Assembly: GCA_019240215.1 (NCBI GenBank)
Contig: JAFAYQ010000063.1
Span: 62,001-126,000 of the forward strand
Direction of reading: 5' to 3'
DNA from: Actinomycetota bacterium
GTDB lineage: Bacteria; Actinomycetota; Actinomycetes; Streptosporangiales; Streptosporangiaceae
DNA length: 64,000 nt
The notes beneath the pieces were generated by a model that ran no database searches, was not told the origin of the DNA, and was given only the letters and a program-made list of their open reading frames with translations. Positions within the stretch are counted from its first letter, which is position 1. The number at the start of each line of letters is the position of its first letter. Below, piece after piece: positions 1 to 64,000 of the stretch. The translations under genes and the position numbers were made by a program.

Positions 1-2
1 TG

Positions 3-101
3 GCGGCGGCCGCCAACCGCCGCCAGGCCGAGACGATCATCGACGCGGTGGCCGAGTACGCCCGCCGCCTGATGACCGGCGGCCCCTGGCGTCCGGACTG
101 A
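3..101 (+). CDS. C-terminal end of an unidentified protein (5' end outside window)
   Basis: Thirty-two codons and a TGA stop read in frame from the window edge, with an alanine/arginine-rich helical tail that contains TIIDAVAEYARRL and ends in WRPD. Codon use is typical of the region (G/C in third positions). The piece is too short to assign; such an amphipathic C-terminal helix is seen in many regulators and enzymes. It converges on the next gene, which is on the minus strand and ends 5 bases further on. Confidence 0.5.
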   Translation, partial: AAAANRRQAETIIDAVAEYARRLMTGGPWRPD

Positions 102-106
102 GCCTC

Positions 107-463
107 CTACCGGAATCCGTACTGCTTCCAGACCGCGGCCGCCCGCGGGTGCAGCGGCACGTCGAGCGGGGTGACCGGGGAGTCCCGCACCATCCGGGCC
201 AGCGGCAGCGGCGGCTGCTGGACGCCGCCGATGTTGACGGTGGAGACGTCCACCCGGCCCTCGTGCACGGCGTCGATGGTGCCGGGGTGGTTGGCGCCGT
301 AGAAGCTGAACCGCCCGGGCCCGCCGTGGCTCTCCATCACCACCGTCACCGCCCGGTAGGGCCAGCCCGGGTTGAGCATCAGCTGGTTTGCCACGTCCAG
401 GAACAGCAGCGGCCGCAGGTTGGTCGGGTCGATGGGGGCGACCGGACGGAATTCCTGGCCCAT
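107..463 (-). CDS. Small ORF behind the esterase gene, possibly a shortened TAXI/NMT1-type binding protein
   Basis: A 118-residue ORF whose ATG lies 2 nt after the TGA of the upstream esterase gene (TGAGGATG), so it is probably co-transcribed and translationally coupled. The first half has the alternating strand/helix look of a substrate-binding lobe (AVTVVMESHGG, then DAVHEGRVDVSTVN). The end (VPLHPRAAAVWKQYGF) resembles the C-terminal PLHPGA region of TAXI-type TRAP solute receptors. Such receptors have about 300 residues, so if the resemblance is real the middle is missing. It has no signal peptide. It could equally be a small uncharacterised protein; the function is not established. Confidence 0.45.
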   Translation of the reverse strand: MGQEFRPVAPIDPTNLRPLLFLDVANQLMLNPGWPYRAVTVVMESHGGPGRFSFYGANHPGTIDAVHEGRVDVSTVNIGGVQQPPLPLARMVRDSPVTPLDVPLHPRAAAVWKQYGFR

Positions 464-465
464 CC

Positions 466-1275
466 TCAGCCGGCCGCCGAGCTGAACACCGGCAGGTAGC
501 CGAGCTCCTGGCCGCTGGCGTTGGGGTGGTAGGACTCCTCGATCGGCCAGGTCACCGAGTTCAGCCAAGAGGACGACCCGTCGCAGATCTCGTGACCGGC
601 GAACTGGGAGCGGACGTCGGCGAACGTGTCCCCGTTGCGGGCGGCGGCCGCCGCGACCGCGCTGTCCAGCTGGTCGGCGCCCTGGTCGAGGGCGGTCCGG
701 TCGGCCGTGCTGAGCCCGATGCAGCCGCTCGACCGGGACAGGTCATACAGGTCGGGGTAGCCGAGCACGACGATCCGGGCGGCCGGGGCGTCCTTGCGGA
801 TCGTCTGCAGCACCGAGTCCAGCTCGCCGGGCAGCGGGCTCGCCACCTTGGCCTCGGCCCCGGCCACGGCGTTCTCGCACGAGCTGGTCGACTCCAGCAC
901 GCAGGTCTCCATCACGCTGGCGAAGCCGACGTCGTTGCCGCCGATGCTGATGCTGACCAGCGTGGTGCTGGCGCTCAGGGCCGACACCTGGCTGCTGAGC
1001 ACGTCGCTGGTGGTCGCGCCCGAGCAGGCCACGAACGCGAACGAGGCGGGCGCGTTGGCGTTGGCCCACTGCTGCGGATAGGCGTTGGCGCTCCGGTAAC
1101 AGCTCCCGCTGCTGCCGTAGTTGCCGGCGCCGTCACCCGAGGAGTAGGAGTCGCCCAGGGCGACGTAGTGGGCCCCGGACGCGGCCGCGGTCTGGGCCGA
1201 CGCCGACACCGCCACCGCGGGCACGGCGAGGACCGCCGCCAGCGGGACACCCAGCAGGACACGAGAAATACGCAC
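466..1275 (-). CDS. Secreted GDSL/SGNH-family esterase (lipase-like)
   Basis: A 269-residue secreted hydrolase. The GTG start at 1275 is chosen because GGAG lies 6 nt upstream and a normal Sec signal peptide follows (VRISRVLLG, hydrophobic core, AxA region). A longer in-frame ATG at 1341 would bury the signal peptide. SGNH blocks are all visible: block I ALGDSYSSGDG (nucleophile Ser), the conserved Gly in CSGATT, block III IGGNDVGF (oxyanion Asn), and a C-terminal ESYHPN carrying the catalytic His. Several Cys pairs (GSCYRS, CVLESTSSCEN, GCIG/EICD) suit an extracellular fold. The closest known class is the actinobacterial SGNH lipase/esterase group. The substrate cannot be deduced. A small ORF follows 2 nt after the stop. 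Confidence 0.9.
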   Translation of the reverse strand: MRISRVLLGVPLAAVLAVPAVAVSASAQTAAASGAHYVALGDSYSSGDGAGNYGSSGSCYRSANAYPQQWANANAPASFAFVACSGATTSDVLSSQVSALSASTTLVSISIGGNDVGFASVMETCVLESTSSCENAVAGAEAKVASPLPGELDSVLQTIRKDAPAARIVVLGYPDLYDLSRSSGCIGLSTADRTALDQGADQLDSAVAAAAARNGDTFADVRSQFAGHEICDGSSSWLNSVTWPIEESYHPNASGQELGYLPVFSSAAG

Positions 1276-1429
1276 GATACACTCCAATGGCCAAACCAGC
1301 TGACGGGGCGAATGCGCGCGCGTTCGTTCACTAATAACCAAACATCATTATTACCGGTTAGTAAATAGCGCCGGGATGAATAGGTTGTGACTCATTCCGG
1401 CCGCCGTGGCCGACGGTGGGCCCGGGCGA

Positions 1430-1435
1430 TAGCGT
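1430..1435 (+). promoter_or_regulatory. TAGCGT -10 element of a probable leaderless transcript
   Basis: TAGCGT fits the actinobacterial -10 consensus TANNNT and is only 6 nt from the GTG start of the PH-domain gene, with no Shine-Dalgarno sequence between. Transcription would start at or next to the start codon. The same spacing recurs before the tryptophan dioxygenase gene at 55356. Confidence 0.5.
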
Positions 1436-1441
1436 CGGCTT

Positions 1442-2047
1442 GTGGAGCCAGTCGCGCCGGTGCCGGCCGTCGGCGAGGCCCGGCCGCCGGCCACGGTGAC
1501 GCTGCGGCCGCTGTTCACCTACCTGATCATCTTCGACGCGCTGCTCGGCTTCCTGACCTGGATGTTCCTGTTCCTGATCCTCAACCTGAGCGGGGCCCCC
1601 AAGGGCTGGCAGCTGATCGGCCTGCCGGCCGGAGTGGTGGCCGGAGTCTGGTTCTGGTGGCGGAACGCGATCGAGTTCACCGATCGGGACATGGCGGTGA
1701 CGATGTTCTTCCGGCCGCACCGGGTGCCCTGGTCCCGGGTGGCGGGCGTGTCGTTTTCTGACATCACCGACGACGATAACGAGGTGACCGGCCGTCGTCT
1801 CACCGTCCGCTACCACCGGGCAGCCGAGCCGCCGTCCGAGCCGATGCCGGCCGTCTTCGGCCAATGGCGGGAGTGGAACCGGCGGCACTTCCGCAGCCTG
1901 ACCCTGCCGGTGCAGTTCCCGCCCAGCCTGACCGAGATCGGCTACGTCCCGCGCGCGCCGCGGACCTGGCACGGCCGCCACGGCCACGCCCAGCGGGCCG
2001 TCATCCTGGCCGAGTTCGCCGCCCGCGGCTACCCGCTCCCGGAGTGA
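1442..2047 (+). CDS. Membrane protein with PH-like domain
   Basis: A 201-residue protein. Residues about 22-40 (TYLIIFDALLGFLTWMFLFL) and about 55-72 (LIGLPAGVVAGVWFWW) form two transmembrane helices. A short beta-rich domain follows (IEFTDRDMAVTMFFRPHRVPWSRVAGVSF), which matches the general pattern of bacterial PH domains of the Bac_PH/DUF2581-like type, where a PWSxV turn is typical. The cytoplasmic C-terminal part is basic. Role unknown; such proteins are common in Actinobacteria. The GTG start has no ribosome site but a -10 element just upstream. The 3' end overlaps the convergent LacI gene by 19 bases. Confidence 0.7.
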   Translation: MEPVAPVPAVGEARPPATVTLRPLFTYLIIFDALLGFLTWMFLFLILNLSGAPKGWQLIGLPAGVVAGVWFWWRNAIEFTDRDMAVTMFFRPHRVPWSRVAGVSFSDITDDDNEVTGRRLTVRYHRAAEPPSEPMPAVFGQWREWNRRHFRSLTLPVQFPPSLTEIGYVPRAPRTWHGRHGHAQRAVILAEFAARGYPLPE

Positions 2048-3123
2048 CCGCCTGCCCTGGTCGATTCGCGGACGACCAGGCGGGCGGGGACCGTCCGCAG
2101 GCCGCGGACGGTCTCCCCGCCGATGGCGGCCAGCAGGTGCTGGCCGGCCAGGCGGCCGATCTGCTCCAGGCAGACGTCGACGGTGGTGAGCGGCGGGTCG
2201 GCCCCCAGCGCCATCGGGGCCCAGTTGTCGAAGCCGGCCAGTGCCACGTCGTCGGGGATCCGGCGGCCGAGGGCGCGCAGGCCGTCGCCCACGCCACGGG
2301 CGATCTGGTCGCTGCCGCAGAACACGGCGTCGGTGTCCGGGCTGGTGTCGAGCAGGATCCGGGCGGCCTCGCGACCCCAGCGTTCGCTCCACTCGCCGTA
2401 CAGCACGTCAGCCAGCGCGAACGGGACCCCGGCGTCCGTTAGCCGGTGGCTGAGGCCGGTGGCCCGCTTGCGGGCGGCCAGGAACCGCTCGGGGCCGGTG
2501 ATGTGGCCGATACGGCGGCGGCCGATGTCCAGCAGGTGCTGGGCGGCGGTGGCGCCGCCGCCCTCGTCGTCGGGCAGGATGGCCGGGTCGTCGCCCTCCA
2601 GCGGCTGGGTCATCGCGTAGACGACCGGGAACCGGCGGCCGACGTCGACGGCCGGCCGGGGCTCGATCCGGCGGCCGGTCACGATCAGGCCGTCCACCCG
2701 CCGGCTGATCAGCCGGTCCAGGTAGCGCTGCTCACGGTCGGGGTCGTCCCGGGTGTCGCACATGAACACCGAGATCTGGCCGGCCCCGAGCGCGTCCTCG
2801 GCCCCGAGCATGACCGGGATGCTGAACCGCCCGAAGCTGTCGGTGGTGAGCAGGCCGACCGTGTAGGTCCGGCCGCCCAGCAGGCCCTGGGCCAGCACGT
2901 TGGGGGCGAAGCCGAGCCGCTGCGCCGCCTCGGTGACCCGGCGCCGGGTCTCCGGCCGCAGCCGGCCCTGGCCGTTCAGCGCCTTCGACGCTGTGCCAAC
3001 TGACACATTTGCGGCGGCCGCGACGTCCCGGATCGTCACGGCCCGCGGTTCAGGCCCATCTGGCAAGGGTTTTCCCCCGTTCAGCGGCGGTTCCAGCCCG
3101 CTCCTCGAAGCAGAAAAGTGCAC
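2029..3123 (-). CDS. LacI-family transcriptional regulator of the arabinofuranosidase operon
   Basis: About 364 residues: LacI-type helix-turn-helix (TIRDVAAAANVSVGTASKALNG, then the hinge region RLGFAPNVLAQGL) followed by a periplasmic-binding-protein-like sensor domain (VGLLTTDSFGRF through RLVVREST). It contains the canonical motifs DGLIVTG, RRIGHITGP, DAVFCGSDQIARG and IPDDVALAGFDNW. The gene is divergent from the GH127 operon and shares a short control region with it, so it probably represses that operon and responds to an imported sugar or its breakdown product. The start is uncertain: the GTG at 3123 lacks a good ribosome site, while an in-frame TTG about 28 codons later has GGGGGA in front of it. 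Confidence 0.9.
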   Translation of the reverse strand: MHFSASRSGLEPPLNGGKPLPDGPEPRAVTIRDVAAAANVSVGTASKALNGQGRLRPETRRRVTEAAQRLGFAPNVLAQGLLGGRTYTVGLLTTDSFGRFSIPVMLGAEDALGAGQISVFMCDTRDDPDREQRYLDRLISRRVDGLIVTGRRIEPRPAVDVGRRFPVVYAMTQPLEGDDPAILPDDEGGGATAAQHLLDIGRRRIGHITGPERFLAARKRATGLSHRLTDAGVPFALADVLYGEWSERWGREAARILLDTSPDTDAVFCGSDQIARGVGDGLRALGRRIPDDVALAGFDNWAPMALGADPPLTTVDVCLEQIGRLAGQHLLAAIGGETVRGLRTVPARLVVRESTRAGGHSGSG

Positions 3124-3133
3124 TTGAGAGTAC

Positions 3134-3162
3134 TTGACGCTGGATAATCGCCGCTCTAATCT
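3134..3162 (+). promoter_or_regulatory. Sigma70-type promoter of the GH127 operon
   Basis: TTGACG (3134-3139), a 17-bp spacer and TAATCT (3157-3162) form a near-consensus vegetative promoter reading into the GH127 gene. It decides the gene start: the longest open frame would begin inside the -35 hexamer, so translation must start further down, at 3239. A direct repeat ACTTGA overlaps the -35 box (spaced 10 bp) and may be part of a regulator site. Confidence 0.65.
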
Positions 3163-3178
3163 GGCGCGGAAAACCTAT

Positions 3179-3186
3179 TCCTTAAG
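3179..3186. promoter_or_regulatory. CCTTAAGG palindrome, candidate operator
   Basis: An 8-bp perfect palindrome about 10-17 bp downstream of the predicted transcription start of the GH127 operon. The position suits a roadblock operator for the divergent LacI protein. The site is short and lacks the central CG usual for LacI-family operators, so this is only a candidate. Confidence 0.25.
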
Positions 3187-3238
3187 GTATGGGCCCTGTC
3201 AAGCAGCAGCTGAGCTCAGGACACATCGGAGTGACTAC

Positions 3239-5389
3239 GTGACATCTCTGGACACCCCACCGCGGCCCGAAGACGCGGACGCGGGACGGCTGGGCGCCGG
3301 TCCCGCGATCCCCACCACCCGGGCGCTGGCCGCGCAGCGGCCGCTCTCCCGGCCTGGCACCCACCTGACCCGCGGCCTGCTGCACGATTGGCAGGAGCGG
3401 AACCGGGCGGCCAGCCTGCCGCTGGCCCTGCGCCAGCTGGTGGCCGCGGGCAACCTGGACAACCTGCGGCTGGCCATCCAGGTCGCGGGGGGCGAGGTGC
3501 CCAGCGCCGCGCCCGCGGACGTCCCGGACCTCCCGGGCGCGGCCGACGTCGGCGACGTCACCGACGAGACCGACGAGCCGGACGTGGCCCAGCACGCGAG
3601 CCGGAGCGTCCCGGGCACGGACACCGCGGCCAGCCGCGGCTACCGGGGGCCGGTGTTCATGGACTCCGACATCTACAAGACGCTGGAGGCGATCGGCTGG
3701 GAGCTGGCCCGCACCGCCGGCGGGGCCGAGGACAACGGCGAGCTGACCGGGTTCACCGACCAGACCGTGGACCTGCTCGAGCGGGCCCAGGCGGCGGACG
3801 GCTACCTGGACTCCTACATCCAGGTCAGCGAGGCGCCGCGATGGGAGGGCCTGGCCTGGAGCCACGAGATGTACTGCGCCGGCCACCTCATCCAGGCCGC
3901 GGTGGCGCTGGCCCGCAGCGCCGACGGCACCCCGGTCGCCACCCGGCTGCTGGCGGTCGCCCGGCGGGTGGCCGACCGGCTGGTCGGCACGTTCGGCGGC
4001 GGCGAGATCGGGCTGGACGGGCACCCCGAGATCGAGACCGCCCTGGCCGAGCTCTACCGCGAAACCGGCCACCGCCCCTACCTGGAGCTGGCCAAGCAGT
4101 TCGTCGACCAGCGCGGGCACGGGCTGGCGGGCGACCACCACGGCCACGGCCAGCGCTACCTGCAGGACCGGCTGCCGATCCGGGACACCGTCACCCTCGA
4201 GGGGCACGCCGTCCGGGCCATGTACCTGGACGCGGGCGTGGTCGACGTGGCGGTCGAGACCGGCGACCAGCAGCTGCTGGACTCGTCGATCGCCCGCTGG
4301 GAGGACATGGTCGCGGCCAAGACCTACCTGACCGGCGGCAACGGCTCACGGCACTCGCAGGAGGCGTTCGGCGACCGGTTCGAGCTGCCGCCCGACCGGG
4401 CCTACAACGAGACCTGCGCCGCCATCGCCAACTTCCACTGGTCCTGGCGGCTGCTGCTGGCCACCGGCGACGCCCGCTACGCCGACCTGATGGAACGACT
4501 GCTGTACAACGCCTTCGGCGCCTCGATCTCCACCGACGGGCAGCGGTTCTTCTACGTCAACCCGCTGCAGCGCCGCTACGACCACGTCGAGGGCGACGAC
4601 CCCGGTCGCCGGCACGAGTGGTTCACCTGCGCCTGCTGCCCGCCCAACATCATGCGGCTGCTCGCGTCGCTGCAGTTCTACCTGGCCAGCACGGCCGGTG
4701 ACACCCTTTACCTGCATCAGTTCACCGGCGCGAGCGTGCAGGTGCCGATGACCGGCGGCACCCTGAAGCTGACCGTGACCGCCGAACTGCCCTGGTCCGG
4801 CCGGGTCGGCATCCGGGTCGACGAGGCCCCGGACGGCGCCTGTGGCCTGGGCCTGCGGATCCCCGGCTGGAGCGCCGCCACCGAGGTCACGGTGAACGGC
4901 GAGCCGGTCGAGGCCCGTCCCGACGACCACGGCTACCTGGTCATCAACCGGGCCTGGCGGCCGGGCGACGAGGTCGTCGCCGAGTTCGCGGTGACCGCCC
5001 GCTGGGTGTACCCCGACCTGGTCCTCGACGCCGTCCGCGGCTGCGCGGCGGTCGAGCGCGGGCCGCTGATCTACTGCTTCGAGCAGGCCGACCAGCCCGC
5101 CGGGGCCGACCTGCCCCAGCTCACGATCCCCGGCGCCCCGCCGCTACACGAGCGCCGGGCCGACCTGCCCGGCATCGGCGCCACCGTGGTGCTCGACACC
5201 GACGCCGTGCAGCGCACCACCAGTGCTCCGGGGAGCTGGCCCTACCGGGCCAACCCCGCTGACGCCGGCGACGGCCAGCACATCACCGCCACCGCCGTCC
5301 CCTACTTCCAGTGGGACAACCGGGACGGACGGCCGATGCGGGTCTGGCTGCCGCAGGTCCCAACCACGACCAACCAGCCCTCTCAATGA
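3239..5389 (+). CDS. GH127 beta-L-arabinofuranosidase
   Basis: A 716-residue cytoplasmic glycoside hydrolase predicted to remove non-reducing terminal beta-L-arabinofuranose. The GTG start at 3239 is used because GGAG lies 7 nt upstream and the promoter sits over the longer frame. The N-terminal two thirds form the (alpha/alpha)6 barrel (DSDIYKTLEAIGWEL, GHRPYLELAKQFVD, TYLTGGNGSRH); beta-sandwich domains follow. In HypBA1, the family reference, Zn is held by Glu338, Cys340, Cys417 and Cys418. The equivalents are visible here as E391 and C393 in NETCAA, and C466/C467 in FTCACCPPN. A GH146-like specificity cannot be excluded. There is no signal peptide, so it acts on imported oligosaccharides. 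First gene of a seven-gene operon. The first 60 residues contain an unusual acidic D/E/T-rich insertion (VGDVTDETDEPDV). Confidence 0.9.
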   Translation: MTSLDTPPRPEDADAGRLGAGPAIPTTRALAAQRPLSRPGTHLTRGLLHDWQERNRAASLPLALRQLVAAGNLDNLRLAIQVAGGEVPSAAPADVPDLPGAADVGDVTDETDEPDVAQHASRSVPGTDTAASRGYRGPVFMDSDIYKTLEAIGWELARTAGGAEDNGELTGFTDQTVDLLERAQAADGYLDSYIQVSEAPRWEGLAWSHEMYCAGHLIQAAVALARSADGTPVATRLLAVARRVADRLVGTFGGGEIGLDGHPEIETALAELYRETGHRPYLELAKQFVDQRGHGLAGDHHGHGQRYLQDRLPIRDTVTLEGHAVRAMYLDAGVVDVAVETGDQQLLDSSIARWEDMVAAKTYLTGGNGSRHSQEAFGDRFELPPDRAYNETCAAIANFHWSWRLLLATGDARYADLMERLLYNAFGASISTDGQRFFYVNPLQRRYDHVEGDDPGRRHEWFTCACCPPNIMRLLASLQFYLASTAGDTLYLHQFTGASVQVPMTGGTLKLTVTAELPWSGRVGIRVDEAPDGACGLGLRIPGWSAATEVTVNGEPVEARPDDHGYLVINRAWRPGDEVVAEFAVTARWVYPDLVLDAVRGCAAVERGPLIYCFEQADQPAGADLPQLTIPGAPPLHERRADLPGIGATVVLDTDAVQRTTSAPGSWPYRANPADAGDGQHITATAVPYFQWDNRDGRPMRVWLPQVPTTTNQPSQ

Positions 5390-5403
5390 GGAGATCAGTT
5401 CTT

Positions 5404-6741
5404 ATGAAGCGCACCTCTGTCCGGCGCGCGATGGCGGTCACGGCCATCGCGGCCGCGGCCGCCACCGCGGCGGCCTGCGGCAACGGCGGCGGCAGCACGA
5501 GCGCCAGCTCGGGCTCCACCTCCGGCTCGAGTTCCTCGGGCGGCACCACCACGATCAACTTCTGGGTGCGGGTCGACAACCCCAGTGTCGGCCTGGCCAA
5601 GCAGTTCAACGCGACCCACAAGAACATCCACGTCAACACCACCGTGGTCCCCGACGCCGAGTACGTGACGAAGATGGCGGCCGCGGTGCGCGGGCACAGC
5701 GGGCCTGATGTGGCCGACTTCGACGACATCAACACCCCGCTGTTCGCGGCCACCGGCATCACCGAGAACGTCAGCTCCTACCTGAACACGCTGTCGTTCA
5801 AGAGCTCGCTCAACCAGGCCGAGATGGGCCTGGCCAGCTACAAGGGCGGCTACTACGGCGTCCCCTACATCAACGGCTCGTCGGTCATGATGTACAACAA
5901 GGGCCTGTTCAAGAAGGCGGGCCTGAACCCGAACCAGCCGCCGACCACCTGGGCGCAGATCCTCACCGACGCCAAGAAGATCTCCGCGCTCGGCAACGGC
6001 GTGGCCGGCTTCACCATCCCCGGCGCCTGCGGCGGCTGCACCGTCTACACGGTCTGGCCGCTGATCTGGGCCTCCGGCGGCCAGGTGATGTCGGCCTTCG
6101 GCGCCAACCAGACCACCACGTTCAGCACGTCCCCGCAGGTGACGGCCGCGCTGAAGTTCTACCGGGAGCTATGGACTTCGGGCACGGTGGCGTCCAAGGA
6201 CCGCTCGGAGAACGGCACCACCTGGGGCCAGGCGTTCATGGCGGGCAAGACCGGCATCCTGCTCGGCACCCCGGTCGACATCCCCACCGCCACCAAGAAC
6301 GGCGTGGACGTGGGCGTGGCCCCGATCCCCGGCGAGAACGGCGGCTACTCGACCTTCGTCGGCGGTGACGAGCTGGGCATCATCAACGGCTCCAAGAACG
6401 TGGCGGCCGACGAGACGTTCATCACCTGGATGCTGGGGGTCAAGCAGCAGGAGTACGTGGCCAACCCCTGGTACCTGGTGCCGGTCCGCCAGGACATGCT
6501 CACCTCGAGCTTCGCCAGCAAGTACCCGATCGCGGCGGTCGGCCTCAAGGCGTCGGAGCAGGGCCAGGTGCCCAAGAGCATCGGCTTCACCGCCGCCACC
6601 GAGGACGCCAACGCGCCCTGGGTCACCGCGTTCGAGCAGGTCGTGTTCTCCGGGGCCGACCCGGCGACCGCGCTCAAGACGGCCGACACCAACGCCAAGC
6701 AGATCCTCGCCCAGCAGTACCAGCAGCAGGTCGGTGGCTAG
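5404..6741 (+). CDS. Sugar ABC transporter substrate-binding lipoprotein
   Basis: A 445-residue family 1 extracellular solute-binding protein. The ATG at 5404 is preceded by GAGGAG. The signal peptide MKRTSVRRAMAV ends in a lipobox (TAAACGNGG), and a Gly/Ser-rich tether (STSASSGSTSGSSSSGG) follows. Binding-protein motifs include NFWVRVDNP at the N-terminus, GVPYINGSSVMMYNKGLFKKAG, the TTWAQILTDAKK stretch and FMAGKTGILLG. An internal pair of cysteines (ACGGCTV) may form a disulfide. It sits between GH127 and the two permease genes, so it should bind an arabinose-containing oligosaccharide at the outer face of the membrane. Confidence 0.9.
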   Translation: MKRTSVRRAMAVTAIAAAAATAAACGNGGGSTSASSGSTSGSSSSGGTTTINFWVRVDNPSVGLAKQFNATHKNIHVNTTVVPDAEYVTKMAAAVRGHSGPDVADFDDINTPLFAATGITENVSSYLNTLSFKSSLNQAEMGLASYKGGYYGVPYINGSSVMMYNKGLFKKAGLNPNQPPTTWAQILTDAKKISALGNGVAGFTIPGACGGCTVYTVWPLIWASGGQVMSAFGANQTTTFSTSPQVTAALKFYRELWTSGTVASKDRSENGTTWGQAFMAGKTGILLGTPVDIPTATKNGVDVGVAPIPGENGGYSTFVGGDELGIINGSKNVAADETFITWMLGVKQQEYVANPWYLVPVRQDMLTSSFASKYPIAAVGLKASEQGQVPKSIGFTAATEDANAPWVTAFEQVVFSGADPATALKTADTNAKQILAQQYQQQVGG

Positions 6742-6744
6742 ACG

Positions 6745-7812
6745 GTGAGCCGCAAGCCCCTTCCGGCTGACGCTCGTGACCGCGTGGCATCCTCCGGGGT
6801 GCCCGCGGTCGCGGGCGCCGGCCCCGTCCCGGCCGGCCCTGTCCCGGCCGGCCCTGTCCCGGCCGGCGGCCCCTCCGGGACCGGCACCGCCGGGGCCGGC
6901 CGCCAGCCCGCACCCCGCCGGCCCGGCCGCAACCCGCTGGCCCGCAGCCGGGCCCGGGCCGGGTTCCTGATGTCACTGCCGGCCCTGGTCCTGGTGGCCG
7001 TGTTCTTCGTGCTGCCGCTGATCCTGGTGGCCTGGATGTCGCTGAACAACTGGCCGCTGATCGGGCGGGCGACGTTCATCGGGGTCCAGAACTACTCCAG
7101 CCTGGCCCACGACAAGATCTTCGGTCACGCGCTGTGGTTCACGGCCGAGTACACGGTGATCGTGACCCCGATCCAGATCGTCCTGGGCTACCTGCTGGCG
7201 GTCATGGTCCGCCGCAAGCTGCGCGGGGTCGGCTTCTTCCGGACCGTGTACTTCATGCCGGTCGTCACCGGCTTCGCCGCCACCGCCTACGTCTTCCTGG
7301 TCATGCTGACCCCCGGCGTCGGCGTGGTGAACACCGTGCTGGAGTCGCTCGGCCTCAGCAACGGCCAGACCAACTGGCTGACCAGCCCGGGGCTGGCCCT
7401 GGTGGTGGCCGTCATCCTGATCACCTGGAAGACGATCGGCATCGCGATGATCTTGTTCATGGCGGCCATGCAGGCAGTGCCGGAAGAGCTGTACGAGGCG
7501 GCCAAGGTCGACGGGGCGGGCTGGTGGCGCCGCGAATCGCGGATCACGGTCCCGCTGATCCGCCGGACCACCGCGCTGGTCCTGGTGCTCACCGTGGCCG
7601 GGTCGTTCCTGGCCTTCGACCAGTTCTTCATCCTGACCCAGGGCGGCCCCAACAACGAGACGCTGACCGCCGTGCTGTGGATCTACACCACCGCGTTCGT
7701 GCAGTACCGGACCGGCTACGCCGGCGCGCTGTCGATCGTGCTGCTGGTGCTGCTGATCCTGCTGAGCGTGGCCCAGATCCGGACGCTCCGGCGCGGAGAC
7801 GAGGGGAGTTAG
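6745..7812 (+). CDS. Sugar ABC transporter permease (MalF/UgpA type)
   Basis: A 355-residue inner-membrane permease with about six transmembrane helices. The loop that contacts the ATPase carries the EAA-like sequence EELYEAAKVDGAGWWRRESRITVP near residue 250. The first 70 residues are an unusual cytoplasmic, Pro/Ala/Gly-rich extension caused partly by a short DNA repeat. The gene starts with GTG 3 nt after the binding-protein stop. No ATPase gene is present in the operon; actinobacterial sugar importers of this class usually share the MsiK ATPase encoded elsewhere, which I infer here as well. Confidence 0.9.
   Translation: MSRKPLPADARDRVASSGVPAVAGAGPVPAGPVPAGPVPAGGPSGTGTAGAGRQPAPRRPGRNPLARSRARAGFLMSLPALVLVAVFFVLPLILVAWMSLNNWPLIGRATFIGVQNYSSLAHDKIFGHALWFTAEYTVIVTPIQIVLGYLLAVMVRRKLRGVGFFRTVYFMPVVTGFAATAYVFLVMLTPGVGVVNTVLESLGLSNGQTNWLTSPGLALVVAVILITWKTIGIAMILFMAAMQAVPEELYEAAKVDGAGWWRRESRITVPLIRRTTALVLVLTVAGSFLAFDQFFILTQGGPNNETLTAVLWIYTTAFVQYRTGYAGALSIVLLVLLILLSVAQIRTLRRGDEGS
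6826..6866 (+). repeat. 15-bp tandem repeat inside the permease gene
   Basis: The unit GTCCCGGCCGGCCCT occurs 2.7 times head to tail and encodes PAGPV repeats in the cytoplasmic N-terminal extension of the permease. Copy number may vary between strains, since the repeat length keeps the frame. Confidence 0.7.
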
Positions 7813-7813
7813 C

Positions 7814-8722
7814 ATGGCCACCCAATCGGCCGCCCCGGTCGCCTTCCCGGCTACCGCGGGCACGGCGGCCGGGGCGGCGCCCGGCCGGGTCCTGCGCCGG
7901 GTCAGCCACGTGCTGTACTACGTCGTCGCGATCGTCGCGGCCCTGCTGTTCCTGTTCCCGATGGTCTGGGCGCTGATCCGGTCGCTGCAGGGCAGCGTGG
8001 CCGACAACTCGGCGCCGACCCTCGGCTCGCTGGTCCACCTGACCCTGCACAACTACGGCAACCTGGTCAGCACCGGCACCAGCGTGTGGACCAACGCCGG
8101 CAACAGCCTGATCGTCGCGGTGGTGACCGCGATCCTGACCGCGGTGGTCGCCACCCTGGCCGGGTACGGGCTGTCCCGGCTGAAGTTCCCGGGCGCCGGC
8201 ATCGCGTTCGTGATCATCCTGGCCCCATTCATGGTGCCGTTCCAGGCCATGCTGACGTCCTTGTTCACGGTGCTGACGTGGCTGCACCTGACCAACAACC
8301 TGGTCGGGCTGATCCTCGTCTATACGACGTTCCAGCTGCCGTTCGCGACCTACATCATGCGCAACAGCTTCTCCACCATCCCCACCGAGGTGGAGGAGGC
8401 GGCCCTGATCGACGGGGCCTCGCATCTGGGCGTGCTCCGGCGGGTGATGGTGCCGCTGGTCCGGCCGGGCATCGTCACCGTCGTGCTGTTCGCGTTCTTC
8501 TTCGCCTGGAACGAGTTCCTGGCGGCGCTGATGCTGCTCACCACCAACGCGCGGATGACGCTGCCGGTGGCGCTGAACAACCTCGCCTCGGGCGCCTACG
8601 GGCAGGTTGACTTCGGCAAGCTCGACGCCGGCGCGGTCATCGCGATGGCCCCGTGTGTGGTGGTGTTCCTGATCCTGCAGCGTTACTACGTCAACGGCAT
8701 CACCGCCGGGGCGGGGAAGTAG
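7814..8722 (+). CDS. Sugar ABC transporter permease (MalG/UgpE type)
   Basis: A 302-residue partner permease with six predicted membrane spans, starting FLFPMVWALIRSLQG. The typical MalG EAA loop is present (EVEEAALIDGASHLGVLRRVMVPLVRPG, around residues 194-218), followed by FAFFFAWNEFLAALML, a family hallmark. The ATG is preceded by GAGGGGAG and lies 1 nt after the stop of the upstream permease gene. It forms a heterodimeric channel with that protein. Confidence 0.9.
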   Translation: MATQSAAPVAFPATAGTAAGAAPGRVLRRVSHVLYYVVAIVAALLFLFPMVWALIRSLQGSVADNSAPTLGSLVHLTLHNYGNLVSTGTSVWTNAGNSLIVAVVTAILTAVVATLAGYGLSRLKFPGAGIAFVIILAPFMVPFQAMLTSLFTVLTWLHLTNNLVGLILVYTTFQLPFATYIMRNSFSTIPTEVEEAALIDGASHLGVLRRVMVPLVRPGIVTVVLFAFFFAWNEFLAALMLLTTNARMTLPVALNNLASGAYGQVDFGKLDAGAVIAMAPCVVVFLILQRYYVNGITAGAGK

Positions 8723-8725
8723 CCG

Positions 8726-11251
8726 ATGACTGAACTGACCCTGACCGAGCTGGACAGCGGGAGCCTGGCGGCCGGGATCGACCCCGACCGCGGCGTGCTG
8801 CGGTCCGTGCGCGACACCGACGGCCCGCCCGGCCTGGACTATCTCGGCGGCCCGGCCCCGTTCCCCTCCGACCTCGGCACCGAGGAACTGTGGACCGGTG
8901 ACCTGGTGCTGCGGGTGTGGGACGGGCACGGCTGGCGGCTGGAGTCGACCGCCCGCTCGGCCGACATCCGCGCGGTCAGCCGGACCCCCGACGGCCGCAC
9001 CCAGATCAGCTACCTGGGCGAGTCGTCGGCCCCGGGCGGCCTGCGCGGGCTGGACGTCCGGCAGTGGCTGCAGCCCGGGCCGCAGGTCCTGCGCTGGACG
9101 ATCGAGATCACCAACCGGACCGCCGAGCGGGTCGAGGTCGGCGAGGTCGCGGTGCCGCTGGTGGCCAACACCGACCTGGCCGGCATCTTCGGCGGGCTGC
9201 CGCCGGCCGGGCGGGCCGGCGGTGAGCCCCAGCGGCGCTGGCACGAGGACCGGGTCCAGCAGTTCCTGCACGTGGGCGGGCACGGCTCCTACGTGCTGCT
9301 GCAGCGCCCGGCGGGCGACGGGCGGATCCTGGCCGTGGTGCCGAGCGGGGACACCGCGGTCGAGGCCGCCTACCAGATCGACCCGGGCCAGGGTAACCAG
9401 TGGAGCAACGTCTTCGAGGGCCCGTACTTCCTCGGGCTGCGGACCCGGGCCGCCCGGGCGGTGCACGGCTGGCTCGCCAACCGGGAGAAGCAGAACTACT
9501 ACCTGCACGGGCACACCTCGCTGGTGCTGGCGCCGGGTGCGGCGCAGACGTTCGGGTTCGAGCTGGCCCTGCTGGACGACGCCGACGGCTTGCCGGCGCG
9601 GCTGGTGGAGGCCGGCCAGATCGCGGTCGATGCGGCGCCCGGCTACACCGTCCCGCTCGGCCAGCGCATCACGGTCGCGGTCAGCTGCACCCACCCGCCC
9701 CGGCTGACGTCGGAGTCGGCCAAGGTGACGATCACCCCGCTGGCCGCCCCGGCCGGGACCGGCGACGCCCGGGTCCACCGGTACGCGCTGGACTTCGGGT
9801 CGACCGGGCAGAAGGCGGTCAAGGTCAGCTACGGCGACGGCCGCTGGACCCGGCTGCTCTGCTACGTCACCCCGCCCGCGGCCGACCTGCTGCGCGACCG
9901 GGCCGCGTTCATCGCCGGTGAGCAGCTGTACGACAACCCGGACGACCGGTTCGGGCGGCACCACGCCTTCCTGCCCTACGACGACCAGCTCCAGCAGGTC
10001 TACACCGACAGCGAGGAATGCTGGCAGGTCGGCGGGTCGGACGAATACGGGCTGCCGGTCGCGATGTTCCTGGCCGAGAAGAACGCGCGCCAGCCGGAGC
10101 CGGACGAGATCGCGGCGCTGGAGACCTACATCGACGACTGGCTGCTGGGCACCCTGCAGGACCCGGCCACGCTCGAGGTCCGGCGTGGCCTGTACTTCCG
10201 GGAGCCGGAGCTGCCGTCCCGCGACGGCCACGAGTGGACGGAGGCCGAAAGCCGCGACACCCAGCGGTTCAACAACTACCCGCTGGTCGCGAACATCTAC
10301 CACGCCATGTACCGGGTGGCCCGCGACCACTCGGCCACCCGCGCCCACTCGGCCGCCGGCTACCTGACGCTGGCCTGGCGGACCGCGGTTCTCGGGTTCG
10401 GGCGGGGCCTGCTGGTGGGGGCGGGTGCCCCGGCCGGAGCCGGTCTCTACAGCCTGCTGGAAGACCTGGCCGGCGCCGACCCGGACGGCTACGTGGCGCT
10501 CGACGCTCACCTGCGGGCGTTCGCCGACCTGGCCGCCCGCGACCCCTACCCGTACGGGTCGGAGCTGTACGTCGACCAGACCGCCCACAGCCAGGTCTAC
10601 CTGGCCCTGGACCGGTACGGGCCGGAGGCGCCGCTGGACCGGTGCATCCGGGTCACCCGGGCCATGCGCTGGGGCTTCCAGCCGTCCTGGTTCCGGTACG
10701 GCAACGAGCAGCGCGGCTCGGTCTGCTGCTGGTACGGCACCCCGCAGAACTCGGAGATCCTGCTCCGGGCCTACCGCCGGACCGGCGACCCGCGGCTGGT
10801 CAAGCTGGCCACGGCCGGCCTGGCCAGCTTCCTGACCTCGGTCCGGGCCAGCGGCGCGGCCCGCGGCTGGTTCACCTGGTGGCCGGACCGGACCGGGTTC
10901 GACTCCCGCTCGCTCGACACCGACCTCGGCTTGTACGGCTACCTGCGGGCGGCCGCCGCCTACGTGCTGACCGAGCCGACGTTCGGGCTGACCGGCTATA
11001 TGTGCGCGGCCCGGCCGGGGCCGGACGGGTCGATCGAGGTCGAGCCGGCCAACGGCGTCGACGACACCATCCACTTCTGCGACCACGACCTGTCGGTCTA
11101 CGCCACCGCCCCGATCCGGCGGGCCCGCTTCCACCCGGCCGGCCGGGTGCTGGAGCTGGAGGTCGCGCCGTCCCGGCACAGCGGGCAGCAGCCCGCCGCC
11201 CGGCTCGAGGGCGCCCCGGCCGAGCTGCGGCTGCAGGTACTGGCGGAGTGA
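8726..11251 (+). CDS. Large putative glycosidase resembling DUF5695 proteins
   Basis: An 841-residue protein without signal peptide. The N-terminal half (to about residue 330) is beta-rich, like the super-sandwich domains of glycoside hydrolases. The second half is helical with paired aromatic/acidic motifs (DDRFGRHHAFLPYDDQ, VGGSDEYGLPVAMFLAEKN, RFNNYPLVANIYHAMYRVA, WFRYGNEQRGSVCCWYG), typical of an (alpha/alpha)6 toroid. From memory these motifs resemble the DUF5695 family; I could not verify this. Candidate catalytic acids lie in DSEECW and GGSDEYG. Fourth structural gene after the transporter genes, so it likely processes the same imported glycan. The ATG follows GGGGAAG. Confidence 0.6.
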   Translation: MTELTLTELDSGSLAAGIDPDRGVLRSVRDTDGPPGLDYLGGPAPFPSDLGTEELWTGDLVLRVWDGHGWRLESTARSADIRAVSRTPDGRTQISYLGESSAPGGLRGLDVRQWLQPGPQVLRWTIEITNRTAERVEVGEVAVPLVANTDLAGIFGGLPPAGRAGGEPQRRWHEDRVQQFLHVGGHGSYVLLQRPAGDGRILAVVPSGDTAVEAAYQIDPGQGNQWSNVFEGPYFLGLRTRAARAVHGWLANREKQNYYLHGHTSLVLAPGAAQTFGFELALLDDADGLPARLVEAGQIAVDAAPGYTVPLGQRITVAVSCTHPPRLTSESAKVTITPLAAPAGTGDARVHRYALDFGSTGQKAVKVSYGDGRWTRLLCYVTPPAADLLRDRAAFIAGEQLYDNPDDRFGRHHAFLPYDDQLQQVYTDSEECWQVGGSDEYGLPVAMFLAEKNARQPEPDEIAALETYIDDWLLGTLQDPATLEVRRGLYFREPELPSRDGHEWTEAESRDTQRFNNYPLVANIYHAMYRVARDHSATRAHSAAGYLTLAWRTAVLGFGRGLLVGAGAPAGAGLYSLLEDLAGADPDGYVALDAHLRAFADLAARDPYPYGSELYVDQTAHSQVYLALDRYGPEAPLDRCIRVTRAMRWGFQPSWFRYGNEQRGSVCCWYGTPQNSEILLRAYRRTGDPRLVKLATAGLASFLTSVRASGAARGWFTWWPDRTGFDSRSLDTDLGLYGYLRAAAAYVLTEPTFGLTGYMCAARPGPDGSIEVEPANGVDDTIHFCDHDLSVYATAPIRRARFHPAGRVLELEVAPSRHSGQQPAARLEGAPAELRLQVLAE

Positions 11252-13443
11252 CCGCCGGTCCAGTCGTCCTCCGGTCGGGTGACGGGAGCGAGCTGCGGGC
11301 CGGCCCCGATGGGCTGACGCTGACCCGGGACGGTGTGGCGGTCCTGCGCAGTCCCCGGCCGGCCCGGATCGCGCTGTGGCCGGCCCCGGATGGCGGCGGT
11401 GAGCTGGCGGCCGGCTACGACCAGGTCCAGCTGCGGTCCAACCGGCTGACCGGCCGGGCGGTGCTACGGGCGGCCGGGGCCCGGTTCGAGATCGACGACG
11501 TGTTCAGCTGGGCCGGGGCCGGCCTGCAGCTGCAGCGTCAGGTCCGGGTCCGGCTCGATGATCATTTTGAAAGGGCGCCGACGGGGTTCGCGTCCTGGTT
11601 CGGCTGGGCGCTGACGGCGGCGGCGCCCCGGTGGCTGCTACCCGGTGCCGTCTACGACCGGAACGAGTACGCCCCCGCCTACGCGATCGGCGCGAACCTG
11701 GCCGGCGCCGGAGGTGGCGGGCCGGGCGCCGAACCGGTGCTGGTCCGGGAAGACCGGCTGGCGCTGCCCTTCGCAGCTGCCTACGACTCCAACGCCAGAT
11801 TGGCCTTTTATCTGAATAATGAACGCCCCCACGGGGGGACCGTCACCGCCGACGACCTGGCCCCGGCCGTGATTTCCGACCGGCTCCGGTTCGGCTCGTT
11901 CGGCGACCTGAGCGCGGGTGAGCTCGGCTACTGCTACCCGGGCACCGAGGGAACGGTCAGCTACCCGCCGATGTGGACCACCGGCATCGGCAACGCCCAG
12001 GCCGACTCCCCGGTCAACCCGTTCCCCGACCTCGGCGACCACCCGGAGCTGACCGGGCCGCGGGCGGGCACACCCGCCGAAGCGGCCGGCGGTCCCTGGC
12101 GGGGCGCGGGCTGGGCCCGCCGCTACCACCCGGTGGCCGACGGCGCCGGCCACGGCTACACCCTGCTCACGGTGACCACCCCGGCCGCCTCGTTCCCGGA
12201 GTTCGTGCGCCGGGTCTGGCGGTTCGGCTGGCAGCGGCACCGGCCGGCCGTCCGCCGCGTGGACCTGGCCGCGGTCGAACGGGTCAGCCTGGACCTGCTG
12301 GCCGCCGCGGTCGTCACCGACGGCACCGAGGACGCGCCGATCGGCGTCCCGACCTGGATCGACGTGTTCACCGGGCGGCCCGGGCACCTCCAGGACACGC
12401 TGAGCGTGGGCTTCGTGGGGCGCAACCTGGAGGTCGCGGCCACGCTGCTGCGGGCGGCGGCCCGGCACCGGCGGCCGGACTGGGAACGGCTGGCGGCCAC
12501 CATGATCGATTCCTGGCTGGCCGCCGCCGGGGGCGACGAAGGCCTCTGCCACACCGAGTGGGACCGGTCCCGGCGGGGCTGGGTGGACAGCGGCCAGCCG
12601 GGGGTGGTCTACCTGCGGGACCAGTCCGAGGCCCGGACCGCGGTGCTGGCGGTGGCGGCCGGCCGTCCGTCGCCGCGCTGGCTGGACTGGTGCCGGGCCT
12701 ACGCCCGCTGGCTGGCCGACCACGTCAGCCCGGACGGCTCGGTGGGCCGGTCCTATTACCTGGACGGGCGGCCGGCCGACCCGTCGGTCAACGACGGCAT
12801 CCACACCGCCGCCTTCCTGGCCCGGCTGGCGGCCGTCACCGGTGACCCCGCCCCGGTCGAGCTGGCCGAGCGGATCGCCGGATACTACTGGGACACGTTC
12901 CACGCGGGCGGGGTGTTCGCCGGCGGCACGCTAGACAACCCCAACTGCTGCGACCGCGAGGCAGCCACCCTCGCCCTCGACGCCTACCTGGCGGTGCACG
13001 CGGCCACCGGCGACCCCCGCTGGCTGGCGGCGGCCCAGCTGGCGGCCGACTTCTGCGAGACCTGGATCGTCGGCTGGGACGTGCCGATGGCGGCCGTGGA
13101 CGCGGTCGGTCAGCCGTTCTTCGACCCGGCCGCCGGGGCGACCGGGCTGGGGCTGATCACGCTGGGCTTCTCGGCGGTCGACACTTACCTGGCCCGGCAC
13201 GTCGGCGACTTTCACCGCCTGGCCGAGCTGACCGGCGACCGCCACTACGCGGACGTGGCGGAGTTGCTGCTGCACAACACCAAGCAGATGGTGCAACTGG
13301 CCGGCGAGTACGGCTACACCAGGCCCGGCGACCAGATCGAGCACTGGTCGATCGGCCGCGGCCGCGGTTACGGGCTCAACTCCGGCTGGCTGCCGTGGGT
13401 GGCCACCGCGCACGTGCTGAGCATCTGGGACGGAGCGAAATGA
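11248..13443 (+). CDS. Uncharacterised six-hairpin-type protein, putative glycosidase
   Basis: A 731-residue protein beginning with a GTG that overlaps the previous stop (GTGA). The N-terminal about 270 residues are beta-rich (LTRDGVAVLRSPRPARIALWP, FEIDDVFSWAGAGL). After residue about 330 helical hairpins follow: SVGFVGRNLEVAATLLRAAARH, WDRSRRGWVDSG, YLDGRPADPSVNDGIH, NPNCCDREAATLALDAYLAVH. This pattern fits an (alpha/alpha)6 barrel of the GH88/GH105/GH127 superfamily, but I recognise no specific family. Several Asp/Glu (WVDSG, VNDGIH, CDREA) could be catalytic. No signal peptide, so the protein is intracellular. Its place in a GH127 operon suggests action on another linkage of the same glycan. 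Confidence 0.55.
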   Translation: MTAGPVVLRSGDGSELRAGPDGLTLTRDGVAVLRSPRPARIALWPAPDGGGELAAGYDQVQLRSNRLTGRAVLRAAGARFEIDDVFSWAGAGLQLQRQVRVRLDDHFERAPTGFASWFGWALTAAAPRWLLPGAVYDRNEYAPAYAIGANLAGAGGGGPGAEPVLVREDRLALPFAAAYDSNARLAFYLNNERPHGGTVTADDLAPAVISDRLRFGSFGDLSAGELGYCYPGTEGTVSYPPMWTTGIGNAQADSPVNPFPDLGDHPELTGPRAGTPAEAAGGPWRGAGWARRYHPVADGAGHGYTLLTVTTPAASFPEFVRRVWRFGWQRHRPAVRRVDLAAVERVSLDLLAAAVVTDGTEDAPIGVPTWIDVFTGRPGHLQDTLSVGFVGRNLEVAATLLRAAARHRRPDWERLAATMIDSWLAAAGGDEGLCHTEWDRSRRGWVDSGQPGVVYLRDQSEARTAVLAVAAGRPSPRWLDWCRAYARWLADHVSPDGSVGRSYYLDGRPADPSVNDGIHTAAFLARLAAVTGDPAPVELAERIAGYYWDTFHAGGVFAGGTLDNPNCCDREAATLALDAYLAVHAATGDPRWLAAAQLAADFCETWIVGWDVPMAAVDAVGQPFFDPAAGATGLGLITLGFSAVDTYLARHVGDFHRLAELTGDRHYADVAELLLHNTKQMVQLAGEYGYTRPGDQIEHWSIGRGRGYGLNSGWLPWVATAHVLSIWDGAK

Positions 13444-15713
13444 CGATGAAGTACCCGGACCCGGCCGGCCTCAAGCTGTACGACCGGGCCGGCCCGTGGA
13501 CGCTGATGGCCAGGACCGAGCTGGACGGCCACGGCCAGGTCGCGGTGCTGGAGGACCTGACCCGCCCGGACGGGCCGATCATGTACCTGGCGGGCGGCGG
13601 ACCGCTGCTAGTGCTGCCGAAGACGCTGGCGGCGACGGCCGAGCCCGCCACCGGCCTCTACCGGGGTCACACCCTGGCCGAGGTGCTCGGCGACGTCGAC
13701 CTGCTGCGCAACGAGTTCCTGGCCGGCGGCCACGAGCCAACCTGGGCGGAGGTCGCGGCCGCGTTCCCGCCGATCCGCCGGGCCGTCGTGGAAACCGGTT
13801 CGGTGCGCAGCAACCCGCACACGTTCGTGGGCACCCCGCAGACCATCGACACGATCCCGGTCTACTACGGCCGCGAGTACGGCCACCGGCTCAACCCGCT
13901 GGCCCTGACCCCGGAGCTGGCGCCCGCCATCGACGGCGAGTACGTGGAGGAGGGCATCGTCGGCGGCTGGCTGCCGGCCGTGCGCACCGTGTACCCGGTC
14001 GCGGCCGGGGTTGGCTGGGACGCCACCCTGTTCGCCGGGGTACATACCCGCAACCTGTTCCAGCAGCCGACCTTCCACCGGTACCTGCGGATCGCCGGCG
14101 GGGCGGTGGACCGGGCGCTGTACTTCAACTCGTACCTGCCGTACCCGCTGGACGGCAATTGCGACGCCGCCCAGTTCTACCGGGAACTGTTCGACCTGCA
14201 CTCTTTCTGGGGAAAGGCGGTCACCGGGCCGGTGCAGACCGCGCTGCCGCTGGCGTGGCTGCCCGATTTCGTCCGGCACGCGTTCGCGCTCGAGGCGATC
14301 ACCCGGGTGGGCGACCACCCGCGCTACGGCACCGTCACCAAGGACTACGGCGGCGGTGAGCACGACGGCTTCCAGGACGTCTTCAACACCAGCGTGAGCT
14401 CGGCGACCGAGTGGGGCCGGTACCAGACAGCACGGTCCGCTATCGACAACTACTTCACCGAGTTCGTCCGCGACGACGGCTCGATCGACTACCGGGGGCC
14501 GGAGATCGGCCAGTACGGCCGGATGCTGAGCACCCTCAGCCAGTACGCCGAATACTCCGGCGACTACGAGGTCTTCGACCGTTACACGGGCAGGATCGCG
14601 GCCATCGTGCAGATCCTCGCCACCCGGCTGGCCACCGCCCGAGCGCGGCCCGCGGCCGACCCGAGCCACGGCCTGATCCGCGGCCGCCAGGAGGCCGACA
14701 CCAGCTTCCTCACCGCCGACGTGGCCGTGCACGACTACGAGCAGCCGTACTGGAACAACAGCGCGCTCAGCTGGCGCGGGTTCCGCGACCTGAGCCGGGT
14801 GTGGCGGCACCTGGGCACCCAGCGAAACGACGCCGGCCTGAGGCGGGCGGCCGACGACCTGGCGGCCAGCGCCAGCCGGCTCCGGCGGGACCTGGACCGG
14901 GCGGTCGAGCGGTCGCTGCGCACCGGCCGTGACCTGTCCTACCTGCCTCCCTACGCCGGGGGCACGAAGTACCACATCGACTCGCCCTACCGCGCCACCC
15001 CCGAATCGTTCGACGACAACCGGGTCTGGACCGAGTTCATGGGCAGCGGGGTGATCGGCCGGCCCACGCTCGACGTCATCGTCGCCTACCAGGCCGCCCA
15101 CCACGGATCGAACCTCGGCATCATGACCAACCGCAAGCACATCGTGGTGTTCCTCGCCCACGGTGCGGGCTACGGGTTCCTCCAGCACGACCTGATCGAG
15201 TCGTTCCTGCTCCTCTACTGGTCGCTGCTCGCGCACGGTTACACCCGCGGGACCTGGACCGCGTTCGAGTGCGTGGACCTGGACCGGCAGCGCGCCGAGC
15301 ACACGCCGTTCGCGGCCGCCGCCCAGCTGGTGGTGGCCCCGCTGACCAAGTGGATGCTGGTGTTCGAGGACCCCGGCGACGACAGCGTCTGGCTGGCCAA
15401 GGCGACGCCGCGGGACTGGCTGGCGGCCGGCCAGCGGATCGAGGCCCGAGGGGTGCCGACCCGCTACGGCACCGTCGGCTACACGATCACCTCCCGGCTG
15501 GACGACCGGCGGGTCGAGGCCGAGGTCGAGGTGGACCCGAACGGGGCCCGTGACCCGTCCGCCTTCCGGCTCCGGCTGCGGACACCCGAGCGGCGGGAGG
15601 TCACCGAGGTCGAGATCGACGGCGCCCGGTGGACCGGTTTCGACGCCGACCGCGAGTACGTCACGCTGCCCGGCTTCGGCGGGACGTACGCCGTCACCGT
15701 CTACTACGCCTGA
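13440..15713 (+). CDS. Uncharacterised large putative glycoside hydrolase, last gene of the operon
   Basis: A 757-residue protein whose ATG overlaps the preceding stop (ATGA) with GGAG upstream. The N-terminal beta-rich part runs to about residue 260. The helical middle contains DYGGGEHDGFQDVFNTS, DDGSIDYRGPEIGQYGRMLS, YWNNSALSWRGFRDLSRVW and SPYRATPESFDDNRVW, with HHGSNLGIMTNRKHIVVFLAHG further on; the end returns to beta strands. The order suggests beta-sandwich, (alpha/alpha)6 barrel, beta-sandwich, as in several glycosidase clans. I do not recognise the family. The absence of a signal peptide, and the operon, point to intracellular glycan breakdown. The 3' end overlaps the convergent GGDEF gene by 10 bases. 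Confidence 0.55.
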   Translation: MTMKYPDPAGLKLYDRAGPWTLMARTELDGHGQVAVLEDLTRPDGPIMYLAGGGPLLVLPKTLAATAEPATGLYRGHTLAEVLGDVDLLRNEFLAGGHEPTWAEVAAAFPPIRRAVVETGSVRSNPHTFVGTPQTIDTIPVYYGREYGHRLNPLALTPELAPAIDGEYVEEGIVGGWLPAVRTVYPVAAGVGWDATLFAGVHTRNLFQQPTFHRYLRIAGGAVDRALYFNSYLPYPLDGNCDAAQFYRELFDLHSFWGKAVTGPVQTALPLAWLPDFVRHAFALEAITRVGDHPRYGTVTKDYGGGEHDGFQDVFNTSVSSATEWGRYQTARSAIDNYFTEFVRDDGSIDYRGPEIGQYGRMLSTLSQYAEYSGDYEVFDRYTGRIAAIVQILATRLATARARPAADPSHGLIRGRQEADTSFLTADVAVHDYEQPYWNNSALSWRGFRDLSRVWRHLGTQRNDAGLRRAADDLAASASRLRRDLDRAVERSLRTGRDLSYLPPYAGGTKYHIDSPYRATPESFDDNRVWTEFMGSGVIGRPTLDVIVAYQAAHHGSNLGIMTNRKHIVVFLAHGAGYGFLQHDLIESFLLLYWSLLAHGYTRGTWTAFECVDLDRQRAEHTPFAAAAQLVVAPLTKWMLVFEDPGDDSVWLAKATPRDWLAAGQRIEARGVPTRYGTVGYTITSRLDDRRVEAEVEVDPNGARDPSAFRLRLRTPERREVTEVEIDGARWTGFDADREYVTLPGFGGTYAVTVYYA

Positions 15714-17137
15714 GAGCCCGGGTCCGGGGCCCGGCCCGGCGATAAGTGGCCGGCGGCCAGCTGCCACTGGCCGCGGCCGCTCGCCTTGGCCGTGTAGAGG
15801 GCCTGGTCGGCGGCGGCCAGGATCGAGTCGGCGCTGTCGTCCGGGCCGGACAGGGCGACCCCGATCGACAGCGACGGCACCACCGGCTCGCCGCCCAGGT
15901 CGACCGGGCGGCGGATCGTCCGCATCACCCGCTCGGCCAGCGCGGTCGCCTTGGTGTTGGTCGGCATCGGGTAGGCGACCAGCACGAACTCGTCGCCGCC
16001 GAACCGGCCGACGATGTCCCGGTGCCGGGCGGTGGAGGCCAGGTTGCGCCCGATCTCGGTCAGCAGCTGGTCGCCGGCCGCGTGCCCGAGGGTGTCGTTG
16101 ATCTCCTTGAAGTGGTCGACGTCGCAGTACAGCACCGCCACCCGGCGCCTGGTCTTCTCCGCGTCCCCCAGCACCTCGGTGAGCCGGTCGAGCACCAGCG
16201 CCCGGTTGGGCAGCCCGGTCAGCTGGTCGTGGGTGGCGGCGTGGGCGAACTGGGCCTGCATGGAGCGCAGCAGCGTGATGTCCTCGATCTGGGTCAGGAT
16301 CAGCCTCGGGCCGGAGCGGACGCCGCCCGTCAGCGACGTGCGGTTGACCCGGCCCCACACCTCGCTGCCGTCGGGCCGGGTGAAGTGCACCTCGTACTGG
16401 TCGCCGTCGCCCTCGGCGGCGTCGGGGGCCAGCTCGGCGGCCGGGCGGCCGACCAGTTCGGGGGCGCCGCGGCCGAGCAGCTGCTCGCAGGCGGCGTTGA
16501 CCCGGGTGACCTCCTGGTCCTCGGTCAGCAGGGCGATCGCGATCGGCGAGCAGTCGAACATCGCCCGGAACAGCTGCTCGGAGTCGGCCACCAGCGTGTG
16601 CTGCCGGGAGTGCTCGATGGCGAGCGCGGCGTGGGCGGCGAACTGTTCCAGCAGCCGCCGCTTGGCCGGCCCCGGCCGCCGCCCGTCGGCCGGGATGTCG
16701 ACGCTGAGGGTGCCGATCAGCGTCTGGTCGGCGGCGTAGAGCGGCGCCAGCAGGATGTCCTCGGGGTGCCAGGCGTCGGGTTCGTCGCCCGGCGGCCCCG
16801 GCGGCGACCAGCCCGCCACCGAGCGCGACAGCCCGTTGTCGTTCCGATGGTCGAGGAAACGGAGTTCGCCCCAGGCCTCACAGCCGGCCAGCAGTCGCCG
16901 GAAGTTCTCCAGTGGCGTCCGGGTGCCGAGCAGCGCCTGCCCGACCTCGTCCGGGCCGGCCACGGCGGCGACCTCGCACATCTCGCCGGGCTGGCACAGG
17001 TTGACCACGGCCGCGCCGAAGCCCAGCTGGTCGACGACCGCCTGGGCCACCACCTGCAGGGTTTCCCGCAGGTCGAGGCTCGCGGTTATGCGCCGGGCCA
17101 ACTGGGCCAGCAGCTCAGCGGCCTGGGTCTCACTCAT
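15704..17137 (-). CDS. GAF-PAS-GGDEF diguanylate cyclase
   Basis: A 477-residue soluble signalling protein that should make cyclic di-GMP from two GTP. A GAF domain spans about residues 10-175, a PAS domain about 185-300 (LFRAMFDCSPIAIALLTEDQEVTRVNAACEQL broken by loops), and the GGDEF domain about 310-465. The catalytic signature is intact at 380-384 (RFGGDEFVLVAY). An inhibitory I-site RxxD is present at 371-374 (RHRD), exactly five residues before GGDEF, so product inhibition is expected. The conserved start DQLTGLPNRAL and the metal-binding CDVDHFKEIND are visible. There is no EAL domain or membrane anchor. It is a single gene, convergent with the glycan operon. Confidence 0.93.
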   Translation of the reverse strand: MSETQAAELLAQLARRITASLDLRETLQVVAQAVVDQLGFGAAVVNLCQPGEMCEVAAVAGPDEVGQALLGTRTPLENFRRLLAGCEAWGELRFLDHRNDNGLSRSVAGWSPPGPPGDEPDAWHPEDILLAPLYAADQTLIGTLSVDIPADGRRPGPAKRRLLEQFAAHAALAIEHSRQHTLVADSEQLFRAMFDCSPIAIALLTEDQEVTRVNAACEQLLGRGAPELVGRPAAELAPDAAEGDGDQYEVHFTRPDGSEVWGRVNRTSLTGGVRSGPRLILTQIEDITLLRSMQAQFAHAATHDQLTGLPNRALVLDRLTEVLGDAEKTRRRVAVLYCDVDHFKEINDTLGHAAGDQLLTEIGRNLASTARHRDIVGRFGGDEFVLVAYPMPTNTKATALAERVMRTIRRPVDLGGEPVVPSLSIGVALSGPDDSADSILAAADQALYTAKASGRGQWQLAAGHLSPGRAPDPGSQA

Positions 17138-17241
17138 CCCGGCTGCCCCCGTGACCCGCCCGTCCGAACGATGGCAGCCATGATCTCAGAACTAACAGGC
17201 GGTTGCCAACCGGCTACGCCCGTGTTGGGCCCGGGCCGGGT

Positions 17242-17263
17242 GGCCGGCCCTGGTGGGCCGGCC
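17242..17263 (-). terminator. GC-rich hairpin terminator after the beta-helix gene
   Basis: A perfect 9-bp stem GGCCGGCCC/GGGCCGGCC with a TGGT loop begins 3 nt after the stop codon of the minus-strand beta-helix gene. No U-tract follows, which is common for actinobacterial terminators. Confidence 0.55.
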
Positions 17264-17265
17264 GG

Positions 17266-19152
17266 TCAGGTCAGCGTGAGCACCAGGGCGCCGGTGTAGG
17301 TGTGGCCGGGCTCGAGCGCGGTGGCGGCGCCGTTCACGGTCAGCCGCAGCCGCCGCCCGGCCGGGGCGGCCACCGCCGAGGTGGCGTCGAGGGTGAGCCG
17401 GGTCAGGTGGCAGGTCCCGGTGACCGTCCAGCGGGCGCCGCCGGCCAGCGACACCAGCACCCCGTTGTTGATCGCGGGCTGGACGGTGTTGGTGACCGCG
17501 CCCAGCTGCCACCAGTTGGCCGCGTCGATCGTGTCCACCAGGTGCTCGGCCAAGGTGGCGGAGATGACTCCCTCGATCCGGCTGGCGGTGAAGCCCAGCA
17601 CCAGGTTGAGGCGGCCGCGCATGCCGTTGTAGAAGTCGCCGCGCAGCGCGATGCCGGTGAACGACAGCACCGAGTCGGTCGAGTGGGCCACGGACACGTC
17701 GAACGAGCGGTCGCGGGCCGGCTCGCCGGCCGGCTGGGTGTAGACCCCGGCGTTCTCCAGCTGACCGTTCACCATGACCGGGCCCGGGTCGTCGTTGTCG
17801 ATGACCTGGACCAGCACGCCGTCGGCGGGGTTCAGCCGGGCCCCGTCGGTGCCGTCCACCGACACCTTGATCGGCTGGCCCTTGTTCAGGAAGGTGGCGT
17901 GGGCCGAGTTGATCTGGGTGCCGCCGGTGATGGCCAGGGTGCCCTGGTCGTGCCACATGAAGCCGAACCGGCGGGAGTTGACGATCGTCGGCCGGGGCTT
18001 GAGCGCGCGCAGCTCGGCGGCGGTGAGGCCGAGCCCCAGCCGCTCGCTGAGCGCGGCCACGGTGGCCCGGTCGCTGTCGCCGTAGGTGGCGGTGCCGCCG
18101 GTGAAGATGGTGGCGTAGCTGCCGACGTCGAACTCGGTCCCCAGCAGGTACTCGGTCGCGTCGCCGATCACGTAGGTGCCGTAGCCGCTGTCGCCGGTGT
18201 TGGCCACGTGGCTGTTGATCGCGGCCAGCGTGCAGCCCGAGCCCGCGTCGGTCGACAGCGCCCCCCAGGTCTCGGAGACCACCGAGCTGTTCACGTAGGC
18301 GGCGATGGTGCCCTCGCCGAGCAGGTTGGTGGCGCGCACGTTGCCGTCGATGGCCAGCATCCAGGGGGCCGACTGCATGGTGTCGAGGTTCACGGTCGGC
18401 ACGTAGCCGGCCGGGAGCACGCCGTTGCGGGCGGCCAGCGAGGAGTTTTTCACCACCACGGTGGCGCCGCCGTCGGCCACGACCGCGGTGCGGACGACGC
18501 CGTGGGTGCGGATCCGGGCCCCGTCCAGGACCAGCCGGGCCGACTTCCCGGTGCCGACGACGGCGGCGCCGTAGCCGACGAAGTCGCAGCGGCCGTTCCC
18601 GGTCAGGCTGATCACCGGCCGGTCCAGCGTGAACGGCCCGTCGCTGACGTACACGCCGTTGAAGCACTCGCCGGTCGAGGTGATGGCCAGGCCGGATGCT
18701 CTGGTTCCGGTGGAGTGGCCGCCGGCGGCGGCCAGCACCGAGTAAGCCGGGACCACCCCGGCCGGCCCGGCGTAGACCGCCTGGCGGAACGGGTAGGTGT
18801 GCTGCTGCCAGGGTACGTCGTCGACCTTGGTCACGGTCAGCGCGATGTCGCCGCGCCAGTGCCCGGGGACGAACACGGTGGCGGCGCCGTCGGTGGCGGC
18901 CAGCCGCTGCCCGGTCTCCACCCCGTTGACGGTCATCGTCAGGCTGTGGCCGGCCGGGGCGGTCAGCACCCCGCCGGGCTCGATGGTGACCGCCGTGACC
19001 CGGGTGGTGGCGGTGATCGTCCGGGTCTGGCCGGCCGCCACCGTGATCTCACCAGCACCGCCGCCACTCTGGCCCCGCACGCCTACCAGAGCCACACCAG
19101 CCACGGCACCACCGCCGGCCAGGAAAGACCGTCGGGTCACGTCAGTCGTCAT
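17266..19152 (-). CDS. Tat-exported right-handed beta-helix protein
   Basis: A 628-residue secreted protein. The twin-arginine signal TRRSFLAGGGAVAGVALVGV is at the N-terminus. The body (about 150-560) has repeating short strands with Asn/Gly turns (LVLDGARIRTHGVVRTAVVADGG, NTGDSGYGTYVIGDATEY, GTATYGDSDRATVAALSE), as in pectate-lyase-like beta-helices. Both ends carry a related small module: a VTxVTIEPGGVLTAPAG...LTMTVNG stretch near residue 45 and a LTRLTLDATSAVAAPAG...LRLTVNG stretch near residue 585, each ending in a GD/GA-LxLT strand. No lyase active-site pattern could be fixed, so the activity is open: polysaccharide lyase, glycosidase or adhesin. A hairpin terminator follows directly. 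Confidence 0.75.
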   Translation of the reverse strand: MTTDVTRRSFLAGGGAVAGVALVGVRGQSGGGAGEITVAAGQTRTITATTRVTAVTIEPGGVLTAPAGHSLTMTVNGVETGQRLAATDGAATVFVPGHWRGDIALTVTKVDDVPWQQHTYPFRQAVYAGPAGVVPAYSVLAAAGGHSTGTRASGLAITSTGECFNGVYVSDGPFTLDRPVISLTGNGRCDFVGYGAAVVGTGKSARLVLDGARIRTHGVVRTAVVADGGATVVVKNSSLAARNGVLPAGYVPTVNLDTMQSAPWMLAIDGNVRATNLLGEGTIAAYVNSSVVSETWGALSTDAGSGCTLAAINSHVANTGDSGYGTYVIGDATEYLLGTEFDVGSYATIFTGGTATYGDSDRATVAALSERLGLGLTAAELRALKPRPTIVNSRRFGFMWHDQGTLAITGGTQINSAHATFLNKGQPIKVSVDGTDGARLNPADGVLVQVIDNDDPGPVMVNGQLENAGVYTQPAGEPARDRSFDVSVAHSTDSVLSFTGIALRGDFYNGMRGRLNLVLGFTASRIEGVISATLAEHLVDTIDAANWWQLGAVTNTVQPAINNGVLVSLAGGARWTVTGTCHLTRLTLDATSAVAAPAGRRLRLTVNGAATALEPGHTYTGALVLTLT

Positions 19153-19333
19153 CGGCTGTCCTCGCTTCTGATCCGCGGCCGCCGGTTACGGGCCCGAACT
19201 TGGCGTGAAGCTAACTACGGCCGTCAGCGGCCCGGAAGCCGCCAATTGCGGATAGCTGGCATACCGGCCGGTGATTTCCGGGCCCGAACGGGCGCTGTTA
19301 GCGTTCGACCGACGCGCGAAGGGAGATCTCCCG

Positions 19334-20104
19334 ATGGGCAACCTCGACGGCAAGGTGGCGCTGATCAGCGGGACCGGCCGGGGGATGGGCCGGGCGGCGG
19401 CGCTGGAATTCGCGGCCCAGGGCGCGGCCGTGTTCGGCTGTGACCTGAACGAGGCCGACAGCGCCGAGACCGTCGCCCTGGTGACCAAGGCGGGCGGGGT
19501 GATGGAGGCGCTGGCCCCGGTTGACCTGGGCACCCGCGACGGCGCCGAGGCCTGGGTCCGGGCCGCGGTGGACCGGTTCGGCGGCGTCGACGTGCTCTAC
19601 AACAACGCCTCGGCCCTCCGCAACGGGCCGCTGATGGACCTGGCCGACGAGGACTGGCACTTCACGATCAGGAACGAGCTCGACCTGGTCTGGTACTCGG
19701 TCCGGGCGGCCTGGCCGGAGCTGGTCGGCCGGGGCGGTGGCGCCGTCATCAACGTGGCCTCGATCGCCGCCCGGCTCGGGGCCCGGTTCGTGGGCCAGGT
19801 CCCGCACGGGTCGGCCAAGGGCGGGGTGCTGGCCATGACCAAGCACCTGTGCGCGACCGGCGGTCCGCACCGGATCCGGGCCAACGCGATCCTGCCCGGC
19901 CTGATCTACACCCCGGAGACCGCCCCGTTCATCGACGACCCGGACGGCCCGCTGCCCGGCATCCTGGCCAAGATCCCGCTCGGCCGCTACGGCCAGGCGC
20001 ACGAGGTCGCCCAGCTGGCCGCGTTCCTGGCCAGCGACGCGGCCGCCTTCATCACCGGCGCCGAGATCGCGATCGACGGCGGCGACGGCGCGGTGGCGGC
20101 CTGA
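19334..20104 (+). CDS. SDR-family oxidoreductase with His in place of the catalytic Tyr
   Basis: A 256-residue Rossmann-fold protein of the classical SDR type: cofactor motif SGTGRGMGR near residue 12, NNAS near 88 (instead of NNAG), catalytic Ser in NVASIAARLG, and the lysine of YxxxK. The tyrosine position is His (VPHGSAK). I recall relatives with HGxAK in actinobacterial catabolic clusters, so this may be a functional subfamily rather than a defect. The acidic residue after strand 2 (GCDLNEAD) suggests NAD(H). The ATG has AGGGAGA upstream, and a TAGCGT element lies about 30 nt before it. It is followed 1 nt later by an FAH-family gene, suggesting joint action in degradation of a ring-derived acid. 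Confidence 0.85.
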   Translation: MGNLDGKVALISGTGRGMGRAAALEFAAQGAAVFGCDLNEADSAETVALVTKAGGVMEALAPVDLGTRDGAEAWVRAAVDRFGGVDVLYNNASALRNGPLMDLADEDWHFTIRNELDLVWYSVRAAWPELVGRGGGAVINVASIAARLGARFVGQVPHGSAKGGVLAMTKHLCATGGPHRIRANAILPGLIYTPETAPFIDDPDGPLPGILAKIPLGRYGQAHEVAQLAAFLASDAAAFITGAEIAIDGGDGAVAA

Positions 20105-20105
20105 C

Positions 20106-21080
20106 ATGCGGTTCGCCCGGTACGAAGTCGAGGGGGGCGCCCGCAGCGCGGTGCTGGGGCCGGGCGAACGGCTGTACCCGCTGCCGCCCGGCGTCACCGT
20201 GCACGGGCTGATCGAGTCCGGCGGCGCCGACGCGCTGGCCGCCGCGGGCGCCGCCGCCCTGGCGGGGCCACCCGGCCCGGCCGTGACCGCGGTCCGGTTG
20301 CTGGCCCCGCTGCGCCCGGCCTCGATCCGCGACTCGGTGTCGTTCGAGGCGCACGTGGAGGGCGCCCGCAAGTCCCAGGAGGGCGCCACCGACCCGGTGC
20401 CGGCCCGCTGGTACGAGGCGCCGGCCTTCTACTTCACCAACCCGCACGTCTGCATCGGCCCGTTCGACGACGTCGAGCGGTTCCCCGGCTCGGAGCTGTT
20501 CGACCTCGAATGCGAGGTGGCCGCCGTCTACGGAGCCGGCGGCCGCAACCTGAGCCCCGAGCAGGCCACGGCCGGCATCGTCGGCTACACGATCTTCAAC
20601 GACTGGTCGGCCCGTGACCTCCAGCGGCTGGAGGGCCAGCTGCCGTTCGGCTTCTCCAAGGGCAAGGACGGCGCCCACACCCTCGGCCCCTGGCTGGTCA
20701 CCCCGGACGAACTGGAGCCCTACCGGACCGCCGACGGGTTCCTGGACCTGACCATGCGGGCGTTCATCAACGACGACCTGCTGGGCGAGGACTCGCTGGC
20801 CAACATGGCCTTCACGTTTGGCGAGCTGATCAGCTACGCCTCCCGCGGCTCCGCCGTCGGCCCGGCCGACGCGTTCGGCTCCGGCACCTGCCAGCGCGGC
20901 TGCCTGACCGAAATCTGGGGCCGGGCCGGGAGTCGCACCCCGCCCCCGCTAGAGCCCGGCGACGTCGTGACGCTCGAGGTCGAGGGGCTCGGCACGGTCC
21001 GCAACCGGGTGGTCGAGGCCGGCCCGTGCCCCCCGATCCCGGTCGCCCGCCGCGGTCAGCGCCGAGGACCCTGGCACTAA
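20106..21080 (+). CDS. Fumarylacetoacetate hydrolase (FAH) family protein
   Basis: A 324-residue metal-dependent C-C bond hydrolase or decarboxylase of the FAH fold. The metal motif E-x-E is visible in LFDLECEVAAVYG, the third acidic ligand in TIFNDWSARDLQ, and the substrate-contact region in GFSKGKDGAHTLGPW. Relatives act on fumarylpyruvate, acylpyruvates or 2-oxo-hept-3-ene-1,7-dioate in the lower part of aromatic ring-cleavage routes. Coupled with the upstream SDR gene (1-nt gap). The exact substrate is unknown. Confidence 0.88.
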   Translation: MRFARYEVEGGARSAVLGPGERLYPLPPGVTVHGLIESGGADALAAAGAAALAGPPGPAVTAVRLLAPLRPASIRDSVSFEAHVEGARKSQEGATDPVPARWYEAPAFYFTNPHVCIGPFDDVERFPGSELFDLECEVAAVYGAGGRNLSPEQATAGIVGYTIFNDWSARDLQRLEGQLPFGFSKGKDGAHTLGPWLVTPDELEPYRTADGFLDLTMRAFINDDLLGEDSLANMAFTFGELISYASRGSAVGPADAFGSGTCQRGCLTEIWGRAGSRTPPPLEPGDVVTLEVEGLGTVRNRVVEAGPCPPIPVARRGQRRGPWH

Positions 21081-21105
21081 CCGATCTTCAATTGTGGAAG
21101 TTTAC

Positions 21106-21170
21106 TGAGCGCTAGGGCACCGGACTGCGCGTCGGCCGTTACCGGGCACGAAGCATGAACTTAGCGCTCA
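21106..21170. repeat. Inverted repeat with 9-bp arms in the intergenic region
   Basis: TGAGCGCTA (21106-21114) and TAGCGCTCA (21162-21170) are perfect inverse copies separated by 47 nt, between the FAH gene and the APH-like gene. The rest of the 192-bp gap shows no gene. It may be a regulator site pair or the mark of a small lost mobile element. Confidence 0.5.
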
Positions 21171-21272
21171 CCGGGCCAGGAACGCTGCTGATCGCTGCGT
21201 GGCCTGACCCCGCAAACTGCTGCGGCCCAGCGCGCGGGTGAGCGGCTGGGGCGGTGTGATGGACTGATCTGT

Positions 21273-22151
21273 GTGATTACCGTTCCGTCCACGTTCCGGG
21301 CCATGCTGGCCGGGTCGCCCGAACGGCGCACGTGGCTGGAAGCCCTGCCTGAGCGGGTTGATCAGCAGTGCCGGGCCTGGAACCTCTCGCTCGACGGTGA
21401 TCCCTGGCATGGATCGAACGCCTTGGTCCTTCCGGTCCGGCGCGGTGGTGAGCAGTTCGCGTTGCGGCTGACCGCACCGGATGAGAGCTTTCCCGCCGAG
21501 GTGGCGGCGCTGCGGTTCTGGGCCGGCCGGGGCACTGTGCTGCTGGTGGACACAGACCTCGCGGCCGGGACCATGCTGCTGGAACGGCTGGATCCGGCGC
21601 GGTCGCTGGCCACCTTGCCGCTGGCCGAGGCCAATCATCATGCGGGCACGATGATGCGCCGGCTCGCCGTACCTGCCCCCAGCTGGGTGACCAGCACCGG
21701 CGAGCTGGTGCAGGACCGGCTGGCCACGCTGACCTCAGACTGGGTCGCGCTGGGCCGTCCGGTGCCGGCCGGGATGCTGGCCGCTGCCTGCACCGCCGCC
21801 GAGACCCTGACCACCGCCGCCGGCGACCGTGCCGTTGACGGCGCGCTGCACCACGAGCAGGTGCTCGGGGGGAAGCGGGAACCGTGGCTCACCGTCGATC
21901 CCACCCTGCTGCGCGGTGATATCGGGTACGACCTCGCCCGCTGCCTGTGGGACCGGCTCCACGAGATGCCCGACGCCGCCACGATCAACGAGCAGCTGGA
22001 CATCATCGCCGGCGCTGCCGGCCTCGACCGGGAACACGCTCGCCGCTCAGCGATCTTCCGCACCATTGACTACTGGCTGTGGGGTCTGCAGCACGGGTTC
22101 ACCGAGGATCCCCGCCGCTGCCGGCATCTCGCCACCGCGCTGCTTCAGTGA
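21273..22151 (+). CDS. Aminoglycoside-phosphotransferase-like protein with altered active site
   Basis: A 292-residue protein similar in layout to APH(6)/streptomycin-kinase-type phosphotransferases: N-terminal NALVLPVRRGGEQFALRLTAPDESFPAEVAALRFW (nucleotide-lobe strands and the ion-pair Lys/Glu region) and a C-terminal helical lobe. The usual HGDLHxxNVL catalytic loop reads DGALHHEQVL. The catalytic Asp is Ala and the metal-binding Asn is Gln, while the following WLTVDPTLLRGDIGYDLAR keeps the family's metal-site DP. The kinase reaction is therefore doubtful; it may be a non-catalytic relative or a decayed resistance gene. The start is GTG without a clear ribosome site. Local GC is lower than in the flanking catabolic genes. 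Confidence 0.75.
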   Translation: MITVPSTFRAMLAGSPERRTWLEALPERVDQQCRAWNLSLDGDPWHGSNALVLPVRRGGEQFALRLTAPDESFPAEVAALRFWAGRGTVLLVDTDLAAGTMLLERLDPARSLATLPLAEANHHAGTMMRRLAVPAPSWVTSTGELVQDRLATLTSDWVALGRPVPAGMLAAACTAAETLTTAAGDRAVDGALHHEQVLGGKREPWLTVDPTLLRGDIGYDLARCLWDRLHEMPDAATINEQLDIIAGAAGLDREHARRSAIFRTIDYWLWGLQHGFTEDPRRCRHLATALLQ

Positions 22152-22185
22152 CCCGCCGTCACCTCCGTGAGGATCACGCGCGGCG

Positions 22186-22692
22186 ATGATGGACCAGAGG
22201 GCTGAGCGGAAAGGGACTTTAATCCTGTTCCTTATCGCGCTGAACAGGGTGATAGATGCTACCCGCAAAGCGGTGGCTGCTGGTGCCGATGATGGCGAGA
22301 CTGCGAGCAGCGACAGCGAAGAATACTGGTCCGCCGCCTTCAAGCGATACATGGAATGCTGCCTGTACTTCCCAGCTGATTCAGTGGAAACAATTTGCAA
22401 CCATCTTCAAGAAGCTCGCCGCTGGAGAAGAAAGACGATTGAATCTGGACAGGGGCAGCAAGCGCCGACGCACGAGGATTTCATCTATCAGATGAGAGGA
22501 TATCTTCCGCTTTTTGAGAAACGCCACGCATGCCCTTCATCCTTATCTACCGTGACCGGCCGGTACCGGCCGTACTCCGGTTCCCGCTCCGGTTTCCGGC
22601 CCGCTCACTGGTGCACCATCCTTATGTCAGTGGTCTTGGATGGACTGCTGATGCACCCGAGGTGCCGCCAGTTCATCGCCCGGCCCGCTTGA
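22186..22692 (+). CDS. Hypothetical protein, probably truncated near the IS element
   Basis: Up to 168 residues. The first about 115 (MMDQRAERKGTL, RVIDATRKAVAAG, EEYWSAAFKRYMECCLYF, DFIYQMRGYLPLFEKR) look like a real mostly helical protein with distinctly lower GC than its neighbours. From about residue 116 the composition changes abruptly to Pro/Arg/Ser-rich, IS-like sequence. I infer that the original gene was cut near 22,530-22,560 by insertion of the IS110-type element or another event. No domain recognised. The low GC suggests acquisition from elsewhere, together with the APH-like gene upstream. Confidence 0.4.
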   Translation: MMDQRAERKGTLILFLIALNRVIDATRKAVAAGADDGETASSDSEEYWSAAFKRYMECCLYFPADSVETICNHLQEARRWRRKTIESGQGQQAPTHEDFIYQMRGYLPLFEKRHACPSSLSTVTGRYRPYSGSRSGFRPAHWCTILMSVVLDGLLMHPRCRQFIARPA

Positions 22693-22850
22693 CGCTTCGA
22701 CGTCCAGGATGAGTTCTGCGGGATCTGGCGGTTACCCGGGGCGTGCCGACCGTCGACAGGGCTGAGCGCCACCGAGCGCCGAACAGTGAGCGAACCGGCA
22801 GCCACGTCCCGGCACCGGAACAAAGGTGCCTCCCCACTGGGACTAGCAGC
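22693..22850 (+). ncRNA. Candidate bridge RNA region of the IS110 element
   Basis: In the IS110 subgroup, the left non-coding end is known to give a structured bridge RNA that pairs with target and donor DNA. Here about 160 nt of non-coding, hairpin-prone sequence (for example the GTCGAC and GAGCGCC/CGAGCGCC elements) lies before the transposase. I infer the RNA from position only; loops and guides were not resolved. Confidence 0.3.
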
Positions 22851-22862
22851 GAGGAGGCAGGC

Positions 22863-24116
22863 TTGAAGTCTGCCAGAAACACCCTGCCCGAAGAACCCGC
22901 CGGCGGCGTGACCGCCGGGATCGACTGGGCCCGTGATGATCATGCCGTGTCGGTGGCTGACGCCCGCGGCCGTGAGAAGAGCCGGTGCACGGTCGAGCAC
23001 AGCACCGCCGGCCTGCGCGAGCTGATCAGCGTCCTGGCCCGCTCCGGCGCCCGGGAGATCGCGATCGAGCGACCCGACGGCCCGCTCATCGATACGCTGC
23101 TTGGCGCCGGGGTCACCGTGGTGGTGATCAGCCCGAGCCAGGTCAAGAACCTGCGCAGCCGCTACGGCTCGGCCGGGAACAAAGACGACCGCTTCGACGC
23201 GTTCGTCCTGGCCGGTACCCTGCGCACCGACCGGGCCCGGCTCGCGCCCTTGACCCCCGGCTGCCCGGCCACCGTTAGCCTGCGCCGCGCCTGCCGCGCC
23301 CGCAAAGACCTCGTCGGCCACCGGGTCGCGATCGCCAACCAGCTCCGCGCCCACCTGCGCAACGTGCTCCCAGGCGCCGCCGGGTTGTTCTCCCGGATCG
23401 ACTCCCCGGTCAGCCTGGCGTTCCTGGCCCGCTTCGGCACCCAGGACCGCGCCGACTGGCTCACCCCGGCCCGGCTGGGCAAATGGCTGGCCAGCATCGG
23501 TTACAGCGGCCATACCGGCCCGGACGTCCTCCACGCCCGCCTGACCGCCGCACCTCGCGGCCTGACCGGACCCGACGCTGACGCCCAAGCCTGCATCACC
23601 CAGGCACTGCACGCTGTCCTGGTCACCTTGACCGAGCAGATCAAGACGCTGTCCACCCAGATCGGCGGCCAGCTCGCCGCCCACGCCGATAGTCACGTCT
23701 TCACCAGCCTGCCCCGCGCCGGCACCGTCCGTGCTGCCCGCCTCCTCGCCGAGATCGGTGACTGCCGCACCCGGTTCCCCACCCCGGAGTCCCTCGCCTG
23801 CCTGGCCGGCGCCGCCCCCTCCACCCGCCAGTCCGGCAAACTCCGCGCCGTCACCTTCCGCTGGGCCTGCGACAAGCAGCTCCGCGACGCCGTCACCGAT
23901 TTTGCCGGTGACACCCGCCACGCCAGCCCCTGGGCCGCCCACCTCTACAGCCAAGCCAGAGCCCGCGGCCACGACCACCCCCACGCCGTCCGCATCCTCG
24001 CCCGCGCCTGGCTGTTCGTCATCTGGCACTGCTGGCAAGACCGAACTGCCTACAACCCAGCCCGCCACAACGCCCTCCAGACCCTCCTCAAACAAGATCA
24101 GCAAAGCGAGGCTTGA
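22863..24116 (+). CDS. IS110-family transposase (DEDD recombinase)
   Basis: A 417-residue transposase. The TTG start at 22863 is chosen because GAGGAGG stands 5 nt upstream; the longer open frame runs through the non-coding left end. The N-terminal RuvC-like domain has its acidic residues in AGIDWARDD, AIERPDG and KDDRFDAFVLA. The C-terminal Transposase_20 domain is visible in SLPRAGTVRAARLLAEIGD and LAGAAPSTRQSGK, the latter containing the conserved catalytic Ser region. The reading frame is complete, so the element may still be active. Confidence 0.93.
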   Translation: MKSARNTLPEEPAGGVTAGIDWARDDHAVSVADARGREKSRCTVEHSTAGLRELISVLARSGAREIAIERPDGPLIDTLLGAGVTVVVISPSQVKNLRSRYGSAGNKDDRFDAFVLAGTLRTDRARLAPLTPGCPATVSLRRACRARKDLVGHRVAIANQLRAHLRNVLPGAAGLFSRIDSPVSLAFLARFGTQDRADWLTPARLGKWLASIGYSGHTGPDVLHARLTAAPRGLTGPDADAQACITQALHAVLVTLTEQIKTLSTQIGGQLAAHADSHVFTSLPRAGTVRAARLLAEIGDCRTRFPTPESLACLAGAAPSTRQSGKLRAVTFRWACDKQLRDAVTDFAGDTRHASPWAAHLYSQARARGHDHPHAVRILARAWLFVIWHCWQDRTAYNPARHNALQTLLKQDQQSEA

Positions 24117-24127
24117 CACAGGGCTAC

Positions 24128-24982
24128 TCATCCCGCACCACCGTCACCGCTGGCCGTCCCGGCCGCCGGGTGGGCGCGGGCGAGGGCGTCGACGATGGAC
24201 TTGGTGCCGCCGTGACTGGTGTGGCCGCCGTCGACCGGGATCTCGGCGCCGGTGATGTAGGACGCGCGTGGCGACAGCAGGAACACCACCAGCTCGGCCA
24301 CCTCGTCGGGCCGGCCTTCGCGGCCGAGCAGGGTCTGGGCCACGGTGGCCTGCAGGAAGGCCGGGTCGGCGCCGCCGGTGATCGGGGTGTCGATCGGGCC
24401 CGGGTGGACGGCGTTGACGCGGATGCCGCGGGGAGCCAGCTCCAGCGCCGCGACCTTGGTCAGGCCGCGCAGGCCCCACTTGGACACGGTGTAGGCGACG
24501 GCGTGGTGGGCGGTCAGCCCGGCGATCGAGCCGATGTTGACGATCGACGCGCCCGCGTCGGCCGGCATCAGCGGGGCCAGCGTGCGGATGCCGAGCATGG
24601 CCCCGGTCAGGTTGATGGCCAGGGTGCGGTCCCAGCCCTCGGTGTCCACCTCCAGCAGCCGCGGCCGGTACGGCACCCCGGCGTTGTTGACCAGCCCGTG
24701 CACCGGGCGGCCGTCCGCCGCCAGGCCGGCGCCGAGGCTGAGCCAGTCGGCCTCGCGGCTCACGTCCAGGCGCCGGTACTCCATCCGCCCGGGGCCCGAG
24801 GCGGTCAGCTCGGCCGCCAGCGCCGCCCCGTCCTGGTCGAGGATGTCGGCGCCGATCACGTGGGCGCCTTCGCCGACCAGCAGCCCGGCCTCGGCCGCGC
24901 CCTGCCCGCGGGCGGCTCCGGTGATCACTACCGTCCGCCCGGCCAGCCCCAGGGCGCCGGCGGCCAGCCCCGGCCCGGTCAT
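24128..24982 (-). CDS. SDR-family NAD(P)-dependent oxidoreductase
   Basis: A 284-residue classical SDR with all key residues: TGAARGQG at about 21-28, NNAG at about 100, catalytic Ser in NIGSIAG, YTVSK (Tyr-x-x-x-Lys) at about 164-168 and the PGPIDTPI loop. DILD after strand 2 suggests NAD(H). The C-terminal about 20 residues run close to the IS110 right end; the last few codons may have changed by the insertion. The start overlaps the stop of the upstream cupin gene (ATGA), so both form an operon. Likely a dehydrogenase of a dihydrodiol, alcohol or keto intermediate in the catabolic region. Confidence 0.92.
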
Positions 24983-25494
24983 GGCCGCATCGGGTCATGC
25001 AGCAGGCCGCCGAGCACGTCCGGCCCGAGGCGATCCCGCAGGTCCTCGGTAAAGACCCCGTCCACCAGCACGAACGCCATCCAGGCGGACTGCCCGGAGC
25101 GGTTCTCCCAGCGGTGCGCGGTGCCGCGCTGGACGACCACGTCGCCCGGGCCGAGCTCGGTCTCGCCGTCCTCGAGCACCAGCACCACCTGGCCGTCGAG
25201 CACGATCCCGTAGTCGACCGACTGGGTCCGGTGCATCGGGCTGACCACCCCGGGCGGGAACTCGTTGATCCGGATCTTGGTCCCCCGCGGGGCCGGCGGG
25301 ACCGACACCGTCCCGGCGGCCGGGTCGGGCTCGGCCCCGGCGATCGGCGCGGGCGCCCCGGCCGTGCCCCAGATCTCGTAGAACAGCGCCCCGTCGGGCG
25401 CGGTGCGGATGACCGGCGGCGGCCCGTCGTCGGCGAACACCGACCGGCCGCCCTCGTCGTGCCCGGTCACCACCCGGCGGGGAACGTTGGACAT
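24979..25494 (-). CDS. Cupin-domain protein
   Basis: A 171-residue protein with one cupin barrel in the C-terminal two thirds. Motif 1 is around [17 protein letters not shown] (metal His and Glu/Asp positions partly altered: H-x(4)-Asp), and motif 2 around [17 protein letters not shown]. The N-terminal part ([17 protein letters not shown]) matches cupins found beside SDR and aromatic-degradation genes. The ATG at 25494 has GGGG shortly upstream; two more in-frame ATGs lie just before it. Function unclear: isomerase, dioxygenase-like or binding protein. Co-transcribed with the SDR gene. Confidence 0.85.
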
Positions 25495-25557
25495 GCGCCC
25501 CATCACAGCACGACGGCCGCCCGGCGGTCCCGGGCCGAGTCATCCCCTCTTCGGATG

Positions 25558-26493
25558 TCAGGTATCGGCCGCGACCGGGGCGACCGGCGGCAGGCCGGCC
25601 GCGACCTCGGTCAGCGTGCGGCGCAGCCAGGCGTGCTCGGCGGTGCCGGCCCGGTCCGGATGCCACCACAGCGTCTCGATCAGCTCGACCCGGCCGAACG
25701 GCGGCTCCACCACCGCCAGCCCGAGCGGCACCCCCACCCCCTGGGCCAGCCGTTCGGGGATGACGGCGACCAGGTCGGTCCCGGCCACCAGGAACGGCAG
25801 CGGCAGCCAGCCGACGGTGGTGACCTGGACGTGGCGGCGGACGCCGAGCTCGTCCAGCACCCGGTCGGCCGGGGCCACGTGGGTGCCGCCGCAGCTGCGG
25901 ACCGCGTGCGGCAGCGCCTCCAGGTCGGCCAGGTCGAGGCGGCCGTCGCCCAGCCGGGGGTTGGCGGGGTCGGCCACGCAGACGAACCGGTCGCGGAACA
26001 GGTGCTCGTGGGCCCCGGGGAAACCGAAGCCGCGCGGCGCGATCAGCGCGTCGCAGTGCATCAGGCCGTGGTCGGACTCGTGCATGTCGACCGGGATCGA
26101 GTCGAAGTCGAGGCGGACGCCGGGCGCGGCCGCCCCGATCCGCCGCAGCAGCGGCTCGCCCAGCACGGTCAGCGCGTAGTCGGTCGCGGTCAGCCGGAAC
26201 CGGTGCTGGCTGGTGGCCGGGTCGAACCGGCGGCCGGTGTCGAGGGCCAGCTCGACCGAGCTGAGGGTCTGCTGGACCGACGGGACCAGCGCCCGCGCGA
26301 ACGGGGTCAGCTCGTAGTCGCGCCCCACCCGGACCAGCAGTTCGTCCTGGTAGTGGCGGCGCAGCCGGGCCAGCGCGGTGCTCATGGCGGGCTGGCTCTT
26401 GCCGATCTTGGCGCCCGCCCGGGTGACGTTGCCCTCCTCCAGCAGGGCCTTGAGCGCCACCACGAGGTTGAGGTCGGTGCCGCCGAGACTCAT
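25558..26493 (-). CDS. LysR-family regulator (first of a divergent paralogous pair)
   Basis: A 311-residue LysR-type regulator. The winged HTH is at residues 7-65 (LNLVVALKALLEEGNVTRAGAKIGKSQPAMSTALARLRR split over the helices), and the effector domain about 95-300. It is the upstream neighbour of the cupin-SDR operon on the same strand, and divergent from a second LysR gene with which it shares many blocks (GFPG, LFRDRFVC, DPANPRL, DRVLDELGV). Similar NodD/LinR-like regulators control aromatic catabolism. It probably responds to a ring compound or cleavage product. Confidence 0.92.
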   Translation of the reverse strand: MSLGGTDLNLVVALKALLEEGNVTRAGAKIGKSQPAMSTALARLRRHYQDELLVRVGRDYELTPFARALVPSVQQTLSSVELALDTGRRFDPATSQHRFRLTATDYALTVLGEPLLRRIGAAAPGVRLDFDSIPVDMHESDHGLMHCDALIAPRGFGFPGAHEHLFRDRFVCVADPANPRLGDGRLDLADLEALPHAVRSCGGTHVAPADRVLDELGVRRHVQVTTVGWLPLPFLVAGTDLVAVIPERLAQGVGVPLGLAVVEPPFGRVELIETLWWHPDRAGTAEHAWLRRTLTEVAAGLPPVAPVAADT

Positions 26494-26587
26494 GCCGATC
26501 CCGCCGTCCAGTCGCCGCCAGTGCTGCCCATGGTCGATGATCAGTTGAGTCCGCCGGCCGGGTCAAGGGCGGCGAGGGAGGTGGGCG

Positions 26588-27496
26588 ATGGCCGGGGTGG
26601 CCGACATCGACCTGAACCTGCTGATCGCCCTGGGTGCGCTGCTCGAGGACCGCAACCTGACCCGGGCCGGGGCCCGGATCGGCATGAGCCAGCCGGCCAT
26701 GAGCGCGGCCCTGGCCCGGTTGCGCCGCCACTTCGGCGACGAGCTGCTGGAGCGGGAGGGCCGCGGCTACCGGCTGACCGTGTTCGGCGAGCAGCTGCTG
26801 CCGACGGTCCGGGACGCGTTGCGCCAGATCGAGGCGACCATGCAGCGCTCACCCCGGTTCGACCCGGCCGCCTCCGACCGCGAGTTCTCGGTGGCCGCCT
26901 CCGACTACACGGTGTCGATCCTCGCCGACCCGCTGCTGCGCCAGGTCAAGACGGTGGCGCCGCGCATCCGGCTGCAGCTGCAGCCGATCCCGGACGACAT
27001 GGCCTCCTCTGGGCAGGGGCTGGCCCGGCACGACGTGGTGATCGGCCCGGCCGACTACGGGTTCCCGGGCCGCAGCCGCGAGCTGTTCCGCGACCGGTTC
27101 GTCTGCGTCCTGGACCCGGCCAACCCGCGGCTGCGGGGCGGGGCGCTGTCGCTGGCCGACCTGGCCGAGCTGCCGCACGTGGTGCCGGCCTTCGGCCCCG
27201 GCCGCCGGACCCCGGTCGACCGGGTGCTGGACGAGCTCGGCGTCACCCCGGCCGTGCAGGTGACGGTGGCGGGCTGGCTGACCGTGCCGTTCGTGGTGGC
27301 GGGGACCGGCATGGTGGCGATCACGCCCGAACGGCTGGCCCGGCTGGCCGCCCGCAGCGTGCCGCTGGCCATCACCAGCCCTCCGTTCGGCCTGGTGGAG
27401 CTGGTGGAGACCGCGTTCTGGCACCCGAGCCGGGCCGAGGATCCGGCCGTGCGCTGGCTGCTGCAGGCGCTGGCGGACGCCGCCGGTCAGCTCTGA
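26588..27496 (+). CDS. LysR-family regulator (second of a divergent paralogous pair)
   Basis: A 302-residue LysR-type protein: HTH in residues 8-66 (IDLNLLIALGALLEDRNLTRAGARIG, SQPAMSAALARLRRHFGDELL), effector domain 95-290. It stands back to back with its paralogue across 94 bp, and shares DYGFPGRSRELFRDRFVCVLDPANPRL-like blocks, split here by substitutions. It precedes the FAH-VOC-transporter genes on the same strand and is likely their activator. Confidence 0.92.
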   Translation: MAGVADIDLNLLIALGALLEDRNLTRAGARIGMSQPAMSAALARLRRHFGDELLEREGRGYRLTVFGEQLLPTVRDALRQIEATMQRSPRFDPAASDREFSVAASDYTVSILADPLLRQVKTVAPRIRLQLQPIPDDMASSGQGLARHDVVIGPADYGFPGRSRELFRDRFVCVLDPANPRLRGGALSLADLAELPHVVPAFGPGRRTPVDRVLDELGVTPAVQVTVAGWLTVPFVVAGTGMVAITPERLARLAARSVPLAITSPPFGLVELVETAFWHPSRAEDPAVRWLLQALADAAGQL

Positions 27497-27555
27497 GTTG
27501 ACTCTCGGCTCGGCTTATCGCCGACGTCGGCGCAGGTCAGCGAGGTATCAGTAGG

Positions 27556-27572
27556 GCGATGGGAGCCATCGC
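27556..27572. promoter_or_regulatory. Perfect inverted repeat upstream of the FAH gene, candidate operator
   Basis: GCGATGG-GAG-CCATCGC, 7-bp arms with a 3-bp centre, about 47 nt before the ATG of the FAH gene and just upstream of its predicted promoter. The place suits a LysR or other regulator site; a hairpin in the RNA is less likely if the transcript is leaderless. Confidence 0.4.
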
Positions 27573-27605
27573 AAACGAGTATTTCCGCCTGCCCGCGCCG
27601 GCTCT

Positions 27606-27611
27606 TAGTGT
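27606..27611 (+). promoter_or_regulatory. TAGTGT -10 element, probable leaderless start of the FAH operon
   Basis: TAGTGT matches TANNNT and ends 7 nt before the ATG at 27619, where no Shine-Dalgarno sequence is present. Confidence 0.4.
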
Positions 27612-27618
27612 CCCCTGC

Positions 27619-28650
27619 ATGACCCCCGTCACCGCTCCGTTCGCGCTCGGAGTGTTCCAGCGCGGCCCGGCCGCGGCCGGGCCGGCCTTCACCGGGCTGG
27701 TGCGCGGGGACCGGGTCCGGGACGTGGGCGCGCTCGGCACCCCCAACGACCTGCTGGCCGACTGGGACGCCTCGTTCCGGCTGCTGGCGGCGCTGGCGGC
27801 CGACACCGGGGCCGACTGGATCCCGCTGGCCGAGCTGGACGTCCGCTGCCCGGTCGCCCCGGCCCAGATCCTCCAGTGCGGCGCCAACTACCGCAGCCAC
27901 GTGGTCGACCTGGTGATGGCCGAACGGCGGGCCGGCCTGTCCACCACCGGCCACGACTCCACCGAGCTGGAGGACGAGGTGCGGGCCTGGGCCGAGGCGA
28001 TGATGGACGAGCGCGCCCGGCACGGCCAGCCCTACGTGTTCACCGGGCTGCCCAGCGCCCTGACCGGGCCGAACGACGAGATCGTGCTGCCCGACCGGGG
28101 CACCCGGCACGACTGGGAGCTGGAGCTGGCGGCGGTCATCGGCCGCCCGGCCCGCCACCTGACCCGGGACAACGCCCTCGACCACGTGGCCGCCTACACC
28201 ATCTGCAACGACATCACCACGCGGTCGCTGGTCTACCGGCCCGACCTCAAGGCCATCGGCACCGACTGGTTCGCGGCCAAGAACGCCCCGACGTTCCTGC
28301 CGACCGGCCCCTGGCTGGTACCGGCCGCGTTCGCCGGCGACCCGGCCAGCTTGCGGATCACGCTGCGCCACAACGACGTCGTCCGCCAGGACGAGTCCTG
28401 CGCGGACATGCTGTTCGACCTGCCCGCCATCCTCACCTACATCACCGCGGTCACCGCGCTGGGGCCGGGTGACCTGGTGCTGACCGGCTCGCCGGCCGGC
28501 AACGGCGCCCACTGGGGGGTCTTCCTGGCCGACGGCGACCTGGTCGAGGGCGAGATCACCGGCCTCGGCCGCCAGCGCAACCACGTCGTCGGCAAGCCCG
28601 CCGCGAGCACCCCGGCCCCGCGCGACCTGGAGGAGCAGCCCGATGCCTGA
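27619..28650 (+). CDS. Fumarylacetoacetate hydrolase (FAH) family protein
   Basis: A 343-residue protein of the FAH superfamily. Landmarks: QCGANYRSHVVDLV (the N-terminal face of the active site), DWELELAAVIGRPARHL with the metal-binding Glu residues, TICNDITTRSL with the Asp ligand, and the glycine-rich end LTGSPAGNGAHWGVFL. The ATG at 27619 is preferred over an in-frame start 20 codons earlier, because a -10 element lies between them. Role: hydrolysis or decarboxylation of an acylpyruvate-type ring-cleavage product. It overlaps the next gene (extradiol dioxygenase-like) by 8 bases, so cleavage and hydrolysis are encoded together. Confidence 0.9.
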   Translation: MTPVTAPFALGVFQRGPAAAGPAFTGLVRGDRVRDVGALGTPNDLLADWDASFRLLAALAADTGADWIPLAELDVRCPVAPAQILQCGANYRSHVVDLVMAERRAGLSTTGHDSTELEDEVRAWAEAMMDERARHGQPYVFTGLPSALTGPNDEIVLPDRGTRHDWELELAAVIGRPARHLTRDNALDHVAAYTICNDITTRSLVYRPDLKAIGTDWFAAKNAPTFLPTGPWLVPAAFAGDPASLRITLRHNDVVRQDESCADMLFDLPAILTYITAVTALGPGDLVLTGSPAGNGAHWGVFLADGDLVEGEITGLGRQRNHVVGKPAASTPAPRDLEEQPDA

Positions 28651-29581
28651 ATCGCTGATCACCCACCTGCGGCACGTGGACCTGGCCATCCCCGACTACG
28701 CCAAGCAACTCGACTTCTACACCAGCGTCTGGGGCCTGCAGACGGTGGCGGGCGACACCGGCCTGGCCTACCTGGCGGCCGAAGGCTCGCCCGAGCGCTA
28801 CATCATCCGGCTCCGCCAGGACCCGGGCAAACGGCTGGACCTGGTCGCGTTCGGGGCGGCCAGCGCGGCCGCCGTCGACGCGCTGGCCGAACGGCTGATC
28901 GGCCGGGGGGTGGCGCTGGCGGCCGAGCCCGGCTCGCTCGCCACCGAGGGCGGCGGCTACGGGCTGCGCTTCTTCGACCTCGACGGGCGCACGGTCGAGG
29001 TGTCGGCCGGCGTCGCCGTCCGCGCCCACCGCAAGATCGAGGAGCGCGAGGCGATCCCGGTCCGGCTGTCGCACGTGGTGCTCAACTGCCCCGACCCCGA
29101 CCGGACGGCCCGCTGGTACGCCGACGTGCTCGACTTCCGGCTCAGCGACACGCTGGCCGGGCCGGACCTGGGCACGGTGATGAACTTCATGCGCTGCAAC
29201 CCCCGGCACCACTCGGTCGCGTTCGCCCGCGGCCCGCACGTGTCCCTGCACCACGTCTCGTTCGAGCTGCGCGGGATCGACGAGTTCATGCGCGGGTCGG
29301 GCCGGGTGCTCCGGGCCGGCGCCCGGATGGTGTGGGGGCCGGGCCGTCACCTGGCCGGCGACAACACCTACTCCTACTTCCTGGACCCGCAGAACAACAC
29401 GATCGAGTACACCACCGAGCTGGCCGAGCTGGACGAGGACGCCTGGCACCCGCACATCTACGACATGCACGATCCGCTGGTCCAGGACCAGTGGGGCACC
29501 GCCAACCCGATGAACGAGCTGGTCGCCCGGGAGTCGTTCAACGACCCCGATCCGGGCCTCTTCGTGCCCCCGCCGATCTGA
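28643..29581 (+). CDS. Two-domain VOC protein, extradiol ring-cleavage dioxygenase-like
   Basis: A 312-residue type I extradiol dioxygenase-like protein with two glyoxalase/VOC modules, about 7-125 and 140-275. In the C-terminal module the Fe(II) triad is visible: His in RLSHVVLNCPD, His in VSLHHVSFEL, and Glu in NTIEYTTE. These enzymes open catechol-type rings next to the two hydroxyls. The presence in an operon with an FAH hydrolase, and with SDR, FAD monooxygenase and aldolase genes nearby, supports a ring-cleavage role. Relatives include biphenyl-2,3-diol and 2,3-dihydroxy-p-cumate-type enzymes; the substrate is open. Confidence 0.88.
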   Translation: MPESLITHLRHVDLAIPDYAKQLDFYTSVWGLQTVAGDTGLAYLAAEGSPERYIIRLRQDPGKRLDLVAFGAASAAAVDALAERLIGRGVALAAEPGSLATEGGGYGLRFFDLDGRTVEVSAGVAVRAHRKIEEREAIPVRLSHVVLNCPDPDRTARWYADVLDFRLSDTLAGPDLGTVMNFMRCNPRHHSVAFARGPHVSLHHVSFELRGIDEFMRGSGRVLRAGARMVWGPGRHLAGDNTYSYFLDPQNNTIEYTTELAELDEDAWHPHIYDMHDPLVQDQWGTANPMNELVARESFNDPDPGLFVPPPI

Positions 29582-29627
29582 CCGGCCCCGCCGACCCGCC
29601 TGACCTCAAACCCGGTCGAAGGAGACC

Positions 29628-30854
29628 ATGATGAGACATCCGTTCCCGGCCGGCCTGGCCGCGCTGGCCATCGCCGCCGGCCTGGGCCTGGCGGCGTGCT
29701 CGTCCGGCGCGTCCAAGGCGCACGTGGCGACCGAGGCCACCGGCGGCACCAGCGGCGGCCAGTGCGGCAAGATCCCCTCCTCGCTGCCGGCCGACCCGGA
29801 CGGGGTGCTGGCGGCGCTGCCCGCCAGCCTGCGCAGCCTCTACAACGGCTACCCGGTCGCCGTCGACAAGAGCGCGTTCGCCGACTGGAAGCCCAAGACC
29901 AGCTCCAAGACGGTCGGGTTCCTGCTGTCGGAGACCAACAACGGCTACCAGCTGGCCCTGCAGCACATCCTGCAGGGCGAGCTGCAGCAGGCCGGTTACA
30001 CGGTCGACACCGTGACCTCCTCCGACGAGGTGACCGACCAGGTCGCCGACTTCAACCAGATGGTGGAGAAGAAGGACGCGCTGATCGTGTACGAGCCGCT
30101 GTCCTCCAGCGCGTTCACCACCGCGGTGCACAACGCGGCCAGCGCCGGCATCCCGTCGATCTCGCTGCTGAACTCGGTGGCCAGCGCCGACACGATCTCG
30201 CTGGGCGCCAACGACTGGCTGCAGGGGGCCCAGATGGCGGCCCAGGTGGCCACCGACATCGGCGGCCAGGGCAAGGTCCTGGACGTGCACGGCATCTCCG
30301 GGGTGGCCATCGACACCGCCACCTACGGCGGGGTCAAGGCCGTGTTCGCCCGCTGCCCGGGGATCACCACCGACGACACCATCTACGACCAGTTCGCCGA
30401 CTCCACCGCCAAGAGCGGCGTGCAGACCTACCTGGAGACCCACCCGCAGAAGATCGCGGCCGCGCTGACCTCCGGCTCCGGCGTGACCGGGGTGCTGGAG
30501 GGCTTCCAGGCGGCCGGCAAGACGGTGCCGGAGATCGCCAACGACAGCATGGAGGACGGCGAGCTGGCCTACTGGTACGGCCACCGCAGCTCCTACCACG
30601 GGGTCGGCATCACCACCACCCCGCCGCAGCTCGCCTCCGCCGCCACCACCCTGGTCAAGGATCTGTTCGCCGGGGACGGGGTCAAGGTCTCGGCCGTGGT
30701 CCTGAACACCCCGCTGGTCACCGACGCGACCGTGGCCCAGTGGTACACGTCGTCGATGACGACCTCGTCGACCGGGAACGCGAGCGGGCCGGCCAGCCTC
30801 AGCGTGCTGCCGTCGAGCGAGCTGACCGCGATCCTCGGCCACTCAGGCCAGTGA
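29628..30854 (+). CDS. Ribose-type ABC transporter substrate-binding lipoprotein
   Basis: A 408-residue periplasmic-binding protein of the type 1 (Peripla_BP_4) fold. Signal peptide with lipobox (GLGLAACSSG, Cys about residue 25), then the two-lobed domain: KTVGFLLSETNNGYQLALQHIL, IVYEPLSSSAF, SISLLNSVASADTISLGANDW, GVTGVLEGFQAAGKTVPEIAND. The ATG follows GAAGGAG. It begins an importer operon directly behind the ring-cleavage genes, so its ligand may be an aromatic glycoside or small polyol rather than ribose. Two free-standing Cys (QCGKI, ARCPG) may form a disulfide. Confidence 0.9.
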   Translation: MMRHPFPAGLAALAIAAGLGLAACSSGASKAHVATEATGGTSGGQCGKIPSSLPADPDGVLAALPASLRSLYNGYPVAVDKSAFADWKPKTSSKTVGFLLSETNNGYQLALQHILQGELQQAGYTVDTVTSSDEVTDQVADFNQMVEKKDALIVYEPLSSSAFTTAVHNAASAGIPSISLLNSVASADTISLGANDWLQGAQMAAQVATDIGGQGKVLDVHGISGVAIDTATYGGVKAVFARCPGITTDDTIYDQFADSTAKSGVQTYLETHPQKIAAALTSGSGVTGVLEGFQAAGKTVPEIANDSMEDGELAYWYGHRSSYHGVGITTTPPQLASAATTLVKDLFAGDGVKVSAVVLNTPLVTDATVAQWYTSSMTTSSTGNASGPASLSVLPSSELTAILGHSGQ

Positions 30855-33361
30855 CCGGAGTGGCCAGCCAGACCGCCACCCCGACCCAGGCGCCGCCGTC
30901 CACCCTGCTGCGGATCGAGGGGCTGGCCAAGTCGTTCGGGCCCACCATCGCCCTGCGCGACTGCTCGTTCCAGCTCCGGGCCGGTGAGGTGCACGCGCTG
31001 ATGGGCGAGAACGGCTCCGGCAAGTCCACCCTGGTCAAGATCCTGTCCGGGGTGCACGCGGCCGACGCCGGCCGGGTCCTGATCGAACAGCAGCCGCTGC
31101 GGGCCCGGCACCCCGCAGCGGCGGCCGGGGCCGGGGTGGCCACCGTGTTCCAGGAGGTCCAGTGCGTGCCCGCCCAGTCGGTGCTGGACAACCTGTGGCT
31201 GGGCGAGGACGGGATGCTGCGCCGGTCGGGCCGCCGTCCCGCCCAGCGCCGGGCCCGGGCCCGGGAGGTGCTGACCGGGCTGCTCGGCCGCTGCCCCGAC
31301 CTCGACGCCCCGGCCGCCGCGCTGTCGCTGAGCCAGCGGCAGGCCCTCGCCATCGGCCGGGCGCTGCTGCGCGACCCCAAGGTGCTGATCCTCGACGAGG
31401 CCAGCTCGGCCCTGGACGTGGCCACCCGCGACCGGCTGTTCGCGGTGGTCCGGCGGCTGACCGGCACCGGGGCGGCGGTGCTGTTCATCTCGCACCGGAT
31501 GGACGAGGTGGCCGAGATCGCCGACCGGGTCACGGTGCTGCGCTCGGGCACGTCGGTCGCCACCCTGGACCGGGCCGACGCCCCGGCCGCCCGGCTGGTC
31601 GAGCTGATGACCGGCGACGAGCAGCTGGTCCAGCCGGGGGCGGCCGCCAGCGACCGCGATCAGGCCGGTCAGGTCCTGCTCACGGCCGGCGGCTTCACCC
31701 TCCGGGCCGGTGAGATCGTCGGGCTGGCCGGCCTGGAGGGACAGGGCCAGGACGCCTGGCTGCGCGAGCTGCGGACGGTCGGCCCGGCCACCGCCCCGGC
31801 CGGCGAGCCAGCCCCGGGCGTCGCCTACGTGGCCCGGGACCGGCGCGAGGAGTCGATCTTCCCGCCGTTGTCGATCAGGGAGAACTTCACCGCCGCCACC
31901 CTGAGCCGCGACACCCGGGCCGGGTTCATCTCGGCCCGGGAGGCCGGCGCCCGGTTCGCCCGTTACCGGGGCCGGCTGAAGATCCACCTGAGCCGGGACC
32001 GGGACCCGATCACCACCCTTTCCGGCGGAAATCAGCAGAAGGTGGTGATCGCCCGCGCGCTGGCCGCCCATCCCCAGGTGCTGCTGCTGAACGACCCGAC
32101 CCGCGGCATCGACATCGGGGCCAAGCGCGACATCTACGCGCTGCTGCGCGAGCTGGCCGCGGCCGGCATGGCCATCGTGATGCTGTCCACCGAGGTCGAC
32201 GAGCACCTGGAGCTGATGGACCGGGTGCTGGTCTTCCGCGACGGGCAGGCCGCCGCCGAACTGGACCGCGACCAGCTCAGCCGGTCCGCCATCGTCGGCG
32301 AGTTCTTCGGCCCGGCCACCGCCACCTCGACCGGCCCGGCCGCCGCCCGGGGCACCGGCCCCGGCCCCCCCGAGGTCACCGGATCACCCCCGGCCCGCCG
32401 CTGGCGCCCGGCCCCCACCGCGGGCGCCTGGCCGCTGGCGGCCGTGCTCGCGATCGGGCTGCTGGCCGCCAACATCGGCGTCCAGCACAGTCTGCTGTCC
32501 TGGAGCTCGTGGATCGTCACGCTGGCCGAGCTGGCCCCGCCCGCCCTGGCCGCCATGGCCACCACCCCGGCCGTGCTCGGCGGCGGCATCGACATCTCCA
32601 TCGCCCCGCTGCTGGCGCTGGTTTCGGTGCTGATCGAGCTGGGCCTGCGCCACGGCCTGACCAGCGCGGCGGTGATCATCCCGCTCGCGGCCGGGGCCGG
32701 GGCGGTGGTCGGGACGGTGAACGGCGTACTGGTCAACTACTTCCGCTACCAGGCGGTGGTGGCCACCTTGTGCATGACGTTCATACTGTCCGGCATCGCC
32801 CTGGCCTACGCCCCGTCGCCGATCACCGGCACCACCGGCTGGCTGACCGGCCTCGGCGCCACCGCCGCCGGCGTGCCCGGCGGCCTGATCCTGATCGCGG
32901 TGCCGCTGGTGGCCTGGGCGGCGCTCACCCGCACTCCCTACGTGCGGACCCTCCGGGCGGTCGGCGGCAGCGAGACCACCGCCTGGACGGCCGGGGTGAA
33001 CGTGGCCGCCGTCCGCACCCTGGCCTACACGATCGGCGGCGCGCTGGCCGGGCTGGCCGGGGTGGCCATCGTCGCCCAGCTGCACCAGGCCGAGGCCGAC
33101 TCCGGCTTCGTCACCCCGCTGATCCTGATGGCGATCGCGGCCGTCGCCCTCGGCGGCACCTCGCTGGCGGGCGGCCGCGGCGGGCTGCTGGCCTCGGTGC
33201 TCGGGGCGGCGGTCATCTTCCTGATCAAGAACCTGCTGGGCGCGCTCAACATCTCCTCGTTCTGGTCCGAAGCCGTCTACGGGGCCACGCTGGTGGTGGC
33301 GGTGCTGTTCGCGGCCGGCGTCACCCGCGGCCGGGCCGCCCGCGAAGGACGGACCCGGTGA
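30851..33361 (+). CDS. Fused ribose-type ABC importer: tandem ATPase joined to permease
   Basis: An 836-residue protein that joins an RbsA-like tandem ATPase (about 1-500) to an RbsC-like permease (about 515-836). The GTG start overlaps the binding-protein stop (GTGA). ATPase 1: Walker A GENGSGKST at 52-60, signature LSLSQRQALA, Walker B VLILDEASSAL. ATPase 2: a degenerate Walker A (LEGQGQDAWL), as usual in this family, but an intact signature TLSGGNQQKVVIA near 389-401 and LLLNDPTRGIDIG. The signature of half 1 lacks the normal SGG (SLSQ). The permease part contains the family motif GGGIDISIAPLLALVSV and about eight to ten membrane spans. The usual arrangement is separate genes, so the fusion is unusual. 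A second permease gene follows. Confidence 0.9.
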   Translation: MTGVASQTATPTQAPPSTLLRIEGLAKSFGPTIALRDCSFQLRAGEVHALMGENGSGKSTLVKILSGVHAADAGRVLIEQQPLRARHPAAAAGAGVATVFQEVQCVPAQSVLDNLWLGEDGMLRRSGRRPAQRRARAREVLTGLLGRCPDLDAPAAALSLSQRQALAIGRALLRDPKVLILDEASSALDVATRDRLFAVVRRLTGTGAAVLFISHRMDEVAEIADRVTVLRSGTSVATLDRADAPAARLVELMTGDEQLVQPGAAASDRDQAGQVLLTAGGFTLRAGEIVGLAGLEGQGQDAWLRELRTVGPATAPAGEPAPGVAYVARDRREESIFPPLSIRENFTAATLSRDTRAGFISAREAGARFARYRGRLKIHLSRDRDPITTLSGGNQQKVVIARALAAHPQVLLLNDPTRGIDIGAKRDIYALLRELAAAGMAIVMLSTEVDEHLELMDRVLVFRDGQAAAELDRDQLSRSAIVGEFFGPATATSTGPAAARGTGPGPPEVTGSPPARRWRPAPTAGAWPLAAVLAIGLLAANIGVQHSLLSWSSWIVTLAELAPPALAAMATTPAVLGGGIDISIAPLLALVSVLIELGLRHGLTSAAVIIPLAAGAGAVVGTVNGVLVNYFRYQAVVATLCMTFILSGIALAYAPSPITGTTGWLTGLGATAAGVPGGLILIAVPLVAWAALTRTPYVRTLRAVGGSETTAWTAGVNVAAVRTLAYTIGGALAGLAGVAIVAQLHQAEADSGFVTPLILMAIAAVALGGTSLAGGRGGLLASVLGAAVIFLIKNLLGALNISSFWSEAVYGATLVVAVLFAAGVTRGRAAREGRTR

Positions 33362-34359
33362 CCGCCGCGACCGCCGGCGGCGGGCTGCGGCCGTCCTGGC
33401 TGCGGCTGGCCGGCGCCCAGCGCCGGTACCCGCTGCTGCAGGTGGCGGTGCTGGTCGCGCTGGTCCTGTACGTAGGGCAGGCCGACGGCGACTTCAGCTG
33501 GAACGACCTGTGGGCGCCGATCCTGCTGCAGGCCTCCTTCCTCGGCATCGCCGCGGCCGGCCAGACCCTGGTCATCCTGGTCGGCGGGCTGGACTTCTCG
33601 ATCGGCGCCTACCTGGTGGCCGGCAACCTGCTCACCACCCACCTGGCCGGCCTCGAGCACTGGAACTTCGCCCTGGTGGCGCTGCTGGTGCTGGCGATCT
33701 GCGTGGCCGGCGGCGGCTTCGCGGGCTGGGCCTGTCACCGGTTCGGGCTCGAGCCGCTGGTGGTCACGCTGGGCATGAGCTCGGTGGTGGTCGGCGCGCT
33801 GGTCGGCACCGACACCAAGCTGCTGAACGGGGCCGCCCCGCACTGGCTGCAGGGCTTCACCCAGCAGTCGTCGAAGACGTTCGGGCTGCCGCTGCCGCCG
33901 ATCGTGGCGTTCTGGATCGTGCTGGCCGTCGTCGTGACGCTGGTGCTGGCCCGGACCCCGGCCGGGCGGCGGCTCTACCTGACCGGGGCCGGGCCGCGGG
34001 CGGCCGGCCTGGCCGGCGTCCGGACGGCCAGGGTGTGGGCCGGGGCCTACGCCGCCAGCGCGGTGCTGGCCGGGCTGGCCGGCGTGCTGCTGGCCGGGTT
34101 CAGCACCGGCGGCGACACCAACATCGGCAACAGCTACCTGTTCCCCGGGCTGGCGGCGGTGATCGTCGGCGGCACGATGATGGGCGGCCGCGGCGACTAC
34201 CTGCGCACCTGCCTGGGCGCGCTGATCATCACCGCCCTGAACTTCCTGATCTCGGTGCTCAACCTCGACTCGGCCGTCCAGCAGATCGTGTTCGGCGCGC
34301 TGGTGCTGCTCACCGTCGCCCTCTACGGGCGCGAACGGCGGCTGCGTGACCGGGTCTGA
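33358..34359 (+). CDS. Ribose-type ABC transporter permease (RbsC-like)
   Basis: A 333-residue membrane protein of the BPD_transp_2 family. GTG start overlapping the upstream stop (GTGA). Motif GGLDFSIGAYLVAGNLLT matches the conserved GxxDLSVG region of RbsC/XylH permeases, and the loop GPRAAGLAGVRTARVWAGAYAAS is the ATPase-contact segment; about nine hydrophobic spans. It presumably pairs with the permease half of the preceding fused protein to give a heterodimeric channel. Confidence 0.92.
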   Translation: MTAATAGGGLRPSWLRLAGAQRRYPLLQVAVLVALVLYVGQADGDFSWNDLWAPILLQASFLGIAAAGQTLVILVGGLDFSIGAYLVAGNLLTTHLAGLEHWNFALVALLVLAICVAGGGFAGWACHRFGLEPLVVTLGMSSVVVGALVGTDTKLLNGAAPHWLQGFTQQSSKTFGLPLPPIVAFWIVLAVVVTLVLARTPAGRRLYLTGAGPRAAGLAGVRTARVWAGAYAASAVLAGLAGVLLAGFSTGGDTNIGNSYLFPGLAAVIVGGTMMGGRGDYLRTCLGALIITALNFLISVLNLDSAVQQIVFGALVLLTVALYGRERRLRDRV

Positions 34360-34386
34360 CCCTCCCGTACCCACCCGAGGACACCC

Positions 34387-34794
34387 ATGAAGCTGCACCA
34401 CACCGGGATCAGCGTCCCGGACCTGGACCGGGCGCTGGCCTGGTACTGCGGCCCGCTCGGGCTCCGGCCCGGCTTCCGCTTCGAGATCGCGCCGGCCGGC
34501 CTGCGCGGGGCGTTCGCCCTCGGGCCGGACGGCAGCGGGGTCGAGCTGCTCGAACAGTCTGGGGCGGCGCCGGGGCCGCGCCGGGCCGACCCGCCCGCCG
34601 CCAACGCGGTGCACGGCGTCAACCACGTCTGCTTCCAGGTCGAGGACCTCGACACCACCTATCAGCGGCTGGTCAGCGCGGGGGCCGGAGCGGTCTGGGG
34701 CCCGCGCGACTCGCCCGAGCCGGGGGTCCGGATGGCCTACGTCACCGACCCCGACGGCAACCTGATCGAGCTGGTCGAGCCGGTGACGCCATGA
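34387..34794 (+). CDS. Small VOC-family protein (glyoxalase/dioxygenase fold)
   Basis: A 135-residue single-module VOC protein. Metal-ligand candidates: His in MKLHHTGISVPD, His in VNHVCFQVED and Glu in GNLIELVEPV; an N-terminal glutamate (SGVELLEQ) completes the typical H-E-H-E set of glyoxalase-type enzymes. Could be an isomerase, epimerase or lyase in the catabolic route. The ATG follows CGAGGACACCC; the stop overlaps the next start. Confidence 0.85.
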   Translation: MKLHHTGISVPDLDRALAWYCGPLGLRPGFRFEIAPAGLRGAFALGPDGSGVELLEQSGAAPGPRRADPPAANAVHGVNHVCFQVEDLDTTYQRLVSAGAGAVWGPRDSPEPGVRMAYVTDPDGNLIELVEPVTP

Positions 34795-36146
34795 CCCACT
34801 CACTCGACGCCGTTGCCGGGCGGGTCTACCGGCGCGGCGAACCCGGCTACGAGCAGGCCCGGACCGACGCGGTCTGGAACGCCCGCACCCCCGCCCGCTA
34901 CCCGGCCGTCATCGTCGCCGCCGCCACCGAGGAAGACGTCGTGACCGCGGTCAACTACGCCCGCGAGCAGGGACTCCCGGTGTCGGTGCGTTCGGGGGGC
35001 CACAGCTGGTACGGCATCCAGCTCCGGGAGGGTGCCCTGCTGATTGATCTCTCTTTCATGAATAAAATGGATATCGATCCGCACCGTCGGACCGCAGCGG
35101 TGGAGTCCGGGGTGGTGGGCACCGACCTGCACCACGCGGTGCGCGCCCACGGCCTGTTCTTCCCGGTCGGGCACGGCCCCGACGTGGGGGTGGCCGGGTT
35201 CCTGCTCGGCGGCGGCTACGGCTGGAACTCCCGCCAGTACGGGCCCGCCTGCTTTTCCATCCTGGCCGTCGACGTCGTCACCGCCACCGGTGAGCGGCTG
35301 CACTGCGACGAGGACCAGCACCGCGACTTCCTGTGGGCGGCCCGCGGCGGCGGGCACGGCCAGTTCGCCGTGGTCACCCGGTTCCACCTGCGGCTGCGCG
35401 AGCAGCCGGGCGCGATCCTGCGCAGCACCCAGGTCTACCCGGCCCGCCGGGCCGGGGAGGTGGCGCGCTGGATGATGACGCTCGGCCCGTCGCTGGACCA
35501 GCGGGTCGAGTTCGTCGCGATGGTGACCCGGCCGCCGCTGCCCGGCTACCCGGAGGCGGCCATGACCGTCTCGGCCACCGCGTTCGCGGACTCGGAGCTG
35601 GAGGGCCGGCGGCTGCTGGCCGGCTTCGAGCGGTCCCCGCTGGCCGGGCAGGAGCTGCTGCACGTCCGCTGCGACCAGACCAACCTGGACGAGCTGGGGG
35701 CCGAGGTGGACCGGGAGACCCCCAAGGGGCTGCGCTACGTGTGCGACAACATCTGGACGCACGCGGCCGCCGGGCAGATCACACCGCTGATCCAGCAGGC
35801 CGCCGACACCATGCCCAATCCCGAGTGCCAGGTGTTCTGGTACTTCTGGGGCCGCGACCACACCCCGCCCCACGCGGCCTGGTCGTCCCAGGCCCCCTGG
35901 TACTACGCGGTCTACGGGATCGGCCCCGACCCGGACCTGGACGCCGCCCATGACGCCTGGGTGGCCAGGTCGATCCGGGCGGCGGCGCCGCTGTCGAGCG
36001 GCACCCAGTTCGCCGACGCCGACCTGGCCGGCCGGTTCGACGCGCCGCTGCAGGCGGCCGCGCTGGCCGAGATGACCCGGCTGCGGGCCCGGCACGACCC
36101 GGCCGGCGTGTTCTGCGGCTACCCGGGCGGCGAGGGCCGGCCATGA
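34791..36146 (+). CDS. FAD-linked oxidase of the berberine-bridge-enzyme type
   Basis: A 451-residue FAD-dependent oxidase. The PP-loop RSGGHSWYG carries the His that normally binds FAD covalently (8-alpha-histidyl). At the place of the second covalent Cys in bicovalent enzymes this protein has GHGPDVGVAG without Cys, so single attachment is expected. FAD-domain motif GFLLGGGYGWNSRQYG and the C-terminal BBE region (FDAPLQAAALAEMTRLRARHDPAGVF) are intact. No signal peptide. Overlaps its neighbours on both sides by 4 bases, so it is part of the operon; likely oxidises a sugar or phenolic alcohol. Confidence 0.88.
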   Translation: MTHSLDAVAGRVYRRGEPGYEQARTDAVWNARTPARYPAVIVAAATEEDVVTAVNYAREQGLPVSVRSGGHSWYGIQLREGALLIDLSFMNKMDIDPHRRTAAVESGVVGTDLHHAVRAHGLFFPVGHGPDVGVAGFLLGGGYGWNSRQYGPACFSILAVDVVTATGERLHCDEDQHRDFLWAARGGGHGQFAVVTRFHLRLREQPGAILRSTQVYPARRAGEVARWMMTLGPSLDQRVEFVAMVTRPPLPGYPEAAMTVSATAFADSELEGRRLLAGFERSPLAGQELLHVRCDQTNLDELGAEVDRETPKGLRYVCDNIWTHAAAGQITPLIQQAADTMPNPECQVFWYFWGRDHTPPHAAWSSQAPWYYAVYGIGPDPDLDAAHDAWVARSIRAAAPLSSGTQFADADLAGRFDAPLQAAALAEMTRLRARHDPAGVFCGYPGGEGRP

Positions 36147-37285
36147 GCGTTTCCACCGCGCTGGTGGTGGGGGGCGGCATCACCGGCAGCGTGCTGGCGC
36201 TGGCCCTGGCCCAGCGCGGGGTCGAGGTCGACCTGGCCGAGATCAGCCCGCGCTGGCACGGCGTCGGGCACGGCATCACCGTGCAGGGCAACGCGCTGGC
36301 GGCGCTGGCCAAGGTGGGCGTGCTGGACGAGGTGCTGCGCCGGGGGGTGCCGTTCAACCAGGTCCGGATGCTGCGGGCGGACGGTTCGCTGCTGGCCGAG
36401 GTGCCGACCCCGCGCACCGGCGGCCCCGGCCTGCCCGCCACCCTCGGGGCGCTGCGCTCGGACCTGCAGGCGGTGCTCTGCGACCGGGTCTACCAGGCCG
36501 GCGTCCGGGTCCGGCTGGGGCTGACGGTCACCGCCCTGGCCCAGGACAGCCACCGCGCCTACGTGCAGTTCAGCGACGGCAGCAGCGGCCGCTACGACCT
36601 GGTGGCGGGGGCCGACGGAATCCGGTCGGCGACCCGGGCGCTGCTCGGCATCGGCACCGCCCCGCAGCCGTCGGGCATGACGATCTGGCGGGTGGTGGCC
36701 GAGCGGCCGGCCGAACTGGACTGCGCCGAGCTGTACTACGGGGGTCCCCGCTACAAGGCCGGTTACAGCCCGATCTCGGCCGACCGCTGCTACGCCTACG
36801 TGCTCGACGAGGACGACCCGCTGGCCGGCCCATTGGCCGACCCCGGCGGGCGCCCGGCCTGGCAGCTGATGTACGAGCGGTCGGCCGGCTACGGCGGCAC
36901 CTGGGGCAAGATCCGGGCGACGATCGGCCCGGACTCGGACGTGTCCCACACCCGCATCGAGTGGCTGCTGGTCGACGACCCCTGGTACCGCGGGCGGGCC
37001 ATCGTGGTCGGGGACGCCGCCCACGCCTGCCCGCCGCTGATCGCCCAGGGGGCCGCGATGTGCGCCGAGGACGCGGTGGTGCTGGCCGAACTGGTCACCG
37101 GGCCGGAGCCGCTCGGCCGGGCGCTGGCCGCGTTCATGGCCCGGCGGCGGCCGCGGGTGCGGGCCGTGGTGCAGACCTCGCTGCAGCTGGTGCGCTGGGA
37201 GATGGACCTGGAACCGCACACCGACCAGGACGTGGCCGCGGCCATGGACGGCACCCTGGCCTTCCTGGCCGGCTCGGAGGCCTGA
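36143..37285 (+). CDS. FAD-dependent aromatic-ring monooxygenase
   Basis: A 380-residue group A flavoprotein monooxygenase. N-terminal FAD motif VVGGGITGSVLALALAQRG, the DG motif GADGIRSATRALLG and the GD motif VVGDAAHACPPLIAQGAAMCAEDAVVLAEL are all present. These enzymes hydroxylate phenolic acids using NAD(P)H and oxygen. It would prepare the dihydroxylated ring for the extradiol enzyme upstream. Start overlaps the stop of the BBE-type oxidase gene. Confidence 0.92.
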   Translation: MSVSTALVVGGGITGSVLALALAQRGVEVDLAEISPRWHGVGHGITVQGNALAALAKVGVLDEVLRRGVPFNQVRMLRADGSLLAEVPTPRTGGPGLPATLGALRSDLQAVLCDRVYQAGVRVRLGLTVTALAQDSHRAYVQFSDGSSGRYDLVAGADGIRSATRALLGIGTAPQPSGMTIWRVVAERPAELDCAELYYGGPRYKAGYSPISADRCYAYVLDEDDPLAGPLADPGGRPAWQLMYERSAGYGGTWGKIRATIGPDSDVSHTRIEWLLVDDPWYRGRAIVVGDAAHACPPLIAQGAAMCAEDAVVLAELVTGPEPLGRALAAFMARRRPRVRAVVQTSLQLVRWEMDLEPHTDQDVAAAMDGTLAFLAGSEA

Positions 37286-37288
37286 GCG

Positions 37289-38353
37289 ATGGTGCTGGCG
37301 GCCACCCACCCGGTCATCGACACCCACGGGCACCTGCTGGTCCCGGCGGCCGACGCGCTGATGACGGGCGAACCCGGGCAGGCGGCCGACGCGGCCGCCG
37401 AACGGCTGGCGTTCAGCGCCGCCAGCGCCGAGATCAACCGGGCCCAGCTCGAGCGGGTGGGGCCCCAGCTGACCTCGGTCCAGCGCCGCCTGGACGACCT
37501 CGACGCGCTCGGCGTCGACGTGCAGATCGTCGGGCCGATGCCGATGCACCGGTACTGGGCCGGACCTGGCCTGGCGGCTGCGTTCACCCGCATCGTCAAC
37601 GAGGCGGTGGCCGCCCACTGCGCCCTCGGCCAGGGCCGCCTGCACGGGCTCGGCACGCTGCCGCTGCAGCACCCCGACCTGGCCGTCCGCGAGCTGGAGG
37701 ACGCGATCGGGCGGCTCGGCCTGCGCGGGGTCAGCGTCTCCACCAACGTGGACGGCCGCGAGCTGGCCGACCGGCGCTTCGACCCGGTCTGGGCGGCGGC
37801 CGCCGATCTCGGGGCGGTGGTGTTCATCCACCCGTGGGGCTGCTCGCTGGGGGCCCGGCTGGGCCCGAACTTCCTCGGCAACACGTTCGGCCAGCCGGCC
37901 GAGACCGCGCTGGCCCTCAGCCACCTGATCTTCGGCGGCACGCTGGACCGGTTCCCCCGGCTCAAGCTGCTGGCCGCCCACGGCGGCGGCTTCCTGCCCA
38001 CCTACATCGGCCGCTCCGACCACGCCTGGGCGGCCCGTCCGGACGCCCGTGGCTGCCGCCACGCTCCCAGCTGGTACCTGCGCCGGATCTGGTACGACAC
38101 CCTCGTCTACACCGCGCCGGGGCTGCGCCACCTGGTCGAGGCAGCCGGCGCCGACAAGCTCGTGCTCGGCACCGACTACCCCTTCGACATGGGCGTCACC
38201 GACCCGGTCGAGCGGGCGGCCGCGGCCGGGCTGCCCGCCGCCGACCTCACCGCCGTGCTCAGCGGCAACGCGGCCAGCCTGTTCGGGCTCAGCTCAGCGC
38301 GGGCTCGCGGCGGAGCATCAGCCGGACCGGGATCATCACCGCCGCCACCGTGA
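37289..38353 (+). CDS. Amidohydrolase-family decarboxylase-like protein (ACMSD type)
   Basis: A 354-residue TIM-barrel metal enzyme of the Amidohydro_2 / ACMSD group, which contains non-oxidative decarboxylases of aromatic or cleavage-product acids. Metal motif H-x-H in VIDTHGHLLVP; later ligands in FIHPWGCSLG, LLAAHGGGFLP and the terminal Asp in LGTDYPFDMG. The pattern of the last part is that of the 5-carboxyvanillate/gamma-resorcylate decarboxylase-like branch. The final about 22 residues (after NAASLFGL) extend beyond the usual family end and lie over the 3' end of the convergent permease gene (65-bp overlap). Confidence 0.9.
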   Translation: MVLAATHPVIDTHGHLLVPAADALMTGEPGQAADAAAERLAFSAASAEINRAQLERVGPQLTSVQRRLDDLDALGVDVQIVGPMPMHRYWAGPGLAAAFTRIVNEAVAAHCALGQGRLHGLGTLPLQHPDLAVRELEDAIGRLGLRGVSVSTNVDGRELADRRFDPVWAAAADLGAVVFIHPWGCSLGARLGPNFLGNTFGQPAETALALSHLIFGGTLDRFPRLKLLAAHGGGFLPTYIGRSDHAWAARPDARGCRHAPSWYLRRIWYDTLVYTAPGLRHLVEAAGADKLVLGTDYPFDMGVTDPVERAAAAGLPAADLTAVLSGNAASLFGLSSARARGGASAGPGSSPPPP

Positions 38354-40499
38354 GCGTGGCCACCGCCAGCACCAGCCCGGCCCCCTGGTCGAGCGGGATG
38401 TACGGCACCCAGGAGCCGGTGGCGGCCCGGGTCACCGCCAGCATCGCCACCGCCCCGGCTGCCGCCCCGGTCAGCAGGCCGGTGACGATGACGAAGGCCG
38501 CGTGCCAGCCGAACACCGCGACCACCTGGCCGCGGGTGGCGCCCGCCCGGCCCAGCAGCCGGACCGCCCGGCGCCGCTCCCGGGTGACCACGACCAGCGT
38601 GTTGACCAGCGACACGGCCGCCAGCGAGCCGATCACGCCGAAGATCAGGTCGTTGCCGAAGCTGTTCTGGGCGGCGCCCGCGGCCGCCTGCGCGTTGGCC
38701 ACGTTGCGAGCGGTCAGGTGCCAGCCGGGGTGACCGGCCGCCAGCGTGGTCAGCGTGGCCGGGCGGCCCCCGCTGATCAGCACTTGCCCGAAGCCGGGGC
38801 TGGTGCCGGTGTGGCCGGCCGCCACCGCGGCCGGGATCAGCAGGTCGCCGGCGGCCAGCGAGTGCGCATAGATCGCGCTGACGGTCGCGCGGTACGGGGT
38901 GCCGTCCGGCAGCCAGACCGTCACCCGGGACCCGGTATGCACGTGCAGCTGGCCGGATCCGGCCTCCAGAGCGCTGACCGCGATCTGCCCCGGCTGCAGG
39001 TGGGCCAGGCTGCCGGAGGTCACACCCAGGTTCATGACCTGGCTGAGCGGGCCACCGGCGACCGCCTCGCCGTACAGCGGTTCGAGGTCGGGGTCGGCGG
39101 CGATCATCGAGACCGGGGTCACCCCGGCCGCCGCCCGCACGCCGGGCTGCGCGCTCACCTGGCCGAGGGCAGCTGGGGTCAGCCCGGGCCCCGACAGCAC
39201 GTGCCCGGCCGTGACCGTGCTCGCGGCCTCGCGGGTGGTGGCGTGCGCGATCGAGGTGTTGGCGAAGTTGACGCAGCCGACCAGGGCGATCGCCATCGCC
39301 ACCGGGATCACCGCCGAGGCGGTCCGGCGGGGCTGGGCGGTGATCGCGGCCAGCGCCAGCCGGGCCGACGGGCCGCCCATCACCCGCAGCGGCCGGGCCA
39401 GCCCGGCGGCCAGCGCCACCAGCAGCGGGCCGAGCAGGGCGACCGCCACCATGCAGGCCAGCAGCAGCGGCAGCGCCAGCGCGAGCTGGCCGGCCGGGCT
39501 CTTGGCGGTCAGCGTGAACACGGTCAGCGCCCCCGAGCCGCCCGCCGCCGCCAGCCCCAGCAGCACCCGGACCGGGTTCGGCCAGCGCCGTTCGGCGGTG
39601 GTCTCCCGCAGCGCCTGGGCGGGCGGGGTCCGGCTGCCGCGGCGGGCGGCGACCTGGCCGCTCAGCCCGGCCACCAGCACGCTGCTGCCCACCCCGATCA
39701 GCAGCAGCCAGGGGCTGAGCCAGGCGCTCGACCCGGCCGGCAGCATCTGATGGGCGGCCAGCGCGTGGGTGCCGAGCGCGCCCAGGGCGGCCCCCGGCAG
39801 CAGGCCAGCCAGGCCGCCCGCCAGCCCGCACAGGCTCAGCTCGGCCAGGATGGCCCGCCGGACCTGACCGCGGCTGGCGCCGATCGTGCGCAGCAGCGCG
39901 AACCGGCGGCGGCGCAGGTTGACCGCCAGCGCGGTGGTGCTGGCCAGTACGAACATCGAGACCAGGACGATCGGCGGGATCAGGGCGCCACCCAGGCTCT
40001 GGCCGTTGGAGCGCTCGATCGGCGCGTTCAGGTCGGCCACGTCGCCCCGGGCCGCCCCGGTCGCGACGGTGTAGCCGGTGGCGGCCAGGGTCGCCCGGAT
40101 CCGGGTCGCGAGCTGGGCCGGGGTGACACCGGGCCGGGCCTTGACCGCGACCAGGTCGACGTCGCCGGGGCGGACCACGCCGTTCGGGAAGCCGGACTCG
40201 CCGGTCGCGCTGGCCACCCCCGGCACGTGGGCCAGTTGCCCGGCCAAGCCGGCGGGCACGCCCCGGTAGGCCGGCAGCGGGATGCTCTGGGCCCCGTCGG
40301 AGCCCACGTTGACGTGCAGGCTGGTGCTGGCCGCGACCACCACGCTGGCGTCGGCCAGGCGGCCGGCCGGGGCGGTGGTGTGGCCACCGGCGATCGAGGC
40401 GGCCGCCACCGTCAGCGTGGCCGCGACCGCCGAGGCGGCCACCGTGCCGACCAGCGGCCCCGGACGGCGGCGGATCCCGGCCAGCCGCCAGCCCCGCAT
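38289..40499 (-). CDS. MacB/FtsX-family ABC transporter permease
   Basis: A 736-residue membrane protein with two FtsX modules. After a first membrane span (VGTVAASAVAATLTVAAAS) comes an extracytoplasmic region, then three spans with the ALLRTIGASRGQVRRAIL coupling segment. A second extracytoplasmic domain (about 440-600) is followed by RAVRLLGRAGATRGQVVAVFGWH. The stop and start codons of the ATPase and permease genes overlap (TGATG). Such pairs export peptides, drugs or lipids, or sense cell-wall-active compounds. Substrate unknown. Confidence 0.9.
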   Translation of the reverse strand: MRGWRLAGIRRRPGPLVGTVAASAVAATLTVAAASIAGGHTTAPAGRLADASVVVAASTSLHVNVGSDGAQSIPLPAYRGVPAGLAGQLAHVPGVASATGESGFPNGVVRPGDVDLVAVKARPGVTPAQLATRIRATLAATGYTVATGAARGDVADLNAPIERSNGQSLGGALIPPIVLVSMFVLASTTALAVNLRRRRFALLRTIGASRGQVRRAILAELSLCGLAGGLAGLLPGAALGALGTHALAAHQMLPAGSSAWLSPWLLLIGVGSSVLVAGLSGQVAARRGSRTPPAQALRETTAERRWPNPVRVLLGLAAAGGSGALTVFTLTAKSPAGQLALALPLLLACMVAVALLGPLLVALAAGLARPLRVMGGPSARLALAAITAQPRRTASAVIPVAMAIALVGCVNFANTSIAHATTREAASTVTAGHVLSGPGLTPAALGQVSAQPGVRAAAGVTPVSMIAADPDLEPLYGEAVAGGPLSQVMNLGVTSGSLAHLQPGQIAVSALEAGSGQLHVHTGSRVTVWLPDGTPYRATVSAIYAHSLAAGDLLIPAAVAAGHTGTSPGFGQVLISGGRPATLTTLAAGHPGWHLTARNVANAQAAAGAAQNSFGNDLIFGVIGSLAAVSLVNTLVVVTRERRRAVRLLGRAGATRGQVVAVFGWHAAFVIVTGLLTGAAAGAVAMLAVTRAATGSWVPYIPLDQGAGLVLAVATLTVAAVMIPVRLMLRREPALS

Positions 40500-41311
40500 C
40501 ACGCCGGGCTCCCGGGCGCTGCGCTGGGGCCGGCGGCGGCGCGCTCGCCCAGGTCGAACAGCAGCCGGGCGACCAGGCCGGGCTCGGGCGCGGGCAGCAC
40601 CCGGTCGACCCGGCCCGCGTGCAGGAACACGGCCTGGTCGCAGAACCGGGTCACCTGCGGGTCGTGGGTGACGATGACGACGGTGGTGCCGTCCGGGGCG
40701 GCCCGCAGCAGCTGCAGCATCGTGGTCGCGGTGTGCGGGTCGAGCGCCCCGGTCGGCTCGTCCGCGAAGATCACGTCCGGCCGGGTGACCAGGGCGCGGG
40801 CGATCGCCACCCGCTGCTGCTGGCCGCCCGACAGCTCGCCCGGGCGGCGGCGGAGCTGGGCCCCGCCCAGGCCGACCCGGGCCGCGGCCTGCTCGATGTC
40901 CGGCCGCCGGGCCGGGCGGCGGTCCAGCCGCAGCGGCAGCGCGATGTTCTCGGCCACGGTCAGCTCGGGCAGCAGGTTGAGGTCCTGGAACACGAACCCG
41001 ACCCGGCGGCGCCGCAGCGCCGCCTGCCGCCGGGACGGGAGCTTGTTCAGCTCGGCCCCGCACAGCCGGACGGTCCCGGCCGTCGGGCGCTCCAGGCCGG
41101 CCGCGCACTGCAGCAGCGTCGACTTGCCGGATCCGGACACCCCCAGCACGGCGGTGAACGAACCGGCCGCCAGCGACAGCGACACCCGGTCCAGGGCTGG
41201 CACCGTGCTCCGGCGCCGCCCGTACCGTTTGGTCACCTGGTCCAGTTCCACCGGCGCCCGCGGGGGGACTTCGTTCGCCGGGGCAGCTTCGATCAAGGTC
41301 TCTGCGGTCAT
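40499..41311 (-). CDS. ABC transporter ATP-binding protein (MacB/LolD type)
   Basis: A 270-residue ATPase with intact sites: Walker A GVSGSGKSTLLQ near residue 57, Q-loop FVFQDLNLLPELTV, signature ELSGGQQQRVAIARAL, Walker B VIFADEPTGALD and H-loop VIVTHDPQV. The EPTGALD sequence is characteristic of the LolD/MacB class. Acts with the FtsX-type permease encoded immediately downstream. Confidence 0.95.
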   Translation of the reverse strand: MTAETLIEAAPANEVPPRAPVELDQVTKRYGRRRSTVPALDRVSLSLAAGSFTAVLGVSGSGKSTLLQCAAGLERPTAGTVRLCGAELNKLPSRRQAALRRRRVGFVFQDLNLLPELTVAENIALPLRLDRRPARRPDIEQAAARVGLGGAQLRRRPGELSGGQQQRVAIARALVTRPDVIFADEPTGALDPHTATTMLQLLRAAPDGTTVVIVTHDPQVTRFCDQAVFLHAGRVDRVLPAPEPGLVARLLFDLGERAAAGPSAAPGSPA

Positions 41312-41371
41312 GGATTCAGCGTGCCGGGCGCGGGTCCCGCCCCCAATGGTGCTTCCCTCCGCGTTGGGCGG

Positions 41372-41381
41372 GGGCTAGCCC
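41372..41381. promoter_or_regulatory. GGGCTAGCCC palindrome between divergent genes
   Basis: A 10-bp perfect palindrome in the 104-bp gap between the ABC ATPase gene (minus) and the aldolase gene (plus). Could be an operator for one of the local regulators. Nothing else striking is in the gap apart from a pair of G/C runs that could form a hairpin. Confidence 0.35.
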
Positions 41382-41415
41382 TAGTCCCGGGGACGCCTGT
41401 GGTTCGCTTGGTCCC

Positions 41416-42135
41416 ATGACCACGCCTGCCAGCTTCCGTACCCGCCTGACCGCCCGCGAGCCCCTGTACGGCGCCTGGTCGGTGATCCCGTCCCTGATCA
41501 GCGTCCGCCTGCTGGCCGCGGCCGGTTTCGACTACGTGGTCATCGACCTGCAGCACGGCGGCGCGACCGAGACCGACCTGCCCGCGATGACCAACGCGAT
41601 CCGGCTGGCCGGGTCGACCCCGGTCGGCCGGGTCCGGCACGCGCACCCGGCCGACATCGGCCGGGCCCTGGACCTCGGCTGCGAAGGCGTCATCGTCCCC
41701 AACGTGAACTCGGCCGCCCAGGCCCGCGAGGTGGCCGGGGCGGTCAGCTACCCGCCCGCCGGCTACCGCTCGGCCGGTGGCGTGTTCGCCACCACCGACC
41801 CGTTCTGCCTGGTCATGGTGGAATCGGCCGAGGCCGTCACCGACCTGCCCGCCACCCTCGACATCGACGGGGTCGACGGGGTCTACGTCGGCCCGCGGGA
41901 CCTGTCGTTCGCGCTCGGCTGCCAGCTCGACCCGGACGACCCGGTCCTCGGCCCGGCCTTCGCCCAGATCTGGGCCGCCTGCGTCGCGGCCGGCAAGCCG
42001 GCCGGGGTGCACGCCACCGAGGCGGCCCTGGCCCGCCGCTACCGCGAGGGGGGCTGCACCCTGCTCACCACCGTGGCCGACGCGGTCGCCATCACCCGCG
42101 ACGCCACCGCCCAGCTCAACGCGCTCCGGGCCTGA
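41416..42135 (+). CDS. HpcH/HpaI-family aldolase
   Basis: A 239-residue TIM-barrel class II aldolase. Active-site elements: base His in VVIDLQHGGATE, Arg in VGRVRHAHPADIGRAL, pyruvate/metal-binding Glu in LVMVESAEAV and Asp in VGPRDLSFALG. Family members split 4-hydroxy-2-oxo acids into pyruvate and an aldehyde, the last step of meta-cleavage routes such as homoprotocatechuate breakdown. Separated from the main catabolic genes by the MacB-type pair but fits their pathway. Confidence 0.93.
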   Translation: MTTPASFRTRLTAREPLYGAWSVIPSLISVRLLAAAGFDYVVIDLQHGGATETDLPAMTNAIRLAGSTPVGRVRHAHPADIGRALDLGCEGVIVPNVNSAAQAREVAGAVSYPPAGYRSAGGVFATTDPFCLVMVESAEAVTDLPATLDIDGVDGVYVGPRDLSFALGCQLDPDDPVLGPAFAQIWAACVAAGKPAGVHATEAALARRYREGGCTLLTTVADAVAITRDATAQLNALRA

Positions 42136-42165
42136 GGGCGAGCTGGCCGCGGGGCTCGCGGCTGG

Positions 42166-42369
42166 TCAGCTGAGCCCGGTCACATCCAGCACCGCCTGGG
42201 TGAAGGCGTCCGGCTTCCGGCCAGCGCGGTGAATTCCGGGTCCAGATCACCCGCGCGACCTCGCGCCGGTTGGCGGCCAGCCCCCGCCGCCCCCGCTCGG
42301 TCGCGAAGTAGAAGAAGTACCAGAACCCGGCCTCCAGTTTGGCGCCAGCGGAGCGGTGGCGGCGATCAT
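42166..42369 (-). pseudogene. Remnant of an alpha/beta-hydrolase gene
   Basis: In two minus-strand frames, pieces of one family can be read. First MIAATAPLAPNWR from 42369, then after a shift LEAGFWYFFYFATERGR followed by GLAANRREVARVIWTRNSP, and after a second shift PDAFTQAVLDVTGLS and a stop at 42166. The middle pieces match the lid region, and the last piece the C-terminal end, of epoxide-hydrolase-like alpha/beta hydrolases. The about 100 residues normally between them, with the catalytic His, are missing, as is the whole N-terminal half. A dead gene with internal deletion and frameshifts. Confidence 0.65.
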
Positions 42370-42383
42370 CGGCTCACCGGGTG

Positions 42384-43325
42384 TCACCTCCCGCCGCGAC
42401 CCGCACCGCTGGCTGGCCACAGGCGGCACGCGGCCGTGATGGCCGAATGGATCTCCTGCGCGATGCGCTGCGCCAGCAGCGTCTGGTCGCCGGCTGTCCC
42501 GGTCGGGGTCCCGACCAGCTCGGCATGCCCGGTCCCGGCGCCGGTGAGCCCGGGGGCGGCAATGAAGAACTGGTAGGGGGCGTAAATGGCGCTGGTGACG
42601 ATCAGCACCCGCCGCCTGGCCGCGGGCGCGATCTGGCCGGTGAGGTAGTCCACCGATGCTCTGGTGTCCGCCCGCTGTGAGCCGGGCGCCGGCGGTGCGA
42701 CCAGCACCTGGGTGTCCCGGCCGGAGCCGAACGCCCCGCCCAGCTCGCGCAGCAGGTTCTGCCACTCGCTGTCCTCGGCCGCGGGGAGCCGCTCGACCCG
42801 GCGCTCAGCGGCGGTGAGCGGCCGGTCGGCGGTCAGCCCGGCCACGACGCCGAGGTCGATGTCCCGCTGGGCGAAGCTGGCGGCGAGGGCGGTCCGCAGC
42901 CGATTGCCGGTGGCGGTGCCACCGAGGATCACGGTCAGGTCGTAGGAGCCGAGCCGCGGTCCTCCGGTGCTCATGAGCCCGAGCGCCCGGCCCGCGCTCA
43001 GCAGCGGCGGAATCGCGAACCCGGGCCGCCGGGCCGCCGGGGCTTCGTGCCGCTCGGCGCCGCCGCGGGTGTCGAGGGCGTGCTGCGACCACTCCGCCGC
43101 CGCCGCGAGGTCGGCCGGGATCGACCGGATGACCGGGCCGCCGAGAGCGCGGGTCAGGGTGGCCAGCTCCGGGCTGGTCAGCCAGGCCGCCGCGATGGCG
43201 GCGACGTCGCCAGGCTGGCTGGCCAGCCACCGTGGACGGGTCAGGTGCTCGCTTTCCGACGTTCCCCCCGTGCGGTTGGTGATAGTAAAAACTACGGCAT
43301 CGGGCAGTGATCGCGGAGGGAACAT
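42384..43325 (-). CDS. YdcF/DUF218-like protein divergent from the SIR2 gene
   Basis: A protein of up to 313 residues. Recognisable features: ILGGTATGNRLRTALAA (GGxxxxNR motif of YdcF/SanA-like folds), DSEWQNLLRELGGAFG, QVLVAPPAPGSQRADTRASVDYL, RVLIVTSAIYAPYQFFIAAPGL, and a conserved QRIAQEIHSAI end. The N-terminal third is helical, Ala-rich and poorly conserved. The start is uncertain: the ATG at 43325 overlaps the ATG of the divergent SIR2 gene at 43324 and lacks a ribosome site. The A/T-rich stretch inside its first codons may be a shared promoter. Role unknown; the pairing with a SIR2 protein suggests a joint function. Confidence 0.7.
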   Translation of the reverse strand: MFPPRSLPDAVVFTITNRTGGTSESEHLTRPRWLASQPGDVAAIAAAWLTSPELATLTRALGGPVIRSIPADLAAAAEWSQHALDTRGGAERHEAPAARRPGFAIPPLLSAGRALGLMSTGGPRLGSYDLTVILGGTATGNRLRTALAASFAQRDIDLGVVAGLTADRPLTAAERRVERLPAAEDSEWQNLLRELGGAFGSGRDTQVLVAPPAPGSQRADTRASVDYLTGQIAPAARRRVLIVTSAIYAPYQFFIAAPGLTGAGTGHAELVGTPTGTAGDQTLLAQRIAQEIHSAITAACRLWPASGAGRGGR

Positions 43326-45327
43326 GACCGTCGCAGCGGGCCAGTTGTTCGTCTTCGCCGGGGCCGGGGTCTCCCTTTCCGCACCGGCGGGTTTACCGCT
43401 GTTTGACTGGCTGCGGGACGAGATCTTGTGCCAGCTCGGCCTGAGCCGGTACACGCCTCCGTCGGCCGGCGCCACCGCCCCGCTCTCCGCCCGGCGGAAG
43501 GTGCTGGTGGAGGTGGCCGGGGGGCTGGTGCCGGAGCCGTTCATGCTGGCGCTGTCCGAGGCCGGGGTCGACGTCCAGTCCTGGCTCAGCGCGGTGCTGT
43601 CGGCAGGTCAGCCGAACGCAGCCCATCACGCGCTCGCTCAGCTGGCCGCGGCGGGCGCCCGGGTGTGGACGGTCAACTTCGACCGGCTCATCGAGCGGGC
43701 ATCAGGGGGCACGCTGCCCGCCATAGCGTGGCCGGCGGACCCGGCGCCAGGTGCGCCGCTGATGAAACCGCACGGCTCGGCGGGCAGCGAGCTGATCGTG
43801 ACCGCCCGGCAGGTGCTGGCCGGTCTGCACCCTGGCTGGCTGGAGCGGCTCCGGGCCGACGTCCGCGGCCGGACGGTGGTGTTCGTCGGGTACCGGGGGC
43901 GCGACCTCGACTTTCAGCCGGTCTGGGACTCGGTCCTGCGCGATGCGGGCGACGTTTTGTGGTTCGACAAATGGTGTGACGGCGAGATGTCCGAGGCGGA
44001 GCACAAACGGCTGGTGGCGCGCGCGGCCGACGCGAACGGCAGGCTCCGGCTGATGCCCCCGGTGGCGCCGCCCGGCGGAGCGGTTCGCGGCGCCGGACCC
44101 AACCCGTCCTGGGATTTCGTCGCCTGGTGCCAGCAGAACCTCCTGGCCGACGCCCACCCTGACCTCGTACGGCAGCTTTTCGATCGACCGGCTGCGGTCA
44201 CCTATCCGGCCTTGCCGGGAGATACGGATTGGGCGGCACCGGCCATCCAGGGACTGCTTGGCGACTATCACGGGGCCAGGGGCAACTATTTTCGCGCGGC
44301 CCTTCGTCCTGGGAGTCAGCGCCAGGCGGTGTCCGCGCTGGCAACGTCGTACCTGAACCACGGCGGCAACACGATGGCCGCGATCTTGACCCCGGTGGCG
44401 CGGTGGCCTGGGCCCGGGCGGCTGGCCCGGGCCCGGGAGGTGGCGGAGCGGAAGCGGCTGACCGCCTGGTCGCGGACGGGGCGGCACGACGCGGTGCTGC
44501 GGGCCACCAGCCGGCTGCCGGGCGACAGCCTGTCCACCTATCTCATCCTGCGCTCGGAGGCCCTCCGGATGACCGGTCTCCTCGGCCCGGCCGCAGAGAC
44601 CGCGCAGCTGGCGCGGCAGCGGGCGAGGACGGAACAGCATCCGGTCCGCGCGGCTCACGCCGCCTTCCAGGAATGCCTGGCCCTGCTGTGGGCAGATCGC
44701 CTGCCGGAAGTGCGCGCCTGCCTGGACGACTACCTACGGCCGTACGCGCCGCTGGCGGCCACCCGGTGGGTGGCCTGGTCTGACTTCATCGCCGGCGGCC
44801 TGGCCGTGCACACCAACGACCCGGAGGCCGCCCTCCAATGCTATCTACGGGCAGAAACGAGGTTCCAGGCCGAAGCCCTGCTGGACGGGGTGGTCAGCGT
44901 CAAGACCGCCCGGCTGGCCGCGTACCGGCTCCGCGGTGAACCCGATTCGTACGCAGCTGAACTGGCCCGGGTGACGGAGCTGAGCCGCGGCGGCGAGCGG
45001 GGCTTGCGCTACTACACCCGCCGTAACGCCTTCACCGCGGAATCCATCGACAACGACCACGCCGAGTTCGCCCGCTGCCGCGGCGACCTGGCCACCGCGG
45101 CCCGCTTGTACGGACGGACCGCCGACTCCCAGCACCCGCTGCAGGCCGCCCTGGGCCACCTGGGCCTGGCCCTGATCCAATCCGCCGACGGCCGGTTCCC
45201 CAGCCACGCCGCGGTGGCCGCGGGAATCGCCGAAAAGCTCGGCAACCTGGCCATCGTCGCCCGATCCCGCGACTTGCTGGCCGATCCGCTGCCCGCCGGC
45301 GCGCTCCGGCCGGTCTTCTTCTGCTGA
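43324..45327 (+). CDS. SIR2-domain protein with C-terminal helical repeats (defence-type NADase candidate)
   Basis: A 667-residue protein. The ATG is preceded by GGAGGG. The N-terminal 250 residues form a SIR2-like domain: NAD loop FVFAGAGVSLSAPAG (GAG at 13-15), TVNFDRLIE with N118 and D120, catalytic-type His in KPHGS (H150) and FVGYRGRDLD near 190. From about 330 to 660 are tandem alpha-helical hairpins of TPR-like character (HDAVLRATSRLPGD, PEAALQCYLRAETRFQAEALL, CRGDLATAARLYGRTAD). SIR2 domains fused to large helical parts act as NAD-degrading effectors in phage defence (DSR, Thoeris ThsA-type). It is not a CobB deacetylase: the zinc Cys pairs are absent. Confidence 0.85.
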   Translation: MTVAAGQLFVFAGAGVSLSAPAGLPLFDWLRDEILCQLGLSRYTPPSAGATAPLSARRKVLVEVAGGLVPEPFMLALSEAGVDVQSWLSAVLSAGQPNAAHHALAQLAAAGARVWTVNFDRLIERASGGTLPAIAWPADPAPGAPLMKPHGSAGSELIVTARQVLAGLHPGWLERLRADVRGRTVVFVGYRGRDLDFQPVWDSVLRDAGDVLWFDKWCDGEMSEAEHKRLVARAADANGRLRLMPPVAPPGGAVRGAGPNPSWDFVAWCQQNLLADAHPDLVRQLFDRPAAVTYPALPGDTDWAAPAIQGLLGDYHGARGNYFRAALRPGSQRQAVSALATSYLNHGGNTMAAILTPVARWPGPGRLARAREVAERKRLTAWSRTGRHDAVLRATSRLPGDSLSTYLILRSEALRMTGLLGPAAETAQLARQRARTEQHPVRAAHAAFQECLALLWADRLPEVRACLDDYLRPYAPLAATRWVAWSDFIAGGLAVHTNDPEAALQCYLRAETRFQAEALLDGVVSVKTARLAAYRLRGEPDSYAAELARVTELSRGGERGLRYYTRRNAFTAESIDNDHAEFARCRGDLATAARLYGRTADSQHPLQAALGHLGLALIQSADGRFPSHAAVAAGIAEKLGNLAIVARSRDLLADPLPAGALRPVFFC

Positions 45328-45387
45328 CCGGCTGGGGTCCAGCTGGAGGGGGCGCCGTTGCCCCGCGCGCGACGCCGTGCTCACCAG

Positions 45388-46299
45388 TTACTGACCGTTG
45401 TCGAGGATCGCCCGCAGGGCCTCGCCGACCTGGTCGCGGAGCCAGCGGTGGGCCGGGTCGGTGTCGTGGCGGTGATGCCAGCTGACGATGACCGGCACCG
45501 GCGGCACCGGGAACGGGAACGGGCGGGCGACCAGCCCCAGCCGGGTCCAGACCGGGCGGCAGACCTGCTCGGCCACCGTCGTCACCACGTCGGTGCGGGC
45601 GGCCAGGTCGAGGGCGGCCGCGCTGGTCGGCAGGGCCGCCACCACCCGCCGGGTCAGGCCGCGCTCGGCCAGCGCGTCGTCGATGACGCCGTGCAGGCGG
45701 CCGCGCCGGGAGACGGTGACGTGGTCGGCGGCCGCCAGCCGTTCGGCGGTCAGCTCGCCTGACTCGGCCAGTGGGTGGCCGGCCCGGAACACCGCCACCA
45801 TGTGGTCGGTGCCGATGGTGTCGGCCGCGATCTCCGGCCGGGCCGCCGGGGTCACCCCGATCTCCAGGTCGGTGTGGCCGCGGGCCAGGTCGGCGACGTC
45901 GGCCGACGGCTCGGCCAGTAGCCGGACCCGGACCCGGGGCGCGGCCGCGGATATCGCGGCCGTCAGCGGCAGCGCCAGCGCCGCCGCCAGCGCGTCGTGG
46001 CTGCGGATGGTGAACACCCGGTCGAGGGTGTCCAGGTCCAGCGTCTGCGGCGGGGTGAGCACGGCCGTCGCCCGCCGGACCAGCTCCCGGGTCTCCTCCC
46101 GCAGCTCCAGCGCCCGCGGGGTCGGGGTCATGGTCCGGCCGGTCCGGACCAGGATGTCGTCACCGGTGGCCCGGCGGATCCGGCTCAGCGTCCGGCTCAT
46201 GGCGGGTGGCGACAGGTGCAGCCGGTCAGCCGCGGCCGCCACGCTGTTCTCGGCCAGCAACGCATCCAGGGCAGTCAGCAGGTTCAGGTCCACATGCAT
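45388..46299 (-). CDS. LysR-family regulator
   Basis: A 303-residue LysR-type protein. HTH at residues 3-62 (DLNLLTALDALLAENSVAAAADRLHLSPPAMSRTLSRIRR in pieces), effector domain 90-295 with RVFTIRSHDALAAALALPLT and VDVVTTVAEQV-like core. It is divergent from the broken inositol-monophosphatase gene, and the A/T-rich 67-bp gap holds the promoter of that gene. Belongs to the NodD/PcpR-like group with a PPAMSR recognition helix. Confidence 0.92.
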   Translation of the reverse strand: MHVDLNLLTALDALLAENSVAAAADRLHLSPPAMSRTLSRIRRATGDDILVRTGRTMTPTPRALELREETRELVRRATAVLTPPQTLDLDTLDRVFTIRSHDALAAALALPLTAAISAAAPRVRVRLLAEPSADVADLARGHTDLEIGVTPAARPEIAADTIGTDHMVAVFRAGHPLAESGELTAERLAAADHVTVSRRGRLHGVIDDALAERGLTRRVVAALPTSAAALDLAARTDVVTTVAEQVCRPVWTRLGLVARPFPFPVPPVPVIVSWHHRHDTDPAHRWLRDQVGEALRAILDNGQ

Positions 46300-46329
46300 G
46301 ACGGTAACTCTTTAATTATCAAAAGTGCA

Positions 46330-46359
46330 TTGGACATCATCGATTGGCGCTCCTAGCGT
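46330..46359 (+). promoter_or_regulatory. Promoter TTGGAC-18-TAGCGT
   Basis: TTGGAC (46330-46335) and TAGCGT (46354-46359) are spaced 18 bp, and the -10 ends 7 nt before the ATG at 46367. There is no Shine-Dalgarno sequence, so a leaderless transcript is likely. The divergent LysR protein probably binds here. Confidence 0.5.
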
Positions 46360-46366
46360 CTGAGTC

Positions 46367-46928
46367 ATGAGGGCAACCACCGAAGACCCAGCCCAGGCCG
46401 GCCACGACCTCCTCGACGAAGTGATCAAGGCGGCCACCGCGGCCGGCGACCGGCTGCGGGCCGAGTTCTCGCCCGCCACCCGCCCGGCCGGCCGGGGCGC
46501 CATGGCCGAGCTCGGCCACCACATCGAAGACCTGGTGCTGGGCGAGCTGCGGCCCACCCTGGCCGGGCTGCGGCCCGCGGCGGGCTGGGCCGGCGATGAC
46601 CTGGAGACCCGGCCGCTGCCGGCCGGCGAGTGGTGGGTGGTGGACGCGGTCGAAGGCGGCGTCAACTACGTGCACGGGCTGCCGGAGTGGGCGGTGACCG
46701 TGACCCTGATGCGGGACGGCGAGCCGGTGCTGACCGTGGTCCGCCAGCCCGAGGGCGATCGCACCTACACCGCGATCCGCGGCCGGGGCGCCCACCTCAA
46801 CGGCCAGCGGCTGCGGGTATCCGCCAAGACCAGCCTGGACGCCGCGGCCGTGGTCACCGGGCAGGCCGAGGCCGGGCAGGCCCGGCCTGCACCACGAGGC
46901 GGCCACCGTCCTGGCTGAGGTGGCCTGA
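46367..46928 (+). pseudogene. Inositol-monophosphatase-family gene with internal deletion
   Basis: The first about 165 residues match the family: helical N-terminus, VVDAVEGGVNYVHGLPEWAVTVTLM (a DxxEG variant of the usual DPIDGT), and RTYTAIRGRGAHLNGQRL. After VVTGQAEAGQA the frame runs into a short foreign tail and stops at 46918. In the next frame the normal family ending LHHEAATVLAEVA reads to a stop at 46926-46928, which overlaps the ATG of the next gene (TGATG). So about 80 residues of the C-terminal lobe have been lost by a deletion that also shifted the frame. Promoter and start are intact. Confidence 0.75.
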
Positions 46929-47544
46929 TGGAGGTCACGATCCTGGCCGCGTCCGGTGCCACCGGGCGGGAGCTCACCCGCCAGGCGCTCGAGCGCGGCC
47001 ACACCGTCACCGCGATCGCCCGTACCCCCGCCCGGATCGCCGGGCCCGATACCGCTCAGCTCATCAGGGTGGCGGCCGACGTCTACGACCCGGACTCGAT
47101 CAAGGCCGCCCTGCGCGACCGCCAGGTGGTGCTGTCCGGTCTCGGCGTCGCCGACGGCGACCCGCCCGGCACCCTGACGGCCGGCGCCCGGGCGGTGACC
47201 GCGGCCCACCCGGAGCGCATCGTCTGGCTCGGCGCGGTCGGGACCGGCGCGTCCGCCCAGGCCGGCGGCTGGCTGGTGCGAACCATGTTCAGGGCGGTGG
47301 GGGCCAAGCTGGCCGACAAGGTCGGCGCCGACACGATCGTGCTCGACGCCGGCGGCACCGTGTTCCACGCCGGCCACTCGGCGACGGCCCGGTCAGCCCC
47401 GCCCGGCGGACCGCCGGTCTGGACGGGGCGCCCCACCGGGTGTTCCCGGCCAAGGTCAGCCGGGCCACGGTCGCGGCCGCCATGCTCGACGAGGCCGAGC
47501 AGCCGCGGTTCGCAGGCACGATCGCCATTCCATTGGATCGGTAA
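46928..47544 (+). pseudogene. NAD(P)H-binding (atypical SDR) protein gene with frameshift
   Basis: Starts MEVTILAASGATGRELTRQALERGH (GxxGxxG-type Rossmann motif), continues through VVLSGLGVADGDPPG and RIVWLGAVGTGASA. Near 47365-47380 the frame breaks: LDAGGTVFHAGH continues sensibly only in the next frame as LGDGPVSPARRTAGLDGAPHRVFP, then KVSRATVAAAMLDEAEQPRFAG to a stop at 47544. The uninterrupted protein would have about 205 residues, of the NmrA/NAD(P)-binding type. A single missing or extra base explains it; it may be real decay or a sequence error. Coupled to the preceding broken gene. Confidence 0.75.
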
Positions 47545-47548
47545 AGGG

Positions 47549-48724
<1,176 letters not shown>

Positions 48725-48747
48725 GGCCTGCCTCCCGGCGGTGGCTT

Positions 48748-48791
48748 AACTGCGTCTAGTGGACGCTAATTAGCGTATGATGGACGCAGTT
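48748..48791. promoter_or_regulatory. Nested palindromic operator between TetR and monooxygenase genes
   Basis: An inner perfect 14-bp palindrome ACGCTAATTAGCGT (48763-48776) lies exactly centred inside an outer perfect 9-bp inverted repeat AACTGCGTC/GACGCAGTT (48748-48756 and 48783-48791). Both have the same centre between 48769 and 48770. Size and symmetry suit one or two TetR dimers. It lies before both divergent start codons and rules out the earliest in-frame TetR start at 48777. Confidence 0.7.
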
Positions 48792-48836
48792 TTACGTCAA
48801 GCGGGTGGCCCGCGAGGATGGGGGAGGATGGGGACC

Positions 48837-49556
48837 ATGGCCGCACCAACCTCCTTCGACCTGCTGTGGGGGCGCCAGCAACGCCCCCGGCGGGGACCGA
48901 AGCCGTCGCTGTCGCTGGACCGGATCGTCACCACGGCGGTCGAGCTGGCGGACGCCGACGGGCTGGCCAGCCTGTCCATGCAGCACCTGGCCGAGCGGCT
49001 GGGCTGCGCCAAGATGGCGCTGTACCGCTACGTCCCCGGCAAGGCCGAGCTGGTCGCGCTCATGCTCGACACCGCCATCGGTGAGCCGCCCCAGCTGGCC
49101 CCGGATGAGCAGGCGGGGCCGGGCGAGGAGCGCTGGCGTGCCGTGCTGGGGCTGTGGGCGGTGACGATCTTCGACCGCTACCGCGCCCACCCGTGGGCGA
49201 TCGAGGCCAGCGCGGGCGCCCGGCCGACCGGCCCGCAGGAGATGGCGTGGATGGAGACCGCGCTGGCGGCGCTGGCGGACACCGGCCTGACCGGTTCCGA
49301 GCGGCTCGACACGGTGGTGCTGCTGAACGGCCACGTCCGCAGCCTGGCCCAGGTCGCGGCCGGCCAGCCCGACCCCGAGGGAGAGATGGCCCGCCAGGTC
49401 GGGGCGGCCCTGGCCGCCCAGCCGGACCGCTACCCGCAGGTGCTGGCCGCGTTCAGCGCCTCGCCCCGGTCGGAGCAGGACAACGCGCTGCAGTTCGGCA
49501 TCGACCGCATCCTCGACGGCCTCGCGGTCCTCATCGCCGACCGGGCGCCGAGCTAG
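48837..49556 (+). CDS. TetR-family regulator
   Basis: A 239-residue repressor. The ATG at 48837 follows GGGGAGG at a 9-nt distance; another ATG 9 nt earlier is possible. N-terminal HTH LDRIVTTAVELADADGLASLSMQHLAERLG, recognition helix CAKMALYRYVPGKAELVALM, then the TetR_C_1-type ligand domain typical of tetracycline-class regulators (WRAVLGLWAVTIFDRYRAHPWA). Divergent from the FAD monooxygenase gene, with a nested palindrome between them, so it probably represses both and is released by the enzyme's substrate. Confidence 0.93.
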   Translation: MAAPTSFDLLWGRQQRPRRGPKPSLSLDRIVTTAVELADADGLASLSMQHLAERLGCAKMALYRYVPGKAELVALMLDTAIGEPPQLAPDEQAGPGEERWRAVLGLWAVTIFDRYRAHPWAIEASAGARPTGPQEMAWMETALAALADTGLTGSERLDTVVLLNGHVRSLAQVAAGQPDPEGEMARQVGAALAAQPDRYPQVLAAFSASPRSEQDNALQFGIDRILDGLAVLIADRAPS

Positions 49557-51091
49557 CCGACCGGCCGCAGCGCCAGGTCGGGGACGACCGGGCGGCTGGC
49601 GAAGAACTGGCTGAGGGCCACGGTCAGCTCGGCGGTGTCGAGCACGCCGTTGCGGTCGAGGTCGAGCCGGTCGAAGGCGGCCGCCGCCTCGTCCGGTGCG
49701 GCCCCGTAGACCGCGGCCAGATCGGCGTACTCGGCGCTGTCGAGGACCCCGTTGTGGTCCCGGTCGGCCACCTGGACCAGGGTGAGGGCGGCGGTGTGGA
49801 CGGCGATGTCGAAGGCCGGCCGGTCGACGATGTACTGGCCCAGCCCGTTGACGAACTCCTCCTGGCTGATCTCCTGGTTGCCGTCGGCGTCCATGTGCTG
49901 CAGCAGCACGTCGAACAGCCCCAGCTGGCCGGTCGCGACCGCCCGCCCGGGCACCGAGTCGGCCGGGTGGCCGAACGCCGCGCACAGCCGCTCGGTCAGC
50001 AGCGTGCAGTCGGCCCGCTGCCAGCGGCCGTTCCCGTCGGTGTCGATGACCGCGAACCGGCGTTCCAGCATCGCCCGTTCGCCGGCGGTCAGCGGGCCGC
50101 CGGGCAGCGCCCCGGCCGACAGTACCCCGGCCGGCAGGGGGCTCTCGGCCGTCGCCGCCCGCCGCTGCCGTCGCCGTTCGGCCGCCTGCCCGGCGCTGCT
50201 GGCCAGGGCGGTGAAGGTCAGGATCGCGACCACGACGGCGATCGACAGCCAGCTCGGGATGTGCACCGCCCAGCGCACCCCGTCGTCGTGCAGCGCCTGC
50301 AGGATCAGCTTGCCGCCGATGAACGCGCACACCACCGCCAGCCCGACGTTCAGGTAGACGAGCCGGTCCAGCACCCGGATCAGCAGGGTGTACAGGTGCC
50401 GCAGCCCCATCAGCGCGAACACGTTGGCCGCGACGATCAGCACCGGCTTGGTGGTGATGCCGAAGATGGCCGGGATCGAGTCGAACGCGAACATCACGTC
50501 GGCCACCGCGATCGCCGCCACCAGCAGCACCATCGGGGAGATGAGGCGGTGGCCGCCGGCCCGGGCCAGCCCGCCCTGCAGGAGCCGCAGCACCCGGCCC
50601 GGCTGCTGCTCGGACGGGTTGTCGGTCCGGCCGCTGATCAGGCCGAACGCGGTCCACAGGAGGAACCCGCCGAGCGGGTAGAACAGCCAGTCGAAGCGGT
50701 TGACGGCGGCCGTGCCGGCCACGATGAGCCCGGTCCGCAGCACCAGCGCGAGCAGGATGCCGTAGAGCAGGACCCGCTGCTGGCGGCCGGCCGGCACCGC
50801 CAGCCAGCTCATGATCACGTAGAAGATGAACAGGTTGTCCAGGCTCAGGCTGTACTCGGTGAGGTAACCGGCGTAGTACTGCCCGGCGGCCGTCCAGCCC
50901 GAGTCGAGGCCCAGGCCCAGCCCGAACAGGACGGCCAGGGTCACGTAGGCGCCGACCCAGATCACGGCCTGCCGGGTCCGGCGGCCCTCGCCGGGCACCC
51001 CGGGGCCGGAGCGCCCGGACAGCACGATCTCGGCGATGACCACGGCGGCCAGCACCGCCGCCGCCACCCAGATCCAGATCGCGACTGTCAT
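49553..51091 (-). CDS. TerC-family membrane protein fused to a four-EF-hand calcium-binding domain
   Basis: A 512-residue protein. Residues 1-300: TerC/Alx-type carrier with about eight spans and the conserved metal-path residues SLSLDNLFIF (D85-N86) and FAFDSIPAIFGIT (D204). Known TerC proteins export or handle Mn and other metals. After a basic linker (about 303-315), residues 335-500 form a calerythrin/sarcoplasmic-type EF-hand domain. Four loops read DTDGNGRWQRAD (350-361), DADGNQEISQEE (401-412), DRDHNGVLDSAE (443-454) and DLDRNGVLDTAE (477-488), with ligands at 1, 3, 5 and 12 in each; loops 2-4 end in Glu, loop 1 in Asp. This fusion implies Ca-controlled metal transport. Single gene with AGGGATC before the ATG. 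Confidence 0.9.
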   Translation of the reverse strand: MTVAIWIWVAAAVLAAVVIAEIVLSGRSGPGVPGEGRRTRQAVIWVGAYVTLAVLFGLGLGLDSGWTAAGQYYAGYLTEYSLSLDNLFIFYVIMSWLAVPAGRQQRVLLYGILLALVLRTGLIVAGTAAVNRFDWLFYPLGGFLLWTAFGLISGRTDNPSEQQPGRVLRLLQGGLARAGGHRLISPMVLLVAAIAVADVMFAFDSIPAIFGITTKPVLIVAANVFALMGLRHLYTLLIRVLDRLVYLNVGLAVVCAFIGGKLILQALHDDGVRWAVHIPSWLSIAVVVAILTFTALASSAGQAAERRRQRRAATAESPLPAGVLSAGALPGGPLTAGERAMLERRFAVIDTDGNGRWQRADCTLLTERLCAAFGHPADSVPGRAVATGQLGLFDVLLQHMDADGNQEISQEEFVNGLGQYIVDRPAFDIAVHTAALTLVQVADRDHNGVLDSAEYADLAAVYGAAPDEAAAAFDRLDLDRNGVLDTAELTVALSQFFASRPVVPDLALRPVG

Positions 51092-51154
51092 GTATGTGAT
51101 CCCTGTTCAGCGCGCCGTTTCCTGGCTCCAGCCTAAACACGCCAAGCTGAGGGG

Positions 51155-52360
51155 GTGGATGTGAACCCGCCCCACGAGCCCGACCAGCCGCACGAGCCCG
51201 GCCAGCCCGACCAGCCAGCCGCCGGCGGCTACGCGGGGGAGACCGGCGAGCGCCCGGCGCCCCGGGTGTTTGCGCCCTGGAGCAGCTCGTTCGTCCGTCA
51301 TGCGGCACTATGGTTGACAGCCGCGATCGTAGGCGGTTTGTTCCTCGAGCGGCTGGCCGACTCGCTGGCCCACCGGCTGGCCGGGATCTTCCAGCTGATC
51401 GTGGTGTCGCTGTTCCTGTCGTTCGCGATCGAGCCGGCCGTCGGCTGGCTGGCCCGCCGGGGCTGGCGCCGGGGCCTGGCCACCGGGCTGATCTTCCTGT
51501 GCGTGGCGGTGGCGGGCGCCGGGCTGCTGGCGCTGCTGATCCCGGCCGTCGTCAGCGGGACCCGGGAGCTGATCTCGGCCCTCCCGGACCTGCTGAACAA
51601 CCTGGCCAAGTACCTCAAGCCGTTCGGGGTCAAGCTCGACCGGGCCAGCCTGCAGTCCCAGCTCACGAAGTACAGCGACGACCTGATCGCGGCTGCCCAG
51701 CAGGTCACCGGGGGGATCCTGCACCTCGCCGCCACCTTGGCCGGGGTGCTGTTCGAGGTCTCGGTGGTGGCGTTCTTCACCTTCTACATGGTCGCCCAGG
51801 GCCCGCAGCTGCGGCGGGCGGTGCTGTCCCGGTTCCGCCCCCAGCGCCAGCGGGTGATCCTGTCGGTCTGGGAAGAGGCGATCCGGCAGACCGGCGGCTA
51901 CTTCTACTCGCGGCTGCTGATCGCGGTGATCAACGGCTCGCTGATGTTCGGCGTGCTCTGGATCCGCAACGTCCCGTTCGCGGCCCCGCTGGCGGTGTTC
52001 GAGGCCGCGGTGGCGACGTTCATCCCCGCCGTCGGCACCTACATCGGCGGGGCGGCCCCGGTCGCGGGTGCCCTGCTGGTCAGCCCGCTCGACGCGATCA
52101 TCGCGCTGGCCTGGATCGTCGTCTACCAGCAGATCGAGAACTACCTGCTGGCGCCCAAGCTGACGGCCAGGACGATGGACGTGTCGGCCCCGATCGCGTT
52201 CGCGGCCGCGCTGATCGGCGGGGCCCTGGGCGGGTTCCTGTTCGCGTTCTTGTCGCTGCCGGTGGCCGGGATCATCCAGTCGGTGATCCGCCAGTACGGG
52301 CGCCGGTATGAGGTCGTTGACGAGGCCGGGGCGGAGGACGAAGCTGTTGACCGGACATGA
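51155..52360 (+). CDS. AI-2E family transporter (PerM/YhhQ-type membrane protein)
   Basis: A 401-residue membrane protein of the UPF0118/AI-2E family. The N-terminal 45 residues are acidic and proline-rich (PPHEPDQPHEPGQPDQP). Two spans follow (LFLERLADSLAHRLAGIFQLIVVSLFLSFAIEPAVGWL split over loops), a coiled amphipathic region (about 150-190), and the C-terminal bundle with EEAIRQTGGYFYSRLLIAVING, FIPAVGTYIGGAAPV and VVYQQIENYLLAPKL, the family hallmark. Members export small molecules or ions; substrate unknown. It overlaps the following TetR gene by 4 bases. Confidence 0.92.
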   Translation: MDVNPPHEPDQPHEPGQPDQPAAGGYAGETGERPAPRVFAPWSSSFVRHAALWLTAAIVGGLFLERLADSLAHRLAGIFQLIVVSLFLSFAIEPAVGWLARRGWRRGLATGLIFLCVAVAGAGLLALLIPAVVSGTRELISALPDLLNNLAKYLKPFGVKLDRASLQSQLTKYSDDLIAAAQQVTGGILHLAATLAGVLFEVSVVAFFTFYMVAQGPQLRRAVLSRFRPQRQRVILSVWEEAIRQTGGYFYSRLLIAVINGSLMFGVLWIRNVPFAAPLAVFEAAVATFIPAVGTYIGGAAPVAGALLVSPLDAIIALAWIVVYQQIENYLLAPKLTARTMDVSAPIAFAAALIGGALGGFLFAFLSLPVAGIIQSVIRQYGRRYEVVDEAGAEDEAVDRT

Positions 52361-52947
52361 GACCGCCTGATGAAGCACGCGGTGAACCAGCCGCAGCCGC
52401 CCCCCGGCCGCTGCGCAGCGACGCCGCCGCCAACGCCGAGCGGGTGCTGGCGGCCGCGATCCGCTCCGGCCTGAGCGAGGGCCGGCCGGTGCCGCTGGCC
52501 AAGATCGCGGCCGAGGCCGGGGTCGGCGTGGGCACGCTCTACCGGCGCTACCCGAACCGGGAAGCGCTGCTGGAAGCGCTGCAGGTCCGCGCCTACGGCA
52601 TCCTCACCGACCTGGCCGAGCAGGCGCTGACCGGCGCCGTCACCGGACTGGCGGCGGTCGAGCAGTTCCTGGTCACCAGCTACGCCGTCCGCGACCAGCT
52701 GGTGCTGCCGCTGCACGGCGCCCCCTGGAGCGCGACCCCGGAGTCCGCCCGCGGCCGGTTCCGGATACGCGAGCTGATGACCGAGATCGTCGAGCGCGGG
52801 CACGCCGACGGCACCATCCGGGCCGACGTGAGCGCCTGGACCGTGGTCCGTTTCGGCGCCATGCTGGCCCAGCCGATGCCGACCGGCCCGGAGGATCCGA
52901 ACGCCGACGAGCAACGCCGGATCTTCCTGCGCGGGATCAGCGTGTAG
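52357..52947 (+). CDS. TetR-family regulator
   Basis: A 196-residue regulator: HTH in residues 22-70 (NAERVLAAAIRSGL, LAKIAAEAGVGVGTLYRRYPNREALLEAL), followed by an all-helical ligand domain. The start overlaps the AI-2E gene stop (ATGA). It precedes the oxidoreductase fusion gene on the same strand by about 70 bp, so it probably regulates that gene in response to an electrophile or quinone. Confidence 0.93.
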   Translation: MRPPDEARGEPAAAAPRPLRSDAAANAERVLAAAIRSGLSEGRPVPLAKIAAEAGVGVGTLYRRYPNREALLEALQVRAYGILTDLAEQALTGAVTGLAAVEQFLVTSYAVRDQLVLPLHGAPWSATPESARGRFRIRELMTEIVERGHADGTIRADVSAWTVVRFGAMLAQPMPTGPEDPNADEQRRIFLRGISV

Positions 52948-53019
52948 CCTTAAACGGAAGAAATCGTCCGCTTGGGTCCGCGGCTGATTGACGCGGGCCG
53001 CCGAGGGGAGACGCGCCTC

Positions 53020-55329
53020 ATGCCCACCGCTTCCGCCCGCGCTGTCCGCTTCGACCGCTACGGCGGCCTGGACGTGCTGTATGTCGCCGATGTGCCCATG
53101 CCCGAACCCGGCCCCGGTGAGGTGGTCGTCCAGGTCCGGGCGGCGGGCATCAACCCGGGCGAGGCCGCCATCCGCGAAGGCGCCATGGACCCGGAGCACA
53201 CCGGCACGTTCCCGTCCGGCGAGGGCAGCGACCTGGCCGGCGTGGTCGTGGCGGCGGCCCCCGACGTGACCGCGTTCCGGATCGGCGACGAGGTGCTGGG
53301 CTACTCCTGGACCCGGTCCAGCCACGCCACCCACGCGGCCGTCCCGGCCACCCAGCTCATCCGCAAGCCCGCGGGCCTGTCCTGGGAGGTGGCGGGCGCG
53401 CTGTACGTGATCGGGGTGACCGCCTACGCGGCCGCCCGGGCCGTCAACGCCGGCCAGGGCGACGTGGTGGCAGTATCTGCTTCTGCCGGCGGGGTCGGCC
53501 GGGTGCTGACCCAGCTGCTGGTCCACCGGGGAGCCCGGGTGCTGGGCATCGCGTCGGCGGCCAACGCCGACTGGCTCACCCGCCACGGTGCGACCCCGGT
53601 CGAGTACGGCGACGGCCTGATTGACCGGCTGCGGGCGGCCGCGCCGGACGGGGTCGACGCCTTCATCGACCTGCACGGGCCCGAATACCTCGATCTGGCC
53701 GTCGACCTCGGGGTGGCGCTGGACCGCATCGAGACGATCATTTCTTTTGAAAAGGCCGGACAGATCGGGGCCAAGGCGGAGGGGAGTACCGACGCCTCGA
53801 CCCCGGAGGTCATGCAGGAGATGGCGGATCTGGTCAGCTCCGGGGTCATCGAGATCGACATCGCCGGCACCTACTCGCTGGAAGAAGTCGCGGAAGCCTT
53901 TTCCGAACTTTCCGATGGGCACACCCAGGGCAAGATCGTCCTCATTCCCGGCCGGGCCGCGGTCCTCGGCGCGCTACAGCAGGTGCTGTCATCAGAGGTG
54001 GTGCTGGCCGCTGGCTCCGCTGATTACCAGGCGGCGGCCAGCCCGGACAACACCAGCTTCCGGCAGACCCCGGACGCGGTCGTGCGCCCCCGGACCGGCG
54101 CCGACATCGCGCGGGCAGTGCAGGCCGCCCGCAACGCCGGCGCCCAGGTGATGGTGCAGGCCACCGGCCACGGGGCGGGCGTGCCGGTCGGCGCCGGGGT
54201 GATCCTGGTCGACACCTCGGAGATGGACTCGGTGCAGGTCGACGCCGCCGCCCGGGTGGTCCGGGCCGGGGCCGGCGCGGTCTGGTCGAAGGTGCAGGAG
54301 CAGGCCTGGCCACACCGGCTGCTGGCGCTCAGCGGCACCTCGCCGACGGTCGGGGTGTCCGGTTACACCTTCCACGGCGGGGTCGGCTGGCTGGCCCGCC
54401 CGTTCGGGCTGGCGTCCGGGTCGCTGCGCTCGGTCGATTACGTGGACGGCCGCGGCCAGGTCCGGCACGCGGCCGAGGACCGCCCCGACCAGGCCGACCG
54501 CGACGCGCTGTGGGCGTTCCGGGGTGGTGCCCCGGTCGGCATCGCCACCGAGCTCGAGTTCGGCTTGTACCCGGTGGCCGACCTGTGGGCCGGCTATCTG
54601 CTGTGGCCGGGTGACCAGCTGCCCGCGCTGGCGGCCGCCTGGGCCGGCCACCTGGCCGAGATCCCGGACGCGCTGACCAGCGACCTGTCGCTGCTGGCGC
54701 TGCCGCCGGCCGGGCCGTTCCCGGACGCGCTCAAAGGCACCACCGTGGTCCACCTGTCCTACGCCTCGATCGCGGGCGAGGCCGGGCTGGCCGGCCTGCG
54801 CGCGGCGCTGCGGGCGGCGGCCGAGCCGGCCGTCGACACCACCGGCCCGGCCGACCCGGCCAAGCTGGCCCAGATCCACCTCGACCCGCCGGGCGGGATC
54901 GCGGCCCGGGGGGTGGGGCAGTGGCTGACCGCTGCCCCGGCTGATCTGGTGGTCGCGCTGGCGGACGCCGCCCGCATCGGCCAGCCCGGCGGCCTCAACG
55001 TGATCGAGTTCCGGCACGTCGGGCCGGGGGCCGACCTGGCCGCCCGCCCGGTACCGGACGGCGCGCTGACCAGCGTGCCCGGGCCGTTCCTGCTGCACGC
55101 GGTCGGGCTCGCGCCCGACGACGCGGCCCGGGCTCGGGTCGACGCGGTGCTGAAGAAGGTGCTGGCGGCGGCCGCCCCGGCCGACACCGGCCTGTCGGCC
55201 CCGACGTTCCGGGAGGGGCAGCCCGACGACGCGGGCGCCTTCCGGCCCGAGGTCGAGCGCCGCCTGCGGGCCATCAGCGCCGAACTCGACCCGGACGGCG
55301 TGCTCGCGTTCGTTCGCGGCATCAGCTGA
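53020..55329 (+). CDS. Fusion of a quinone-oxidoreductase-like MDR domain with a BBE-type FAD oxidase domain
   Basis: A 769-residue bifunctional protein; ATG at 53020 with GAGGGGAG upstream. Residues 1-312: zinc-free medium-chain dehydrogenase (GGLDVLYVADVPMPEPGPGEV, VAVSASAGGVGRVLTQLL for NADP, ending with the family's QGKIVLIPG). Residues about 325-769: FAD-linked oxidase with FRQTPDAVVRPRTGADIARAV, a PP-loop VQATGHGAGVPVG with the flavin-linking His, SPTVGVSGYTFHGGVGWLARPFG, and a BBE-like C-terminus (RAISAELDPDGVLAFV). The usual genes are separate and only sometimes adjacent. The junction (about 313-325, VLGALQQVLSS) is in frame without a linker of low complexity, so the fusion looks stable. 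It may act on quinones or unsaturated ketones. Confidence 0.9.
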   Translation: MPTASARAVRFDRYGGLDVLYVADVPMPEPGPGEVVVQVRAAGINPGEAAIREGAMDPEHTGTFPSGEGSDLAGVVVAAAPDVTAFRIGDEVLGYSWTRSSHATHAAVPATQLIRKPAGLSWEVAGALYVIGVTAYAAARAVNAGQGDVVAVSASAGGVGRVLTQLLVHRGARVLGIASAANADWLTRHGATPVEYGDGLIDRLRAAAPDGVDAFIDLHGPEYLDLAVDLGVALDRIETIISFEKAGQIGAKAEGSTDASTPEVMQEMADLVSSGVIEIDIAGTYSLEEVAEAFSELSDGHTQGKIVLIPGRAAVLGALQQVLSSEVVLAAGSADYQAAASPDNTSFRQTPDAVVRPRTGADIARAVQAARNAGAQVMVQATGHGAGVPVGAGVILVDTSEMDSVQVDAAARVVRAGAGAVWSKVQEQAWPHRLLALSGTSPTVGVSGYTFHGGVGWLARPFGLASGSLRSVDYVDGRGQVRHAAEDRPDQADRDALWAFRGGAPVGIATELEFGLYPVADLWAGYLLWPGDQLPALAAAWAGHLAEIPDALTSDLSLLALPPAGPFPDALKGTTVVHLSYASIAGEAGLAGLRAALRAAAEPAVDTTGPADPAKLAQIHLDPPGGIAARGVGQWLTAAPADLVVALADAARIGQPGGLNVIEFRHVGPGADLAARPVPDGALTSVPGPFLLHAVGLAPDDAARARVDAVLKKVLAAAAPADTGLSAPTFREGQPDDAGAFRPEVERRLRAISAELDPDGVLAFVRGIS

Positions 55330-55343
55330 GCGGGCGGCCGGGT

Positions 55344-55349
55344 TAGCGT
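55344..55349 (+). promoter_or_regulatory. TAGCGT -10 element, leaderless start of the tryptophan dioxygenase gene
   Basis: TAGCGT ends 6 nt before the GTG at 55356, the same spacing as at 1430-1442. No ribosome-binding site is needed or present. Confidence 0.5.
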
Positions 55350-55355
55350 AGGGGC

Positions 55356-56156
55356 GTGGATGATCAGCAGACCGAGCCGCCCAGCCCGCTGACGGAGCCG
55401 CCCCCGCTGACCTACAGCAGCTACCTGCACCTGGACGAACTGCTGGCCGCCCAGCACCCGCTGACCGACGTGCACGACGAGCTGCTGTTCGTGATCATCC
55501 ACCAGGTCTACGAGCTCTGGTTCAAGCAGACCCTGTACGAGACCGACCTGCTCCAGCGGCGGCTGGAGGGCGGCGACGGGCCGGGCGCGCTGGCCACCGC
55601 CCGGCGGATCGCCAAGATCCTCAAGACCGTGGTCGGCCAGATGGACGTGCTGGAGACCATGACCCCCCAGCAGTTCGCCCGGTTCCGGCCCGACCTGGGC
55701 AGCTCCAGCGGCTTCCAGTCCACCCAGTTCCGCCGCATCGAGGCGGTCTACGGTCGCCGCCACTTCAGCTACACCGGCGGCGACCCGGTGCTGCCGGGGC
55801 TGATGGCCCGCCGCCCGGTGTTCGGCTCGCTGCTCTGTTACCTCCGGGTGGCCGGCTGGCCGATCCCGGACGAGGTCCTCGACCGCGACCCCCGCGCAGG
55901 CTGGCCGGGCGACGACCGGGTGACCGCGGTGCTGGCCCAGGTCTACGACGACGCCGGCGGCGCCGCCGAGGTCTGCGAGTCCCTGATCGACGTCGACGAG
56001 GGCATCCAGGAGTGGCGCTACCGCCACGTCAAGGCGGTCGAGCGCATCATCGGCGCCAAGCTCGGGACCGGCGGGTCGACCGGGGTCGAGTACCTGCGGA
56101 GCACGCTGTTCCACCCGTTCTTCCCGGACCTGTGGGAGATCCGCTCCCGGCCCTGA
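55356..56156 (+). CDS. kynA: Tryptophan 2,3-dioxygenase
   Basis: A 266-residue heme dioxygenase that opens the indole ring of L-tryptophan to N-formylkynurenine, first step of the kynurenine pathway. Family signatures: YSSYLHLDELL at the N-terminus, ELLFVIIHQVYELWFKQ (distal His), RPDLGSSSGFQSTQFR (substrate Arg and Ser), proximal heme His in YRHVKAVERIIGAKLG, and the closing GGSTGVEYLRSTLFHPFFPDLW. Length is normal for bacterial enzymes. No kynureninase or formamidase gene is adjacent. GTG start with a leaderless-type promoter. Confidence 0.95.
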   Translation: MDDQQTEPPSPLTEPPPLTYSSYLHLDELLAAQHPLTDVHDELLFVIIHQVYELWFKQTLYETDLLQRRLEGGDGPGALATARRIAKILKTVVGQMDVLETMTPQQFARFRPDLGSSSGFQSTQFRRIEAVYGRRHFSYTGGDPVLPGLMARRPVFGSLLCYLRVAGWPIPDEVLDRDPRAGWPGDDRVTAVLAQVYDDAGGAAEVCESLIDVDEGIQEWRYRHVKAVERIIGAKLGTGGSTGVEYLRSTLFHPFFPDLWEIRSRP

Positions 56157-56470
56157 GCGGGCCCTTCTTGACCGGGTTTTCCTGGATCGAATCAGCGTCA
56201 GCGGGGCTTCGGTTACTTGTGTGGTCCTGAGGTGGTTGCGGCGGTAGGCGCTACTGAACACTCCCTGTGATCGCGTACGACGGTATTAGCAGAACGACCT
56301 GGGCTGCGCTACGTCGATGACGCATCGATTGCGTGTACGAAATTCTCTAGCGTGCTTCAAGTGATCATGTTTCAATGTTTAACACAGGGGGGAAGTATTC
56401 GGTAGGAGCCTGCAGACGACAGTGCGGCCCCGGGCGCCGTCGTAATGAAGTCGTCGACGGGAAGGTAGTC
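56157..56470. other. Intergenic region at the left edge of the low-GC island
   Basis: About 310 bp without a convincing gene. The first 10-20 bases after the dioxygenase stop contain GGGCCC and a short hairpin with the GGCCC before the stop (weak terminator). GC drops noticeably from about 56,250 on, and an A/T-rich stretch at about 56,340-56,400 (AGTGATCATGTTTCAATG) could hold the promoter of the small gene that follows. Confidence 0.4.
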
Positions 56471-56653
56471 ATGAGCGAAATAGACTTCCTTGAGGCCATC
56501 GGGAACGCGGCTGCCGAAGATGCTCCTTCAGATGAGGTTGCGCAGATCATCAAAGAAGCTGCTGTTGCGGTCGAGAGATCCCGGCTGGCTCGTGCTTTCA
56601 ATGATTACAACCGTATCCAGCAGGTGAAGAACTCTCTCGGCCAGACAGATTAA
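56471..56653 (+). CDS. Small acidic helical protein beside the SIR2-GAF gene
   Basis: Sixty residues, mostly predicted helix: MSEIDFLEAIGNAAAED, EVAQIIKEAAVAVERSRLARAF, RIQQVKNSLGQ. The ATG at 56471 has GGGAAGG about 7 nt upstream; a longer in-frame ATG at 56375 would add a basic, Cys-containing stretch that looks non-coding. Lower GC like the next gene. Its stop codon overlaps the stop of the convergent SIR2-GAF gene by 4 bases. No domain recognised; it might be a regulator, adaptor or inhibitor of the neighbouring effector. Confidence 0.6.
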   Translation: MSEIDFLEAIGNAAAEDAPSDEVAQIIKEAAVAVERSRLARAFNDYNRIQQVKNSLGQTD

Positions 56654-58296
56654 TTATCAGTGCTTGGCCTCACGGCCAGCAGTTCTTGCCCAACCGCCGT
56701 AAGCTGATTGACCAGGCTGGTCATTTCTCGTACCGAACCGGCGGGAATCTTTGAATGCTCCTTTTCTTCCATGCTGGCCAACGTTATCACGCCTACCGGA
56801 ACTGTGCCGTCGGGCAAATTTATTCGAATCGGGACGGACAGATAGGATTTCCATCTGCTGTCGGCCGCTGCCCCATTGCTGTTCAGATCCCGCCGGGCAA
56901 CGTATTGCGGACGGCCTTCGATAAAAGCTCGTACGGACGCGTTATTGGTATTCAGGTCCAGCTCTTCGAAGTGAAGTACGCTGCGGTCCTCTAGTATTCC
57001 GGTTGAGGCTCCCCAGAGAGCCAGGCGGCGAACGCTGGCGGGATCGTGCCGCACCCACAGTTCCACTTTCATGAGCTCCCGTGCTGGTTCGCCCGCATTC
57101 CTGCCCAGCAACTCTTTAATTGACTTCAGGCTTTGATTCAATGCTTTATACATATGGTCGGGGCCGAGAGATCGCTCTTGCTCCTGCCAGGCACTCCACC
57201 ATCGGCCTATACGCTTGTTGTACAACGCAGATGAGCTGGGGGCCATATACAAACGCGTGTCCTTCGACAGGTATATCGCAGTGAGTATCTCCTGGCAAAA
57301 CTGAGCAATCTGAAAATGGAAGTCCGGCACAAGAAGCTCGACACCAAAATGATTCGTTCTCATTTTCAGGCTTTGGACCAGCCGATCAAAGTTTTCGTTG
57401 TACTGGACGAACCCGGTTGAAGTAGCCGGCACCAGGGCCACGCGTTTCCATTCGGGTGTGTTCTTCTCGCCTTGGTAAGGGTGTGTGTGGAACAGAGCCT
57501 TCAGCAGTGGCGGATCGGACAGGCTGGTACCGAGGATCAAGATCCCCGTTTTAGGCTGAGAGAATGACTTTTGAAGGGCCCCCACAACCGCGTCTGACGT
57601 GTAATGGTAATCCTTTTCGCTCAGTGCGAGTCGTCCTCCCAAGCCACCCTTAGAGGGGACTCTGCCATGCAGATAAAGTATTTCGATCCGGCCAGCATTG
57701 CCCTCCGGCTTAACGTCCCGGAAAAGTTTCTTCATACCCGCGGCGCACACGCGCAGACCTGCAATATCAGGGGGTGGCGAGTTCTTCAGATCAGGATTTG
57801 CCCGCAACTCGGTGCGGTAGTGATCGTATTCATCCTCGAGATAAATGTCATAGTTCGACGTGATAATCGCAACTTTTTTCCCGAGCTGGACCAAGCCCGA
57901 TGACAATCTTATGATATTCGAAACCAATGCCCCGGACTGCCAACCGGCACCCGTGTACAAAGCCTGCTGAAGTTTCGGAATGAGTGAGTAGCGGGCCTCT
58001 TTTTCCGTGGCGTGATGTTCTTCCGTGCGCTCGGCGAGCACGGATGCCAGCTGAAGCGGCGTGAGCTCCTGCTTCAGGATGTTCAGTTCGGCGGCTGAAG
58101 GATCGGGGCCAGGATGGTTCCCGTCGCTGGTCTCGAATAGTTTTACTACCAGGTCGCCCCACGTCAGCCCGGTCCTGTCGATAGTCACGCCCGCTCCGCA
58201 ATAAATGACCAACCTTTCACACGACGCAAGTTTTACAATGGCCTGCTTCGTGCCATCCAGGTTGAAGAATTCATTTTTGCTCCGCCCGTAAGACAC
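56650..58296 (-). CDS. SIR2-GAF protein, putative NAD-degrading effector with ligand-sensor domain
   Basis: A 548-residue protein. Residues about 15-345: SIR2-like domain with the NAD loop LVIYCGAGVTID (GAG at 34-36), IITSNYD (N148, D150), catalytic-type His in YLHGRVPS (H210) and a late GILILGTSLSDPPL. It lacks the zinc-binding Cys pairs of deacetylases, matching the SIR2_2-like group found in anti-phage effectors. Residues about 380-540: GAF-like domain (VELWVRHDPASVRRLALWGASTG, FIEGRPQYVARRD, YLSVPIRINLPDGTVPVGVITL), a fold that often binds cyclic nucleotides or other small ligands. Clearly lower GC than surrounding genes. Divergent from an HTH-cyclase-like gene, which may make or sense the ligand. 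Confidence 0.85.
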   Translation of the reverse strand: MSYGRSKNEFFNLDGTKQAIVKLASCERLVIYCGAGVTIDRTGLTWGDLVVKLFETSDGNHPGPDPSAAELNILKQELTPLQLASVLAERTEEHHATEKEARYSLIPKLQQALYTGAGWQSGALVSNIIRLSSGLVQLGKKVAIITSNYDIYLEDEYDHYRTELRANPDLKNSPPPDIAGLRVCAAGMKKLFRDVKPEGNAGRIEILYLHGRVPSKGGLGGRLALSEKDYHYTSDAVVGALQKSFSQPKTGILILGTSLSDPPLLKALFHTHPYQGEKNTPEWKRVALVPATSTGFVQYNENFDRLVQSLKMRTNHFGVELLVPDFHFQIAQFCQEILTAIYLSKDTRLYMAPSSSALYNKRIGRWWSAWQEQERSLGPDHMYKALNQSLKSIKELLGRNAGEPARELMKVELWVRHDPASVRRLALWGASTGILEDRSVLHFEELDLNTNNASVRAFIEGRPQYVARRDLNSNGAAADSRWKSYLSVPIRINLPDGTVPVGVITLASMEEKEHSKIPAGSVREMTSLVNQLTAVGQELLAVRPSTDN

Positions 58297-58884
58297 GGAG
58301 TTCCTCCCCGGCTGCAGAGTGGCTCACCGAGTTGCATGCGGACGAGTTGATTCGGGCCGGGTCGCTGGCCTGCCGCAGGCCGGGGTCCCGGGACCGGACG
58401 AGGAACACCCGCCTCAGGCCTCCGGAAAGAGTTCTGAGGAGAAGAGCGGGGAAGGTGATATCCACGAGATCCCTCTACCGTTATCGATATCGGTTCAGTG
58501 GGTGGTGTTCGCGCGGCCACGCATGGTTCGGAGCACGGCGTCGCCGGGGCGCGGTCCTGGTTCACCGAACGGCAAGGGGTCAGCCCGATCAGATGGGGTT
58601 GACCCGATGAGCATCGAAGCCCCCTTCCGCTGAGGGAGTGAGCGTCTGAGTTGCCGGACTGGTGCGATCCACGGGCCGGTCCCACCACCTGGAGGCTGGT
58701 GTGCGATGCTGGCGGCCGACCCTGACCTTGTACATCAGCTGTGACAACGTGGCTACTAAATTGTGCATCCTTGATCATAGCGTAGAGCACAGTTTGGCAC
58801 CAGCCGCCCGCGATTCATGTACAAGCCGGATAAGATTGCCCAAGGGTGTGGACCAACGTGGGGGGCATGCGGAAGATGGGCGTT
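58297..58884. other. Long intergenic control region between SIR2-GAF and cyclase-like genes
   Basis: About 590 bp without a convincing gene; several long open frames on both strands have Arg/Pro/Ser-rich translations and no ribosome site. The part near 58,740-58,845 is A/T-richer (CTACTAAATTGTGCATCC, GGATAAGATTG) and should hold the promoter of the plus-strand gene. It likely also holds regulatory sites for the encoded HTH protein. Confidence 0.5.
58577..58605. repeat. Imperfect hairpin GGGTCAGCCC / GGGGTTGACCC in the control region
   Basis: Two arms, 58577-58586 and 58595-58605, pair over 6 + 3 bp with a bulge around an 8-nt loop (GATCAGAT). May be an operator or a transcript hairpin; no T-run follows. 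Confidence 0.45.
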
Positions 58885-61050
58885 ATGACTGGGCAGTCCG
58901 ATGAACGTCTGAGTGACTTCATCAAGCGTTACCGCGACGAGAATCTGCAGCTCTCGCAGTCTGATCTGGCCTGGCTGGCCGATGTGTCCCGGGGAACGGT
59001 CGCAAATCTGGAGGCGGGCCGGGTCACTCCCGACGAGCGGACCTGGTACCGGGTGCGCACCGCCCTGGCGCTCTCACGAGGGCCGAGCGGTGGCCGGACC
59101 GTTGCCCCCGATGAGCCAATGGTGATCCCGCCCGATGCCGTACACGGGATCCTGCAGGCCCTCTTGGCCATCCGTGCGGTTGATACGGAGGCCGGCGCCC
59201 GGGCCGCCGCCCGGTGGCGAGGCCTCGTGGGGAAACTCACTCGGCCAACCCCGGCGGCAGGTGACGAGGTTGGACCCGATTTGGCCTGGCTGTCGCGGGA
59301 AGTTGTGCCGAAGGTGCCGCAGGCGAGCATAAGTATGGTCAACGACGCGCTCCGAACGCTGGGGGGCGACGTCGAGGATCTGGCCGTGGGAGCCGGTGCA
59401 TTGCCGTCGCCGACATCGGGGCTGCCGCGCGGGGCGCGCAGCGAAGAGCGTCAGTCTGGGGGGATCGGGGCCAAGCCGGCGGAATTCCTGCCCGACCAGA
59501 TTCGTGGGTTTTCGCGTCTTCCGGTCCGGGTGCAGGAGCTTCTGAGCCGGGGGCTGGTCGTCGACTATGACGTCGCGCGGGACGATGCCATCCCGCGGGC
59601 GACGCGGGTCAGTCTTTATGTGGTCGATGAAGACCAGGACGGCCAGGGGCTGACGGAAGCGGTTCAGGCGGCGCGATGGTGGCACACCGTGCAGAAGGTG
59701 GTGTGGAAGACGGTGCAGAAGCTGACGTCCGAGAATGGCCTGAACCAGGGCGTCGTGGACGAGATCGAACGTAGCCTGCAGAGGTCTCTCAATTCGGTGT
59801 CCTCGGCGAGAGATGGCCGTCCGGAGCTTTATCGTGTGTCCGGTCCTCAGGACGTCAGCCGCCGCGCGGCCCCGCCGGGCGGGGAACCGCGCTCGCTCGC
59901 GATGGGCCGCGTCAGTTCCCCCGCCGCGAGTAGCACCCTCCCCGCACCTGAGGGTTTCTGGGACTCACTGAGCCGAACTCAGCAGCGGGACCTCGCCGCC
60001 CTCGGAGCTGAGCGAACGTTTGCCGCAGGGGCCCGTCTGATGACCCAAGGCGAATTCGGGGATCACGTGGTCGTTATCCGCAGCGGGCGGGTTGAGATCT
60101 CGGTAGGCGACAACGCTGCCGAACGGGTCATCGCCCGGCGGGGGCCAGGCGATTTGATCGGGGAGCGTGCCGTCCTCCAGGTGAACGTCCGATCAGCCAC
60201 GGTTGTTGCGTCGGAGACAGTTTGCGGCCTGGTGGTGAAGACCGAGGAGTTCGCCAGATTCCTGAGCTCCAACCCCGGTGTTCTCGACATCGTTGAACGT
60301 CAGATCTACGACCGGTTGACCGAGCAGGATTACGTTGCGCCTGCCCCTCCTGGCTGGTTGCGGAATCAGCCCGCGCTGGCTGGGGAGAATTGCACCGTCG
60401 TGAACGCCGATGTCGTTGGCTTTGGCGCATCCAGCCGCAGCGACCGAGATCGCTTGCTGATCCGGCAGTCACTTTTCGGGATCATGTCCGAATCGCTCAG
60501 CAACCTGTCGCCCGAGTGTTCCGTGGAAGACCGGGGCGACGGCTTCCTGATCGTAGTCCCGCCGACTGTGCCCACGGGCAGGGTCGTGGCGTATCTTCAT
60601 CGTGCCTTGCCCGCCCGGCTGGCCCGACACAATCGGGTCCACCGCGAGTCGGTTCATATTCAGCTCCGCACGGCGGTCGACGTCGGGCCGATCACCAGCG
60701 ACCCGTTCGGACTGAACGGATCGGTGATCGTCAACACCGCCCGCTTGCTGTCCTCCCGTGAGCTGAAGGAGAGGATTTCCGCCACCGGCTCTGACTTCGG
60801 AATCATCGCGTCCGACTTCGTCTACTCGACCGCGGTGAAAAGCAACGCCCAGGTTTTGGACCCGAAGAGCTATCTCAGCGTGAAAGTGCGAGCCAAGGAG
60901 TCGAATCTGGCGGCGTGGATGAAAGTCTGGGATACGACGTCCAGCCAGTCCCTGGTAGAGGCTGAGTTACCAGTGCTCTCGGGCCAGCCAGCCATGGCGC
61001 CGGCCACGTTCCGCTCCCGGTGCGAACGCCACGCCGCCGCGTTCAGCTGA
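58885..61050 (+). CDS. HTH - cNMP-binding - class III nucleotidyl-cyclase-like protein
   Basis: About 721 residues (ATG at 58885 with GGAAG 9 nt upstream; earlier in-frame ATG/GTG codons up to 58846 are possible). Numbering from this start: XRE-type HTH at about 8-62 (DLAWLADVSRGTVANLEAGR); a helical linker; a Crp-like cyclic-nucleotide-binding domain at about 358-480 with its phosphate-binding cassette IGERAVLQVNVRSATV; a class III cyclase-like domain at about 502-690. Both metal Asp positions are present, in VVNADVVGFGASS and EDRGDGFLIVV. The Glu three residues before GDG stands where guanylate cyclases have Glu and adenylate cyclases Lys. The VNTAR motif is one residue shorter than the usual NxxxR, so activity is uncertain. 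Divergent from the SIR2-GAF gene. Confidence 0.85.
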   Translation: MTGQSDERLSDFIKRYRDENLQLSQSDLAWLADVSRGTVANLEAGRVTPDERTWYRVRTALALSRGPSGGRTVAPDEPMVIPPDAVHGILQALLAIRAVDTEAGARAAARWRGLVGKLTRPTPAAGDEVGPDLAWLSREVVPKVPQASISMVNDALRTLGGDVEDLAVGAGALPSPTSGLPRGARSEERQSGGIGAKPAEFLPDQIRGFSRLPVRVQELLSRGLVVDYDVARDDAIPRATRVSLYVVDEDQDGQGLTEAVQAARWWHTVQKVVWKTVQKLTSENGLNQGVVDEIERSLQRSLNSVSSARDGRPELYRVSGPQDVSRRAAPPGGEPRSLAMGRVSSPAASSTLPAPEGFWDSLSRTQQRDLAALGAERTFAAGARLMTQGEFGDHVVVIRSGRVEISVGDNAAERVIARRGPGDLIGERAVLQVNVRSATVVASETVCGLVVKTEEFARFLSSNPGVLDIVERQIYDRLTEQDYVAPAPPGWLRNQPALAGENCTVVNADVVGFGASSRSDRDRLLIRQSLFGIMSESLSNLSPECSVEDRGDGFLIVVPPTVPTGRVVAYLHRALPARLARHNRVHRESVHIQLRTAVDVGPITSDPFGLNGSVIVNTARLLSSRELKERISATGSDFGIIASDFVYSTAVKSNAQVLDPKSYLSVKVRAKESNLAAWMKVWDTTSSQSLVEAELPVLSGQPAMAPATFRSRCERHAAAFS

Positions 61051-61058
61051 CCATCCGG

Positions 61059-61594
61059 TCAGGCGCCGCCCGGACGAGCCGACAGGGTGATGAAGTCACG
61101 CGGCCAGGCCGGGTTGAAGAACGTGCCCGCGCCGTGGTCGAAGCCGGAGAGCAGCTTGCGGCGTTGGACGGCGCCGCCAGCCCGGTCGGCGAGGCGGGCC
61201 TGTAGCTGGCGAACACCGGCCAGGCCGGGTTGATGTCGAGCTCCATCGCCCGGACCGAACCGGCTCGGATCAGGAGCTGCGCGAGCTGCCCGGGGCTCAG
61301 GTCTGGGCCGCCCGGCGGGACCAGCGTGGTCTCGTAGAGCGCGGTCCGGCCACCGACCCGGCGCCCGGCCGGACGCCAGCGGAGTCCAGGCGGGGGCGCC
61401 GCGGGCACCGGCGTGGTCGCCGGCCTGCTCGCAGCGACCGGACGGCTGGAACCAGCCGCGACCGGGTGGCTGGGATGGACGCGGGCCGGGCCGCCGGTCG
61501 CGCAGGCCGCCACGGCCGCGATCAGCCCGGCCAGCACCGCCAGCCGGCCCCGGACCGGGGCACCCCGGTGTTCGCTCCTCATCCAGGCAGTCAA
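61059..61594 (-). pseudogene. Phosphodiester-glycosidase-type secreted protein gene with internal deletion and frameshift
   Basis: A lipoprotein-like signal (RLAVLAGLIAAVAACATG) and a Pro-rich spacer lead into RWRPAGRRVGGRTALYETTL, the usual beginning of the mature domain in this actinobacterial family. PGQLAQLLIRAGSVRAMELDINPAWPVFASY follows directly, which belongs close to the C-terminus, so about 200 residues are missing. The frame then shifts, and the family end (KLLSGFDHGAGTFFNPAWPRDFITLSAR) reads in another frame to the stop at 61059. The gene is therefore not functional unless the sequence has errors. Confidence 0.7.
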
Positions 61595-61644
61595 GGCGCC
61601 ACCTGGGCGGCGGCCGGTTCACGAATCCCTAAGGTCTGGTCAAC

Positions 61645-64000
61645 TCAGTCCAGCAGGGCGCGGATGTCGTCGTCGGTCAGGGCGCCCCCGAAGGCGGAGG
61701 CGTCGTCGTCGAGGACGTCGGTGAACAGCTGGGCCTTGCGGGCCTTGAGCGCCATCACCTTTTCCTCGATGGTGTCGCGGGAGACCAGCCGGTAGACCAT
61801 CACGTTCCTGGTCTGGCCGATGCGGTGCGTGCGGTCGACCGCCTGGGCTTCGGTGGCGGGATTCCACCAGGGGTCGAGCAGGAAGCAGTAGTCGGCCTCG
61901 GTCAGGTTGAGGCCGAACCCGCCCGCCTTGAGGCTGATCAGGAAGACCGGGACCGTGCCGTCCTTGAACCGGGTGATCACGGCGGCCCGGTCGCGGGTCC
62001 GGCCGTCGAGGTAGCAGTATTCGATGCCGTCGGCGTCGAGACGCTCGCGGACCTTGCCCAGGAAGCCGGTGAACTGGCTGAACACCAGAGCCCGGTGGCC
62101 GCCGTCGGCCACCTCGCCGAGGTGCTCGAGCAGCGCGTCGATCTTGGCCGAGGCCAGCCCCTCGTACTCGTCGTCGACCAGGCCGGCGTGCAGGCTGAGC
62201 TGGCGCAGCAGGGTCAGTGAGCGGAAGATCGCGAACCGGTTGCCGTTGACGTCGTCCATCAGCCCCAGCACCTTGTGCCGCTCGCGCTGCAGCCGGGTCT
62301 GGTAGACCTTGCGGTGCTGCGGGTGCAGGTCGACCTCCAGCACCTGTTCCTGCTTGGCGGGCAGATCGGCCGCCACCTGCTCCTTGACCCGGCGCCGGAT
62401 CAGCGGCCGGATCCGCCGCTGGAGCTGGGCCAGCCGGTCGCGGTCGGCCATCTTCTCCACCGGCTTGGCGTAGTACTCGCGGAACCGCTCGGGGCTCGGG
62501 AACAGGCCCGGAGCGGTGATCGACAGCAGCGACCACAGCTCCATCAGATTGTTCTCCAGCGGGGTGCCGGTGATCGCGATCTTGGTCGGGGCGGCCAGCC
62601 GCCGGGCGCACTGGTACACCTTGGACTGCCGGTTCTTGGCGTGCTGGGCCTCGTCGAGCAGCAGGCCGGACCAGGTCAGCCCGTTGTAGGCGTCGAAGTC
62701 GGTGCGCAGCAGGGTGTACGAGGTGACGACCGCGTCGGCCCCGGCCACCATCTCGCCCAGGTCCCGGCCGCGGCGGCCGACGGTGGCCGAGATCGGCACC
62801 ACGTCGAGGCCGGGGGTGAACCGGCGGGCCTCGGTCACCCAGTTGGCGACCACGCTGGTCGGCGCCACGATCAGGAACGGCCCGCCGTCCGGGTCGCGCT
62901 CGCGGGCCCGGCTGATCAGCGCCAGGCACTGCAGCGTCTTGCCCAGCCCCATGTCGTCGGCCAGGATCCCGCCCAGCCGGTGCTCCCACAGGAACGACAG
63001 CCAGCCGTAGCCCTCCTGCTGGTAGGGGCGCAGCTGGGCCTGCAGCCCGGCCGGCGGCTCGGCCTGCTCGCCCACGTCGGCTTCGAGCAGGCCGTGGACC
63101 TGCCGCTGCCAGGACGTGGCCTGGTCGGCGACCACGCCCAGCGAGGCCAGCTCGTCCCAGAACCCGGCCTGGAACCGGCTGATCCGCAGCTGGTCGGGGG
63201 GCAGCTCCTGCAGCGCCCGGGCCTCGTCGATCAGCCGGGCCAGCGTCTGCAGCTCGGGCCGGTCGAGGTCGAACCACACCCCGTCCGGCAGCAGCAGCTG
63301 CGGCTCGCCGCGGCTGAGGGCCAGGAACAGCTGGAGGAACGGCACGTCCTGGCCCTCGACGGTGATCGTCACGTCGAGGTCGAACCAGTCGTTGTCGCCC
63401 GCCACCTCGGTGGTGGCCACCGCGATCTGGAGGGTGTCGCCCGCCTCGCGGTAGTCGGCCGGGGTGCCGGTCACCTCGACCGTCAGCCCCGGCACCTCCC
63501 GCAGCCGGGGCAGCAGCTCGGTGGTGAACCGCATGGTGGCCATGCCGGTCAGCCGCAAGCTGGGCAGCAGCGTCTCGGCCAGCGGCCGGGCCACCCCGGC
63601 GCCCCGGTGCAGCAGGCCGTAGGCCCGCAGCGGCAGGCTGGTGATGTCCAGCCCGGCCAGCAGGTCCCGCTCGGCGGTCAGGTCGCGGTAGCCGGCGTCC
63701 CTGGTGTCGGGCGGCAGCGCCGTCCGCTCGGTGGCGTCGCCGATCCGGTACTCCCACTCCCAGTTCAGGTCGAGGCCGTGGTCGTCGCCGTAGCGGGCCC
63801 GCAGTACCAGCTCGGGACCGGTGACCGAGGGCAGCCCGACCGAGCCATCCGAGCTGGTCAGCTCGGCCGCCTGCCGCAGCCGCGGGTAGTACTGGCGCCG
63901 GAACCGGGGCTCGTCGGCGGCCGGCACCCGCAGCGGGGTGCCCGACAGCGCCATCCGCTGCAGGGCGGGCGGCACCGGCCGGGCCAGCCGGACCAGCCGG
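61645..64000 (-). CDS. SNF2/SWI-family DEAD-like helicase (N-terminal part outside window)
   Basis: At least 785 residues; the frame is open to the window edge, so the start lies beyond it. N-terminal visible part: SNF2_assoc-like domain (about the first 300 residues). Helicase core: GGILADDMGLGKTLQCLALI (motif I), IVAPTSVVANW, LLLDEAQHAKN (DEAQ box), AITGTPLENNLMELWSLL, then in the second lobe ALVFSQFTGFLGKVRERL, FLISLKAGGFGLNLTEADY and DPWWNPATEAQAVDRTHRIGQ. Full-length relatives have about 1000 residues with an N-terminal SWIM zinc finger. It remodels protein-DNA complexes by ATP-driven translocation; in bacteria such proteins occur both as housekeeping and defence-island genes. Confidence 0.92.
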   Translation of the reverse strand, partial: RLVRLARPVPPALQRMALSGTPLRVPAADEPRFRRQYYPRLRQAAELTSSDGSVGLPSVTGPELVLRARYGDDHGLDLNWEWEYRIGDATERTALPPDTRDAGYRDLTAERDLLAGLDITSLPLRAYGLLHRGAGVARPLAETLLPSLRLTGMATMRFTTELLPRLREVPGLTVEVTGTPADYREAGDTLQIAVATTEVAGDNDWFDLDVTITVEGQDVPFLQLFLALSRGEPQLLLPDGVWFDLDRPELQTLARLIDEARALQELPPDQLRISRFQAGFWDELASLGVVADQATSWQRQVHGLLEADVGEQAEPPAGLQAQLRPYQQEGYGWLSFLWEHRLGGILADDMGLGKTLQCLALISRARERDPDGGPFLIVAPTSVVANWVTEARRFTPGLDVVPISATVGRRGRDLGEMVAGADAVVTSYTLLRTDFDAYNGLTWSGLLLDEAQHAKNRQSKVYQCARRLAAPTKIAITGTPLENNLMELWSLLSITAPGLFPSPERFREYYAKPVEKMADRDRLAQLQRRIRPLIRRRVKEQVAADLPAKQEQVLEVDLHPQHRKVYQTRLQRERHKVLGLMDDVNGNRFAIFRSLTLLRQLSLHAGLVDDEYEGLASAKIDALLEHLGEVADGGHRALVFSQFTGFLGKVRERLDADGIEYCYLDGRTRDRAAVITRFKDGTVPVFLISLKAGGFGLNLTEADYCFLLDPWWNPATEAQAVDRTHRIGQTRNVMVYRLVSRDTIEEKVMALKARKAQLFTDVLDDDASAFGGALTDDDIRALLD

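Follow-up and report, generated by a model that had tools for sequence, protein, structure and literature searches.

Background

In the HypBA cluster of Bifidobacterium longum, beta-Ara2 from hydroxyproline-rich glycoproteins is taken up by an ABC transporter and cleaved inside the cell by GH127 (PMC7263609). The arabinose chain is split in the known systems by GH121, which occurs mainly in bifidobacteria and Xanthomonas (PMC7263609). Outside these two groups, the breakdown of extensin-type glycans is poorly known. We analysed a stretch of 64,000 nucleotides of actinomycetotal DNA (hereafter the window, by which positions are numbered) from an assembly that is 67% complete. One of its operons encodes a GH127 enzyme, an ABC importer and three large proteins, here called P1, P2 and P3.

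Organization of the operon

Seven genes lie on the forward strand in the order GH127, solute-binding protein, two permeases, P1, P2 and P3, with a divergent LacI-family regulator upstream of GH127 (2029-3123, reverse strand; Pfam LacI and Peripla_BP_3). The GH127 beta-L-arabinofuranosidase-type enzyme (3239-5389; PF07944, E 6e-80) is followed by a lipoprotein-type sugar-binding protein (SBP) of an ABC importer (5386-6741; SBP_bac_1, E 1e-36), ABC sugar permease 1 (6745-7812; BPD_transp_1, E 8e-18) and permease 2 (7814-8722; BPD_transp_1, E 8e-21), the 841-aa DUF5695 protein P1 (8726-11251; PF18951, E 4e-70), the approximately 731-aa P2 with a GTG start (11248-13443) and the 757-aa P3 with an ATG start (13440-15713). 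A second possible start of GH127 lies upstream, at an in-frame TTG (3134).

Four-base overlaps join GH127 to the SBP (ATG at 5386, stop at 5389), P1 to P2 (GTG at 11248, stop at 11251) and P2 to P3 (ATG at 13440, stop at 13443), and the remaining intergenic gaps measure 1-3 bases. Because of this spacing, we read the genes as a single translationally coupled operon. An antisense frame of 1183 aa overlaps P1; as the GC content of the window is very high and produces long frames by chance, homology is what shows the genes to be real, and homologs were found elsewhere for every gene of the operon, P1, P2 and P3 included. Gene order, close spacing and these homologies confirm the GH127 utilisation operon with three large proteins that the initial annotation had described. 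No signal peptide was seen in GH127, P1, P2 or P3. The clear promoter reported in the same annotation did not hold up: a promoter scan returned no sigma-70-like site, and the hexamer that could pair with a TTGACG at 3134 is weak. An imperfect palindrome of 12 nt at 3174-3193 is a possible operator.

The GH127 enzyme and the importer

The GH127 protein scored 269.6 bits against the catalytic domain family PF07944 (cut-off 24.9). Its closest solved structure was 4qjy (E 6e-112; 573 residues aligned), and the alignment takes in the QEAF region and the ETC...CACCPPN motif. The Glu/Cys/Cys/Cys zinc site noted previously is intact, with E391, C393, C466 and C467 invariant in the eight relatives gathered, and the CxCC motif is present. 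The score against the NCBIfam aceric acid hydrolase family was far under its cut-off (367 vs 950). The enzyme is assigned by sequence to the GH127 beta-L-arabinofuranosidase type, and its activity is predicted from the family.

The SBP_bac_1 protein and the two BPD_transp_1 permeases make up the oligosaccharide importer that had been recognised before; a Pfam scan found no gene for its ATPase in the operon. The best plasmid match of the SBP adjoins a P2 homolog in Deinococcus. A bare core of GH127, SBP, two permeases and LacI is present in Curtobacterium.

P1 is related to polysaccharide lyase family 27

P1 matched DUF5695 (PF18951) over residues 56-823 with 237 bits, against a gathering cut-off of 25.2. 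A P1 profile built with 11 relatives aligned with the PL27 enzyme BACCELL_00875 (5no8) in three colinear pieces (E 6e-17), and a Foldseek search with the P1 model placed 5no8 first (E 1e-22; TM 0.64 by target length). The model is poor (mean pLDDT 64) and counts here only insofar as it agrees with what the sequences show; the fold alignment has 17% identity. Taken together, profile and model identify P1 as a PL27-related beta-sandwich plus (alpha/alpha)6 protein, with homology to PL27 along the whole chain. By beta-elimination, PL27 enzymes take L-rhamnose caps off the glucuronic acid of gum arabic, and BACCELL_00875 is reported to be an L-Rha-alpha-1,4-GlcA lyase (PMC8377490).

An R-[YH]-W-D ... 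HY block, which takes the form RHWD...HY in 5no8 and RYWD...HHYG in most of the other DUF5695 proteins collected, is absent from P1, which reads RYGNEQRGSVCCWYG at that place. A subgroup of P1 relatives about 32% identical to it (L076, L078 and L083) likewise lacks the RYWD...HHYG block. The block is defined by being shared between 5no8 and most of the DUF5695 proteins collected. As it is missing, we call P1 PL27-related and do not file it as PL27; instead of a new hydrolase, it may represent an enzyme of lyase type or lyase descent. A GH127-like zinc-cysteine site in P1 (EEC at 430-432 and CC at 667-668) was considered and rejected, since the closest relatives keep only C668-W and neither C432 nor C667. 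Closer relatives of P1 directly adjoin GH127 (L093 and L094).

A possible toroid relationship of P2 to GH127 and GH76

P2 had no match above the curated cut-offs of Pfam or NCBIfam. By hhalign, its profile matched the GH127 toroid (probability 95%, E 4e-8), and it also matched the hairpins of GH76 mannanases (E 2e-7); the GH76, LanC and GH127 matches cover part of the toroid. These profile comparisons point to P2 as a distant (alpha/alpha) toroid relative of GH127 and GH76. No cysteine is among its invariant residues.

A full-length homolog in Deinococcus is about 33% identical to P2 and adjoins an importer 39-51% identical to that of the window. Single genomes of Planctomycetota, Acidobacteriia and Clostridiales also have a relative, and Bacteroides and a further genome from the phylum of the window hold more distant ones. 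Only three of the P3-bearing genomes searched also contain P2 (G247, G268 and G280), and all three belong to the window's branch of the P3 tree described below. A search of viral contigs for P2 gave nothing. At one Acidobacteriia locus (L073, 8218-11562), a P2 relative and an M24 peptidase-type domain are fused in one frame.

P3 has a predicted six-hairpin fold

P3 likewise had no match above the curated cut-offs of Pfam or NCBIfam, and no sequence relatives were detected in the PDB. Among 42 members of the P3 family, the only Pfam matches were to Tat signals. The AlphaFold model (pLDDT 88.8, pTM 0.93) has a beta-sandwich at the N-terminus, followed by an (alpha/alpha)6 barrel and, at the C-terminus, a beta domain. 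With this model, Foldseek returned 35 PDB matches at E<=0.001, which place the predicted structure in the six-hairpin fold. The top matches were Aspergillus niger Rha-2, 2rdy, HypBA1, GH94 and MmpH, the first of them with whole-chain TM of about 0.4-0.46; the best neighbour, Rha-2, is an alpha-L-rhamnosidase entry. The six-hairpin pattern initially suggested for the three proteins is seen as a predicted fold in P3 and as a fold match to 5no8 in P1; for P2, profile matches over part of the toroid hint at it. Structure searching led from P3 to six-hairpin glycosidases, as expected, and from P1 to PL27 instead, the latter with a model of mean pLDDT 64.

Seven acidic residues are invariant in the barrel region of P3 (D309, D313, D375, E418, D420, E532 and E610). 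No cysteine or histidine is invariant in the family, which thus gives no indication of a cysteine mechanism like that of GH127. The carboxylates E418, D420 and E610, joined in the P3 family by D309/D313, resemble the acid/base set of a hydrolase and may be catalytic. A sister group of about 850-890 aa in Acidobacteriota (L097 6987-9587, L098 5954-8500, L101 7208-9892 and L102 4366-7005) keeps E418, D420 and E610, not D309/D313; its L097 member has no Pfam or NCBIfam match.

P2 and P3 are likely to be new enzyme families in a known kind of locus, set apart by Pfam, NCBIfam and the PDB, with CAZy outside the comparison. The initial annotation had listed all three large proteins as unassigned and as possible new glycoside hydrolase families. 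Within the same databases, the first statement holds for P2 and P3 and not for P1, a DUF5695 protein homologous to PL27; the second may hold for P2 and P3. In the literature searched, no study dealt with the function of DUF5695 or with the P3 family; this is weak evidence of absence, as subscription papers were mostly outside its reach.

Distribution and neighbourhoods of P3

In one scan of GTDB contigs, P3 relatives were found at 44 loci in at least six phyla, with about 29-40% identity. Weak matches in other genomes of the window's phylum were set aside, three being a gene beside recG and one lying over an FAD-oxidase gene. Within about 10 kb of P3, DUF5695 occurs at 11 loci and GH127-type genes at many. 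At a Clostridiales locus (L053; Bacillota, MAG), the order is LacI, SBP, permease, permease, P3, DUF5695, GH127. The linkage of P3, DUF5695 and GH127 is thus a recurrent one.

A proline racemase family gene was counted in 34 P3 genomes, and in 19 of them it lies no more than 30 kb from P3; the probability of this by chance is about 2e-24 under a simple binomial model that ignores shared ancestry. P3 neighbourhoods of this hydroxyproline type also hold DHDPS-family and FAD oxidoreductase genes, DUF885 and an amino-acid permease. The P3 tree has two deep branches, each with 100/100 support. The first (39 rows) is mostly Tat-exported and contains the hydroxyproline-linked loci, so that the Tat-exported branch is strongly tied to hydroxyproline-catabolism genes. 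The second comprises eight members, including the window, with Bacillota, Planctomycetota, Verrucomicrobiota, Gemmatimonadota and Acidobacteriota represented; hydroxyproline genes were seen near P3 at none of the eight. Long branches join the P3 of the window to that of L053, and the copies with no evident signal are these two and L021. In the host genome, of which the assembly covers 67%, a search for a proline racemase family gene gave no match.

These neighbourhoods point to the glycans of hydroxyproline-rich glycoproteins. As the window P3 lies on the other branch, we only infer a substrate of the hydroxyproline type for the window operon. The arabinofuranose-containing plant glycan proposed initially is sharpened to this extent, by relatives from a branch other than the window's.

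Proposed function and alternatives

For the window organism we infer the substrate, and for each enzyme the bond cleaved, as follows. Under LacI control, the catabolic operon would import, through its ABC transporter, a small plant glycan or glycopeptide with beta-L-arabinofuranose, probably from extensin or an arabinogalactan protein. Cytoplasmic GH127 would cleave off the beta-L-Araf units, the activity of its family, and P1, P2 and P3 would act as (alpha/alpha)6-type enzymes on the remaining linkages in a stepwise cytoplasmic trimming, P1 as a PL27-related DUF5695 protein, P2 as a GH127/GH76-like toroid and P3 as a member of an undescribed family. Small substrates that have already been set free would suit both the exported copies of Gram-negatives and the signal-less copies next to ABC importers. 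We give about an even chance to the reading that the operon imports and trims a beta-L-Araf plant glycan or glycopeptide, probably from hydroxyproline-rich glycoproteins. A bolder proposal, which we hold tentatively and consider somewhat unlikely, is that P3 represents a new family of glycoside hydrolases, present in at least six phyla besides the window's, that frees a glycan from hydroxyproline-rich plant glycoproteins so that the peptide hydroxyproline can be eaten, and that P2 is a second new family for the same substrate in ABC-importing bacteria.

Against the hydroxyproline reading, relatives of GH127 occur in pectin loci too, and the operon might degrade a pectic glycan (an arabinan tip, rhamnogalacturonan I or II), in which P1 would cut at rhamnose or uronic acid residues, whether as a lyase or as a hydrolase. 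Among plasmid sequences, the nearest GH127 relatives are from Streptomyces, in a locus that also holds GH28, pectinesterase and GH95; a DUF5695 gene adjoins rhamnogalacturonan lyase genes on one Sphingomonas plasmid; and the Bacteroides relative of P2 sits with GH2, GH88 and GH43. However, that Sphingomonas locus also has DPP IV and DUF885, and the recurrent partners found for P3 are DUF885, an M24-type peptidase, an amino-acid permease and GH127, in a survey where pectinases were not systematically sought. We judge a pectic substrate unlikely.

P1 could instead be an active L-rhamnose-alpha-1,4-D-glucuronate lyase with the function of PL27, in an operon that eats Rha-capped arabinogalactan side chains. 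The full-length homology and fold match to a reported lyase (PMC8377490) would suit this, and arabinogalactan proteins also carry beta-L-Araf (PMC10850190). Such a function has little probability in our view, since P1 reads RYGNEQRGSVCCWYG in place of the shared block, its subgroup lacks the block and identity in the fold alignment is just 17%. Improbable as well is a role in the use of a small plant glycoside with L-arabinose (a saponin, flavonoid or similar), where the extra toroids would be exo-enzymes that trim glycosides and have nothing to do with wall glycoproteins. In its favour, no export signal was seen in any of the four enzymes, and the P3 model finds its closest fold match in an alpha-L-rhamnosidase entry, an activity common in glycoside trimming; but the Tat branch of P3 is linked to hydroxyproline genes, and GH127-ABC-LacI cores match known import systems for beta-arabinooligosaccharides.

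Other genes of the window

A GAF-PAS-GGDEF diguanylate cyclase on the reverse strand (15704-17137) overlaps the end of P3 by 10 bases. Beyond it lies a protein of 628 aa (17266-19152) that matches a Tat signal weakly and in which no domain passes the Pfam cut-off. Genes for an SDR, two FAH-family hydrolases, glyoxalase-superfamily and FAD-binding proteins, an amidohydrolase and an HpcH aldolase (19271-21080, 27559-29581 and 34387-42135) look like a separate region for the degradation of aromatic compounds at 19-42 kb, outside the operon. The window also encodes an IS110-type transposase (22743-24116; DEDD_Tnp_IS110 and Transposase_20), a single protein that combines a TerC membrane protein with several EF-hand repeats (49556-51091) and a 548-aa SIR2-like domain protein (56653-58296). 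SIR2-like domains are known from anti-phage defence.

Comparison with known systems

The P3 family, found with GH127, DUF5695 and, on one branch, hydroxyproline genes in soil Acidobacteriota and Pseudomonadota, is a candidate for a missing step in extensin-type glycan breakdown, and the operon is a promising place to look for new plant-glycan enzymes. Like hypBA1-hypBA2-hypAA of B. longum (BLLJ_0208-0213; PMC7263609), it encodes side by side an ABC sugar importer and a GH127 that works inside the cell. Unlike that system, it has DUF5695, P2 and P3 and no GH43-like gene. In Xanthomonas euvesicatoria, the Araf-Hyp of hydroxyproline-rich glycoproteins is a substrate of the GH127 in the XeHypBA1/BA2/AA set (XCV2724, 2728 and 2729; PMC6085000). 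N-terminal signal peptides are present in XCV2724 and XCV2728, but none was seen in the enzymes of the window operon. P3 relatives were also found in other Xanthomonas.

At the level of single proteins, the first gene of the operon is a GH127 (PF07944) with its key residues present. P2 appears to be a distant toroid relative of it and, like P3, differs from GH127 in having no invariant cysteine. P1 shares colinear homology and fold with the PL27 enzyme BACCELL_00875 (5no8), but at low identity and with the shared block missing. The predicted fold of P3 is like that of GH78, GH95, GH94 and similar six-hairpin enzymes, yet there is no detectable sequence similarity to them, and the best whole-chain TM is about 0.4-0.46.
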